64,000 bases of DNA from Sipunculus nudus. Taxonomy: Eukaryota > Annelida > Sipuncula > Golfingiida > Sipunculidae. This document shows positions 1-64,000 of the stretch, in pieces; positions within the stretch are counted from its first letter, which is position 1; every line of letters begins with the position of its first letter. The stretch covers positions 13,818,839-13,882,838 of the forward strand of contig CM049316.1 in NCBI GenBank assembly GCA_026874595.1, in the 5' to 3' direction. Made by a program: the position numbers and the translations under genes. The notes beneath the pieces are model-generated. The model had not been told where the DNA came from. It did not search any database and saw only the letters and a program-made list of their open reading frames with translations.

Positions 1-3000
1 CAGAACTGATGAGCACGCAGCTTCGGTCCTGCAAAGATGAAAGCTTCCTCATGGCAGGCCCTCTTGCTAGCAGGATTAATGCAATAGGTATAAGTCTGTT
101 AGCATTGGTTCCTGACTTTAGGAAATGAAATTCTTAGGGTATGCTGTCAGTACCTGTGTTTGACGTAGATATTCTTTTATATTCTTTTAGCAGCTGTCTT
201 TAGATTTAAAAAAAAATATGTTGGCAGTGAGTTCCTAGACACTATTTGATTTGGAGAAATATTTTGTCAGCAGTAGTTTCTAAACAGGTGGATTTGATGC
301 ACTGGTCATTACAGTTTGAGCTTGACTTTACATTTGACGTTGATGGCAGACTTGTTTGATATCTTCAATCATCAAACTAAGTAATCTTAATGTCAGTTAA
401 TCCACAGAGGGCGAACAAGATTTTACACAGAAGACTGGAGATTTACAATGCTGATTTGGATACCATATTCTGTCACTGAAGATGTCACTTTATTTCAAGT
501 TTTCCACTTAATTTCAGTGAAAAAACATGGGTTAGATGATATATCCCAAGAGGTAGCAAACCTTGTCTCACATGCCACGCAAGAGCGGTTACGAAACCTT
601 GCAGAAAAATTAGCTGTCATTGCAGAACATCGATTAGAAATTTATAAGGTAAGTTTGCTTAAATTGAGGGATCTTTGATGTGCAATGGATATTGGTTTTG
701 TTTCTGAGAAGAACCAATTTATAAATGTAAATTTACTTACCTTATATTGGTAATCTGTGTGTTTACATGTAAACACATAAACATGCCTTGAGACTTGAGT
801 AATGAAGCTCTTTTGTAGTCTTGTAAATTCTCAAATTCATTTTACAGGATCAAAATAAGTTATTAGAAGTTAATTTATAATTGCTGATAAAAATAGAATA
901 TGTTTTTAGAAAGACAGTTTCAGATAGATGAATATAGATAAGTCTGGCTGATTGGGAATCATAATATGATTAATCAAACGAGAAGGATAGTTCCACCTCA
1001 TCCTTTCTTCTATATAAGCAAGTTTAGTTTACAGTCATATGACTTTAAAAATCATGTATTCTACAACTCTTGAACCCCAGGTGCAAACAGGTAAATCTTA
1101 AAGTCAATTTTTTTTTGTATAGACTGATTCTAGGTATGAAGTGTCTTCAGAGGTCAAAGGTCAGATAAAGTTTTTAGAAGAATTAGACCGACTTGAAAAG
1201 AAACGACACGAAGAACAGGAGCGGGAGGTATTACTCAGGGCAGTGAAGGTGAGGAGAAATTTTGTGAATTATGATTATGAAGAATTATTTATTATTATAA
1301 TGTTTTCTACAATTAAAAAAAAACAGCAAGTTTGTGTAGGTTTGTATTGATCTCAGCTGATGGTGTAAACTATATTTATAACAATTAGCCAGCAAATTCT
1401 AACATTTTTACTTGTTTCTATTCTAAAAGGATGAAGGACTGCCATGCACCTTATGGTGGAAAGCTTCTAAGACATTGTTCCTTTATTAGATTTTGTTTAT
1501 CTTGAAAGCCTTTGACAATTACTATACTTTTTGCCCTGTTGAATTTGTCATGAAAAAAAACCCCATTTAATTGGATGTCCAAGAGTTTTATTTTAAAAGT
1601 TGATGACTTTTCATGGCTATTTTGTTTACTTTCAGAGTCGCTCAAAAAATGAAGACCCTGAACAGTTGAAATTAAAACAAAAAGCAAAAGAGGTAAGTCA
1701 TGAAATGTTTAATGTTATACTGTTGATGGAAGGATGAGAGCAATCGCAAACTGAACACACTGTATCTGTGTCACAGAGAAACCCTTCATGAAACCAGGGG
1801 CAGTGACTTACTCTGCATACTGTATCTTTAGTACCATATTGTGTTCATCAATAAATTTAGCTGTAACTTGTGAGCTTCTGCAAAGTGACTTACTCTGTTT
1901 TCACGAAGAACTTCAGCTTTACTGTATCTTTTGATCCATATTGTGCTTATTGATATATTTTTAGCTCAGCTGGCTGTAAGTCATCTGAGCTATAGGGATC
2001 ACCTTTTGTCCGTCGTCCGTCTGTCTGTCCGTCTGTCCGTTAACCAGGCACAAATCATAATTTGTAATTTGACCTAGAATCTTGTAACTTGACACTCTGA
2101 GAGGTCCATAAAAATCTCCTTGTAAACCAGAAATTAGGTCTCTGTTACCTATATCCTTCGAGCTATGGGGCCCCAAAGTACCCCCCAGAATAGTAAAAAA
2201 ATTCATACAAAAACTGCCATATCTCAATAATTACTTGACTGATGGTCATGATTTTTGGCATACATATTGATTATGAGATGTTCCATCGGTTTCTGCAGAC
2301 TGGTGGCGCCACCTATATTGTTTGATTTTTTAGCTCAGCTGACTATAAGTCATCTGAGCTATAGTCGTGGTCCATTGTCCGTCGTCCGTCCGTCTGTCCG
2401 TCCGTCCGTCCGTCCGTCCGTCCGTCCGTCCGTCCGTCCGTAGATGTGGCACGTTTTGAAACCGTAAGACCTAGGAATCCAAAATTCGGCATACTGTTAG
2501 ATGTCCCCAAGATCTCCTACCAAGCCGAAAACTGGGTCTTTGCAACTTCCTTCCTTTGAGAAATTAAGGAAAAACCTTAATTTTTTATTAAAAACCTATT
2601 TTCCCACTTTAGGACTGCCTAATGTCAAAACCACTCATCTGTTTTTCCTCATATTTACCATAAATATTCCTCTATATAGTTCCTATGTACATGCCAGAAA
2701 TTATGTCTGTATTATTTAATTTAAAAAAGTTCTGGGCCCAAACATAATGCATTTTGAAAAAAATAAGGAAAGATATTTGATCACTTAACACAAAAAAGGT
2801 TAAAGCTGTGGACCTTTTTTCCAGTAATATAACTTTAATTTATCAAAATTAAATTGTATACCCAAAATTAGATGAAAATCTTTTAAATTTTTTAAAATAT
2901 TAATAAAAATAAAAAATTGGTACCTTAAATTTTGCCCAACTTTGACCATGGCACGTTTTTTTCCTGTAAGTACTGTGGATTTAATTTTCACAGCATGTTT

Positions 3001-6000
3001 TTGTCAGCATTTCAACTGTTAACACCAAAAATTTGAAACCAGTTGATCAAAAACTGAAGATTTTAATCAAGTTTTCAAGCACCTTGTAACATATTGTTTA
3101 CATCAAGCTAGTGTTATGCAGTTTGCAAAAGCTCAGCTCCCCAGCTTCAGCTCTAAGTTCCTTAAATTCAGCATGCAGTTAGATGTCTCCAAAATCCCCT
3201 ACCATGCCAAGAATTTGGTCACTAGGACTTAATACCTTTGAGATATTAATGAAAAACTTCATTTTTCCATTAAAAACCCATTGTTACACTTCAAGACTGC
3301 CTAATATCAAAACCACTGATCTGACTTTAATCATAAACAATATACATATTTTTCATTCTCTATGCACATCCCAGAATGATGTCAGTATTGCGTAATTGTT
3401 TTAAGTTATGGGCCCAAACATAATGCACTTTGTAAAAAATCAAGAAATATATTTACTCCCTTAACAAGGGCATTGCTAGAGATTTTTTTGTCAGGGATGT
3501 AACATTATTTAATCAAGATTCAATTGAATACCCAAAATTAGTTCTGAATTTTTCAAATTTTATAAGTTATTAGTATAAATATAAAATTAGTACCTTAAAT
3601 TTTGCCCAACTGTGACCATGGCACGTTTGTTTCCCGTGAGCACTGTTGATATAATTTTCATATCATGCACACATTAGGATTTCAGCTTTTTAGTTTAGAA
3701 AGCTGAAAGAAATTGGCCAAAAATTGTAGCTTTTATTAATGTTTTTTATGAGACCCTGTCAGACTTTGGCTCTCTCCAGCCCCTCTTGAGTCACCTGTAT
3801 GTTGACCTTGTTGACCTTTCATCAAATTATGCACGCTTGAGGCGAGGCATACAGGAATCCAGGCAGCTTATGGCCAGCCACAGTTGATCCAGGTGTCCAA
3901 CCCAACTCATCTAGTAGTTTTAACCAACAACATAACAATAAACAACAAATTAATAAATTTTTATTGGTTTTTAATAACAAATTAAAGAAAAATAGAAAAG
4001 GAATTTGTTAGTTTATAATAACAGGAAATTAACTTGCAGTTACTGATGATATAAGAATCTTGTATCGATGGGTAGAATGTCACATATTCCAAATAACACC
4101 ATGCAGTCACCTATGGCATTTTTCAGTTCAATTTTAATGATAAAGAAGTAAATCATATTATTCATTACTAATCATTAGGGATCATATGAAGGAAATTAAT
4201 GATAGACAAAGATGCAGTTGATAATATTAATCTAGATTCCTACTGTGTCTAGTGTGTACATTGATGTGAAATTAGTCCAAAATGAATTTTTTACAGTTAT
4301 TTTTTAATATAAATAAAAGCCATAAAACCAGGTACTTATGATCATTATTTAAATGTGTGAATTTTGTATATTCTGGATTCTCAACATCATTGTTTGGTGA
4401 AAATTGAATAAATACCAGACATGGTGCGAATACTTTGTAATTGTATTTAAATACGAATATGATTATGTACTCCATTATAAAATTCTTGCATAAAGAATGG
4501 GAATTCAGGTAAAAATGAAAGTATATGAATACTCGTGCAAATACTTTCAAAATGTATTCATGAATGCATTCATGAATATATTCTTTAATATTATTTTAAT
4601 AATCATATCAGTTATATTTCATTTTAAAAAATCATATGATTCTCTTATTATTTTTAATAAAAATTATATTTGGGACAATATTTGTAATTTTTTTTAATAA
4701 ATAGTTAAACTCTTATATTATTTGTTCTGCTTATAAGTTATATGGCCAAGTCAAAATCTGTGTGACAATAGTACTCCAATTGTTAATAAAATAAATGAAA
4801 TCAATCCTCTTCCCTGTCTCCAAAGGTACTATCAAAATCATACATAAGCTAAACAACAACAACAACTCATAATACAGCTTATATTTATTACCACACAAAA
4901 CCAGCATGTGCCTCATTTCTAAATAATATTTTTTTATCATATATAACAGCTGAGCGTCGTGACCCATAGGTCCCTTGTTTAGGATTTCTTCCTCTATTTT
5001 TGAGACCTTTAAGGATGCTGTCATCTGTTAGCATGGCACAAATCGTAACGACTGGACCTAGAATCTTCATTCTCAATACACTGAGAAACCTATGAAAAGT
5101 CTCCATGGAAACCAGAAATTAGGTCTCTGTTACCCATATCCTTCGAGCTATGGGACCCCAAAGTACCCCCCAGAGTAGTCAAAAATTTCATACAAAAACT
5201 TCAATATCTCAATAACTACTTCACTGATGGTCATGATTTGTGGCATAACTATTGAGCAAGAGGTGTTCCATCAGTTCCTGCAGACTGGTGGCACAACCTG
5301 TATTTGTTCGGGTTTTTTTTTACGAATGTTTTATCTATTTTTGAGACCTTTAAAGATATGAACATCTGTTAACAGGGCACAAATCATAAAAACTGGACCT
5401 AGAATCTTCATTCTTGACACACAGGGAGACCCATGAAAATTCTCCATGGAAACCTGAAATTAGGTCTCTGTTACCCATATTCTTTAGGCTGTATGGCTCC
5501 AAAATACCCCCCAGAATAATGGAAAATTTGATACAAAAAGTGCAGTATCTCAATAACTACAACACTGATGGTCATGATTTTTGGCATACATATTGATCAT
5601 GAGCTGTTCCATCAGTTTCTGCAGAGAGGGTGCGCCACCTCTATTTTTTTCAAATTTTTACGATTTTTTTTTCTCTTTTTTCGAGACCTTTGAAGATGTG
5701 GCCATCTGTTAACAGGGCACAAATCATAACGACTACACCTAGAATCTTCTCTCTTGAAATGCAGGGAGGCCCATAAAAAGTCTCTTTGGAAACCTGAAAT
5801 TAGGTCTCTGTTAACCATAACCTTTGAGCTATGGGGCTCCGAAGTACCCCCCAGAATAATGGAAAATTTGATACAAAAGCTCAAGTATCTAAACAACTAT
5901 TGCAGTGATCACCATGATTCTTTGCATGGATATTGATAATGGAATGTGTCATCAGTTTCTGCAGTATGGTGGCGCCACCTTATTTTTTTTATTTTTACGA

Positions 6001-9000
6001 ATTTTTATGCCCCCGCCACAAAGTGGCCGGGGCATATAATATTACCCATGTCCGTCATTCCGTCCTTCCGTCCTTCCGAAATCAAACAGTTGTACGGGCT
6101 TTTTTTCGCAATGCCTGCAGATATTGGCCTGATTTTTGGTGTGTGGGCAGATATAGACCAGTTACAGATCGAGTTCGCGTTTCGTCCTGGTTGACCTATT
6201 TTTGACCGTTTTACGGCTCCTAAACTTAGAAAATTTCATGAAAAATAGAAATATTCATGACATATACACATGTACGGACTTTTTTTCGCAATGCCTGCAG
6301 ATATTGACCTGATTTTTGGTGTGTGAGCAGATATAGACCAGTTACAGATTGAGTTTGCGTTTCGTCCCGGTTGACCTACTTTTGACCGTTTTACGGCTCC
6401 TAAACTTAGAAATTTTCATGAAAAATAGAAATATTCATGACAGATACACATGTACGGAATTTTTTTCACAGTGCCTGCAGATATTGGCCTGATTTTTGGT
6501 GTGTGGGCAGATATAGACCAGTTACAGATAGAGTTCAAGTTTTGTCCCAGTTGACCTACTTTTGACCGTTTTACGGCTCCTGAACTTAAAAAATTTCATG
6601 AAAAATATGAAATTTCATGACAAATCCACATGTACGGACTTTTTTTCACAATGCCTGCAGATATTGGCCTCATTTTTGGTGTGTTGGCAGATATAGACCA
6701 GTTACAGATGGAGTTCGCATTTCGTCCCAGTTGACCTACTTTTGACTGTTTTACGGCTCCTGAACATAGAAAATTTCATGTAAAATATATATTTTCATGA
6801 CAAATACACTTGTACAGACTTTTCTTCACAATACCTGCAGATATTGGCCTGATTTTTGGTGTGTGGGCAGATATAGACCAGTTACAGATCAAGTTCACGT
6901 TTTGTCCCAGTTGACCTATTTTTGACCGTTTGACGGTGCTCTAACATAGAAAATTTCATAAAAAGGTGCACATGTATGGACTTTTTTTCGCAGTGCCTGC
7001 AGATACGAGCCTGATTTTTGGTGTGTAGGCAGAAAATGACCAGTTACAGATCAAGTTCTTGTTTTGTCTCAGTTGACCTACTTTTGACCATTTGACTGCT
7101 CCTGAACATAGAAAGTTTCATGAAAAATATAAATTTTCATAACAAATGCATATGTACTGACTTTTTTTCCTCAATGCCTGCAGATACCACCCTGATTTTT
7201 TGTGTGTTGGCAGATAATGACAGTTACAGATCGAGTTTGTGTTTCATCCCGGTTGACCTACTTTTGATTGTTTTACGGCTCCTAAACATAGAAAATTTCA
7301 TGAAAGACAGAAATTTTTATGGAAAATGCACATGTATTGACTTTTTTACACAATGCCTGCATGATTTTTGGTGTGTTGCTTGATAATGACCTGTTACAAA
7401 TCGAGTTTGCATTTTGCCCTTGTTGACCTACTTTTGACCATACGACACCTCCTTAACTTAAAAATTTTTCCAAATTTAACAAATGTTTCTAATTTGCCCA
7501 AGGCGTGGGCATTCGTGTCGTTCCTACACATCTAGTTTTCTCTATTTTTGAAACCTCATAAGATGTGGTCATCTGTTAACATGGCACAAATCGTAACAAC
7601 TGGACCTAGAATCTTCTCTCTTGACATGCTGTGAGGCCTATGAAAAGTCTCCTTAAAAACTTGAAATTAGGTTCTGTTACCCATAACCTCTGAGCTATGG
7701 GGCTCCGAAGTACCCCCCAGAATAATGGAAAATTTGATACAAAAGCTCAAGTATCTGAACAATTATTATATTGATCACCATGATTCTTTGCATGGATATT
7801 GATCATGAAATGTTTCATCAGTTTCTGCATTTTGGTGGAGCCACCTGTATTTTTTTTATTTTTTTAAATTTTTTTTTCTCTATTTTTGAAACCTTTTAAG
7901 ATTTGGTCATCTGTTAACAGGGCACAAATCATATCAACTGGACCGAGAATCTTCTGTCATGACATGCAAGGACGGTCATAAAAAGTCTATATGGAAACCT
8001 GATACAAGGTCTCTGTTACTGATATCCTTTCAGCTATGAGGCTCGGAAGTTCCTCCCAGAATAATGCAAAAATTGATACAATAACTAATGCATTGATCAC
8101 CATGATTGTCCACATTTGTATTGATAATGCCTTGTTTCATCAGTTTCTGTAGACTGGTGGTGCCACCTGTATTTTGATTTTTTAAGAATTTTTTTCTTGA
8201 TTTTTGAGACCTTTAAACATTTGGTCATCTGTTAACAGGCCACAAATCATAATGACTTGACCTAGAATTTTCTTTCTTAACATGCAGGGAGGTCCATGAA
8301 ACATCTTGGAAACCTGAAATTAGGTCTCTGTTACCCATATCCTTCATGCTCTGGGGCTCTGAAGTACTCCCCAGAATAAAGATTTGGTTATCTGTTAACA
8401 GAGCACAAATTATAATGACTTGACCTAGAATCTCCTTTCTTGATATGCTTGGAGGCCCCTGAAAAGTCTCCTTGTGCACCTGAAATTACATCTCTGTTAC
8501 CCATATCCTTCATCCTATGCGGCTTTGAAATACCCCCCAGAATAAACATTTGGTCATCTGTTAACAGGGCACAAATCATAATAACTGGACCTAGAATTTT
8601 ATTTTTTGACATGCTGGGAGACCCCTGAAAAGTCATCTTGTAAACCTTGAAAATAGGTGTCTGTTACCCATATCCTTCATGCTACAGAGCTCCATAGTAC
8701 CCCAATGAATATTGGATGATTTTATACAAAAGGTCAAGTTTGGAAAAAGTATTTCATTCAAATTTGACATTCAGATGATAAAATTACTTTTGTCAATGTC
8801 TTCCTGGTCAGCTGAGCGTCATGACCCCTGGGTCACTTGTTTACTATAACTGCATTTCTGCAAACTTTCTTTTTCCAAGAAATCTAGTTTCAAGGGCCAA
8901 ATATCAGAAGATTATGATTGTACAAGAAGTTTTCTTTCTTTTCAAGAATATTTTCCAACCAGTAGGTTTAATTCTCAGGGTTTGGCATGGCTGTCATGTG

Positions 9001-10279
9001 AGTCATACAACAAGGCATACATTTTTTTAACTAGTATGCACTAGTTTAGAAAATCAACAAAACCTTGTGAAAAAGAGTTGTTATATCATATATTTAATTT
9101 CTCAGTATTATTTTCTTGGTATTTTAAAATTATCTGCAGAACAATAGATGCACTTTGTAATTGACCTGATTTTCATGTGTATGTTACAGTTTTCTTTACT
9201 ACATATTTGAGATATAAGATTTTTAGGTTTCCTTTTTAACTATCTTTTATTATGAGATCAACAGCATGAGATCACAGTCTGTTGCTGTTTTCCAATTCTC
9301 AGTATCTCTGACACAGTGTGTTGCTGTTTTCCAGTTCTCAGTATCTTTGATGCAGAGTCTTGCCATTTTTGAGTTCCTAATATCTTTGAGAGTAACCAGT
9401 TCTCAGAGAATATATGACACAGTCTGTTGCTGTTTTCCAGTTCTCAGTATCTTTGACACTCTGTTGCTGTTTTCCATTTTTCATTTATCTCCATCTTTTT
9501 CTTGTTTACAGATGCAGGCAGCTGAGATGGAGGAGATGAGACAGAGAGATGCCAACCAGACGGCGCTGTTAGCCATAGGACCCAGGAAGAAGAAGAAAAC
9601 AGATACAGCGGACTCAAATCAGGTAGGACAGTTAACAGTTAATCATCACCCAAAACATTCCAACAGTTATTAGTTAATTATCACCCAAAAAATTCCAACA
9701 GTGGTCAGTTAATTATCACCCAAAACATTCAAACAGTTATCAGTTAATCATCACCCAAAACATTCAAACAGTTAACAATTAATCATCACCCAAAACATTC
9801 AAACAGTAAACAGTTAATCATCACCCAAAACATTCAAACAGTAGTCAGTTAATCATTGCCCCAAAAATTCAAACAGTTGTCAGTTAATCATTACCCAGAT
9901 CATTCAAATAGTTATCTGTTAATCATCATCCAAAACAATCAAGCTGTTACTGTTATCAGTTCATCATCCAAAACATTCAAACAGTTGTCAGTTTATCATC
10001 ACCCAAATCAATCAAACAGTTGTCAGTTTATCTTCACCAAAATCATTCACACCATTATCAGTTATCATCATCCAAATCATTCAAACAGCTACCAGTCAAA
10101 CATCACACAAAACTCCCAGTATTGTTGTTATGGTGCATTTGCTTTGAATTTTTACGAGGAGGTATTGATCTGTAATATTCTGATCTGTTACAGTCAAGTG
10201 GGTCGGGACCATCCACACCTGGAACATCTGGTATTGGCAGCTCTGTGAACAGATCCTCTGTAAGTATGCCCATACTCAT

Positions 10280-10320
<41 letters not shown>

Positions 10321-10727
10321 AAATGGAAAGTTCTAAGTCAGACCAAAGGCTGTAAACATAAGTTGTTCATTGTGAGCTATTTGTAGACTGGTGTTTGTGG
10401 GAAATCTGCACTCAAATATAATGTCAAGTAACAGTTTGCACATGAGTTAACAAGATCTAGACAGAATTTCAAGGAGTAGTGAAATCTTGCAGTTTCTTCG
10501 ACCTGTTTATACCATATTTTTATAACCCTGTTCTGTAGGCAGTCTGTTATCTTTTCTGCAAACATAACATCTCTGCATCATTTCTATATGTCTATAAATC
10601 TACAATCGTGTTGCAGATGCTCCGACCACGGATCAAGCGCGTGAACCTCAGGGATCTCCTGTTTTTATTGGAACAGGAGAAGGAATCCTGCAAGTCCAGA
10701 CTGTTATACAAGGCCTTCCTCAAATAG
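1..10727 (+). CDS. TAF4: TAF4, C-terminal part (TFIID subunit 4), 7 exons, 5'-partial
   Basis: Coding exons: 1-87 (open at the window edge), 518-648, 1123-1248, 1636-1692, 9512-9622, 10194-10259 and 10617-10727, stop TAG. All junctions are GT-AG and the frame is continuous, giving about 228 residues. This is the conserved TAF4 C-terminal domain. Exon 1 reads RSCKDESFLMAGPL, followed by SHATQERLRNLAEKLAVIAE, a long charged helix (EELDRLEKKRHEEQEREVLL), EDPEQLKLKQKAKE, RQRDANQTALLAIGPRKKKK and a terminal helix ending LLYKAFLK. TAF4 pairs with TAF12 through a histone-like fold and is a core scaffold of TFIID in the nucleus. Exon 10194-10259 encodes a Ser/Gly/Pro/Thr linker, typically the variable segment. 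The basic run GPRKKKK resembles a nuclear localisation signal. Intron 1692-9512 is swollen to 7.8 kb by nested mobile elements. The metazoan paralogue TAF4B is a possible alternative name; invertebrates normally have a single gene. Confidence 0.95.
2326..4980 (+). mobile_element. Helentron-like element B nested in element A
   Basis: It begins at a T-run with AGCTCAGCTGACTATAAG and the same hairpin as element A, followed by a perfect (CGTC)n leader (2383-2440). It ends at 4948-4980 with CAGCTGAGCGTCGTGACCC and CCCTTGTTT. Only the two ends match element A; the interior is unrelated. The interior has two diverged copies of one unit (about 2490-3000 and 3173-3720) and an AT-rich stretch (3950-4930). 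Directly after the end, the body of element A resumes (TCTATTTTTGAGACC at about 4990). The 3770-3910 block is less AT-rich and unidentified. Confidence 0.65.
2490..3720 (+). repeat. Duplicated 0.55-kb unit inside element B
   Basis: The unit at about 2490-3000 recurs at about 3173-3720. Shared anchors in order are GTTAGATGTC, GACTGCCTAAT followed by TCAAAACCACT, TCTGGGCCCA/TATGGGCCCA plus AACATAATGCA, and CTTAAATTTTGCCCAACT with GTGACCATGGCACG. Similarity is clear but diverged, so this is an old internal duplication. Confidence 0.7.
6007..7538 (+). mobile_element. ATGCCC-type Helentron-like element C with eight ~180-bp units
   Basis: It starts after a T-run with ATGCCCCCGCCACAAAGTGG, whose continuation folds back (GCCAC AAA GTGGC, then GGGGCAT). 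A TCCGTC/CCTTCCG leader follows. Eight tandem units carry TGTACGG..TTTTTTTCGCAATGCC and start at 6091, 6271, 6451, 6631, 6811, 6973, 7153 and 7333. Spacing is 180 bp except for one 162-bp step. The 3' end has AAGGCGTGGGCAT, the inverse of the 5' terminus at 10 of 11 positions, then a GTGT..ACAC stem and ATCTAGTTTT. It is inserted in a T-run of element A, whose TCTCTATTTTTGAAACC sequence continues on the far side. No ORF of note. Confidence 0.7.
8843..9265. other. TAF4 intron remainder, nothing recognised
   Basis: AT-rich intron sequence between element A and the minisatellite before the 9512 exon. No exon, RNA gene or element boundary was found. Confidence 0.5.
9266..9480 (+). repeat. ~39-bp tandem repeat with acceptor-like units upstream of a TAF4 exon
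   Basis: Four to five imperfect units built on TGTTGCTGTTTTCCAGTTCT followed by CAGTATCTTTGACACAG. Each unit holds a pyrimidine tract followed by CAG, so each resembles a 3' splice site. The true acceptor (TTGTTTACAG) follows at 9502-9511. Confidence 0.75.
9630..10110 (+). repeat. ~37-bp minisatellite downstream of the same TAF4 exon
   Basis: About twelve imperfect units of CAGTTAATCATCACCCAAAA followed by CATTCAAA, beginning directly after the donor at 9623. Open frames through it are a by-product of the repeat. Units become more diverged towards 10100. Confidence 0.85.
10281..10317. repeat. (AC)n microsatellite
   Basis: A near-perfect CA dinucleotide run in the last but one TAF4 intron in the window, 20 bases after the donor of exon 10194-10259. 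Confidence 0.95.
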
Positions 10728-12700
10728 CAGCAAGCCAGGGCTATATGATTGTAGCGTATTTTATGGTGTTTCCTTTGGGAACTGCATGTCCATCAAACTC
10801 AAATACATCGTGGATTGGTCACGAGGACTCAGGTTACGTGAGATGATTTCTATAACAAAGCACTATGTGCTACAGACCAGACACTGAAGTGCTTATCTCA
10901 ACTTCATGGGGAGCTCACAGACTGGGTCTGCATGGGGAATATCAATCGAACGGAGATCTGTAGCTGCTGTGTGACGCGCTAGTCATGTGACTTTGTTGAA
11001 ATGTGGACTTTGCCGCTGAGCCTGCTGTGCTGTTTATGGCCGGACTCTTTTAATATAACATTGTTGATGATGGGCTGTGTGATAATACAGATAGCTGAAA
11101 CAAAACATCCGGCATGGCATACAAAGAGGCACGTGGAAAGTCTCCAGGTTTGTTAGTTGCCAGTAATTTGAGCACAACACAACCGCTTGCCACAATGTTA
11201 ACCTTCAGGGAGAAATGTGCATTTGGACCTTCAGCCTCTTGAATCTGATTACACATGAAGGTGTCATAGTTTAAAGTGGGACAAGGATTCTGTTGGTCAA
11301 GGGTCAGGTCTGACATCTTAATACAGATATATTGAAGGTTAAATGATTTGCAGACTTGACACTTTACTTCAAGAATACCAATCTTGAGCCAAGTTAGGTG
11401 TCATATGATGAAGTTATAACAAGGTATCAGGCAAGAGCCGAGATAGGTATAACATGAAGTTGCTACAAGATCCCAGACATGAACCAAGTTGGGCGTAACT
11501 TAAGTTAAAACAAGATCCCAAGCCAGGGCCCAGTTAGGCATAACATGAAGTTGCTACAAGATCCCAAACATGAGCCAAGTTGGGCAAAACAAGTTCTTGC
11601 AAGATCTCAAACATGAGCCAGATTGGGCATAACCTGTGGAGTTATAAAAATGGTGAGTCAGACATGCGGGAAGACTTGAACTGGTGTGCTGTATGCTGAG
11701 TCAAGATGATGAAAAAAAACACCAGTCGCATTGAACACCGGAGCATCGATACAGAACCAAGTGTGTGTGTCATTGAGTTGGGGCAGAATTTGTGTGAAAG
11801 GAAGAATATTCTCAATGTTACAGAGACTTTCTGTTTCTGGCAGAGATATGACTTCTTCAAAGTGAAATCGAATCTGTTCAGCAAAAAGGCAGGTTGTGTG
11901 AAAAATGTTTGTAAAAAATACCTAAGCTTTCACCTGGATGGTTCTTAAACCGAAAAAACAGTAAGAACTTCAGGTCATGCATGACATGTACATGAACAGA
12001 GAAGTGTTCAGATACCTTCAGATTATATGTATATTTGTACTCAGCACAAATATAAAGTCACCAGCGCCCTGTGACCTAGGTTATTGTAAGCTGGTTGTTA
12101 GATTTGTGTAGTCTGTGGGCTGTATCTGTGATCCCTCATTTCCTGTTGAGCCCGCTTGTAGTTGATTCCTAGCCAGTTCATGCTGTGTTTAATTTATTCA
12201 AAAGCTGAAAGGTCACAGGAAACTATGGTGATGCGGACTTTCCACGTTATTTATGCAAGAGGGATTGATGTGTGAATTGTTCTGGGAGTCCTGTTTAGTA
12301 ACCCAGCACTGGACTTCATGACTTGATACAAGTACATTCATACAATGGAGCAACCAACGGTGTATATGTTCACCATGGTAACAGAGCCTTGGCAACTTGG
12401 CAAGTCCTTAGTTATGCCCTCTGAATCCTAGATTTCACATTGCCAAAGGTGTAACATAGTAACTATTTTTTTACGCTTATACATACACCATGTGACTTGA
12501 TAGCTGCTGAAAAATGAATAGATATAGTGTGACATAAATATTGATTTAAAAATATTCAGATGATGAACTTTATGTCAGAATACCTGGAATTGTGTGTATT
12601 TTGGCTGCACCTTACATTTATGTATATATGGATCCAATTCACACACATACATTAATGAATTTTTGCTTCTATAAATAAATTATTGGTTATAATGATACAT
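10728..12700 (+). other. TAF4 3' flank / presumed 3'UTR
   Basis: Noncoding sequence after the TAF4 stop. It contains a tandem repeat (11340-11645). The first clear AATAAA is at 12674-12679, about 1.95 kb after the stop, so this could be the proximal 3'UTR. No conserved coding frame is seen; the short ORFs show no family resemblance. Confidence 0.4.
11340..11645 (+). repeat. ~58-60-bp tandem repeat in the TAF4 3' flank
   Basis: About five diverged units. The recurring core is ACATGAAGTTGCTACAAGAT, then CCCAAACATGAGCCAAGTTG, then GGCATA. Copies are visible near 11385, 11450, 11500, 11550 and 11610. Confidence 0.75.
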
Positions 12701-13253
12701 AATACTAATATATGAACACCTAGCCGATCATTAAGCATGATAAATTGTAAAGCTTACTTTGGCTCAATATTAAACCAAGCATGGAAGCTTATTATGGAAC
12801 TTTGAATCTTTTTGTTTTGAATGCCTAGGTTATGTAAATAGAAAGCAATTTTCCTAAGAATTTCTGTTGTAGGATATTTCATTTGAATATGGGAGATGCA
12901 GGTAGCCTTTCAGGGTAGGCTGGGCTGGAAATGTATTGTAATCGCAAGTCAGACAAGGCATGGTTAATAATATTATTTTATTTCTCGATGTATAAAAATA
13001 CCTTGCAGGCTGTCGAGGGATCCTCTTTGTCTCTGCTGTCATATTTCCTCTACTTTGTCTTCTGGATATCTACACTTTAGTACTTTTTTGTTTGCTAAGT
13101 GACCAGCAGTTTCATGCCATGAATTGCTGTGAAAGTGAGCTTTTGTTGTTGAAAGCAAACTATAAGGGGCAATTTTGAAAATGATGATATCAGCACCGTA
13201 AAAAAGAGTAAAATGAACTTTAATTAAATGAACTCTGAATTTCCCAATCCTTC

Positions 13254-14459
13254 TTTTTTAGCTCAGCTGACTGTAAGTCATCTGAGCTATAGTGATCACT
13301 CTTTGTCCATCGTCCGTCTGTCTGTCCATCTGTCCATTAACCAGGCACAAATCGTAACCGCTGGACCTATATTATGTAACTTGACACTCTGAGAGGTCCA
13401 TAAAAAATCTTGTAAACCAGAAATTAGGTCTCTGTTACCTATATCCTTCAAGCTATGGGACCCTAAAGTATCCCCCCAGAATAGTAAAAAATTTCATACA
13501 AAAACTGCCATATCTCAATAACTCTGATGATCATGATTTTTGGCATACATATTGATTATGAGGTGTTCCATCAGTTTCTGCAGACTGGAAGCGCCACCTC
13601 TATTTTTTTTCAAATTTTTACGAATTTTTTTCTCTATTTTTGAGATCTTTAAGGATATGAACATCTGTTAACAGGGCACAAATCATAACAACTGGACCTA
13701 GAATCTTCATTCTTGACACACAGAGAGACCCATGAAAAGTCTCCATGGAAACCTGAAATTAGGCCTCTGTTTCCCTTATCCTTCAAGCTATAGGACTCCG
13801 AAGTATCCCTCAGAATAACGGAAAATTTGATACAAAAGCTGAAGTATCTGAACAACTAATGCAGAGATCACCATGATTCTTTGCATGGATATTGATTATG
13901 GAGTGTTTCATCAGTTTCTGCAGACTAGTGGTGCCACCTATATTTTATTCAATTTTTCGAATTTTTTTCTCTATTTCTGAGACATGTTTGGATGCTATCA
14001 TCTGTTAACGTGGCAAAAATTGTAACAACAGGACCTAGAATCTTCATTCTTGTCATGCAAGGAGGCCCATGAAAAGTGTCTGTGGAAACCTGAAATTAGG
14101 TCTCTGTTACCCATATCCTTCAAGCTATAGAAGCCTCAGAATAATGGAAAATTTGATACAAAAGCTGAAGTATCTGAACAACTAATGCAGAGATCACCAT
14201 GATTCTTTGCATGGATATTGACCATTAAATGTTTTTATTAGTTTCTGCAGACTGGTGGAGCCACGTGTATTTTTTTTAAAAGTTTACGCATTTTTTCTCT
14301 ATTTTTGAGATTTATAAATACAGACAAAATCTTGCTCTGTTATTAAATCTGTTTGATGCTTCAGTTAAATGGGTATATACTAACATTCAAATGATAAAAT
14401 TTCCTTTTGCGAATCTCTTTCCATTCAGCTGAGCGTCATGACCCATGGGTCACTTGTTT
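13254..14459 (+). mobile_element. Helentron-like element D (complete)
   Basis: A complete copy of the same family as element A. The 5' T-run is followed by AGCTCAGCTGACTGTAAGTC and the hairpin, a GTCCGTCTGTC leader, three to four 300-bp units (from about 13340, 13630, 13960), the conserved pre-terminal CAAATGATAAAAT block, and the 3' end at 14426-14459 (CAGCTGAGCGTCATGACCC, the palindrome TGACCCATGGGTCA, CTTGTTT). It is uninterrupted and noncoding, so it is the best local reference for the family. Confidence 0.75.
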
Positions 14460-17402
14460 AAAAGGGTGTGCTGGACAGCATGACTTAACTCCTCATGATA
14501 AAAATATAGCCTCACCTCCCATCTCAATCTGGTTACAGCATAATTAACACAACATGTGTTTTGGGATTATCTTTTTCATTCTTGTTTGGCTCATGTGTAA
14601 AATGGAAGGGTTAATTATTATCTTTTCCTATATCTGCTTTTTGACTGACACTCATCAATTTGCATCTCTTCTAAATTTAGGCCCAAAATTCCTTTGGCTT
14701 AGCTGCTTTTCCTACTTGCTGCTACCACATTCAAAATACAGAGGTTTGGTGTAATTTCCTGTATATGTACATGCCAGTGGCTCTTGTAGTTAACAGTGCT
14801 TTGGTGTTCTCACCTGCAGCTTTTTAGGCAACTAATTTTTCTTTTAATACCTGGCTCCATCTACCTTCATCCTACCAGTAAACTCAGTCACCAGACAATT
14901 TTGTTAAATGAACATATTTGTGCCCTTGCTGTATATCTGTAGATCAGTGATGTAATACTTGAGTCTGGACTTGGACTAGAGTCTAAACTTGAGTGCACCT
15001 TTTTTAGGAACTTGGACTCAAAGGTCCAGGACTCACTCATAGTTAAGGACTCTAGAAATCAGGCCAAGTCCATCTTGAGTCCAGTTAAAAAGTCTTAAAA
15101 ACCATATATAGCACATGTCTAAGCTTAAGCTCTGCATTTGGAGCTATTTAAAATGAAATTAAACATTCGAGTAAAAAGCATTTGTAAGTTAACATAAAAA
15201 TACACATGGTAAGCTCAATTTCCACTTTGAAATTCTTTTAATAAGGACGTTTGTATTGGCCTCAGGTTTCAAATGATTCTGACTCAAAGGTGAACTTGGA
15301 ATCGAAACTCAATGATTCAGACTCAGACTTAAATGGACTTGGACCTGGATGGTATAGACTCGGCCACATCACTGCTGTAGGCCCTGTAGTGAACATTCTA
15401 TGTCTTGCAAAGGAGGATTGGTCCCTCACCTATCTTACCTCATTATCCACCTTCTCGGTACAAACTGCAGACTGTTGTTTCTGCATCCCTTTCTTCTGCA
15501 CCATGTTCCTTCCATCAGTAAAGTACATGTGATCTATATGTATGGGCTGCGTAAGCATCACTGAGGCAATAGATGTTCATGTTTTAATCAAATGTTCTGA
15601 ATATTTATCAGGAATGAAATGCAAATTTTAATGGTTATGTTAATTTTTCTGCCTCAGTGGGGACACTTCAAATAATAAATGGCAGTCATATTTTATTTAT
15701 GCTTTCTAGGATTTTCAACCCTTTGCTGCAGTTGTTGGTCAGGTCATATGCCATATAAATTATATAAATTAGGGTAGGATTTGGACTGATCGCAGCCATA
15801 AAGGAAGGATTATGGAGTGAAAACAAGCAGATGTGTGATATTAGTATAAGATCAGATAAATATTTGTGGAACAGATGCATACAACATGGGCTGATGCTTC
15901 AGCTTGAGCTGGATTCTGTATTTGAGTAGCTTATGAGGCACATTAACCCTTAGTTTTGTGTTTTTTTCTTTTTTTTCTTTTAATATACCTACATTTTCAC
16001 AAAACTTTGTATAGGTTGGGTACAAATGAGCACATTAAAACTGGACGGCCCAACGTATATAAGAACCCAGACAAGCGAATAGCGTTCCCCCTAAACATGA
16101 AGCCAACCAAGTTAGAGATGTAGCTGCAAGAGATGATGTTATAAAGAAAAGGTTACCTTTATACCTTTGTAAGTTTTGTTTTAATTACCCAACGTGCAAG
16201 ACAAGCTTTTGATCACTTTAATCATTTAGCCATTTCTAATCTTGTTTTGCCATGAAACTTTATGTCTTTATTGGTAAGAAACTGTGTGGAAAAGAGGAAA
16301 CTTTAATTAATTAGTAGAAATATCTTGCATGTGATCTCTGCTAAGTGACAGTGGGTCAGCAATTAGCCAGGTAAATATTATTTTTATTATTATTACATAA
16401 TTTGTGGGCTGATGTACATTGTTTAACACAATTTCCTCACAAGATCAAGGTTTCTACAAATTTACTTGGTTCTGTTTAAATTTTGAGGTTTTGTATCACA
16501 AATGGAATATGTTTGTGTCATTTAGGAATCAGGTATTATGGATATTCAGCTTTCACAGAGAATACTAGTTTTGAAGCTTTTAACTAAAATCAAATCTGTC
16601 AATTATGCAAAATAATTCTTTATGCAACAGTGTTTAAAAAATGTATGTTTTAAAATCTGTAAATTCTCTAGTGTGCATTTAATTAATAACAGTGCAAGAT
16701 ATTAATTTTATCAGATAGTTCTGTAGGAGTACATTTGCTGTACTTTTTGAGGAAAGGAAATTAACTTTGGTTTAAATTTTGGACATGTGTTGTATATATA
16801 TTTATTCTGATTGTGCAGAATTCTCTGGCTGACTGTATTCACAGAATCTTGACATTGTATAAAAGGAGGAAGTCTCAGGAGTGCTTATTGTATATAAAAC
16901 CAGTGAAACAAGTAAAATCTGCAACAAAACGGAACAGGTCACCACAAGCATGTTACATCTCAGGATTTTGTTGTTTTAATTAGTCCCGACAACCTTGATT
17001 ACAAAATACCCTTAATATGCCTCATGAGGAGTTTAAGAAGTTTGAGTGACAGTCCAGCTTGAAGTATAGGGGTTTTGCTGTTAAAAGCTTAAATTAATGC
17101 ATGATTTTCATAAAGCACAGATGCATGCTATGACCTTATAGTCGACTTAACAAGCATAGAGGTTATCCATGCTAAAATATCCCACCATTTTGCATACTTT
17201 GAGCCCTTCATTGCCAGCATTTACTAGAGCCTCTGGCAGAAAAGTTGGTAACGGATACAACGTGCATAGTATTGCTGGTACCGTAGTGGTGTTAGTTAAA
17301 GCATGATATAAGAAGTGTTAACAGTGTGTGAAAAATAAAACTGTTGGTATTTCTTTAAATTTGTCAGACATGTATATAAAGGAATTCATGCTGTAATTTA
17401 TT

Positions 17403-17406
<4 letters not shown>
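14460..17406. other. Intergenic sequence, no gene recognised
   Basis: Apart from the GACTC-rich block at 14945-15370, this AT-rich stretch shows no exon, RNA gene or element terminus that I can support. Confidence 0.5.
14945..15370 (+). repeat. GACTC/GGACTT-rich dispersed repeat
   Basis: Irregular repeats of GAGTC, GGACTTGGACT and GACTCAAAGG at 14955-15090 and 15280-15360. A related block occurs at about 62410-62790 in an IDS intron. An ORF across 15251-15532 is a by-product (SDSDLN-type text). Confidence 0.55.

Positions 17407-17433
<27 letters not shown>
17407..17433. repeat. (TA)n microsatellite
   Basis: An uninterrupted AT dinucleotide run in the TAF4-NELFCD interval. Confidence 0.95.
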
Positions 17434-17439
<6 letters not shown>

Positions 17440-18300
17440 TATATAAATGACTCTGTAAATGTGTCATGAAGTAAAGGATTGTGTGTTGAAGGTGGTTATG
17501 ATATTGGTTTGGTCATAAACTGACCAGGATATTTTTGTACAACCACAGATGTCACAGACATGTTACATAATTTCATTTATCTGTTGCCATAGGTGACCTG
17601 TTACTACTGCTCTTTTGTTGCTTGGATGTTGCTAGGGATCTGTTGCCCTCTGGTGGGGAGGGCTGAAAGCAGTGCTCCTTTGGGCCTGTGTTAATTGTAC
17701 CATTTTACAGTCTATTACATCCGGGTATTATGTTTCTTCATATGTTTCTATTGTGTAGAAACAAGTTCATGTATATTATTCCAGAGAACAAAAACTCCCT
17801 GCTTCGAGTAGTTTTGAATAGACACATTAAAATACTGTTATCATACAGGGATACAAAGGCAGCCATGTTCTTTATTGAAAATGTAACAAAATATTGTACA
17901 TACCACACGCAGACATGTCATTCTTTTTTGTATTTTGTATAGTGAACATCAGTAGTTGTACATAGGTACCATATCAACATTAGTCTGTACAGAGCCCACG
18001 GCCTCTCACGATTAACCTACAAACGTGTCACGTCTCTAGGAAATTTTTCCCCCCTCCTTCTTTCCCCCCCATTTGTACGTGCTTGCTTTCTAACCGTGTC
18101 ATAGTGAGTATTGTTATTATTATTATTATTATTGATTTACTGATTGAATTATCAATGATGCATTGATCGTCTATTAGTTTGATGGTTGCTGTATCACAGC
18201 AGTTGCAGTTGTCTGAAAATTAGAAAAAAAAATGACTATGGGGTCCAAAGTGGAGTATTAGTTTTCACAGCATTTGTCAACAGCAAAATAAAATATACAT
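17434..18300 (+). other. Candidate distal 3'UTR end (TAF4 or a noncoding transcript)
   Basis: This block looks like mature 3'UTR sequence rather than repeat. It has two UGUACAUA Pumilio-type sites about 60 bases apart (near 17896 and 17957), a C/T-rich run (18045-18070), an ATT run (18115-18132) and an AATAAA at 18287-18292. If it belongs to TAF4, the 3'UTR would be about 7.5 kb and would include element D. There is no coding potential. The assignment is an inference. Confidence 0.3.
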
Positions 18301-19272
18301 GAAGAAAGTCAGACTTGTGTTTCTTTTATCATACTTGGAACGTAGACAGTAATGTTGGTATAGTGGTCTCATTCATCAAATATATGAACATTCATTTATC
18401 AGATGGGCACAAAGACATATTTACCTATCAAATATGGGAATATACTTTTTGTGAAATTTTTTTTTTTCTGTAATATACTAAATTTTCTGATTTTTCCTGT
18501 TATAATAATCAACATGCTTAAGAACATGAGAACTTAAGTAGACATTACAGCAGTTGTATTAATTTAATTGCCCTGTGACAACAGATATAATTCATGGCAT
18601 TTTCAGTAACATGATAATGCTGTTCCCACTTCCAAAATCAGGAATCAAACTGCACAGGATGGGAATCAGGAATGATCACATTTTCTAACAATTCAAGATG
18701 AAAAGTGCTGCCAGAACTGATGAAAAACATACAGGGTTTATTTGCAACACAGATTTATACAAAAAATTTAATCCCGTATAGATTTGCTTATTACCGACCT
18801 TTATATTGAATTTCAGTAAAAGTCGATGAAACTGGTCTTCAGATATCTTGCAGTCACTATTGCTCCATGCAGGTTAAATAAGGACATTTTATATTTTAAT
18901 GTTTACTAATGCTTATTTTTTTAAAACTTTAAGGAACTCAAAAGGTATAGGTTGTCCCAGTTGGAATAACATAGCTTTTACTGTAGTTCGTCCCCCTAAA
19001 TGCCAATAGAGAATGCTTCTGTGCTTATGTACATGAAGGGTTTTAATCAACTATTACATAAGGAAGTACATATGCTTGAGGTGAACACTCCTGTTATGAG
19101 TATGAGTGACCATGTGAATCACCTTTTTGCAGCTGACAGGCCAATTATGAATACCTTAGATGTATGAGCAAGGAGCATTCGGATTTATATATGACCTTGA
19201 CTGAGATATGGTCCAAAATTGGCAACGCATGTAATGATAGAATAGCAGGACAGTTTTATTTGTATCAAGGAA
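18301..19272. other. Intergenic sequence, nothing recognised
   Basis: AT-rich sequence with no conserved frame, RNA gene or repeat boundary that I can support. Confidence 0.5.
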
Positions 19273-19280
19273 GTAGTCGG

Positions 19281-20292
19281 CAGGGTTTGGGTCAGGTACT
19301 TACAAGTACCTGTATCTAGGTACACAGTTCCGAGTACCTGTACCTTGGCTGTCATGAACCTGGAACTGAAGTACCTGTACCTGGTATAAGGTGCTCTCTG
19401 TATATGTCAGATACTGAAAATGGAGATCAGACTTGGGTCAATTACATACTGGTACATGTACAAAGCTTGTTACCCCCTGTCAGGGCAGTCACCTAATTTA
19501 TAACCCAGGCAGAGGATAATTACCAAGCTTAAATTACTGCAGCCTTGAAGTTAAGTTGGCTACCTTTGCTGTCAGTCTGGTCTACTTCAGTCTCTGAACA
19601 GGATGTTCTTTCTGGTATTATCAGCATAAAGTAAAGGGCAACCAGCAAAGCATATGAACAGGGTTGTTCACATGCCCCTAGTAGATACTTGTCTAGTATA
19701 CACAGAACACAGATGTACATGAAGTTGTGAGGAAAATACATATTATATCAGTGAAATCGGCCAAAAAGCAAAACTTTCAATTTAACAGAAGAGTCTCTGA
19801 TTGGGCACTTAGTTCAGTTGCTCTTAATTCTGAAAACCATTCTCTGTGTGATTTTCTACAATTTACATGTTTATTGTTTCTGATATAGACATAACTTCAC
19901 ATTAGTTTCATGATATTTTAATATATGAATCAAAGTTTTATATTTCTATATCAATAAATATGTTAAATTTATCAGCTTAGTATATTTATCACTTTTACTG
20001 TCCTGTATATTTGCAAGGCCTATATTTTTCCTGAAGACATAGGCAGCAATCATTTTATACTTATTAATAATATATTGTCATTCTACTATAACTTATTATT
20101 ATGATATCACATATAAAAGGGTTGAAATTTAAAGTTTCATTAGTACAATGTCTTTGAAATGTATCTGTACCTGGGTATTTTCTAAAGTACTTTGACCTTT
20201 ACCTGGGTTCTCTACAAAAATGTTGTACCTGTACCTGACACTTGCAAAAATACCTGTACCTAGGTAGTCGCATGTACCTGACCCCAACCCTG
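19281..20292. mobile_element. hAT-like non-autonomous element
   Basis: Terminal inverted repeats: the left end is CAGGGTTTGGGTCAGGTACT; the right end is the complement of CAGGGTTGGGGTCAGGTACA. The flanks are GTAGTCGG (19273-19280) and GTAGTGCG (20293-20300), matching at 6 of 8 positions, as expected for an aged 8-bp hAT target duplication. Both subterminal regions are full of GTACCTG repeats. The interior is AT-rich without a transposase. Confidence 0.7.
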
Positions 20293-20300
20293 GTAGTGCG

Positions 20301-21572
20301 AGACCAATCTCAATAAGGAACCTTATCAAACCATGGAGGTTGTTTTCTCAAGTAACCCACCCCCTAATACAAATGAATTGCTCTATTACAATAAAAAAGC
20401 TTCATGTTATGATGGGAGAGAATCCTAAAAAATCATATCATATTATGGCGATTCAGATTAAAAGCCAAAGCAACATTTAATGGAATGCTCTTGAGTGTTA
20501 TCCTAACCCTCCACAAAATTTCATCAAAATCCATTCAGAATTTTGGCCCAAAACTGCATACAAACCAACCAAATAACCAAATGTAAAACATAAAACCTCT
20601 AGGAGCATCTTATAGTTGTACCATGAGGTGGAGGTACAACCATGGGACTGAAGAGCCTGTTTGAACTTATGAGTGAAATAAAAGATAAGAATCAAAAAAG
20701 TACTATGGAGAATTTTATTGATAATTACCAATAATATGCATATGTACATGAACAACAACAAACATATCACCTACTTTGGTACCAGGGGGACAAGAACAAC
20801 ACAACTTCCTTAAGAAGTTCACAATGTTTTGTGACCGTTACTCCATTGCTAAACTCCACTCCACCAGTCTGTGCCCACCTGTTTTTTGGGAGTTGATTTT
20901 CTTAAAAGCTGATATCTCTGTATTATTTCATATAAAATACAATTAGAAGAAAATATTTAATTAAAATGAGCCTCTTCAGCACACTAATTTGTACATATTA
21001 TGTGATTTTCAGCTATGTCCCCAGACACTAATGATTTTCAGTCTTTGCTTAAAACTAAAGATATTATTTATTAAAAGTAAATATAACCAGCATCTGCAAC
21101 AATGATGTACTGTTTTACCTTTAAACTTGCATCCATTACCTTAGGGAAGGGAAAAATTGAACATTGAAAACTAGCACTGCATGACATACAATGTTAACAT
21201 AATGCATGGAAAAAGGAATTTGTACATACAGGGACTTGTGGTATGTTTTAACATCTCTACATTTTATCTACCTTTACTAAAAAGGTCTGATTTATGTACC
21301 TGAGAGACGCCTAAATTTGAGACCTATAGCATAAACTCAGAAAGTTAAATGTGATATTCAGATGTATGTGTATGCACACACAGATTTTGGACTCAAGTAC
21401 TCAGTATCATTGTTCTAGAGTACTCGAGTGCTCTTTTCCACCTTAGATTGAGAACAAAATGTTATGAAGAGTGAACCCTTGGAGGGAAGCTCCAGTTTGG
21501 TACCTGAGAGGGAAGATTGTTGCCAATGAGATGATTAAGGTTAAATGGCTTATTTTGAAGGGATATAAATTT
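20301..21572. other. Intergenic sequence, nothing recognised
   Basis: No gene-like frame, structured RNA or element end was found here. Confidence 0.5.
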
Positions 21573-23280
21573 TAACAAGTGTCCAATGGGTCATGACGCT
21601 CAGCCGACTGACATGTTGACAATATGTCATTGCACAGGCAATCAATTAAGATAATCTAGGTGGCATCATTGTTCATGTATATTAGCTTAAGTTCTTCAAG
21701 ACCCATAAGCACAACAAATTTGATGACAATCCAACCAGCCTTTCCTGAGGAACCCGGCAATTTGTGTATTTTTTGCATTATTTCTGGGGTGCTCAAACAT
21801 ACCCCAAAACCCTGAGAATATAGGTCACTGTGGCCGAATTTCAGGTTTCTGGGGAGAACTTTTGAGGAACTCTCAAGATATCAAGTAAGAAGATTCTTGG
21901 CCCAATGGTTATGATTTGTGCCCTACTTTGGTATCAAATTTTCAATTATTCTGAGGGGTGCTTATAAGCTCCATAGCTCAGAAAATATGGGTAACAGAGA
22001 CCTAATTTCATGTTTCCATGGAGACTTTCCATGGACCTCCCTGGATGTTAAGTTAGAAGATTTTAGGTCCAATGGTTATGATTTGTGCCCTGCTTGATAT
22101 CATTTTTTTTTTATTATGCTTGGAGGTGCTTATAAGCCACATAGCTCTGAGAATATGGGTAACAGAGACCTGATTTCAGGTTTCCATGGAGATTTTTATG
22201 GACCTCCGGGAATGTCAAGAAAGAAGATTCTAGGTCAAATGGTTATGATTTGTGCCCTGTTAATAGACAACTACATCTTTGAAGGTCTCAAAAATAAAGA
22301 TAAAATGTGTAAAAATTGGAAAAAGTCCAGGTGGTGCCACCAGTCTGCAGGAACTGATGAAACACTCCATGATGAATATGCATGCACAGAATAAGGGTGG
22401 TCAATGCATTAGTTGTTCAGATACTGGAGCTTTTGTATCAAACTTTTAGTTATTCTAGGAGGTAATTCTAAGCCCAATAGCTCAGAGGATATGGGTAACA
22501 GAGACCTAATTTCAGGTTTCCATTGAGATTTTTTATGGACCTCCGGGAATGTCAAGAAAGAAGAATCCAGGTCAAATGGTTATGATTTGTGCTCTGTTAA
22601 CAGACGACCACATCTTTGAAGGTCTCAAAAATAAAGATAAAAATGCGTAAAAATTGGAAAAAGGCCAGGTGGCGCCAACAGTCTGCAGGTACTGATGAAA
22701 CACTCTATGATGCATATGCATGCAAAAAATCATGCCGATCAATGCAATTATTGTTCAGATACTAGAACTTTTGTATCATTTTTTTAGTTATTCTGGGGGG
22801 TTCTTAGGAGCCCCATAGCTTGAAGAATATGGGTAACAGACACCTAATTCCAGGTTTCCAAGGAGACTTTTCATTGACCTTTCTCGATGTAAAGTAAAAA
22901 GATTCCAGGTCCAGGGGTTAGGATTTGTGCCCTGTTAACAGATGACCGCATCTTGTTAGGTCTCAAAAATAGAGAAAAAGAGTTGTAAAAAATTGAAAAA
23001 ATTCAGGTGGCGCCACCAGTCTGCATTTACTGGGGGTACTTCGGAGCCCCATAGTTTGAAGAATATGGGTAACAGAGACCCAATTCCAGGTTTCCTAGGA
23101 GATTTTTCACAGACCTCTCTGGATGTAAAGTTAAAAGATTCCAGGTCCAGTGGTTAGGATTTGTGTCCTGTTAAAGGACAGACGGCCGGATGGCCAGACG
23201 GACGACGGAAAAGAGTGATTGCTATAGCTCAGATGACTTACAGTCAGCTCAGCAGCTGACTTACAGTCAGCTCTGCTCAA
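21573..23280 (-). mobile_element. Helentron-like element E (reverse orientation)
   Basis: The 3' terminus comes first on the + strand (AACAAGTGTCCAATGGGTCA followed by TGACGCTCAGCCGAC, 21574-21609). Reverse-oriented units follow, with GTAACAGAGACCTAATTTCA (about 22000, 22165, 22500, 22840, 23070). Then comes a GGACAGACGG-rich leader and the 5' hairpin (23222-23280), where part of the terminal hairpin is duplicated (CAGTCAGCTC seen twice). It ends about 450 bases short of the NELFCD stop codon, so it may lie in or just beyond that 3'UTR. Confidence 0.7.
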
Positions 23281-23728
23281 AATGATATGCTTTGGACTGG
23301 ATTTCCACTCTTATTTACACCTATTCTTTTGTTGGGAGAAAGTTAAGCCATTGCCATGTAAGGTTTATACATATTTAACATCTGTAAATAGATTACTATT
23401 TATAGCTTTCAAGCATTGCCTTGGCAATGAAAACTTTAATCTGAGACGGGTTATATCTATCCAGTGCTTGGGTCCAAATATCTGGTACCTGTTGCAGCCC
23501 TGCTCATCTCTCTGACCTCTGGTAGAAATAGATGAAGAATTTCTTAAGCTGCCATGCTGGAAAAGCAACATGCATCTTTTCCTGTTTTGGTGACTTTTAG
23601 GGTCATGGTTTTCCTTAACATGTCCACACATGCTTTTTCGTCAGGTAGACATATGTACACCATGTTGTCTAGCTTCTTTAAGGATCCTGATGGCCGTGAC
23701 ATTTTGTAACTCTGCCTACGGATCAACT

Positions 23729-26700
23729 TCATGTGACCATTATGTAGTTGGACTTACAATGCACTGAAATAATCATAAAATGGATATTATTGTTCATACT
23801 CCCAAATCCAAATACTCAAGAACTACCAATAGTTATTCCATCAACTCCTATTTCTCAACATGATTGACCAAAAATGCTAGATCTTACAGATTAAAAATCA
23901 ACAACCATTCAGAAATATTATATACCAGTTTATGGAAGTTTTCAAAAATTAAGCTTACCTTTACCTTGCATCTTTACAAATCATAACTTTAAAGCTTGAG
24001 TATGTGTGAAAAAGCCAGTATCTAAAACACACAGGTCCAACTGGCTCTGTGTGAACAGAAATTCTTACCAATAAATTCAGACACTGGATCATTTTCTTCC
24101 TCATTCTTTAGAGAGCCTGTGATGTCATCATTCTCTATCAGTGGCAGGACTTGGTGAACAAACTCGGCAGTGTATGGAGGGGCAATCACATCCAGAACCT
24201 GGTCAGATTTAAATAAAACATATGGATCAATAAGTCACAAAATCATAAGAGCACTTCGTTTGAAACTGATTCAGTGGTCTGTGAAACAGCACAGGACTCA
24301 AAAGTCCTAAGAAGGTGGGTTCAAATTTCAGCTGAGGAGCAGTGACTTTATAGTCGGCCTCCACCCAGGGTAAACACTGCAGGTTTAATGAGAAGACGGT
24401 GCCCCACAGCCATGTTTCACTCACATCTTAAACAACCTTTGGGGCACTATAGAGTGTTATGACTAAGCAATGATTACACACCCAAGACTTGCAGCTGTGA
24501 TGGTCATCAGGATATATATGACAGGAGGCATGGCCTACAACCCTGTCCCATGACCTTAAACCGAATTGAATGATAAAGAATGCATATACAGTTTAACATT
24601 TTAAAAAACATTTACTTGACCATAAAAATTGTCAATAAACATTTGAATCACTCCATGACCAGACAGAAGTGAGATGTTTTTATGCAAATCTACCACTTAC
24701 ATCTAAAATTCCAGGAATTCAGGGATGAGGGAAGCTGCATTTGATGACAACATGTGTGTTTGTGCACCTATGTCCCCTGGTAAAAAAATATTTGATATTC
24801 TAGGATTCCCATGGATAAGAAAGGTTTATTTCAATGACTTTATGTGTCAGCTTACATTTGTCTCAAAACATCTAATACCTCTGGCACAAAATATCTAATT
24901 GCCAGATATTTCAGGGAGGGGAGAGCCATATTTCCATGGCACCAGATAAGGCTTGCTTACCTCTGTCACAAAATATCTGATGAGAGAGATGTCAGTGTCC
25001 TGTCTGGCCCAACACATCTTGATGTAGTTAACAACGGGTATGACACAACCACGACTCAACAAGTGAACCATACGGTCCAGTAGTATCTTCTTCTTCTCAA
25101 GCTAGGAAATAAAACCGAGGTCTAGTGTTAATAGATTCTCAAAGTGTAGGTACCTTAAAATACAAATTCAATATCCAATATTAAAGAAAATGGATATGTA
25201 CCTTAACATCAAACTTATGAAAAGCACTATAAAGTTATACGTTTTAAACAGATAATTTGTGAAAAAGAATTTCACTTCATCACAAGAATTGTGATTTTCT
25301 TTGATATCATCTGAATCTTCACCACCGTGCTTCAATGGCATTATAGTGAAAAGTCACAAGAACTTCAGAGATTCACTCCAACGACTTCTTGATTATTCCT
25401 ACTAATTAACCAATTTCTAGTTAAACATGCCATAGTACACAGAGTTCACCAACAATATTTTATCATCTGAGCAGCATGTCATGATAACACTGATTATATA
25501 ATATTCAAATTACCCAACATCAAATTATTTTCAAATTACCTGAACCAATACATCTAGTTCATCAAACGACTCCTTGGACTCAAACAGACGGATCAGCAAA
25601 TCCAACACTTTCTGATGCAGCAGAATATGATTGGTGGTCATCTGCAAGGTCAAGGTCAACCATCACATATTGCAAGGTCAAGGTCAACCATCATATATTT
25701 ATTCACATGAACAGATTACCATTTGCATTAATAGATAAATGAAGGAGAATTTTTCTAGAGCTTTAACACTGATTTCAAATCTGTATGATATAACTAATTA
25801 AATACTAGCAGTAAAAAGAAGTATGCAACAAACACTGCACAATGAAAACACAAATTAGGTATTTTCAAAAATCTGCTTGTAATGAAGGGAGTTACTCCTG
25901 TGATTTGGCTTCCTTCCTTGACATACAATACTAGTGTTTGTGGTGCAATTAGAACTCATATCCCTAATCATATATGGAAAATATACATGTTGTGAATCAA
26001 ACTGCATAAATATATAACCTTTACTGGAGTTATGGCTTGGATTTAAGCCCTTACTATTTCTCTGTCTACAAGTGTCCATTCTTCCATTTGATCACAACTT
26101 TGGTGCATGCCAAAGAGGGTATTGCCCAACAGGAATTTTATTCAAATTTACAGGATAATCTATGTAAATTACCTGAAAATACCTGTTAGATAAGAGTTAC
26201 ATCATCAGTTACTCTGAAATCTCATTAACAGCCCCTCCTCCTCATTAGCACCCTTCCCAGCATTTCATACCAGGCAACTCCTCCAAGAGCCCATTGGTGA
26301 CTAACATTATTTGACGTTCTTCAGAGTTAATGGCAATATTCTAATACTCACTGAATATTCAGGGGCAATTTATGTCCCAATAGGTTTTACAAAACAGAAT
26401 TATGCTAAATTTGTTACAGTTGTTGCATTTAATCATACTGAATGTTAAGGTTTGACTCTCTTTGACTAGACATTACAGGGTAAACTCACCTCCCTCGACT
26501 GTGTACTACTAAAAAGTATGACAGGCTGTGTAGAAAATCTTACAGAAGCTTTACAGGAAATATGGTTAACCTATAACTCACCTCATCCAGAAGTACTAGG
26601 TGTAGTGGTGTCTGGTCTGTGCTGAGTTTGAAGTAACTTTTGTCAGACACGGTCAGGTCAACCCACTTTAATACTCCCATCGATACAACCGGAACTCTAC

Positions 26701-29700
26701 GAGTTAAACAAACACTGATGCTGCTAAGTCAATCTGACATTAATATCACAGTTATAACTACAGGTCCTATAACAAATGTAACCATCCCTGATAAATTGCT
26801 TCAATTTAGAGTATCATGTCTTGATGAACATATATATTTTGTACAATGGAACTTAAACCAACCAGTCAAGCATTCAACCTCAAACTTTTACGGCTTTTAT
26901 TGGGGGGGGGGGGTTAATAATTTTTTGGTTTTTTGCATGGGCAAAGATGAGTTTAAGATTTATGTCAAATTATGAATGGGCTGACTTACTTTTACGGCTT
27001 TTATGGGGGGGGAGGGGGGGGGGGTTTAATAATTTTATGGTTTTTACATGGGCAAAGATGAGTTAAAGATTTATGTCAAATTATGAATGGACTGACTTAC
27101 TTGAGACATTTATATCATAGTCATAACTACAGGTCCTGTTACAAATGTAACCATCCCTGATAAATTGCTTTTATTTAGAGTATCATGATGGAAATATCAA
27201 TTGTGTACAAATCAAACTTGAAGGAAACAGTCAAGCATTCAACCTCTAACTGTTGCAGCATTTTTTTTTGGGGGGGGGGGGGTAGATCATTTTATGGTTT
27301 CCATATGGGCTTTGAAGCATTTTTTTATGCATATATGCACAGATGAATTTAAGATTTATGTCAAATTTTGAATGGGCCGACTTACTTGAGACACTGGAAC
27401 AGTGTACCCACATCTGCCAGCAGCTCATTGGTCCCTTTTTTACTGGCACACAGGTTGTGGGCCTTCTCTATCGCTTGTGTTGTTGCTTTTAGTTCATCTT
27501 TATTAATAGATTTTCTGACCCCCTGAAATATTAGAAATACATATAAATTACATCTATGTATCATATGCAACTTGTCTATAAACCTGGACAACAGTTAAAA
27601 GAGGATGATATATATGGTTGATCAAGTGCATTTTATTACTGACATGTTTGTAGAGAGAATGGATGAATGAGTGAAAAACTGGCATCATCTATGTGCTGAA
27701 ATAATTGGGTTAACAAAAATATTCAATAAAGTTAGCAAACAAATGTTAGAACACAGTTCCTAACAGAAATGGCATAAAACCTCTTCTAATCAAATGTTCA
27801 AGCATCAACTTCCCCTTTACCCTAAAGGTCCCTTTAATTATCAAAAGTATGGTATTTTATCTTCATTCAGAACTCACTTTTTTCCACCCTTCCACTACAC
27901 AGGAGGCGTATGCTAAGATGTATATGTATTTTGATTTGTGGTCTGGATTCACACGACTTCCTGGCTTAAAAAGAGCATCCAGGCACATATCTACAAGAAA
28001 ATAAAAGAACATTATAATATACGGACTTGAAGAGTTTACTGTGAAAATAAAAATCAGTTGATAGAGACTGCTAATTACAAGAAGAGGAAAACAAGAAGTG
28101 AGGCATATACATGTATTGTGAAAACATGGCTTAAAATAGAAGAAGTTAAAACAGTTCTGATTGTAGCAATATGTGGTAGAAATCTGAGCTAGTGCACTGT
28201 TATTATATAGTTATAGCTGTCCAGGATTTTCCTGTGTAAGACTGTTTTATTCTTTTTTTTTACCTGGATCAAAATGCTGGATGGAATATTAGGCTTGAGC
28301 ACCACCAGACATTGGTTTGATCCCAGTTCTGGCCCTCCCGATATTTTCTTCTGAATATTTTCCTTATTACCTTGTCACTAGCCATGGATTCAATCACAGA
28401 TTGTGACAATATACATATATATATATATAAATAGGGTTCCATGCCTAAATTGATGTACTGACCGTTTAAATTACCGAGAGTAGCATAAAAAGGTCTGTAG
28501 AATCATTATACAGTGAGAGAAGAGTTACCTAAAAACTGTGGTGACCTGATGAGTTCAACTGGTGGCGGATCTGGAGAAGTGTAGGTCTTGTACAGCTGAA
28601 TTCAATAATACAATGATATGAGAAGCTGACTGACACAGTAAAATGATACATTAAAATCCTAAAAAAAAGTCTGTAGTTTCAGATAATACAGTGGGCTTAA
28701 ATTGTTGTTTTTTGTGCAAACAATTTTTTACTGATAATTAAAAAAAAAAATTGTTTTTCTATATAATCAATACATATTTGTGTTTATTTCTATTCCATTA
28801 ATATAATAGATATTTATATAATAAAATTATTACAAGTTCAATGAATATCTTTGCTATGATATGTATTATCATGATAACATTTTATTATAAAAGCATTGAA
28901 AAAATAGTAATTTTCATTTAAATTTTATAGGTTTGTAAACTCAGTTTGTAGTAGAAATTACATATTTTTAATAAAACATGTCATAACAAAACAATTTTGT
29001 TGATAAAAAATACAGATAAAACAAAAAAACTGAGGACAGAAATTTGAACTGTAGCTTTTAAAAAGTACATATTTTAGGACCTAACTACTGTACCATAATT
29101 ATTACTTCAAAAACAGTTCTTACATATATTATCAAGAGCATTGCAAATAAGCATAATAAGCCCGTTGTATATCTGGTTACCTCAGACCTCATTAAATATG
29201 TGTGAATTTTGATGAGAAGGTAATTGAGGTGAGAAACTCTATTAGTAATAATGTATAATCCACAGGATTTTGGTAGGTCACCAAGGTGCCTCCAAAGTGC
29301 GGTGACCTCTGACCTCATTAAATATGCATGGATAACATTTCTGATGAGCTTATCAAAATCCTTCATATTCTTCATAAGTTATCACGGTAACAACACAAAG
29401 TAGCCTAATGACCTTATCAAATATAAGATGATGTAGCTAATAATCGAACACAGGTGAGATAATCTGTTGGTTAGTAGTTATGGTGAGTTTCGCAAAAATC
29501 CATCAAAGCCCTGGCAAAGTTACTGCGGTGACACTAAAAGTTAACAGAAGGAAGGACTGTGGGTATACTGTATTTATTCCAGTTTGGCGATTCCTCTTAT
29601 TTCTCGACCCCAAAAAATATTTTGAAAGCATAATTTCTAAAATGACTCTAATTTCTCGACTGCTGACGATGTTTTCTGTCGACGATGTTAAGGTGAAATG

Positions 29701-32700
29701 CCTCCGTCTCTCACGGGCACCGCAGTTTGTATCTGACTAGATTCTTATTACACTAGGCATCCACATCAAACTTGCTTCCAATAAAATTTATGAAGATACA
29801 AAGATGCATTTTTCATAATATATAAACATGATAAAGCGTTCAAGAACCAAATGGGTGTCCGTGACGAAGCAAACTCGTGTACCATTCTTGGTACTCACGT
29901 GCCTTGTGTGCAATTCACGTGGGATCTACAGCAATAATATTTACAAAATATTGCAAAGCACGCATGGTGGAACAACTGTGATACAGGTAGAATTGTCATC
30001 TTAGTTAAGTTTAAACGAACTCGGTTAGTTTTTGGATGGGTGACCGCGCGTACCAAACGGGGCACGCGAGCTAGGACCATTTCCGGTCGTATATATTTTA
30101 ACGCGCCTATACTTTCCTATATTTATTATGTATTATGCAAATAAAAATTATCTGATAATAGGCAGTTATTTTTTATAAAGTCTTCTTCCAACTTGATGCA
30201 GCTGCTTGTCCTTTTTCGGCCCGCCGATATCGCCGCCTGGCGGGTTAACTTGAAACAACTGGTGGTTACATGAGTTGCCGTCTATGTCAAGTGATCGTAC
30301 CTATATGCGAAGTAGTGATCATTTTGTAAAGTGATTGAGCTCAGTTTGATTAATCATTTGCGGACTGCGTATAATTCATGTGACGGTTGGAAGCCCGTTT
30401 GTAGAAAATACTGTTAAGCTAACAAAACAAACTTATATATGACCAAATTATCACTCAATTTATATGACTGTTCGAGTGTCAGAGCGGCTCTGCGTCTCTA
30501 CGGAAGGTATTCAAACCGTATGCCTCTAATATCTCAACCACCGCAAATTCTGCATGAAGATAATTTTCAAATATCCTCCATTATCTCGACCTCTGAGAAA
30601 ATTAATTATTTTTAAGTGGTCGCCAAATTAGAATAAATACGGTACCATAATACTCCAGTCATATGACGGGCGTATAAAAATTGAAAGTCTCATACCACAG
30701 TGATATCAGCAGGATTGAGAGCGTTTCGGGACAACATGGAGGCCAGAGCCTGACATGCCCGGGGGTAAGCTGATGCACCACTCAGAGCCAGCGTTATCGG
30801 GGTGACATCTAACCCTCTGTAGAGAAACAAAAACATGCACATAATCACAGAATTACAAATATGGTCCCAGCCTCAGTATGGATCAATTTACCCTATGGTA
30901 ATACATGATGTATTCATGTCTTTTGTGCTTATTAATCTGGCAATGAATCTGTTTTTCCCTAAAGTCTGAGACTACAGTTCATAGTTTAGACTGTCTGTTG
31001 AAATGTTATGAACTTGGATAATATGTTATTACACAGCCCTGATTTCATGTTTTGTACACTCGTAACCTACCTGTCTTTGGCACATCGCTGTAGCTCCTGG
31101 CACAATCTCCTGATGTTGGAGCCACCTTTGTTTTCCTGTGACAGAATGTGCATCAGCACCTGACTGTAAAGGTATGTGTGCTCACCATGACACACCATTT
31201 TCTGAAAAGGTAAACCCAACCTTGTAATTAGAAAAGCAATCTTTAACTTAGTTTTACCCTGGCATTTGCTATGTATGACCCGTTACTGGCCAGATGACGA
31301 AAAAAGAAAGGGATCCCTAGGAGTGAATGGAAGATGAAAACTAAGGTGGCTCCTATAAGTGAACACGCTACTGAAGGCAGTTTTACCACTCCAGCTGATT
31401 CTGACAGGGCTAAAGGGTGGTATTTAAAGATGTATTGAAAATATCACTGAAAAGTTCCTGTGGGAAAATATCTATTTTCCATTTGTGACACCTCAGTATT
31501 AACATGAATTGATATGACCTCCCTTCAAAAGATCTATCCTATCCAATAAATTTAAATTCAAAAGTCTAAAGCATTAAATCCATTTTTTCATGAAATAATT
31601 TATTTGGTGAACCTGTTTATGGATATGTTTAAATAGAATAAATAAAGAGATGCTCATAGTAGAAACAGGAGGGAACTTTGTCAGAACTTTGGAAATTCAA
31701 AGAATAAAAAAAAAATAAATAAAAATCAACCAACAAAGAAGGAACTGATCAAACCTTTGCTTTAGTTATATACAGAACTCCAATTTAATGACTCAATGCC
31801 AGATCTGAAGACTGACAGTCATGGTTTCACAAATAAGATACTGCCACATATCTGAGCTATGACCATACATATTTAATAATCAATATGCCTGTATAATGTT
31901 GTGCTAATAGCTGTTACAATAAATCTAAAGACTATGGTATACTGTACAGAAATAAAATTCCTTACTGTAAATTCAGGAAGGTTTTTCTCGAGGACTTCTT
32001 CACCTCCTTCGAGGAAACTCGTGATACACGTACGAAGAACACGGGAGAACACTTCAATCTGGTGACATGCTGTCGATACACTCGTAATCTCACCCTGGTG
32101 GCCAGCATCTGATATTAGCTGAAACACATACATACATACATACATACATAATATGAATAAGAAGAAAATGAAGGGCCAGAGGACCCAAAACTCAGATGTG
32201 AACATTTCCAATCTGACAATACTGTAACAATTTTTTTCTATTTCATATAGGGAATTCCTTGAAATTTAATGATTTATTTCAGCTGCAAACCACGCAGAGA
32301 CTTCTTAAAGAGCTATAGAGACTACAGGCCTAAATTTCTAAGAATACTGAACAGTCTGTAAATTTGAAATGCCTGCTATCAGGCATGAACCTACTGTATT
32401 TTTTAACAGTTTGCATTTTTGCATGGCTTATATGACTTCTGTGTTAAGATTTCACCAGGCGCCAATGACAGTTTTGGAGAAATTGCTGGACTGACTCTCT
32501 TAAAAAACTTGGTTTGATCACAGAGATATTATAAGGAATACACGGTAAGAAATTTCTGCTTTTAAAAAAAAGTGCACAGTACCTAAACATATCAGCTGAA
32601 AATGGACAAATCTCTCATATAAACATATATAACACAGGTTGCCAAATAAAAAAATGACCATGCATCCTACTTTTACCAAGAAATGAATACATGTGTGCAA

Positions 32701-35700
32701 CATTATACACTTTTGTACAAAACCCCAATCTATACATCTGTACAAAATTCTGGATGAATCCGTCCGGACATTTTCTGAAATAGAGGTTACCAGACAGACA
32801 ATAGCTGAAGGACGGACCCCACATGATGATCATGGCCCATGGATTAAAAATGTGTGGTCTGGCATGAGGATACAGTATGATTAATATAAAAAAATATGAT
32901 TTCTGATCTGATGTTAAATGGTAAGTTAAGCCAAATGGGCTCTTTCTCTCACTCTCCCTCTCTTTCTCTCACCTTAATGGTGAAGTTTAACATGAGGCAG
33001 TCAGGGTAGGCCTCTGCTAACTTATAAAACAGAGCTCTCCAGGTTGGATGATCAATCATCTCCGCCAGCCACGAGGGTGTCTGTAAAATAAGGTGTATAC
33101 AGAATATTAACATCACACTGAGTATGATGTGTGCTCACAGTAATACATTCATTTTGTGTAAGACAATGAGAAGCTTGAATAATAAATATTGTTTCCAATA
33201 CATTATTTAATCATTATATTTTCCTTCGTAATAAAGCAATAAATACTAACACATTTTTAATGAAGAGCATATCTACCTGGCGTAATTAAGATGTATGTAC
33301 GTAGGACTGACACCTTATATATATATATATATATCTATATCTTTTCTGTGGCTTTCTCTCTGTCACTCTTTTTTCCTGTGTTTGCCTCTGTATGTATCTT
33401 GTTTTTCTCTAGTCTCTTTTACTTCGCAAGTAAATATCAGTTGTTTGCAACATTTCACATAACATGACACTGTCCAGAGACACCCTGAATTTCATTAGCA
33501 TTTCATATCACACATTATAGAACATACCATACATCAAAGTTAGGCTGCAGTACAGTGCAATTATTGTTTTCTGTTGTGAAAAGGAAAAATAAGCTTTTAA
33601 ATTTAATAATCTCCAGACAAGGTACAATTAACATATTATTATTATAAAACACCATCAGCAAACAATATAATCTCTTAGCATGTGATCTGTTTATCACTTA
33701 AATTATAAATTTGTGATAATCCTGACCCACGAAAAACCACAAAAATAAAACCCCAACTAATATTTCTGAATCTGCAATATACTGATAACCTACCTCTCCT
33801 TCATCTGTGAAGATGGAGTCGGCTTTCTTGGGGTCAAAGTGTTTCAGAATCATCTCAGTAAGATGTGTCTCAACAACACCCTGAACTTCTTTGATATCAA
33901 CACCTTAAAAAAAAATTTCAAATTCATACAAATATCAGATGCAGGATGTGCAAGGTAAACAAGAGCAGCTTCCTTCAACAGGTAACACTGCCACAGTGCA
34001 TGATATGCATGCCATGGTGACCTATGACCTCATTAAATATGTTCAGTGTTTGCAGAGTCTTGAACTCTGGTAAGATATAATTTAGTATTAAACATTCATG
34101 GCAAGTTTTGTTAAAATCTACTTAATTCCTGGTATGTCATTGCATCAACACTACAGACAGCTCTGATGACCTCTGACCCCATAAACTATTTGTGGACTTC
34201 ACCAAGATTTGAACTCAGGTGAGACACTTTATTGGTCAATTTTTATGGTGAGTTTTGTAAAATCTAATCAAATTCCTGGGAAGTTTGTCACAGTGACCAA
34301 AAGGCTAACCTTTGTAATTGTACAGAATTGAGGATCTTTTATTGGTGATTTGTTAATTGCATATTTTCACACAAGAAGATCATCATTGCAGTTCAGAAAT
34401 CATGTACAGTTAGCTGAGTGAAGATCCCTATAGTACTTTGGTAAGATAATTAAAGATATAAAGATAAACTGGTCTTCCTTCATCCACATACAATGTATCT
34501 ATGAAAATTAATCTAATAATGATATCTTATTAAAAACGTTAAAATAGTTCATTAAACAGGCTTTAAATAATCCCAAAACACTAGAGATTTACTATATTTT
34601 CTATAAGAGCATGCTTCTAGGAATATTATTTATTTTTTGGGAAGGATCACAATTACACCTCCTATCTATGCTCCCAAGGCAGTGGAAAGACAAAGCATAT
34701 TTTGCTCTGTCTATACGCTGCCTGTTTTACTGGTTATTAATAGGTTTGACAGAAGAAGGTAGTGATGCATGCACTCAAATCATTGGAATATTGTTTTTTT
34801 TTTATCCAGTACTTCATGCAACCACATGTGACATCCAAAGTTTCACAGCTGGGTGCTGGCTTACCACTGCCTCAGCAATGTGCTTCCATGAGACACCAAC
34901 ACAAGGGTGTGTCCAGGTCAACAGATTTGGTACATCAATACGAATCATGTGAATCATGATAGGATTTAGAATCAATTTGATTTTTTATTCTTACCATTGA
35001 TTTAATTATAGATTTGATTATTAATTTTGTGGTAAATTTCTGACTTTCTTTTAAATAAAAGCAAATTACATCCCTAGCTCACACAGCTCTTCAATTCACT
35101 GCTTTGTCTTAATGGAATCTTCCTCCTCCCAAGGTAAACTGTCAGATTAATACAGACAGACAGCCCTAGTAAAAAAAGTTTTGTGAGAAGATAACCAACC
35201 TGCCAAGATTAGCCATTCTGCCAGCAAGTTTGCAGTCTGAGCTACTGCTGTGTAATTGTCTGATAGGAGCTCCACAACCTGCTCAGGGGCGCCACCTGCC
35301 TTGAAGTACCTATAAAATCAGAGATCAATAAACACAATGAATGATGATGATATGAACCTGGACTTAGACAGATGCCATGCACCAATGCTACTACTTAAAC
35401 ATGCAATATTATAATTTGTTTTATATCTGAATTCTCTTACTTCTGCAGCATGTTGAACACCTCTGGCTCCATGATGTAGTCAGTGCTGGCAAAAGCCTCC
35501 AGACATTCCTGCTGAACGAGAGCCTGGGCTTCCACGTCATCATCATGATCTGGAGACTAGAAAAAAGTAAACAACAGATGACTGGTAATGAACAGCTCTA
35601 CTGCATGGCTATACAAGTAAAGAAGGCCTCACACAGTCCAATGTTTTTAACAATATTTTAAGCTGATATCCATGTATGTAGTCTGTGACATTTAGTCTAT

Positions 35701-38700
35701 TAGGTTTAGTCTACCACATAGAATCATTGCTGTGATGGTAAATATACACTAGTTCTTCCTCAAAGTGAATATTAAGAAGTAACACCTGTACTAACTGGCA
35801 GCCAGGAATTTGGTGTTATGTAATGCTATATATGATCAGTATTGGTTCATCATTGTATGAGTGTAGGGTCAGTCAAGGAGAATCAGCAAGCGAACACATC
35901 TGGTCTGGATAAAAGGCCTGTGTGGACTTTTCAAAGGGACAGGGAGGTATGGTCAAAGCCCAGCTCATGTAAAAAAATTGTATTTACCAGATTTCAATGA
36001 TATATAGAAAATAAACAGCTATATTAAAGTTTCATTAATAGTATGGGTGTGACTAGAGTGCCTGAATGTTACACCAAGGTCCCTGGACCCCTCCTGCCAC
36101 AATGTAATGAACTCCAGGTGTGAGCAAGAAACAATTATGGAATTCCTAAGGAAAATATTTATAATTGATTAGCAAATCATGAAAATAAGCTCTGTCATCA
36201 TTCATTGTAACAGTTCTAGACAAGTGCCACACTGTCTGCACCTGGTGCTGGAGGGTTCACATATTTGCCACTGGGTGGACCCGAGTGCTGCTGCTTTCCT
36301 GACGCTTCAGACTTCTCATCTTGTCACTGTCATAAGGTGATTTGGAACTATGCTAGAAATGCATCTTAGACACCTTTGCACTTGGCTTGGAGTGGCATTT
36401 ACAGTTATATATTCGCAGACATAACTTTTTTTTCTTCTGATAAGATGTGGAGGCAAATACCAGGAGTCTAACTATTTTTTATCTATGGTCATTAGTGAGA
36501 GAGATGTCAGATGTGGGCCTCAGCCTGCTGGAGTCAACGTGGTCAGCTCAAACCCAAACTGTTTCAATTCCATAATTAATCAGCCTCTGTAATGAAACAA
36601 CAACAGGTTCCCAAAACACTGTTTTTCTGGGTATCTATGATGAAATGTATACCACCAGACACTCAACTGACATCAGTTTAAAAATGACCATCTGTTAAGT
36701 ATATCACTGCAGTATTGTATTAAAATGATATGAAATCAAGTTAAACAAGAGTGTTTTGCATTGCAGTCCCTTCAACTTCCGTCATTGTCACTGCCTCTCG
36801 TGGCGCAGGTCACTATCAAGCATAGCACTTGTTTGATGTACAACTTGAAACACTTGCATTTAATTTCCTTTTTTACAATTTCCTTGGTCTTCTTCCACAT
36901 AGTGCAACCTATTCTGTTTATGAAATATTACTAATAAGATCAGATAAGATAACATTTATTAGCATTCAGTTCCAGGAATTTGTTGCTGACTTGCTACTTG
37001 GGACTGTAGTATTATGCTTCTTTAAAAAAATGGTGAATAGGTGACCTGGCATATTTTGAGTAATCTAAAAGAAGTTGGGTTACATGATGAACACTGTCCA
37101 CAAAATCTGGCAGCACACTTTAAGGCACTTGTTTAGGTAGGCAAAATTGCGTGCAATTATGCGCGCACACTTTCTTAGGCAGTCCCCGAAATCCGATTTC
37201 CTTTGCTGGCTTTTTCCATAAATATATTATGTCATTATGAAGCTGTGTCCTGGTAGCCCCCCACCCCCCCCACACACATACACACAAGTAATTGTACATT
37301 TTAGCAGGTTTTTTAGAGGCTTAATTTTCAATCTTTAATAAAAATTATAAACAAAAGTAATATTCTGTAAAATACAAGTGATGTATATTTTAAGAAAAAT
37401 AAGGGTTATATAATGAAACTTGAAAGCAGGTGTTGTCTGAGAGACAAAATTATTGGCTCAAATATTCATTGTCTGCCATGATAACGTTGTGCATGATTTT
37501 GATGCCGTTGCCAAGAAAACAAGCTATATTAGAGCACACTGAGGTAGCCACCAAGGGTGACTAAAATGTTGGATATATCTGAGATTATAGTTATCCATGA
37601 ATGGTGTAAGATGGCAGTTACAGCACTGAGGTTGACTGTACTGGTCACACAGGGTCCGCCTAAACACACAAAACACCAGTGTTTTGAGTACGTGTGACGA
37701 AACACCACAAAACACCCTTTTAAATTCAAATTTGAAGCAAAACACTGACATCGTTAATAAATTATCATCTGTTGCACATGTCAATGAAGAATGGTGCCAC
37801 TATTCTCTAAAATAAAAGAAAGCAAAAGTGTTTTGTACAACTGATTAGTGCTCTGCTCTGCAATGAACCGTCCACAGCACAAAACACTCGTTTTGTCTGT
37901 ATTTCATAAATTTATGACACTATATCGCAGAGATATATTCATCAGATGACTATTTATCGATCTGTGTTATATTCTGGCTCCATATTCGAATTTGGCAGAA
38001 CTATAGAAACCGGGCTTCAGCCTACCGCCGGTAAAACGGGTGTCGCATAATAAATTGTTTCCTGGAAAAGGCCGATACATGTCATTTTCCTCAGAATTCC
38101 CGTATTTAATTTTGCTCATAGCTGGAGTTTATTATATTAGAGGAGGAGGGGTCCGGGGAACCTGGGTTCCCCGTCTGAATGGGGGTGTGGGGGCGGAGCC
38201 CCCACCTAAAGCTTAATTTTCCTGTTGAAATAGTAAATGGTTTCCCATTTTCGCGATAGATGCCTCTTCAATCGCAGATATAAATGAACAAAACTTGCTC
38301 CTGCTGGTATCTCGTCTTCACGGCTCACTTGGTAGCGTGTAGGGCTCCTAGTCCAGAGATCGTAGGTTCGATTCCCGCTTCAGGCGACTTTGATGCTTAG
38401 TAGTTGTTTATGTTAGAAGAGTTGAGTGTAGGGACATCTACAGGGAAAAGTAGGAGTTAAAATAGGGAATGAGAGGTGACAATTTTAGGTACGAATATAG
38501 AATACCTCAGGCACCTAAACCGGCCAACATAACTGGCCCACCCTGTCTACTGCAAGAGATGTATGTATTTAATAACACATACCGTCACTAATAACTGTCT
38601 ATTTGTCCATTCCTTCTAAGTGTTCTATTATTTGATCCTGTATTCCACCCCCTTCCATCTTTCCTAAACCAACGCCGCCATGTTGTCATAGGCTTCCCCT

Positions 38701-40209
38701 ACTTTCTCCATTACGTCATCAGGAATCACCATCTCACACAATCTCATCCATTCACTATCTCGCTACTCTTCACTTCGTTCCTGTGCCATTTCTCCACGAT
38801 CTTTTCCTACTGATTCATTGATCTATCACTCATCCATTCCTCCAACAAGGGGGGGGGGGGTGGGGTGGGGGGGGGGGGTCTCCCCCCAATTATTCCTCAT
38901 TATTTATCATTCATTCTTACCATTCTACCTATTACAGGGGGGGTTTGGGCGGTCTCCCCCCATCATTATTCCTCATTATTTATCATTCATTCTTATCATT
39001 CTACCTATTACAGGGGGGGTTTGTTGGGTCTCCCCCATCATTATTCCTCATTATTTATCATTCATTCTTATCATTATTCCTCATTATTTATCATTCATTC
39101 TTATCCTACTACAGGGGGGTTTGGGGGGTCTCCCCCCATCATTATTCCACTTTATTTCTCATTCATTATTATCATTCTACCTAATACAGGGGGGTTTGGG
39201 GGTCTCCCCCCAATTATTCCTCATTATTTATCATTCATTCCTATCATTCTACCTTATACAGGGGGGTTTGGGGGGTCTCCCTCCAATTATTCCTCATTAT
39301 TTATCATTCATTATAATCATTCTACCTAATACAGGGGGGTTTATGGGGGTCTCCCCCCATCATTATTTCACATTCTATATCATTCATCATTTTACATTAT
39401 TGTTTCCATTTTCACTTTCATATCTATTTAGTACCTCGTCTTACTAGGCCTACTACACATTTCCATGTCAAACATATGAATTGACGATTTGGTCTAAGGA
39501 CGATTTCGCCCACTATAAATGAAGTCATCACAATTTGGGTTCCCCCAACACTTTGACAACGAGACCAACTCACGTGATCATGCTCATTCACGCATAAACA
39601 TCTTTTGTCTAAACTTAAATACCCCCATTTTCCGAAAACATTAAACAAGTCTTCATAGCTCAGTGGTAGAGCTCAGGACTTCTCTGCAGATGGTCGCTGG
39701 TTCGAGTCTTGCTCATGGATATGTTCATTGAATGTCATGTATAATAATCACTTATAGTTATATCTCTGTCTCTTCCAGATCGTACAGTACCGGACATCAG
39801 ATAGGTACAAGACATACCTAACAGTCAGATACTCAGATGTTACAAGTCACATCACAACTCTTCTATTATTTAAAATGAACCCCAAAAAGACTATACCCCA
39901 TTTTTCCTCTCTATCCCCATCAAATGTATCGCCCTCTTTAGGACGTTCTGATAACCAGGGTGCCTGAGGTATTCTATATTCGCTCCCAATTTTATTTATA
40001 TGTTCCGAAGCCCGCGTTCTTTAGTTGCTCCTCGAATTTAAAAGGGTGTTTCGTGAGTCTCGTCACAAGTACCAAAACACCGGTGTTTTGGGTGTTTAGG
40101 GGGACAGGTCACACACACTACTGCACTGGCAGTGGGCAGTACTCACCTCGGCTTCACCATCGCCGTATTCGTCGCCGTCCCACATATTTTCCTCATCATA
40201 ATCCGCCAT
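23729..40209 (-). CDS. NELFCD: NELFCD / TH1, negative elongation factor subunit C/D, 16 coding exons
   Basis: Exons in transcript order: 40147-40209, 35441-35556, 35200-35309, 33794-33903, 32973-33080, 31966-32118, 31071-31201, 30696-30816, 28529-28595, 27878-27990, 27386-27522, 26582-26696, 25540-25641, 24961-25101, 24069-24198, 23729-23763. Their sum is 1752 bp, a complete 583-aa frame, close to the usual ~580-590. All introns are GT-AG and phases agree. The N-terminus is short and acidic ([20 protein letters not shown]). Conserved TH1 blocks follow: [140 protein letters not shown], and the end [14 protein letters not shown] binds RNA polymerase II with DSIF and holds it at the promoter-proximal pause; the C/D subunit bridges NELF-A and NELF-B. 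A possible ATTAAA signal lies at 23435-23440. Confidence 0.97.
24255..24430 (+). repeat. tRNA-Leu-like SINE fragment in a NELFCD intron
   Basis: AGTGGTCTGTGAAACAGCA, then an anticodon-like arm (GGACTCAAAAGTCC), then GGTGGGTTCAAATTTC, resembling the 3' half of a tRNA-Leu with a B-box. A non-tRNA tail follows. No intact acceptor stem is seen, so this is more likely an old SINE head than a gene. Confidence 0.35.
26753..27395. repeat. Tandem duplication that includes the NELFCD exon 11 donor
   Basis: The block ACAGGTCCTATAACAAATGT..CAAGCATTCAACCTC (26758-26880) recurs at 27126-27247. Each is followed by a G-run and TTTATGTCAAATT..TGACTTACTT. The second part is present three times: about 26890-26998, 26999-27115 and 27250-27395. 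In the last copy ACTTACTTGAGACA is the real exon 11 end and donor (27380-27393). The copy at 27095-27108 carries the identical exon end and donor. The first copy loses identity just at the splice point. Confidence 0.8.
28730..29060. other. AT-rich NELFCD intron stretch
   Basis: Very AT-rich sequence with homopolymer runs and no exon or element boundary seen. Confidence 0.5.
29150..29540. repeat. GGTGACCTCTGACC-type dispersed repeat
   Basis: Units with TGACCTCTGACCTCATTAAA (29311) and a close variant (29183) are followed by TGGTGAGTTTCGCAAAAATC (29480). The same unit recurs at about 34015-34310, with GACCTCATTAAATATG and TGGTGAGTTTTGTAAAATCT. Both copies are intronic in NELFCD. Confidence 0.6.
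29566..30644. mobile_element. DNA-transposon-like element with ~130-bp inverted ends
   Basis: The left end is TACTGTATTTATTCCAGTTT then GGCGA. The right end is the complement of TACCGTATTTATTCTAATTT then GGCGACC. Further inside, TTTCTCGACC/ATCTCGACCTC and GCCTCCGTCTCTC/GCCGCTCTGACAC-like blocks also correspond, so the inverted ends are long and diverged. The interior (29820-30400) is more GC-rich than the surrounding intron. No clear target duplication; superfamily not assigned. It lies in the intron between exons 9 and 8 of NELFCD. Confidence 0.55.
32126..32150. repeat. (ACAT)n microsatellite
   Basis: About six CATA units directly upstream of NELFCD exon 6 (minus-strand sense), starting about eight bases from its acceptor and lying where the branch-point and pyrimidine tract would be. 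Confidence 0.85.
34015..34320. repeat. Second copy of the GGTGACCTCTGACC-type repeat
   Basis: Two units (34017 and 34168) with GGTGACCTATGACCTCATTA and GATGACCTCTGACCCCATAA, each followed by TCAGGTGAGACA/AAGTTTTGTTAAAATCTA-like text. It is related to 29150-29540. Confidence 0.55.
35557..37630. other. First NELFCD intron, 3' half, nothing recognised
   Basis: No exon, element terminus or RNA gene is supported here. A CCCCCCACCCCCCCC run occurs near 37258-37272, followed by a short CA-rich tract. Confidence 0.5.
38312..38387 (+). tRNA. tRNA-Arg(CCT)-like sequence, probably degenerate
   Basis: The 76-nt span can be folded roughly like a tRNA. The A-box-like stretch is CGGCTCACTTGG, the anticodon loop CTCCTAG (anticodon CCT), and the B-box a perfect GGTTCGATTCC. 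Six acceptor pairs form (TCGTCT/AGGCGA), but there are mismatches in the acceptor, anticodon and T stems. A SINE head or pseudogene is as likely as a working gene. Confidence 0.35.
38850..39365 (+). repeat. ~65-75-bp minisatellite with G-run/C-run units
   Basis: Seven to eight units of TACAGGGGGGTTTGGGGGGT then CTCCCCCCATCATTATTCCT then CATTATTTATCATTCATTCT. Each unit can pair its G-run with its C-run. Three overlapping long frames through it are artefacts of the repeat. Confidence 0.9.
39649..39720 (+). tRNA. tRNA-like sequence, degenerate
   Basis: A perfect A-box (TAGCTCAGTGG, with a GCTC/GAGC D-stem) and a B-box-like GGTTCGAGTCT at tRNA spacing. The acceptor and anticodon stems do not pair well. 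Most likely a tRNA-derived SINE head or pseudogene. Confidence 0.3.
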
Positions 40210-40555
40210 CCTGCGTTATAGATCAGTAGCAGGACCAAATGTACGTTGTTCAAATGATCATGGTGATATACCAGGTAAAATACAAGGTTGAATAGTCACC
40301 AAGCTGACCTCAGTGGGTGATAATAGAGTTACTGACGCTGGCTCGAGTAGGTATTACAGGATTGCTACTACAGGTCATGAATTATTTAATAGGGTCATGT
40401 CCAACCAATCAGCTGCCATTTAACTCATACACTTTGGGTACTAAGCCATTCTACAAACAGATGCATATTTTACTGCAAAATTTCAACAGTATCCATTTTT
40501 TTTTTATTTTGCGTACTAAATAAAGCAAATATTTACAATCATATATACATTACAT

Positions 40556-40589
<34 letters not shown>

Positions 40590-41330
40590 CATTATTATTA
40601 TTATTTTATATATATTTAAATATACACTGCATGATCGAAGAAAAAAATATATTTTCAAGAATTATGAAAATTCAATGTTTTCCAGTATATATAGTAAAAT
40701 ATCGCTAATTAAAACACTAACAAAACAAATTTATACCACATACTTAAATTAGGTGATTTTTTTTAATGTTAGAGTTAAACGAATTAATTTTCTGTGTTGG
40801 AAAAAAGGTAAAACATTTGTTAAAGAAGAGATGCAACAAATGCAGATGTAATAATTTAGTTGTTTTTAAACGAAAATTTACACTTTTTTTATTATAACCA
40901 TATCATAACCATAATTATTTTTTCATTTTAACACTATTAATAATGTTTCATCAATAATATAACAAAACGCCGATAAAGGAATATTTTAGAATATTCTTAA
41001 ACATTTCTTTTATCAATTTCACTCTTATATGTTATAAGGCCATAAAAACAGAAAAAAAACAGGCATAATTAAAATTTGCTCCATTCCCCTTCCCCTGAGG
41101 ATCCCAGTAGTGATGTTTAAAATAATATCAATAAAAAATTCCATCCAGAACTACTAAGAAGTTTATTTTTGTCACCGATGAGTTGTTTAGAAAGCCACAA
41201 TATTTAGCTTCTGGGATGCACAGTTTATGCAGAGAAATATTCTCCAGTCCACGAGTGGTAATCACGACTACCGAGCGGTTCCGATCACAGCATTTTATGC
41301 AAGGTACAAGTCTACACCACCGTTTACTCA
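40210..41330. promoter_or_regulatory. NELFCD promoter side of a head-to-head gene pair
   Basis: The interval upstream of the NELFCD ATG. The start region on the minus strand reads CAGGATGGCGGATT, a YY1-like ATGGCGG motif overlapping the start codon. An (ATT)n run occupies 40557-40605; the rest is AT-rich. No TATA box is assigned. Confidence 0.35.
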
Positions 41331-41339
41331 CGAAATCCC

Positions 41340-43521
41340 GGCAATAAATAAAACTCGGAAGTCGGAAGTCGGAAGCCTTCGGAAGTCGGAAGCCGTTTTA
41401 TTTTTTATTATAATTTTAAAAATAACGAACAAATCGACAAGTTTTTGTGTTTAAACGGAAGATATAGACACCCTTTTTCATACCAGAAAGTTTCAAAGAT
41501 ATATATTAACATATATGAAAATTAAAGCATAATTAATGCGTCGGAAGCCTCTCGGAAGTCATTCTGAAGTGACAGATGGTGCTCAAAATGCATAAAACTC
41601 GGAAGTCAAGCCACATTATACCAACCGACAACGACACAAAAAGGGTCTTGCATCAACCCAAATATTAATTTAGGTAATATTTATATATGTATTTGAACAA
41701 AATCAAAATGTATATAAATAACAAAATAATATATAAAATTGATATTGAAATGTAAAATATGAATATAAAATACTATAATAACAAATAAAAAACCCATTAT
41801 AATACAAAACGGTATTCTCTATTTTTTTCATTGAACAAATACATACATGATGCAAAATATAATTACATAATAACAAGTATATTAAAATGTATACACAATG
41901 TGTTAAATAACATATATAGATGACGATATAATTATATATTCATTCAACAGCGATATAATTTGATATTAAATTATATTATATGATAAAATATCATATATTA
42001 TAAAAATACAATATAATCAATATTCCTAAATTAAGTAAGACAAAGTTATATAAGTCAATATAAATTAATATATGAAATTATTAAATTGTATATAATATGA
42101 GTATTAATATATCCATTCATTTATGTGATAATTTATCCCCTCCACCTAGCGAGTTATATAAACAAATAAAATGGATAACAAATGGCAGAAAAGATTTTAG
42201 GTGGCGATTCCCCTTCTATTAGTTTGTAACTGAATACAATTTATGTAATATTTCATTACGTTACCTTAAAGGCACACGCGTTTCCTTGTTCTTATTGCCT
42301 GATCTTTAGTTAGCATAAACATTTTATGAAGCTGTTCTTAAAATGTTTCCAAAAAGAATGTGGCTTTAAAGTGTAAAATTAAAAAAATGTTCTATGGAAT
42401 CATATAATAATGTAATATCCTTCCTACATAAATTATTTTAAGCTAAAATTAAAATATAAAGATACTGTTATAATTTATATCAATGTTTTTGCAACATCAC
42501 ATGCCTTTTTTTTTAAATCTTTCATAGTTATATGTAGTTTTACATATTTTTAAATTTTCGAAATATTTTGGAAGTGTTTTTATAATGTTTTCTGCAAATT
42601 GTCTGTGCAATGTTCTAAAAATGTTTCCTGATACGTTGGGTGATCAGTATTCAGCAAGCCTTGGAGAGTTATATGCGTTCCATATAAAGCATCCTAATGC
42701 ATGGATAAAATTTAGTTTCATTTATATTGTATATAGCACCCTAATGGATAAAATAAATTAGTTTTATTATTACAAAACTTAATGGACTTTTCTTACGGTT
42801 TTACCAGTTTCTGCAAGGCTGCGACAGTTTGATACTTTTTTACATTAATATAAAAATTTATGTATTTTATCAAATATTTGAATAGTATTATATATGTAAA
42901 ATTATTATAATACAAATAAATATTAAGTTATACTTATTTTTTTATATGATATAATATTCTATTCTAAAAGAATTATTACACCATTTTGATAAAATTACGA
43001 AATTTAAAATGCTTTTATATTTTATTCATAAAAAATAACATTCCATATTAAAATATTACGTCACGATATGATATATAATGTATTACATTTGAATGTATAT
43101 TTCAACATTTATTTTTTATATATTTTATATATCATTATGTTTAATTAGTAATATACATTATGATTTTATCCAAATACATAAATATCACTTTAATCAAAAT
43201 CTGGAATTATGCAAGACTTTTTCTGTGTCATTGTCGGTTGGTGCTATGGTCTTGACTTCCGAGTTTTATGCATTTTGAGCATCATCTGAAACCTCAGGAT
43301 GACTTCCGAGAGGCTTCCGACGCATTAAAAATGCTTTAATTTTCATATATGGGAATATACGTTTGTGCAACTTCCTGGTTGTGCAAAGGGGGTCTATATC
43401 TTACATTTTAACACGAAAAAGTGTTGATATGATCGTTATTTTTAACATTATACTAAAAATTAAAACGGCTTCCGACTTCCGAAGGCTTCCGACTTTCGAC
43501 TTCCGAGTTTTATTTATTGCC
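41340..43521. mobile_element. MULE-like element with ~290-bp inverted repeats and 9-bp TSD
   Basis: The left end is GGCAATAAATAAAACTCGGA; the right end is its exact complement (TCCGAGTTTTATTTATTGCC). The inverted repeats extend from 41340 to about 41630 and from about 43235 to 43521, with inner anchors CTCAAAATGCATAAAACTCG and its inverse. CGAAATCCC occurs on both sides (41331-41339 and 43522-43530) as a perfect 9-bp duplication. Long terminal repeats with a 9-bp TSD are the Mutator-like pattern. The interior is extremely AT-rich and noncoding. Confidence 0.8.
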
Positions 43522-43530
43522 CGAAATCCC

Positions 43531-43690
43531 AACCTCCAAACAGTGTTTATATGAAGTCAGTGTTGACGATAGATTGCATCTGGCCTTGTTTGGAGGTTAG
43601 AGAAACACTGCGCATGTCACTTCATTTACGTTTGACAAAAACAAAAACACGTGTGGCATTGTTGTCTGTCGTCTGCTCAGCGTCTAAATC
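43531..43690 (+). promoter_or_regulatory. SLC25A43 core promoter / 5'UTR
   Basis: 160 bases between the MULE target duplication and the ATG. Visible motifs are an NRF-1-like half site TGCGCATG (43609-43616) and an E-box CACGTG (43648-43653), both common at nuclear genes for mitochondrial proteins. Two inverted repeats are interleaved: AACCTCCAAAC (43531)/GTTTGGAGGTT (43588) and CAGTGTTT (43541)/AAACACTG (43603). Motif function is inferred. Confidence 0.4.
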
Positions 43691-44878
43691 ATGGCACTGC
43701 TGAAACAAGACATTAGAATTAGCTTCTTTCAGGGCACGACCTGTGGTATCCTAGCAGGTGTTGTCTGCAGAACAGTTGTTTCTCCTTTAGATGTCGTAAA
43801 GATCCGAACACAAGTTGGGACTCGTGACACAAGGAGGGGCATGGTGCAAACGTTCATGACAATATGGCGAGTGGAAGGGACCCGGACTTTTTGGAGTGGT
43901 AACTTGACTGGGTGTGCTAAGATTATTCCGTTCTCCTTTATTCAGCTGGCAGCGTTTGAAAGACTGAAACTGATATACGGTGATGGATGTGGTCGCCTCA
44001 ATGCAACAACGGCCGCCTTATCGGGGGCGGGGGCCGCCATATTTGCCACTGCCGTCTGCTACCCGTTCGACACGGTTAAAACGAGACTGATAGCTCAGCA
44101 TTACGGTAACCCCAAAACTGTCATATACACAGGTATCACGGACGCTTTGAGACAAATTCTGAGGAATGAAGGAATTTTTGCATTCTACAGAGGACTTTCA
44201 ATCACTGTTATAGGTAATTTGATTTACAATTTTTGTGTAGTTATGTTACATATATCTTATAATATATAAATTGTAAGCAGATAAAGTAGAAACACTGAAC
44301 ATTAGAATAAACTACAAAAGAAGCTCTGCTGACAAATGGCAAATTACCAGTGTGTATGGATGGCAACAGTAACAAGTTTGACATATTTGTTCACACACAC
44401 GTAACAAAACTGTCAGAAGTGACATAACTAAGTAACTTGTAACAGAAATAATATACATTTGCATGATTATCAGATATTAATAAACACTCTGCAAAGTGTT
44501 ACCTGTAAAACAAGATTTTTTTCGAAAGCAAAACTTCAGGGCACAAATGATTCCTCTGCGAACCTTGGCCTATGTGATTGAAAATTTCGCAAATTTGCGA
44601 TTGCGAGGGGATTTGCGGAAGGTTTGCGAAGGCTCGCAATTTTTTTTGCGAAGTGTGCTGAAAACCTCTCGCACGTCTCTCGCAATTTTGCGATTAATCA
44701 GCTGTTGCGAACACTCGTGACCCGCGTTTTATTGACTTTATGGATACGCCTGTGTCATACACAGCGGACAGGAATATGTTCAAAAGTGTTAAATGCATTA
44801 ATTGTTTGATTTTACGTCTCGATGGTCTTCATGTACAGTTTTTCGCGTAAAAAGTCCGAATCTGCCTTATATGCTATT

Positions 44879-44939
<61 letters not shown>

Positions 44940-47900
44940 CAAGGGTTAAGGCTGCACTGTATATTGAAAGAAGATGAAGGTAACAAAAATGATATGTAAT
45001 TATTTAAGACTGGATTTCAGGGATCAAAGCAACGGGGCTAAGAAAATCCAGAAATCATACGTGCGCGCTAAGCTGCGACTTAAGAACTAATCCCTGACGT
45101 TAAACTGACGTATGACGATTATTTTCTTAAAGGATAGGAGGGAAGGAAGAAGGAGGGACGTTGAACCTCTTTCTGCGTTTACCAAGGCCGACCCAACGTA
45201 TCCAAAATTTGCATATTTAAGTACATTAATTATGTGAACGCCTGGTGTCCGCAAAAGATACTTAAACTTGTTTATTTTCACTTTAATAAAGTTCTGTCAT
45301 AATAATCATGCCTCTTTGAGAGAAATTCACTTTTTATGTGGTATTAGCTCTGTATGATATTAAGCAATCCTCTCAACACGATTTATATCCGCAAATGCTG
45401 CAATGAATTGTTTGAATGTGCATCTTGATATTGTTATAATAATAATACATTTTTACATATGCATATGTTCTGATTGTTGAGAATTCGGTAAAATCTTATA
45501 CTTACTTACACTGATAATGAGAAAATAGATGTTCAAAAGCAGGAAAATTTCCAATTTATTTATATCATATGATTTTTTTATCGGAAGTTTATTTAAAGAC
45601 ATGTCTGCCATAGATATGCCATAGACATGCAACCTTTGACAAGTAATGATCGTAATGTTTTTTTTTTAAGTTTTTGTGAATTCCTCTTTAGAATCAAATG
45701 GTCAATGGAACATTTTAATTTTGTACTATTACTGTCAATTATATATTCAAATTCTCCAATAAATCATGCAGAGAACCACCGATAGAACCGATAGCACCGA
45801 TGAAAACATAAGAGATAATTAATGAGCTATTTAAGCTCACGGATTTCTGTTAATATATAATATAATAGTGTAAATGATATATAATTTATTTATTATATAT
45901 ATTATTTTATAAACCTATATACATTTATAGACATCATTGAAATGGAAACTCAGTTCTGAGACCAGATTAATAAATTTTTTTTTTAAATTTGAAAAATTTA
46001 TTTCTAAGCAGTAAATATAAGATATTTTTTCATGAAATATGCATTTTTACTTACTTTGTTAATTTAGATATTCAAAATTGTGTATCAACAAAGGATGCCG
46101 ATTTTGTAAGAGAAGGACCACGTACATGAAAAAAAGTGTTTAGCCATATTGAATATATAATATATTATGATATATATGTTATGAAAATTTAATAAAATGG
46201 AAAATATAATGTGCAAAAACATATTTTTTTTATTTTATGACTATATAGTTTAATTATATTTAACACTTTTAATAAATAAACATTCCAACACACATATATA
46301 TATATTATTATTAATGTTTATATATACAAATGGGATTTTTTTTTAAAAGAGTATACTGATATTAACCATTTAGGCTCGTGCTGGCTTTAAAACATGAAGC
46401 ATTTAAATGTCTCGGCTCTATTCCGTTCATGAACAGGGCCAAAAGAGGCTGCGAGGGCCGCTGCGAGAGGTTTCTGAAATTCGCAAATTTAAGAGAGCCT
46501 GCGCTTTATAGTGAGTTTGCGAAAGTTTTGATCACATCCAAAATCAGTCTGCGAGAAGTTTGCGAAAGGTTTTTGCTCGCAAATACCCTTGCGAAACCTT
46601 TGATCACATAGGCCCTGACCAAGATTCTGTTGCTAAATATCTAGTCTTAAATGAAGAAAGGAAGCATTTCTGTTTAATCCTTTTCTAGATATTTTGCTCA
46701 AAATAGATAAGCATTTATTCAGTCTTTATTCACCATCACAATGATCGCACTCTGAAAAGAGCGAAACAATCGTTATAGAATCACAATGCAACAGTTCTTA
46801 AGGAACATAATATGCTCTAAAAAAGGCATAATTGGAAAAGACAATAAAAATTTGTAAAGCTTCAGTTACTGTAGGTGGTACCACCTGCTGGTGCAGAAGG
46901 TGTAGTTGATAAATTTAGGCCGGTAAACACACTATGTTTCATAATAATCCTTCATGTGGTTCATAATAAATTTGGTCACAGGATTTTTTAGCTCAGCTGA
47001 CTGAAAGTCATCTGAGCTATAGCGATCACCCTTTGTCCGTCGTCCGTCTGTCTAGCTGTCCGCCCGTCCGTCCGTTAACAGGGCACAAAATGTAACCACT
47101 ATACCTAGAATCTTCTAGCTTGACAACCAGGGAGGTCCATGAAAAATCTCATTGGAAACCTGAAATTAAATCTCTGTTACCCATATCCTCCGAGCTATGG
47201 GGCTCAGAAGTACCCCTCCAGAATAATTAAAATTTTGATACAAAAGCTCATGTATCGCAACAACTAATTCAGTGATCACAATGATTCTGTGCAGGCATGT
47301 TCATCGTGGAGTGTTTCATCAGTTTCTGCAGACAGGTGGCGCCATCTGGATTTTTTCCAATTTTTCACGCATTTTCTTTCTATATTTTTGTGACCTTTAA
47401 AGATGTGGTTGTCCGTTAACAGGGCGTAATCACTGGACCTAGAATCTTCTTACTTGACATCGTGGGAGGTCTATGAAAAGTTTCCTCGGAAACCTGAAAT
47501 TAGGTCTCTGTTATACAGATATCATCCGAGCTATGGGGCTCAGACTTACCCCCACAATAATTAAAAGATTGATAGAAAAGCTCCAGTATGGAACAACTAA
47601 TTCATTGATCACCATAATTACATATTGATCATGGAGTGTTTCATCAGTTCCTGCAGACTGGTGGTGCCACCTTGGTTTTTTTCGATTTTTTTAGCATTTT
47701 TTCTCTATTATTGAGTCCTTTAAAGATGCTGTTTTCTGTTAAAAGGACACAAACCATAACCACTGTACCTAACATTTTCTAACTTGTCATCCTGAAAGTT
47801 CCTCAAAAGTTCTCCCCAGAAACCTGAAATTAGGTCACTGTGACTTATATTCTCTGAGTTACAGGCCATGTTTGAGCACCCCAGAAATAATTCAAAATAT

Positions 47901-48326
47901 ACACAAATTGCCAGATTCCTCAGGAATGGCTGAATGCATTTTCATCAGATTTGGTGTGCTTAGGGTATTGATGAACTTGAGCTAATATGCATGAACTATG
48001 ATGCCACCTACATTATCTTAATTAGTTGCCTTTACAAGTACATATTAGTCGGCTGGGCGTCATGACCCATGGGTCACTTGTTTTTCTATAAAGGGCTCTG
48101 TGACTATGAAAAGTAGATCAAGGTCACCCATCTTCGAACTTGACCGAGATGTTGTCGAGGTAAATCTGACCTGACGTCATAAGGTTTATATGTTTAATTC
48201 TTTATTAGATACCCCGCTCACAAGAAAAAGTTCAACTAACAAAAGGCAAACAAATCGTAAAGCAATAAAGATATCATAAGCTGCTACAGCAGTAACAGAT
48301 AACCAAGGCCCGTAAGCCCATGCACC

Positions 48327-48407
<81 letters not shown>

Positions 48408-51400
48408 CAATCCTTCAAGTGGTTCCTGAGAAAAGATTTTTTCTATAAACAGCCGTGTGACCTTGAAAAGTATAGGTCAAATTCACCCATCTTCGAACTT
48501 AACCAAGATATATATATTCATATACATCTGCCCTGAAAAAAAAATGAAATTTTGCTCAGTTTAATTCCTTTTTAAATATATCCCACGCACAAGTTAAAAA
48601 ATAACGCCCAGACGTCGGCCAGACGGATCACAATGCCCGTAGTCTGCCTATCCTTTTCACAAACAATAATTTCTTTGTGTAATGGCGCCCGATTATTGCA
48701 TGGCATGAATAAGAAACTTAAACACCTCCCTTCTTTAATAAAATTAATCTAGTGCAATAAATAGCCCAGAGCTCCCGTGGAGACTTAAAAGCAATGTGGG
48801 CAGTGCGTTGGCTGAGGGATGCGCTTTTTCAGAACACTCGCAATTTTTTAAAGAATTATTCATGCGCCTGGTCGTGCATATACGTACCAACCGCGTTACG
48901 GTGAAAAGGTTAGAACTGACAGTATCTAAGTGCATTGATAATGCTAGATTTACGTAAATGGGCTCCCAAATTTAAATAGCTTCTGTCCATGAGAAACAAA
49001 ACCGCCGTCACTTCTTCTAATTATATATTTGTACAAAATATATATACAATTTACACAGTGGAAGTAGAAATTGGCTAAAATTTTAGCTTTCATAAAACGA
49101 ATGTTAGAAGCTTATCCCGGATTAAAGAATAGGCGGACTAATGACAAAACCTAAAAAAAGGTCCCCAGGTTCAGAAAAGACGGGGTCCAGGTCGCAAAAG
49201 TTGAATTGTTCTGAAACCCTTAAAAAAAATTCGGCGGAAGGAGAAGGGGGGGGGGGGGGTCCGTACCTCCTGGAACCCCTCTGGGTCCGCTTCTGATTGT
49301 TCATATTGAAGTCTGTAAAATATAGGAAGGTATATATATATATATATAAAAGCCTTCACACGCTTTGAAAACGTACACTGTTTATGATATTCATGGCTAT
49401 ATTTCGACATGACACATTAAAATGTCAATATGTGAAGTCAGAACAATGTCTTGCTATACGGAAATGACAGCATGAGAAGGATTTGATGTGCCCATAATAA
49501 TTATGGTACAATCCCTTGAGCAACACATCGGCTAATATATAAATCGTCTTCATTAATTACAGGATCGATCCCACTCGGGAGCGCCACTTTTGCTACATAT
49601 GAACTGTTGGACAGGTTATCAACTGGAAGACGGTGCTTAGATGGGTCCTCTAACCCCGTTGTCAGTGTCATGTCAGGCTGCCTCGCTGGGTCTGTGGGAC
49701 ATCTTGTGGCATTCCCATGGGACACCATCAGAAGGAAAATGCAGGTGACGTTAGATTATGCACATGATACGATAAACTTTTTCCATGATCGCGTTTCCGC
49801 CCACTTTTCCACGCGCGAAATTAAACTGTAATTCCATATGCGATTATATAAGCATTTGCGTGAAAAAAAAAATGGCTGTTTCCATTTGCGCGTAAATGCG
49901 TATTTGCGTGAAAAAAAACATAGCTGTTTCCATGTGTACGTATATGCACATTTGCTTAAAAAATAGCTATTTCCATGTGTGCGTAGGTTTATAAGCATAT
50001 TTGCGTGAATAAATAGCTGTTTCCATGTGCGCGTATATATGCGTATTTCCGTGAAAAAAATAGCTGTTAAACAGTTTCCATGTGCGCGTCTTTGCATGAA
50101 AAAATAGCTGTTTCCATGCACGTGCGCATAGGCCTATATGCGTATTTTCGAGGAAAAATAGCTGTTTCTGTGTGCATGTATATGCGTATTTGCGTGAAAA
50201 TAGCTGTTTCCATGTGCACGTATATATGCGTATTAGCATGAAAAAAATAGCTGTTTCCATGTGCGCGTAGGCTTTTATGCGTTTTTGCGTGAAAAAATAG
50301 CTGTTTCCATGTGCGCGTAGGCTTTTATGCGTACCGGTATTTGCGTGAAAAAATAGCCGTTTCCATGTGCGCGTATATGCGTGAACTGACAGACTATTAT
50401 AGATATACAGCCGATCTAGTAGGTCTACCTAATAAAAGATGATGGAGTGACGTCATTAAAGCCCGAATCTTTGAGTTCATGCAGACCCTACGTCGCGATT
50501 TAAACGCACCGATAAGGCATAAGCGCTTATGGACACATTGAGACGCCACAGTTACAAACGCTTTTTCACGCATATACGAGCACACATGTAGCTTTATGCT
50601 TTTCCTTGTGCACGGAAACGCGATCATGGAAAAAGAGCCTAACAGTCTGTTATATCAACCAAGTACAACATAATTATATTGCAAGTTTCGATTTACTTTT
50701 TATCATTTGTATTTTATTTTTCATTCGTTGTCTCTTAAAATTCATCCTGAAAGTCTGTCCAGCGGTTACAATTTTTGCCCTGTTGACAAATGACGGCATC
50801 TTTTAAGGTCTCAAAATAGAGAAACAAAATCGTAAAAAATCGAAAAAATACAGGTTGCGCCACCAGTCTGGAGAAACTGGTGGAACACACCATGATTAAT
50901 ATCCATGCAAAGAATTACGGTGATCAATGTATTAGTTGTTCAGATACTTGAGCTTTTGTATCAAATTTTCATTGTTCTGGGGGTACTTAGGAGCCCCATA
51001 GCTGGAAGAATATGGGTAACAGAAACTTAATTCCAGGTTTCCAAGAAGACTTTTCATGGACCTCTCTTGGTGTAAAGTTAGAAGATTCCAGGTCCAGTGG
51101 TTAAGATTAGGGCCTTGTTAACGGACAGACAGCCGGATGGCCGGACGGCCGACGGACAAAGAGTGATCGCTATAGCTCAGATGACATACAGTCAGCTAAG
51201 CTAAAAAAATGGTGGCACCACCTGCAACCATTTTTGCACAGTGTCCATCTGTTCATCTTGGGATAAAATCTATCATATCCCTGCAGTGAATGGACTTATC
51301 CACCTGAAAATTTTACATGTGTATTCATCCTGGAGAGCGTTCTTGCTTTTATGACAGGTGGCGCCACCTACATTCACGTTCAGGCTGCAGACATCCAGGC

Positions 51401-51841
51401 TTATATCTCAGGACTGGTTTGACATATTCTCCCGAAATTTTGCACGTGTATAGCTCTCACATAGCTCTTTATCATACGCAAAACCTGTGGCACCACCTGC
51501 ACAGCTCAGTCTGTTTGTCTGCCGTGGGAAACAATCACTCATATCTCGGCAGTGGTTTTACTTATCTGCAGGGTTGTTATTTTTCCCGGGAAAAAACTAG
51601 TTTTTCCCGGACAGTGGGAAAAACCCGGGATTAATTGGGAATAACTGGGGAAAACTGGCTAGTACCGGGAATTACTTGGGAAAATGTCTGATCAAAATTT
51701 TTGAGAGAGTATAATGATGTATAGTTCATTAATTTTGTTTAATGTTGCATGTTGAAATTATATTATATGTGTGTGTGTGTATATATATATATATTTATAT
51801 ACACACATACATATATACATATATAAATCCACATGTGATGA

Positions 51842-51874
<33 letters not shown>

Positions 51875-54675
51875 TATATGTGCAATATTTCCACAACTCA
51901 TACTAGTGCATTACTAATACGTACTTAATTACCAATTAACTGCAACATAAACTTTAGTAGGTGAGCTGACAAAAGTTATCAAGCATGTTAACCTAATCAA
52001 GGCTGAGTTAATCTTGGGGGTACAGAAGTGTGAAGAAGCCATGCTAGTCATGTAGGGCTCATACAGCTAGTTAGCTAGGGTGAGAAGAAACCAACCACCC
52101 ATTGTGGCATCACTTGGGGAAATCCTGTCCAGCATGATGCAGGTTTCTGTGCATACAGGTAGGACACCAAGCACCCCATTTTTATGCTACTGTGCACAAA
52201 AGGATACCAGGTTTCATGGCTCTTCTCTATATAAATTGATGTTACTGCCTGTCTGCCATGAGTTCTTGTTTTCTGAAGAAGTTAACAAGGCATCATGAGA
52301 GGAGGCAGGCCTATAGATCCTGTGTGGCAATGTTTCACAGGAATAGAGGAGGATGGAAAATTACGACAGCCCAAATGCATAGAGTGCAATTCATTGGTCA
52401 GTCAGATATCTGCTGGTCTCTCCTTTTATAAGATTATTAGAGTTTTTTCCCACTTTAAGAGGTTTTTCCAAAGGCGGTAAATATCGGTATTTACCAGCTG
52501 GTAAATACCGCACTGGGAAAAACTTAACAACCCTGCTTATCTGCCTAAAATTTTGCATGTATATACATCTTGGATGGCTTTCTCGATTTTGTGGCAGGAG
52601 GTGGCGCAACGTACTTTCACGTTCAGGCTGCAGACATCCAGACTTATATATCAGGACTGGTTTGACATATCCTCCTGAATATCTGCATATGAATAGAACT
52701 CACCTAGCTCTTTATCATACGCAACACTGGTGGCGCCACCTGCAACCATTTTTGCACAGCGTCCGTCTGTTTGTCTGCCGTGGGATAAAATCACTCGTAT
52801 CTCGGCAGTGGTTTGACTTATCTGCCTAAAATTTTTCAATTGTATACAACTTAATAAGGAATGAAATTCTTAGAAACCTGAAGAGCAGGATGGGTTTATA
52901 CAAGACCAAGGGACGCATGCAAGCTGAAGTGGTTGACTGTAGTCTATGTTGCGGTGATGAACTGGTTCAGGTAAAATTTTTAAGTTCTAAGGCCAAAAAA
53001 ATAAGGTATGGTTCTCAGGCACTTTTTTCAGAAATCAGTGCGGGCGGGCGGTATTTTATTTTTGACATTTTTTTAAATGTTGCTATAAAAATGTCATATG
53101 ATCTGGGAAAAGCATGAAAATAACAAATTTCTTTCCTAAACAGATAAAAGCACTACAAAAATTGTATTATTTATCTTTTTGAAAGATAAAAATCAAAATA
53201 AAAATTTTTGATGCGGGGGGTTAAAATTGACGCGGGCGGTGCCTGAGAACCATACCTTTTATTTTTTTGGGCCTAATATACTGCGTCGATAGATAGATCA
53301 ATATATAGATATCACAGAAGTTCTGACACTCGACTTATAACATAATCGAAATGCTTGTTGATATCTCAACTGACAAAAACATATTTTCAGGCCATCAACT
53401 ACTCCCTGCCCAGTCGAGGAGGCGTTGACGTGACATTCCACGGAGCAGTGCACTGCTTTAACAAAATTGTACGCAAGTACGGCTGGAAGGGACTATGGAG
53501 AGGCTGTTTGCCTTATCTCTTGAAGGTAAACCATACTTACAATAGTCAGGTGCACATAATTAGGAAGTAAATATTCATATTGCTATAGGAATGTTTAGAA
53601 ACGATAAAAAATTTATTTTGGCAACTGCTTGGTCGGATTACGTGTCAGTTGGACGGGCGCCATTTGGACGGATCCCATTTAGACGGTCCCAGTTGGACGG
53701 GTCCCAGTTAGACGGGTCCCAGTTGGACGGGTCCCATTTAGACGCTATGTTATATTTATGTGACTTAATTACATACGTAAGTAGCCGGGGATTAAAGCTT
53801 TATGGGAAAGCCTAACTAAAATAATAAAAGTTTATATATGTTGATCAAACACGGTATAGCTATGAAATATTATGCAAGCCCTGATACCTGTGTACATGAA
53901 TTATTGTTCAAAGAGCTATAGATTCTAACTGTTATATTCTTTTCTACCCTGACGTTGCTTTCGTGAAAACTGAAATTATTATATCCTAATATTATCTGTT
54001 TTGAGTTACAATAACGAATCAACATGCAATCAACTGTCAAATAAATAAGCGTTATCTACTATAATAACCGACGTGCGATCGACATGCTCTGCCAATTAAT
54101 GTAAATAAGCAAAATATATAAGCTAGGTTTTCGGAGAATTCTCATATTTTATTTCGATATAACACATAATCCATCTGCTGTGATATTGTCAGTCCAAAAT
54201 TATGCACATTTCCAAGAAACAAGGGTAGAAAGTCAGTTTGGAAACCCCTTACCACATCAGGGATATATGACAGAGAAACCTGCACCTCTGACATGTCACT
54301 GCAATTCAAAGGGAAGCGCGGTTGCTTTATAATTTACTTATTGTTTGAATAACGAAACTAAATAAGTTGCGTTTCACAATGAATATTATGGTAAGGCATT
54401 TTATAAGTTCAGTAAAAACAGCCGATTTCCCCTTGATAGGCGTTTTATTAATCAATAAGACACAACCCCACAAATAAGGTAAACAGAACAACAGTTATCT
54501 CTCATGGTCCCTACTATTATTTATCAAAAATGAGCAGAGGAAAGGCTTTATGCATGTAAATATACACATTTATGTTTGTCTGTGTTGTCGTATGTATTTG
54601 TGTAAAGTTTATATTCACTTATTGCTATCCGCTAAATACAGGGGTAATATACATGCCTGATAAATACATGAACAA

Positions 54676-54710
<35 letters not shown>

Positions 54711-55698
54711 GCGAGAGAGAGAGAGCGAGAGAGAGAGAGAGAGATATATAATGCCTTAGAGAGATATGATAGAAATAAAGGAGAAAGATGTTATTTTCAT
54801 AAAAAACGAATGGTTTGAAAAATGAAATTATTATCATATAATACACATTCGTTTAATTTCACAGGTGACTTTAATGTTTGGTGGTTCATGTTGATCAACA
54901 GAATATTTATCAAAGACCACCGTGCTGTTATTATAACAGTTACAACAAGGCTTAGACAACCGGTGCGGAACGAAACCTAATCACAGTAACTTGTTAATTA
55001 ACAAGAAGATGCACTTATGTGGTTTCCCTTTGAAACGTAGTTATATGGGATGTACAGTTTTCTCATTCCTGTAAAGGTGCTTGAAGACAGTGATTTATAC
55101 ATAAATTTATTTAAGGAGTTAATAAATCTGTGTGAAATCTATCTATCTATCTGTATGTATATCTATCTATTTATCTCTCGCTCTATCTATCTATCAACTA
55201 AAATAAAAGGCACTGGACGATACAAGTCTGTTAAGAATCACTGAATTTAATACTAAAATAATAGGCAGTGTAGGATAGCCTACATCTGTGAGTAAAGAAG
55301 AATTGAATTATATAACCAAAGGATATTTATGAAAGAAAAATATGTAACATATGAAATGAATAATTCATATTTTATTGATTATAATCAATATATAGCCACG
55401 TAACTCGTCTTTCAAATAAGGACATTTCTGATTTTATTTATATCACAAGCAAGCAATAATTATTTAAGCTCTGTACACATTCCGTAAAAAATTATGAACT
55501 GCATTTCTTTAAGATAACATCTCATAAATTATTGTTCCAATAAATAAATTCAAAATAGACTTCAATGATGCCAAATACATGACTTTAAATGATTGCATTT
55601 TGTCACCAGTTAGCCGGCTGTTCTATGTAAATAGGCCGTTAATCTTTCATGGTGTTGCAAATTGTTCGATATTTTCATATATACAATTAAAATGCTCA

Positions 55699-55753
<55 letters not shown>

Positions 55754-57347
55754 ACAAAAATACAGCAAAATATCCTTGATATTACAAGGTAAGTGATAAT
55801 AAAATGTGACATAATGCTTGCACATGATGTCGGCGTCGCCAGTCAGCCGGGTGGTCTATGTAAATAGGCCGTTCATCCTTCATGGAGTTGCAAATGGTTC
55901 AATATTTTTATATATACAGTTAAAATGCTATACATCTATATATTTATATATCGATGTATATCTATATATAATAAGATAACAAGACAGCAAAATACCCTAG
56001 ATATGGCAAGGTAAGTGATAATAAAACGAGACAATGTAACGCGTCGCCAAATAGCCGGGTGGTCTATGCGAATAAGCCGTTCATCCTTCAGGACCTTTCA
56101 AACTGCTTGATATTATCGTATATTCATTTATATTACTATATATAATGTAAAAATGCATGTATTATAGCCTTCGTATATTAAACCCATACGTTATTGATAG
56201 AGCGTCTGACTGGGACCCGTCCAACTGGGACCCGTCGGACTGGGACCCGTCCAGATGGGATTAAAAAAATCCGACCTGTCTATCTGAAACCCGTCCATTT
56301 GGGATGACACCCTTGGTCGTGAAGATACCATTAGGGTGAAATCCAATGATCTTGAACAGATTTCGTTAAGAGTGAGGTTTGTCCATGGCAGGGCTTCTAC
56401 CAGGCTCCTGGAGAAATAGGCTACCTTTTCCGTTTCCACAAAAATTCAATTTTGTCTGTGCTGACCCGCGCAGTTTCTCGCATGCAGAGAGCACCATGCA
56501 TTCCAATTTCCGTGGGTGCGCTTCCCAGCATGCGGATGACCCATTTCTTGCGGTAAACACATGCACGCATAATTATTATTTCTTTGATTTAAGCGTAATG
56601 TTCCAGTGAAATTTTAGTTTAAAAATATATATTGTGGAGCCAAAAACTGGAAGCGCATTCACAAAGTATCTCACCATGCGGGAAGGCTTAAATCTTTTGC
56701 CCGAAATTTATGGTTACATTTTCAGTTACATGGACGGTTGTACAAGAAGAGCTGGATGTTTTCAATAATAATAAAACAAAAAATATTCATTAAGATCAAT
56801 TGTATACGAAACACGATTGTGAAGCAAAAAATATATATATAGGAAAATATAGATTACCTTCTAAATATAGGAAAAAAAATAGGAAAATATAGGAACTTCC
56901 AGAAGACAATTCTTTTTTCATAGAAATTTTATAAGTAATACATGTATAGGCATCAGTGGGAGCCCTGCCATTGTTAAACCATGGATGCTTAAGCCACTGA
57001 AGGCCTCTGTATATTCTTTTTCCTCAGAAGTGAATAAACACACCTACACACACACCTACACAATATTACTGAATGTACCTGCCCTCAGAAAAATTTATCT
57101 CTTACTTGTTCCAAAATATGTTAATTATTTTCAGACTGGACCCTACCACGGCATCATGTTTCTGACGTATGAACAAGCAAAGCGTGCGTTTCTCTACACA
57201 AACGGGTACACTAGTCATCCATTCTTTTCCCAACCTCTGGAGAATGTCGACCAAAGTCTGAAGCCGTATGAAGTCCAAGAGATGATAGAGTACGATATAC
57301 AGTTAAATTATGATGAAGACAACGTGGATAACGAGGATTACCTCTGA
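43691..57347 (+). CDS. SLC25A43: SLC25A43-type mitochondrial carrier, 4 coding exons
   Basis: Exons 43691-44213, 49563-49744, 53391-53525 and 57135-57347 (stop TGA) give 1053 bp and 350 aa; junctions are GT-AG and phases agree. The three carrier repeats show SPLDVVKIR (31-39), YPFDTVKTR (124-132) and FPWDTIRRK (225-233), the PX[DE]XX[KR] signatures of the inner-membrane SLC25 family. The orphan carrier SLC25A43 is indicated by the last repeat and tail: LPSRGGVDVTFHGAVHCF, KGLWRGCLPYLLK, GPYHGIMFLTYE, LYTNGYTSHPF and VDQSLKPYEVQE. The substrate is unknown. The C-terminus is acidic (YDEDNVDNEDYL). The start context is ATCATGGC. Introns of 5.3, 3.6 and 3.6 kb are largely mobile elements. The gene is divergent from NELFCD. 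SLC25A19 or SLC25A42 are less likely because they lack the GGVDV and VDQSL blocks. Confidence 0.93.
44563..46617. mobile_element. Inverted-ended element with GCGA-rich ends, hAT-like
   Basis: The left end reads TTGGCCTATGTGATTGAAAA then TTTCGCAAA. The right end is the complement of CAGGGCCTATGTGATCAAAG then GTTTCGCAA. Both ends carry dense TTGCGA/TCGC repeats (44590-44700 and 46440-46610) around an AT-rich centre. The CAGGG terminus suggests hAT, but the left terminus is altered and I see no target duplication. It lies in SLC25A43 intron 1. Confidence 0.5.
44884..44937. repeat. (TA)n microsatellite
   Basis: A perfect TA run inside the element at 44563-46617. Confidence 0.95.
46984..48083 (+). 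mobile_element. Helentron-like element F (complete)
   Basis: TTTTTTAGCTCAGCTGACTG with the 5' hairpin, CTTTGTCCGTCGTCCGTCTG leader, three ~300-bp units, and a 3' end with GTCGGCTGGGCGTCATGACC, palindrome and ACTTGTTT. It interrupts a separate dispersed repeat whose intact paralogous segment lies 350 bp downstream (48434-48460). That segment gives an empty-site comparison at a T-run. It lies in SLC25A43 intron 1. Confidence 0.78.
48084..48665 (+). repeat. Two ~330-bp units of a dispersed repeat with a (TA)n spacer
   Basis: Unit 1 (48084-48310) and unit 2 (48425-48660) share TTTCTATAAA..TGTGAC, TCACCCATCTTCGAACTT and a Taa-rich end with CACAAG. They are separated by a TA run at 48332-48404. 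Unit 1 continues upstream of element F (46930-46983). Confidence 0.65.
48666..49562. other. End of SLC25A43 intron 1
   Basis: Mostly unrecognised. At 49240-49295, a G-run followed by GGAACCCCTCTGGGTCCGCT resembles the terminus of a widespread invertebrate repeat, but no partner end was found. Confidence 0.4.
49777..50635. mobile_element. TIR element carrying a ~45-60-bp minisatellite
   Basis: The left end CTTTTTCCATGATCGCGTTT (continuing CCG) is exactly complementary to the right end at 50613-50635. Between 49850 and 50395, about ten units of AAATAGCTGTTTCCATGTGC then GCGTATATGCGTATTTGCGT occur. No target duplication is evident. It starts 33 bases after the donor of SLC25A43 exon 2. A single related unit lies at 58735-58775. 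Confidence 0.7.
50757..51208 (-). mobile_element. Helentron-like element G (reverse, 3'-truncated)
   Basis: One body unit (GGTTGCGCCACC .. GTACTTAGGAGCCCCATAG .. GATTCCAGGTCCAGTGG) and the CGGACAGACAGCC-type leader are followed by the reversed 5' hairpin and CAGTCAGCTAAGCTAAAAAA. The 3' stem-loop is absent at the left edge. Confidence 0.65.
51569..52535 (+). mobile_element. hAT element with perfect 8-bp TSD
   Basis: Ends: CAGGGTTGTTATTTTTCCCG on the left and the complement of CAGGGTTGTTAAGTTTTTCC on the right. CTTATCTG is present on both sides (51561-51568 and 52536-52543), a perfect 8-bp target duplication. Subterminal regions repeat GGGAAAAAC and TACCGG/CCGGTA-like motifs. The centre has AT microsatellites (51770-51880) and a BED-finger remnant near the right end. 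A non-autonomous derivative in SLC25A43 intron 2. Confidence 0.85.
52295..52405 (+). pseudogene. BED-type zinc finger remnant of an hAT transposase
   Basis: The frame reads PIDPVWQCFTGIEEDGKLRQ then PKCIECNSLVS. Trp11, Phe14, Cys28 and Cys31 have the spacing of the first half of a BED finger, the DNA-binding domain at the N-terminus of hAT transposases. The His half and the catalytic domain are missing; the frame ends in unrelated sequence. Its position inside an element with hAT ends supports this reading. Confidence 0.6.
52989..53274. mobile_element. ~286-bp MITE with ~35-bp inverted ends
   Basis: The left AAGGCCAAAAAAATAAGGTA then TGGTTCTCAGGCAC pairs with the right GTGCCTGAGAACCATACCTT then TTATTTTTTTGGGCCT. 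GCGGGCGG motifs lie inside both ends. The target duplication is unclear (possibly TA). Confidence 0.7.
54678..54744. repeat. (GA)n microsatellite
   Basis: A GAGAGA run broken by regular GC steps, inside the foldback element. Confidence 0.95.
55605..56140. repeat. Three ~215-235-bp tandem units inside the foldback element
   Basis: Units start at about 55609, 55843 and 56050. Each has AGCCGG.TG.TCTATG..AATA.GCCGTT, then CATCCTTCA, a TATA-rich stretch and GGCAAGGTAAGTGATAATAA (first two units). Confidence 0.75.
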
Positions 57348-57720
57348 TCTCAAGGTTAACAGCAAAAGTTTTAAACCTTCAATTTATCCGTGAAATTGAA
57401 TAGTCAATATAAAAAAAGCATGCATGAGAGGTTGCCACTGTAGTGACTTTTATTCTGATCATCATCAAAAAGAATGAAAGTCTAAACCAGTTTTTATATA
57501 TAAAAATATATTTCTTTTATTGTAATATCAATCATATACACTCAAAAAGGCCATAACATATGATATTGTGCACATCATATATAATATGTGGCACATTATT
57601 ATGAGACATGAATAGCTCTTCCAAGTAGAAACAAAATAACAGTAACTTATAGGTATTAATAATGATAAACTAATTATTGTCTATTTTGTTTGAATCAATA
57701 AACTTTGTAGCTTAAACATT
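57348..57720 (+). other. SLC25A43 3'UTR with candidate poly(A) signal
   Basis: AT-rich noncoding sequence after the stop. The first AATAAA is at 57697-57702 (TGAATCAATAAACTT), implying a 3'UTR of about 370 bases. Confidence 0.5.
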
Positions 57721-59447
57721 CATAGCAACAAAATCTGTCCCTACGATTTCTAATATTAAAGTTCGTAAAAAAATAAATATCTGACTCCTGTGTAATCCTA
57801 TCCTGCATATAGGTACATATATTTATGTTTTTGTTTTTGAATGAAATAATATACAATGACACTCTTCCAAATCTGAAGAGGTATCTAAACAATTTCATCA
57901 TCCGGCATAAATTCACTCATGCAAATGACAACATTCAGATCAGCAAGCATAAATTTCTCTTTCCACATGATGTATTGCTCATCATTTACATTATATTAGC
58001 TTAAAGCTATAAGCAGCTGCTTCAAACATTGTTGTGGGAGTCTGTTTGTAACATCTAGATTATTCCATTGGACATATGCAAAAACCTGGTATTTGATGAA
58101 CAATCCTTTCTTATTACTAGTATATTTTTTTCTTATCAAAGGACAACGTATATTTGTAATTATTCATCTGATTGAAAACTATAAATACATGTGTGTATTT
58201 GATGTATATGTCAGTGTGTGCACAGTGGCTACATAATCATTTAGTCCTCAGGGAGCATGTGGCTTACTCAAATATGTTGTGTGACGTGTAATGCTCCTTT
58301 CCTGGGATTATCCCTGAATCTGATGACGTAGTACACCGTACCAGTGAGGGGAATGTTTACAATCATCCTTAGTGTATTTATATTGATTCTAAATATTGCT
58401 TTTCTTGCTCTTATGGTGTGCTCTTGATGGTTTAACATATGAGGACAGACTGAGAATGACATGTATGACCAATCAACATTTTCTTAATTCACACAACAAA
58501 CTGTACACATTCATTGGTCTGATGCTTGAAGTGATGAACTAATTGATTCTCACCATTAGGAAATTGTAATCATGGTGATCAGTTGAGCTGTGTTTCCATC
58601 TCTGAATACACTGTTGCTCATATGATTTTGTAACTGGGGTGTTTTTATATGTCTGTCACTGTAAACAAGTATATGCATTTATGCTTGAAAATTACCACAG
58701 GAATGATATTCACTTATATGGAATAAGCTATTTCTTGTGCAAATACGTATATACATTCACATGGAAACAGAGCTTTATTGCTTATGTGTACGTGTGTGTG
58801 TCAGTTACACAATCAAGTCAGAATATTCAGCAGAGGTGAAATGACTAGAGCAAACGCATAAAGATAACAATAATTCTGCAGAAAAATAAAATCAGCTGAT
58901 AGAATTCATGACATTTGATATAATTCATGACCTTTGTTATTAGGCCTGTGAATTGCAAAGGTGTCTTTGATGAGCTGATTATGTGTAACTGTTGATTTTT
59001 CAACTGTGGATTATTGTTATTTGATTAGAATATTTTGATTCTCAAAGTGATCTGTGCAAAAATATTAATATTCTGTAAGAGTGGTATGCCTTGAGTATAG
59101 GCCTACTGGAAGAAGATGAAGCTAAGATGAGCATAATACAGTATCGTAAAATCTTATGTATAAACCATTAACTGAGCATATATGTAGTACACTTAATACT
59201 GTATATTGTTGGATGTAGGAATATTAAACATATAATGCAGTACATAAGGTGACATTTTCATGTTAAACAACAGTGCCTTCTCCATTAAATATGCTGTTTA
59301 TCTCTCTTTAGGAATGGGACAGAGGTAAAACAGGTCTTGAAATGCAATAACTGAAATAAATAGATTGTTTTGTGCATCATGTGATTTTCTACTAATTACT
59401 GCATTGATTATTTGAAATTTTTGTTTACAGCTGTGTCTTGATATCAG
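57721..59447. other. Convergent SLC25A43 / IDS interval
   Basis: Includes the presumed IDS 3'UTR on the minus strand; a minus-strand AATAAA lies at about 58772-58777. At 58735-58775, GCAAATACGTATATACATTC then ACATGGAAACAG is one inverted unit of the minisatellite in the element at 49777-50635. Nothing else recognised. Confidence 0.45.
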
Positions 59448-62400
59448 TCAGTCTGTTACATTTGGAAGGGCATGCCTCCAGCCAAGATGGAGCTGCTTCG
59501 ACAAGTTCTCCACAACCATTCTAAAGGTGGCATTTTCAGCTTGGTTTTCAACTTCAAAAGGGTCTACATGGTGTACATACAGTTCCCTGGCATGTTGTTT
59601 ACTCCAGTCCCCCTGGAACTTTGTGGGATCAAACTCCACCCACTCAGTGTAGCGATACTGTTCCGTCCTAATACTGTATCCCATAATCTTGATATCCTTT
59701 AGGCGAGGTCGACAACTGTTGCTCTGTGGCTTGTCAGAAGGTCTTGGATATTGACTAAAAGCTGCTTTTTTCCACATCTTTAAGTGAATATCTTCTTTCT
59801 TCCCATACTTTGAGAACCCTCTATGGTGAATGTTTGTGAGTTTTGTGTTTGCTTGAAGCAAAGCTGCAAAACTGTATCCTTCTGTGCAGGCTGGGATATT
59901 GGTGGAATTTTCGGGACACATTTTAATAGGTGGAAGACCAGCGATATCTGCAACAGTTGGAAACAAATCCACTAATTCTACAAAACTGCTGACATAATTG
60001 TTTTTTAAGTATTTCCCCTCTCCAGTGTTTTCTGTGAACCTGGACTGGCGTATATGTGTAGTTATGTGGTTAAATGGATTCTGGTAGTTAAATGCAGGCT
60101 TGGTACTCCTTGAGGATGGCGTGTATACCATTAATGGGACTCTGACAGCTTCTTCAAAATTTGAGTACTTTGCCCATTCTCCTCTGACTCCTAGTGACCA
60201 TCCTGTGAAATAAAAACATCAACAAATATAATACAACTAGATAAATACTGACAGGTCAGGAAGGGCCCTGCTAAAGGCCCATAGACTTCTAGTGTGGGCT
60301 GAGTGATGCTTGGAAAATATAAGACCTGATTACATGCAGAGACAGAGAAAACTAACCAAAACCAGTATTTAAACACTAAAGCAAGATGAAAAGACTGGCA
60401 AGAAAAGTTTGGCTTAAAAGGCATTCACAACTTTTTAGAATTATAAGTTCTGAGACCTTGACCTCTGACCTCATGACCCCAAAATCAATACGGTTCTTGC
60501 TTTTTGGTGGGCCATATAAATATTAAGTTTGAAATCCATATCTGAATCCAAACTGGAGTTATGAAAGGTTACAATAATCTAAATACTGCAAGTTCAAGGA
60601 TAATATGTTCTCAGATTTTTTTGGTCACAAGGTCATTGGTTAAGATCACAGGACCATCATTCTATAAAATGTTTTAAAAAATATCCTTATAGACAAATAC
60701 AGCTGAGTGTCGAGACCCCTGGGTCCCTAGTTAAATATATCATGCAAAATATTAATTTAACCCTTTGAACCCTTGATGATGAACTTGATGAACACCTGAA
60801 CACCCCTATGTCCAGCAGACTTACAGTTACATGTTATGCAGAACCCTTACAAAAAAAAGTGAGAGCAAATCTTAGTTTTCTTCATCAGCTAGTATATATA
60901 GGCCTACAATGCATAAGAATAAAAAATAACAATGCCTCCTTGAAAATTACACGACAATGCTCATACAAATCTACAAGCTTAACACCAACTATTGCATTTG
61001 TATTAATGCAGAAATTATAGGGGTTTTTTAATATATAAAGTTTTAATAATCACACCAAAAAAATGTTTGATTAAAGTTCTGAAATAATGAAAATTATAAA
61101 AATTATAAAGGGGAAAAGCAGCACTTACCATGGTCTCCGAGCAGCACTACTACAGTGTTGTTACTGAATCCAGCAGAACCCAAGGCTGCCAGCACCTGTC
61201 CCACCTGGTCGTCCATGTATGTAGTAGCTGCGTAGTAATTCTGCCGGATTCTCAGCTGTCAAAATTTATACCATAAAATGATGATTACATTATAAATGAA
61301 CAATTTAAAAATGTGTTTGCCTAATTTTTTTCTTCAATATTTATTCACAGTAGTTTTTTTTTCAGTAATCTGAAAATGCCTAAAAGGTTAAAACATGCTA
61401 TAACATCCATAATGATAACATCTTATTTGTAACATACACAGATTAGACTGCAGTTACACCATTTCTATACAGGGTATCTAATTCTTCTAAAATTACCAGA
61501 CTGACATGCAGGGCTAATGTTTTTCATCAACAGAACCCCCCCCCCCCCCCCCCCAAACAAGAGTTGCTCAAACGCTACATTCATTCTATAACTCCTCCAA
61601 CTTATCCACTGCTCCCTATATCAGGATTTGCTTGGCGTTGCCTCTAGGGAAGTTGGCACAGGGCCAATAATCATGTTACAGCCAATGAGAACAGAGTGTG
61701 GTGATTTGGCTAGAAAGTGACGTATAATTAATCAGCTATGCCAACTAACTTATTATGGCTTGTGGTGTAGAATACCTGAAATTCATGAGGTATTGGCCCA
61801 TAAGGGAAGCTGACATTTAGGGCCTCCACATCTTCTCTGACACGGATGTCATTCCACGGGTTCCATGCCACTGATGGCAGACTGGCTGGCACCCTGGGAT
61901 AGGGTGGTGGGCTGACATGTGACAATGGATACAAGTCTGGAATAAAGAAATCACAATATGGGAATTTGTTCTTTTTGTTTCAGTGCTTTTTAATTCCAGG
62001 GATGATTTGATTGGCAGCTACCATTCCTCCCATGTCTGTTTGTTTGTCCTTCTGACTGCTTGAATTTACAATCTCTCCCTGAAAGCTGATCGATTTCAAT
62101 AATTTTTTTGGTGTATGTGCAGGTAAATGACAGTTGATGAAATGATGAAAAAATATTGTGTCTCGTTTTTGACATAGAGTTCTATACATGGTGACGGCTG
62201 CCTGTCAGATAGGGGTATATACTATGATGACCCTGTGGGCAAAATGGCATGTGGTGCTCCCCCTTCCTGAGTTATCACTGGTGAATTTTCTGAATCCAGT
62301 AAAGTAATTTTGACCTGTTTCTCATCTGACGAGTTCAATGCTTAATACTGGAGAATTTTTTTATTAATCCTTTGTTTCTTACATACTGGAAACATCCACA

Positions 62401-63062
62401 ACAGTGATGCAGGTCTTGAGTCAATATTTATTTTACAGACACAGTGACTTGGACTCGCAGGTAAAGACTCCAGAAAAAGAGTCCAAGTCAATAAATAAAT
62501 AAACTCTGTCACAGATGTCCTAACTGTCAGATCTGTTAATGACCTATCACCAAAATGCGACTATTTCCAGAAACTGAAAGGCTTTACGTTACCCAGAATT
62601 ATATGTTAATGTTTCTGAAAGTAGGATCAAAATCATGATTTGTTGGATCATTTTTAAAGGGTAATTTAATATTTATCATCCTGCAAATGGAATTCTAAAT
62701 AATTGAAAAGAATTATGTGTAGTAAATCCTTTAAAATTTTGTTGTAATTTGTCTGTAAATGGGGAAAAACTGGATTCTGACTTGGATTCAAGTTTTCAAA
62801 ATCTACAGATAAACAATCTACAGACATATACAAGATTCTGGTGCTTACCTAAATATTGTTTGGGATATTTGAATGGAATGTGAGGTTTATGGTACCCTAC
62901 AGCCAGGAAGAATGGTTGGTCTTTGTGACGGGATGAATTCTTTAGGAACTGTATGGCATACTCAGTTGACTGGAGGTCAGGCAAGGTGCCTTCAGGCTGA
63001 GTGCTGACATCTACTGGACAAAGCAGGTTCATGTGACCCTTCCCATCAGGCCCTGGGCACAC
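59448..63062 (-). CDS. IDS: Iduronate 2-sulfatase, last four coding exons (5' missing)
   Basis: Exons in transcript order: 62849-63062, 61776-61936, 61129-61255, 59448-60202 (stop TGA). Phases agree and introns are GT-AG; 418 residues are visible. IDS removes the 2-O-sulfate of iduronate in dermatan and heparan sulfate in the lysosome. Diagnostic blocks: [37 protein letters not shown] (with the conserved active-site His), [30 protein letters not shown], then GDHG (metal-binding Asp-His, split by an intron), GEWAKYSNF (conserved Lys), [11 protein letters not shown] and [14 protein letters not shown]. Six N-glycosylation sequons are visible (NSS, NVS, NNT, NST, NAT, NVT), fitting a lysosomal glycoprotein. 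The formylglycine-site Cys and signal peptide are in exons beyond 64000. Confidence 0.95.
60440..60735 (+). repeat. Dispersed repeat with a solo Helentron-like 3' end
   Basis: 60450-60660 carries TTGACCTCTGACCTCATGAC-type text. At 60700-60735, CAGCTGAGTGTCGAGACCCC then TGGGTCCCTAGTTA is a diverged 3' terminus of the A/D/F family. No 5' end is found upstream. It lies in the last IDS intron. Confidence 0.5.
61536..61554. repeat. Poly-C run
   Basis: An uninterrupted C run of about 19 in an IDS intron. Confidence 0.9.
62410..62790 (-). repeat. GACTC-rich repeat, second copy
   Basis: CTTGAGTC, GACTTGGACTCG, AGAGTCCAAGTC and TCTGACTTGGATTCAAG occur at irregular spacing, as at 14945-15370. Intronic in IDS. 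Confidence 0.45.
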
Positions 63063-64000
63063 CTGTCAAATTTATTTAGTGACACTTGAAGTATGAATAT
63101 TCAACAACCACAAATCTGACAGTGTGGTTCAATACATATTAAGCAAATGTATAGTTTAACAAAAGGTTCATGGTACATTTGAAATCATGTTCAACTGAGA
63201 TGCAATTTATTCATCCATAAGCATCAGCTGACAATATTTTCAAAGCATGATTGAAATAAATGTCCTTGCCTGCAAGTAAAAAGATTTTGTAGGACAAACT
63301 ATGATTATGATTTCTCTTAAAATGAAAAATGAAAGAAAGTTTTGGAGCTGGTAAAATATAACAATAAAACTGTCTGATATTTCTTTGATCTAATAAGTCA
63401 AACTATGAAATCAAATCTCATCAAAATTCAACCACAGCAGCCATTATTATGAGCCTGATATGTGCACATGATTAACTGTGAATGATAAGTATACATCACT
63501 GACTGATATGTTGACAAGGTAATTGAAGTGTTCAGCAATTATAATTGACCAGTCCCTTCAGTTGGTAGGTATAACATGCCTATACATAATCATTAAATAC
63601 ATACGCTGTGATAATACATTATCTCACCATAGGGTAAGATAATTTGTCAAAAGTATGATACACAATTTTGTACCTTCCCCCTCTCTTCTCACAAAATTTG
63701 ATACACAATTTGACACATGTAATGTATATTAAAAGGCAGTTTTGAAGCCAAATTCTCCCTTGTTCATAAACAGTTAACCGAACACCCTAAAATAAAATTT
63801 ATTTTAAAGAAAAAAAAATGTCCAATTAGAAAATTTTGTGCCATTCTCTTCGTTTTTGACAAAGAAAGGTTTCACCTAACATGCCTTTTATGGTGCCGAG
63901 AGATTATTAAATGTTGATCTGATGCCAATTTTATCTGAAAATCAAATGCCATACACAGACATGTGTTAGTATTTATATTGTGATGTTCAGCATCACTGGC
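63063..64000. other. IDS intron, nothing recognised
   Basis: No further IDS exon is visible up to the window edge, so the next upstream exon lies outside. Confidence 0.6.

Follow-up and report, generated by a model that had tools for sequence, protein, structure and literature searches.

HINE-type elements inserted one into another in a TAF4 intron of Sipunculus nudus, and a Rep-encoding Helentron with ends of the type found in two of them

The window, the whole stretch of 64,000 nucleotides of Sipunculus nudus DNA that was analysed, contains exons of TAF4. The joined translation of these exons matches Pfam TAF4 (7.5e-50), confirming that the transposon nest described below lies in an intron of this gene.

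520..648, + strand: TAF4 exon piece (KKHGLDD...EIYK)
1123..1248, + strand: TAF4 exon
1636..1692, + strand: TAF4 exon preceding the host intron
9512..9622, + strand: TAF4 exon following the host intron

Most of the host intron (1693-9511, 7819 nt) is made up of three elements, A, B, and C. All three lack stop-to-stop frames of at least 120 aa, in keeping with HINEs, which are non-coding tandem-repeat Helentrons. A search of Rfam returned 0 matches, and viral contigs searched with the 5' end of A and with its leader gave no match. Element A, delimited by its ends and by the phase of its units, has 2700 nt of its own sequence without B and C.

1963..8841, + strand: element A, a HINE
1963..1991, + strand: 5' terminal hairpin of A (5' sub-terminal inverted repeat, subTIR, and inverted repeat), preceded by T5
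2004..2040, + strand: leader of A, a GTCC/GTCY microsatellite (repeat family)
2047..2331, + strand: tandem unit 1 of A, broken by B in its T-rich linker
4980..6006, + strand: tandem units of A, about 341 nt, broken where C entered the linker's second T-run
7538..8740, + strand: tandem units of A, about 340 nt, then short ones of 166-168 nt
8809..8841, + strand: 3' subTIR of A, palindrome, and CTTGTT end

Element B belongs to the family of A as another subfamily, 38 of its last 60 nt being identical to those of A. No similarity was found between its units and those of A, and B-type sequence recurs at three genome loci (L036, L047, and L048).

2332..4979, + strand: element B, a HINE
2332..2360, + strand: 5' hairpin of B, preceded by T6
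2377..2441, + strand: leader of B, a GTCC microsatellite
2461..3745, + strand: two diverged units of B, 670-682 nt apart
4947..4979, + strand: 3' subTIR of B, short palindrome, and CTTGTT end

Element C represents a second sequence family, and comparison of the ends upholds the earlier division into A/B and C.

6007..7537, + strand: element C, HINE-like
6007..6035, + strand: 5' hairpin of C, with the 7-1x1-5-3 geometry of A and B
6091..7467, + strand: seven to eight tandem units of C, 180 nt each
7502..7537, + strand: 3' subTIR of C, weak palindrome, and CTAGTT end

Element A (1963-8841) is cut twice, by B (2332-4979) and by C (6007-7537). With B and C removed, the spacing of its units reads 336, 341, 341, 336, and 340 nt and then 312, 168, and 167 nt toward the 3' end, so that the unit phase (336-341 nt) continues across both cuts. 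Twelve uninterrupted joints between A units served as a proxy for the empty sites; compared with these, the joints of B and C are clean, lie in T-runs, and are without target duplication. The unit phase and the uninterrupted joints bear out the coordinates and termini of the initial annotation, as well as its description of A as interrupted and then resuming. Its "three-level nest" has to be revised: C is not in B, and because B and C each lie directly in A there are two levels, produced by two separate insertions. Element A entered the TAF4 intron first, and B and C came later, into T-runs of A's unit linkers. The nest thereby yields an order of insertion, in which the T-rich linkers of repeat arrays turn into landing sites for their own family.

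The three elements have one plan in common: a T-run, a 5' hairpin with a sub-terminal inverted repeat, a GTCC leader, tandem units, a 3' repeat, a weakly folding palindrome (imperfect in C), and the end CTWGTT. The leader (described earlier as TCCG-rich) and the tandem units were recovered in a repeat analysis of the window, while end matches and joints agree with the proposal that a 5' motif recurs inverted near the 3' end and that the elements end at T's. The 3' subTIR is set back from the end by about 25 nt. Matched subTIR positions number 10/11 in A, 9/10 in B, and 10/11 in C, with 12/13 and a weak 8/9 in two further copies of the A family, D and E (listed below). Among 3000 random window pairs the observed inverted end match was reached by 12 for A, 43 for B, 15 for C, 4 for D, and 127 for E; single copies are thus only moderately significant, and the match of E is not significant. 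Genome-wide recurrence is the stronger argument.

Flanking repeats of A, C, D, and E consist of T's only, the T target and lack of duplication of C being read from one joint, in the window. At the edges of B only GATTT is repeated, with 3 nt of slack on each side, a length matched by 240 of 5000 random pairs. Across loci L002-L028, all 26 A-type 5' ends that could be read are preceded by T4-T7, a count from which L018 and L019 (no readable end) and three of 29 rows (the palindrome read backwards) are left out. The elements depart from Helitron1, with its 5' TC, 3' CTRR, and insertion between A and T: A-type elements start with AGC after the T's and end in CTTG-TT, and C starts with ATG after the T's and ends in CTAG-TT, so that only the CTAG of C fits CTRR.

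The strong hairpin is that of the 5' end, with folding energies of -7.6 (A), -9.8 (B), and -12.3 kcal/mol (C) and z-scores of -2.4, -5.1, and -3.9. The 3' stem-loop of the initial annotation is present and weak: folded as DNA it gives -3.2, -2.6, and -2.0 kcal/mol in A, B, and C (z -0.2, -1.0, and -0.1). Its palindrome can be made out in A, B, D, and E and is imperfect in C, with folding within the range of shuffles for all five copies (z +0.1 to -1.0). The 5' hairpins of A/B and of C are identical in geometry (7 bp, a 1x1 bubble, 5 bp, and a 3-nt loop), and 10 of the 12 pairs are altered on both sides between them; this conservation of shape is a new detail. No exact hairpin of this geometry occurred in 20 resampled windows (one strand, first-order resampling).

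Further copies of the A family are found in the window:

13260..14458, + strand: copy D, both ends
21574..23276, - strand: copy G, its 5' end carrying a duplication of 23 nt
46990..48082, + strand: copy E, both ends, 3' subTIR diverged
50776..51202, - strand: copy F, 5' end and one unit, 3' end not found
60700..60732, + strand: copy H, a lone 3' end with 5 mismatches to the pattern

In the 1.43-Gb genome a 33-nt A-type 3' pattern has 5954 matches and a 31-nt C-type 3' pattern has 2040, the reversed patterns giving 0 in both cases; in the window, D matches its pattern, A and C are each off by one base, and B by two. A chance origin is rejected by these counts, the reversed controls, and the lack of such a hairpin in resampled windows. 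A-type units account for 3874 of 200,000 bases in 20 hand-placed stretches. Four independent A-type 5' ends of 24 follow an A-type unit, and 94 of 3727 T4+ runs (in 200 kb) lie inside such units. No insertion preference for the family's own units is claimed from this, as nested copies rank higher in the search and one of the four was obtained within a locus chosen for a different end.

The initial annotation had called for an autonomous Rep-helicase partner with the same ends, and one was found for the A-type ends. In the C17 Helentron a single open frame of 2342 codons encodes the domains Helitron_like_N, PIF1, and Exo_endo_phos, the last at 0.00044 and 20.5 bits, below the Pfam cut-off of 24.5; the endonuclease match in the C11 lineage reaches 3.8e-13, compared with the weak one in C17. 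Its Rep motif, VEFQQRGSPHIH, carries the S in motif 2 that is given as a Helentron criterion in the relevant part of PMC4067079. The C17 frame thus combines the features of an autonomous Helentron (Rep, PIF1 helicase, and AP-type endonuclease in one frame, with the motif 2 S), the endonuclease match being under the cut-off. A query of 1911 nt, taken from the end of this frame so that the A-type terminus falls at 1034 and is followed by 877 nt of flank, matches five other places at 98-99% identity, and the matches stop at 1034, 1035, 1035, 1036, and 1038; a shorter query, extending 4 nt past the terminus, gave identical boundaries. Since the five sisters share a 3' boundary within 4 nt despite the 877 nt of flank, the C17-type element stops at the A-type end, a stop given by match coordinates and for the 3' side only. 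A Rep domain lies at the matching distance in five of the six copies (C17, C5, C9, C10, and C1; not C8), and A-type 5' ends and units lie upstream of the frames at C17, C5, and C10. The open frames around the Rep domain are shorter in four of the sisters (C5, 1124 aa; C1, 895 aa; C10, 676 aa; C9, 571 aa), so that C17 is the only copy shown to combine a full open frame with A-type ends on both sides. Two A-type 5' ends are present in the C17 element, the inner one within an A-type unit, which leaves its start ambiguous, for a length of 14.2 or 14.9 kb. A frame with 89-93% nucleotide identity to that of C17 follows a decayed A-type 5' end at C13, and similarity to the C17 locus sets in at the T-run that precedes the 5' hairpin; the 1.9 kb after the C13 frame yielded no A-type 3' end. 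The 98-99% identical copies elsewhere suggest, from sequence, that the C17 Helentron may be active in transposition.

Elements A, B, and C are very probably HINEs that depended for their copying on the Rep-helicase-endonuclease encoded by full-length Helentrons of this genome. Their high copy number and inverted end motifs could also be those of MITEs with ordinary terminal inverted repeats, moved by a DDE transposase. This reading can practically be set aside: the 3' repeat sits well inside the end, the copies A, C, D, and E show no target duplication beyond T's (B, GATTT only), and the relative with A-type ends encodes Rep, helicase, and endonuclease rather than a DDE transposase. The findings that would have spoken against the asymmetric-TIR interpretation of the initial annotation were thus absent. 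It is also very improbable that the array of A is satellite DNA and that recombination or assembly error put B and C into it; the tandem units, and the share that A-type units have in the hand-placed stretches, fit a satellite, while the same ends in A, B, D, and E, the clean joints, and the recurrence of B-type and C-type sequence elsewhere do not.

The asymmetric-TIR reading is thus supported, with A and B sharing their termini with a Rep-encoding element and C fitting the plan without a partner found. A C17-type Helentron is the likely driver of A and B, and we infer that it moved them. It is rather unlikely that A and B are HINEs whose type of end was merely captured by the Helentron of C17 and its sisters, without this being their driver. 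Two observations would suit capture: A-type 5' ends are often nested, including those upstream of these Helentron frames, and the window copies are similar rather than near-identical to the C17 element (units 76-77%, leader 77-84%); the 3' boundary shared by five sisters argues against it. For C, structure and copy number are the two lines of evidence that point to HINE membership. No C-type end was found in the Helentron stretches L049-L052, where the second-lineage copies (L049 and L050) extend past the stretches, nor was a Rep-encoding partner with C-type ends, the second lineage's own ends lying outside the stretches examined. This lineage is represented at C11:50385293, C7:31578448, C17:61091802, and C4:36174940. 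Movement of C by another kind of transposon would accommodate this and is improbable given its plan, 5' hairpin geometry, CTWGTT end, and T target, all as in A and B.

Published definitions of HINEs and Helentrons, as far as the consulted parts of PMC4067079 and PMC7492417 give them, specify asymmetric terminal inverted repeats, with subTIRs of about 11-15 nt of which the 3' one is internal and separated from the end by a palindrome, and insertion into T-rich targets without target duplication. The Cg_HINE elements of Crassostrea gigas, in the description drawn on here (PMC7492417), are alike in their 5' subTIR with complementary inverted repeat, GTCC/GTCY microsatellite, central tandem repeats in one or two arrays, 3' subTIR with palindrome (weakly folding in S. 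nudus), T-rich target without duplication, and occurrence in non-coding regions of genes. They differ in unit length, which in A is 340 and then 166-168 nt and in B about 680 nt. The authors of that account could not relate the oyster elements to any autonomous one and left the driver of tandem-repeat HINEs unresolved (PMC7492417), whereas S. nudus has a Helentron whose ends are of the same type as those of its HINEs A and B. The HINEs and Helentrons described from mite, mosquito, and Drosophila, among them DINE-1, share the subTIRs, 3' palindrome (weak in the present copies), TT target, variable number of T's, Rep-helicase-endonuclease partner, and motif 2 S, and belong to other sequence families (PMC4067079, in the sections used). 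Pairs reported there are 84-99.9% identical to their partners, compared with 76-84% (leader and units) for the window copies and the C17 element. Fusarium Helitron2/FoHeli elements, from the portion of PMC5148889 available, likewise combine a 5' hairpin, whose 3-nt loop in FoHeli1 and FoHeli2 is GAA, with asymmetric terminal inverted repeats; unlike the present elements they have a TNAT/A target, a shorter stem without the 1x1 bubble in two printed sequences, and no endonuclease reported for the fungal forms. Rolling-circle transposons of a known kind occur here alongside their likely driver, whose ends are of the type seen in two of the three elements (A and B). Because one genome holds both a HINE family numbering thousands of copies and a Helentron with ends of that type, the pairing becomes testable.

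In the mechanism envisaged, Rep would recognize the bulged hairpin at the 5' end and copy one strand by rolling-circle replication; copying would be brought to a halt by the 3' subTIR together with the palindrome and the CTWGTT end, and the copied strand would enter a T-run without target duplication. A tentative extension, which we consider possible though doubtful, is that Helentron 5' ends are read as DNA shape, not sequence. The two families, whose end sequences are unrelated, have the 29-nt hairpin in common, and in both of them C8, a bubble base that has no partner within the hairpin, would pair with a G of the 3' subTIR; the 5' end might then switch between hairpin and 5'-3' pairing, marking the start and stop of rolling-circle replication, and one Rep could serve families with different ends. 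By description, the elements may also be likened to the pearl elements of bivalves, which in the account of PMC7492417 carry a short array of repeats of about 160 nt between conserved flanks.

The nested elements lie in the TAF4 gene (Pfam match 7.5e-50), in an intron of 7819 nt (1693-9511), of which element A and its guests occupy 6879 nt. The initial annotation of this region is borne out by re-reading the sequence as regards ends, coordinates and the separation of an A/B family from a C family. The three non-coding, HINE-type (non-autonomous Helentron) elements are as follows.

1963-8841: element A, with 5' start AGCTCAGCTG preceded by five T's and 3' end CTTGTT
2332-4979: element B
6007-7537: element C

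A three-level nest had also been proposed; B and C each lie directly inside A, giving two levels. The plan of A, B and C is that of HINEs, and oyster HINEs are described with the same type of leader (PMC7492417). The ends of A and B are alike (71/83 identical at the 5' side, 31/35 over the last 35 nt), yet only 38 of the last 60 nt agree. This is short of the 80% identity over the last 60 nt that the rule in PMC4067079 requires, so A and B count as different subfamilies; C is a second family. Downstream of the TAF4 exon at 9512-9622, roughly 14 copies of a 35-nt unit are found at 9628-10113.

The order of events, A before B and C, can be read from the spacing of the anchors of A's tandem internal units, which is 2984, 341, 341, 1867, 340, 312, 168, and 167 nt. 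Removal of B and C reduces the two long gaps (2984 and 1867) to 336 nt each, and both joints are continuous when aligned with 12 uninterrupted unit joints drawn from A and the further A-family copies D, E, F, and G. The insertion points fall within the unit linker, B in its first T-run and C in its second, and the same alignment reveals no target duplication at either joint. At B, with 3-nt slack allowed, no direct repeat abutting the joint is longer than GATTT; repeats of 5 nt or more occur in 240 of 5000 random pairs. Toward the 3' ends of A (8214-8684) and G (21812-22259), short units of 166-168 nt replace the 340-nt units, a two-array layout resembling the double arrays of oyster HINEs. 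The sequence GGTGGNNCCACC occurs 11 times in the window (2302, 5968, 7834, 8156, 22330, 23006, 46874, 47660, 51211, 51357, 52729), mostly immediately upstream of the T-rich linker of A-type units, with those at 46874, 51211, 51357, and 52729 outside units.

Both families have a high copy number. The window holds five other A-family copies (D, E, F, G, and H), and in the 1,426,538,692-base assembly a 33-nt A-type 3' pattern has 5954 matches and a 31-nt C-type pattern 2040; the reversed patterns, used as a control, have 0 matches there. Within the window D matches its pattern, and A, B, and C are off by 1, 2, and 1 bases, respectively. A-type units account for 3874 of the 200000 bases in 20 ten-kb stretches with coordinates chosen by hand. 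B-type sequence recurs in three stretches from the same genome (L036, L047, L048) and partially in L027, while L013 contains C units and the C 3' end again, with an A-type element directly 3' of the C-type CTAGTT.

The ends are precise. Runs of 4-7 T's precede all 26 readable A-type 5' ends in L002-L028 (L018 and L019 lack a readable end, and 3 of 29 rows represent the palindrome read in the opposite direction), and flanks differ among the copies compared, apart from L003, L005, and L008, whose junction within an A-type unit is the same. The A-type 5' end folds into a hairpin in which a 1x1 bubble separates an outer stem of 7 bp from an inner stem of 5 bp closed by a 3-nt loop. In a comparison of two families, the C 5' end has identical geometry despite agreement at only 7 of 29 bases, with 10 of 12 pairs changed on both sides. 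Exact Watson-Crick matches to this geometry in the window are B, C, D, and E, with near-matches in A (one G-T pair) and F (two mismatches); 20 resampled windows, searched on one strand, yielded no exact match. At the hairpin centre, 26 of the 27 A-type rows (leader orientation) have C-T, and L026 has A-T, which is paired. In A, B, C, and the C copy in L013, hairpin base C8 stands opposite a G of the 3' sub-terminal inverted repeat (subTIR). Together with the bubble, this second pairing option for the 5' arm, with the 3' subTIR, suggests as a hypothesis a start/stop switch. Spacing between the arms is reported to vary from 1 to 12 nt in oyster HINEs (PMC7492417), which counts against one universal geometry.

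A likely candidate for the autonomous partner sought by the initial annotation was found on assembly sequence C17: a Rep-type element bearing the A-type terminus. A PF14214 profile search (150 of 195 candidates scored) identified at least 143 places in the genome, at least seven with open frames above 2200 codons. The C17 (2342 codons) and C11 (2235 codons) frames, about 31% identical, each carry Helitron_like_N, PIF1, and Exo_endo_phos, the last under the Pfam cut-off in C17, and both have in Rep motif 2 the S that is a Helentron criterion (PMC4067079). Residues 62-209 of the C17 frame (L051 1903-8925, minus) match a herpesvirus-tegument-like deubiquitinase domain (Herpes_teg_N, 1.8e-11), replaced by OTU in the C11 lineage (9.4e-9); such domains are reported in Helentrons, including those of molluscs (PMC9741609).

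Since A-type pieces are common, a single locus proves little, and the argument rests on shared boundaries. The A-type 3' end lies 992 nt downstream of the C17 frame. A query running from the end of the frame through the terminus (position 1034) plus 877 nt of flank matched five other places at 98-99%, with similarity ending at 1034 to 1038, and a sixth at 89%, ending at 1031. A PF14214 match lies at equal distance in C17 and four of five sister places (C5, C9, C10, C1; shorter open frames of 1124, 571, 676, and 895 aa); the place on C8 has none at that distance among the places listed. From query position 1030 on, the flank alone matches C17:35737451-35737941 (88%), as expected for a site beside an insertion. 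Sequence just outside the 3' end recurs nearby at C17:35736779-35737941 (87-88%) and 35642717-35643353 (72%). With a shorter query, extending 4 nt past the terminus, 15 further places match only its last ~100-160 nt.

Upstream, the C17 order is two A-type 5' ends, units, and frame, with the inner end embedded in one of the outer end's A-type units. A query spanning both ends from 39 nt ahead of the outer one retrieved 20 other rows (19 at 88-95%, one at 74%) that start at 31-40, in the outer T-run, and continue through the inner end; the nested arrangement itself has therefore multiplied. Five such arrangements, 94% identical to the query, lie within 200 kb at C15:53357436-53551996, perhaps a local amplification. 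On C5 and C10, A-type ends and units lie 9-11 kb upstream of the Rep domains. C13 has a decayed A-type 5' end, then units, then a frame sharing 89-93% identity with the C17 frame. Similarity between the two loci starts at the T-run and ends after the frame, and 1.9 kb of downstream sequence yielded no A-type 3' end.

By the known Helentron pathway (PMC4067079; PMC5148889), an HUH Rep would nick the element DNA, a helicase would displace the strand, copying would halt at the 3' end, and the single strand would insert into T's. As far as the searches show, this family and its nest are new, as are a Helentron whose ends match and a hairpin geometry common to the two families. Neither PMC7492417 (2020) nor the literature searches gave a published partner for mollusc tandem-repeat HINEs; later work may exist.

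Other features of the window are two tandem arrays and several Pfam-matched genes.

38873-39391: G-rich array, GGGGGGTCTCCCCCC, units of ~73-76 nt
49853-50382: array with AAAAAATAGCTGTTTCCATGTG, units of ~44-50 nt
43688-44266 (+), 49520-49828 (+), 31876-32265 (-), 62799-63065 (-): mitochondrial carrier pieces, TH1, and sulfatase
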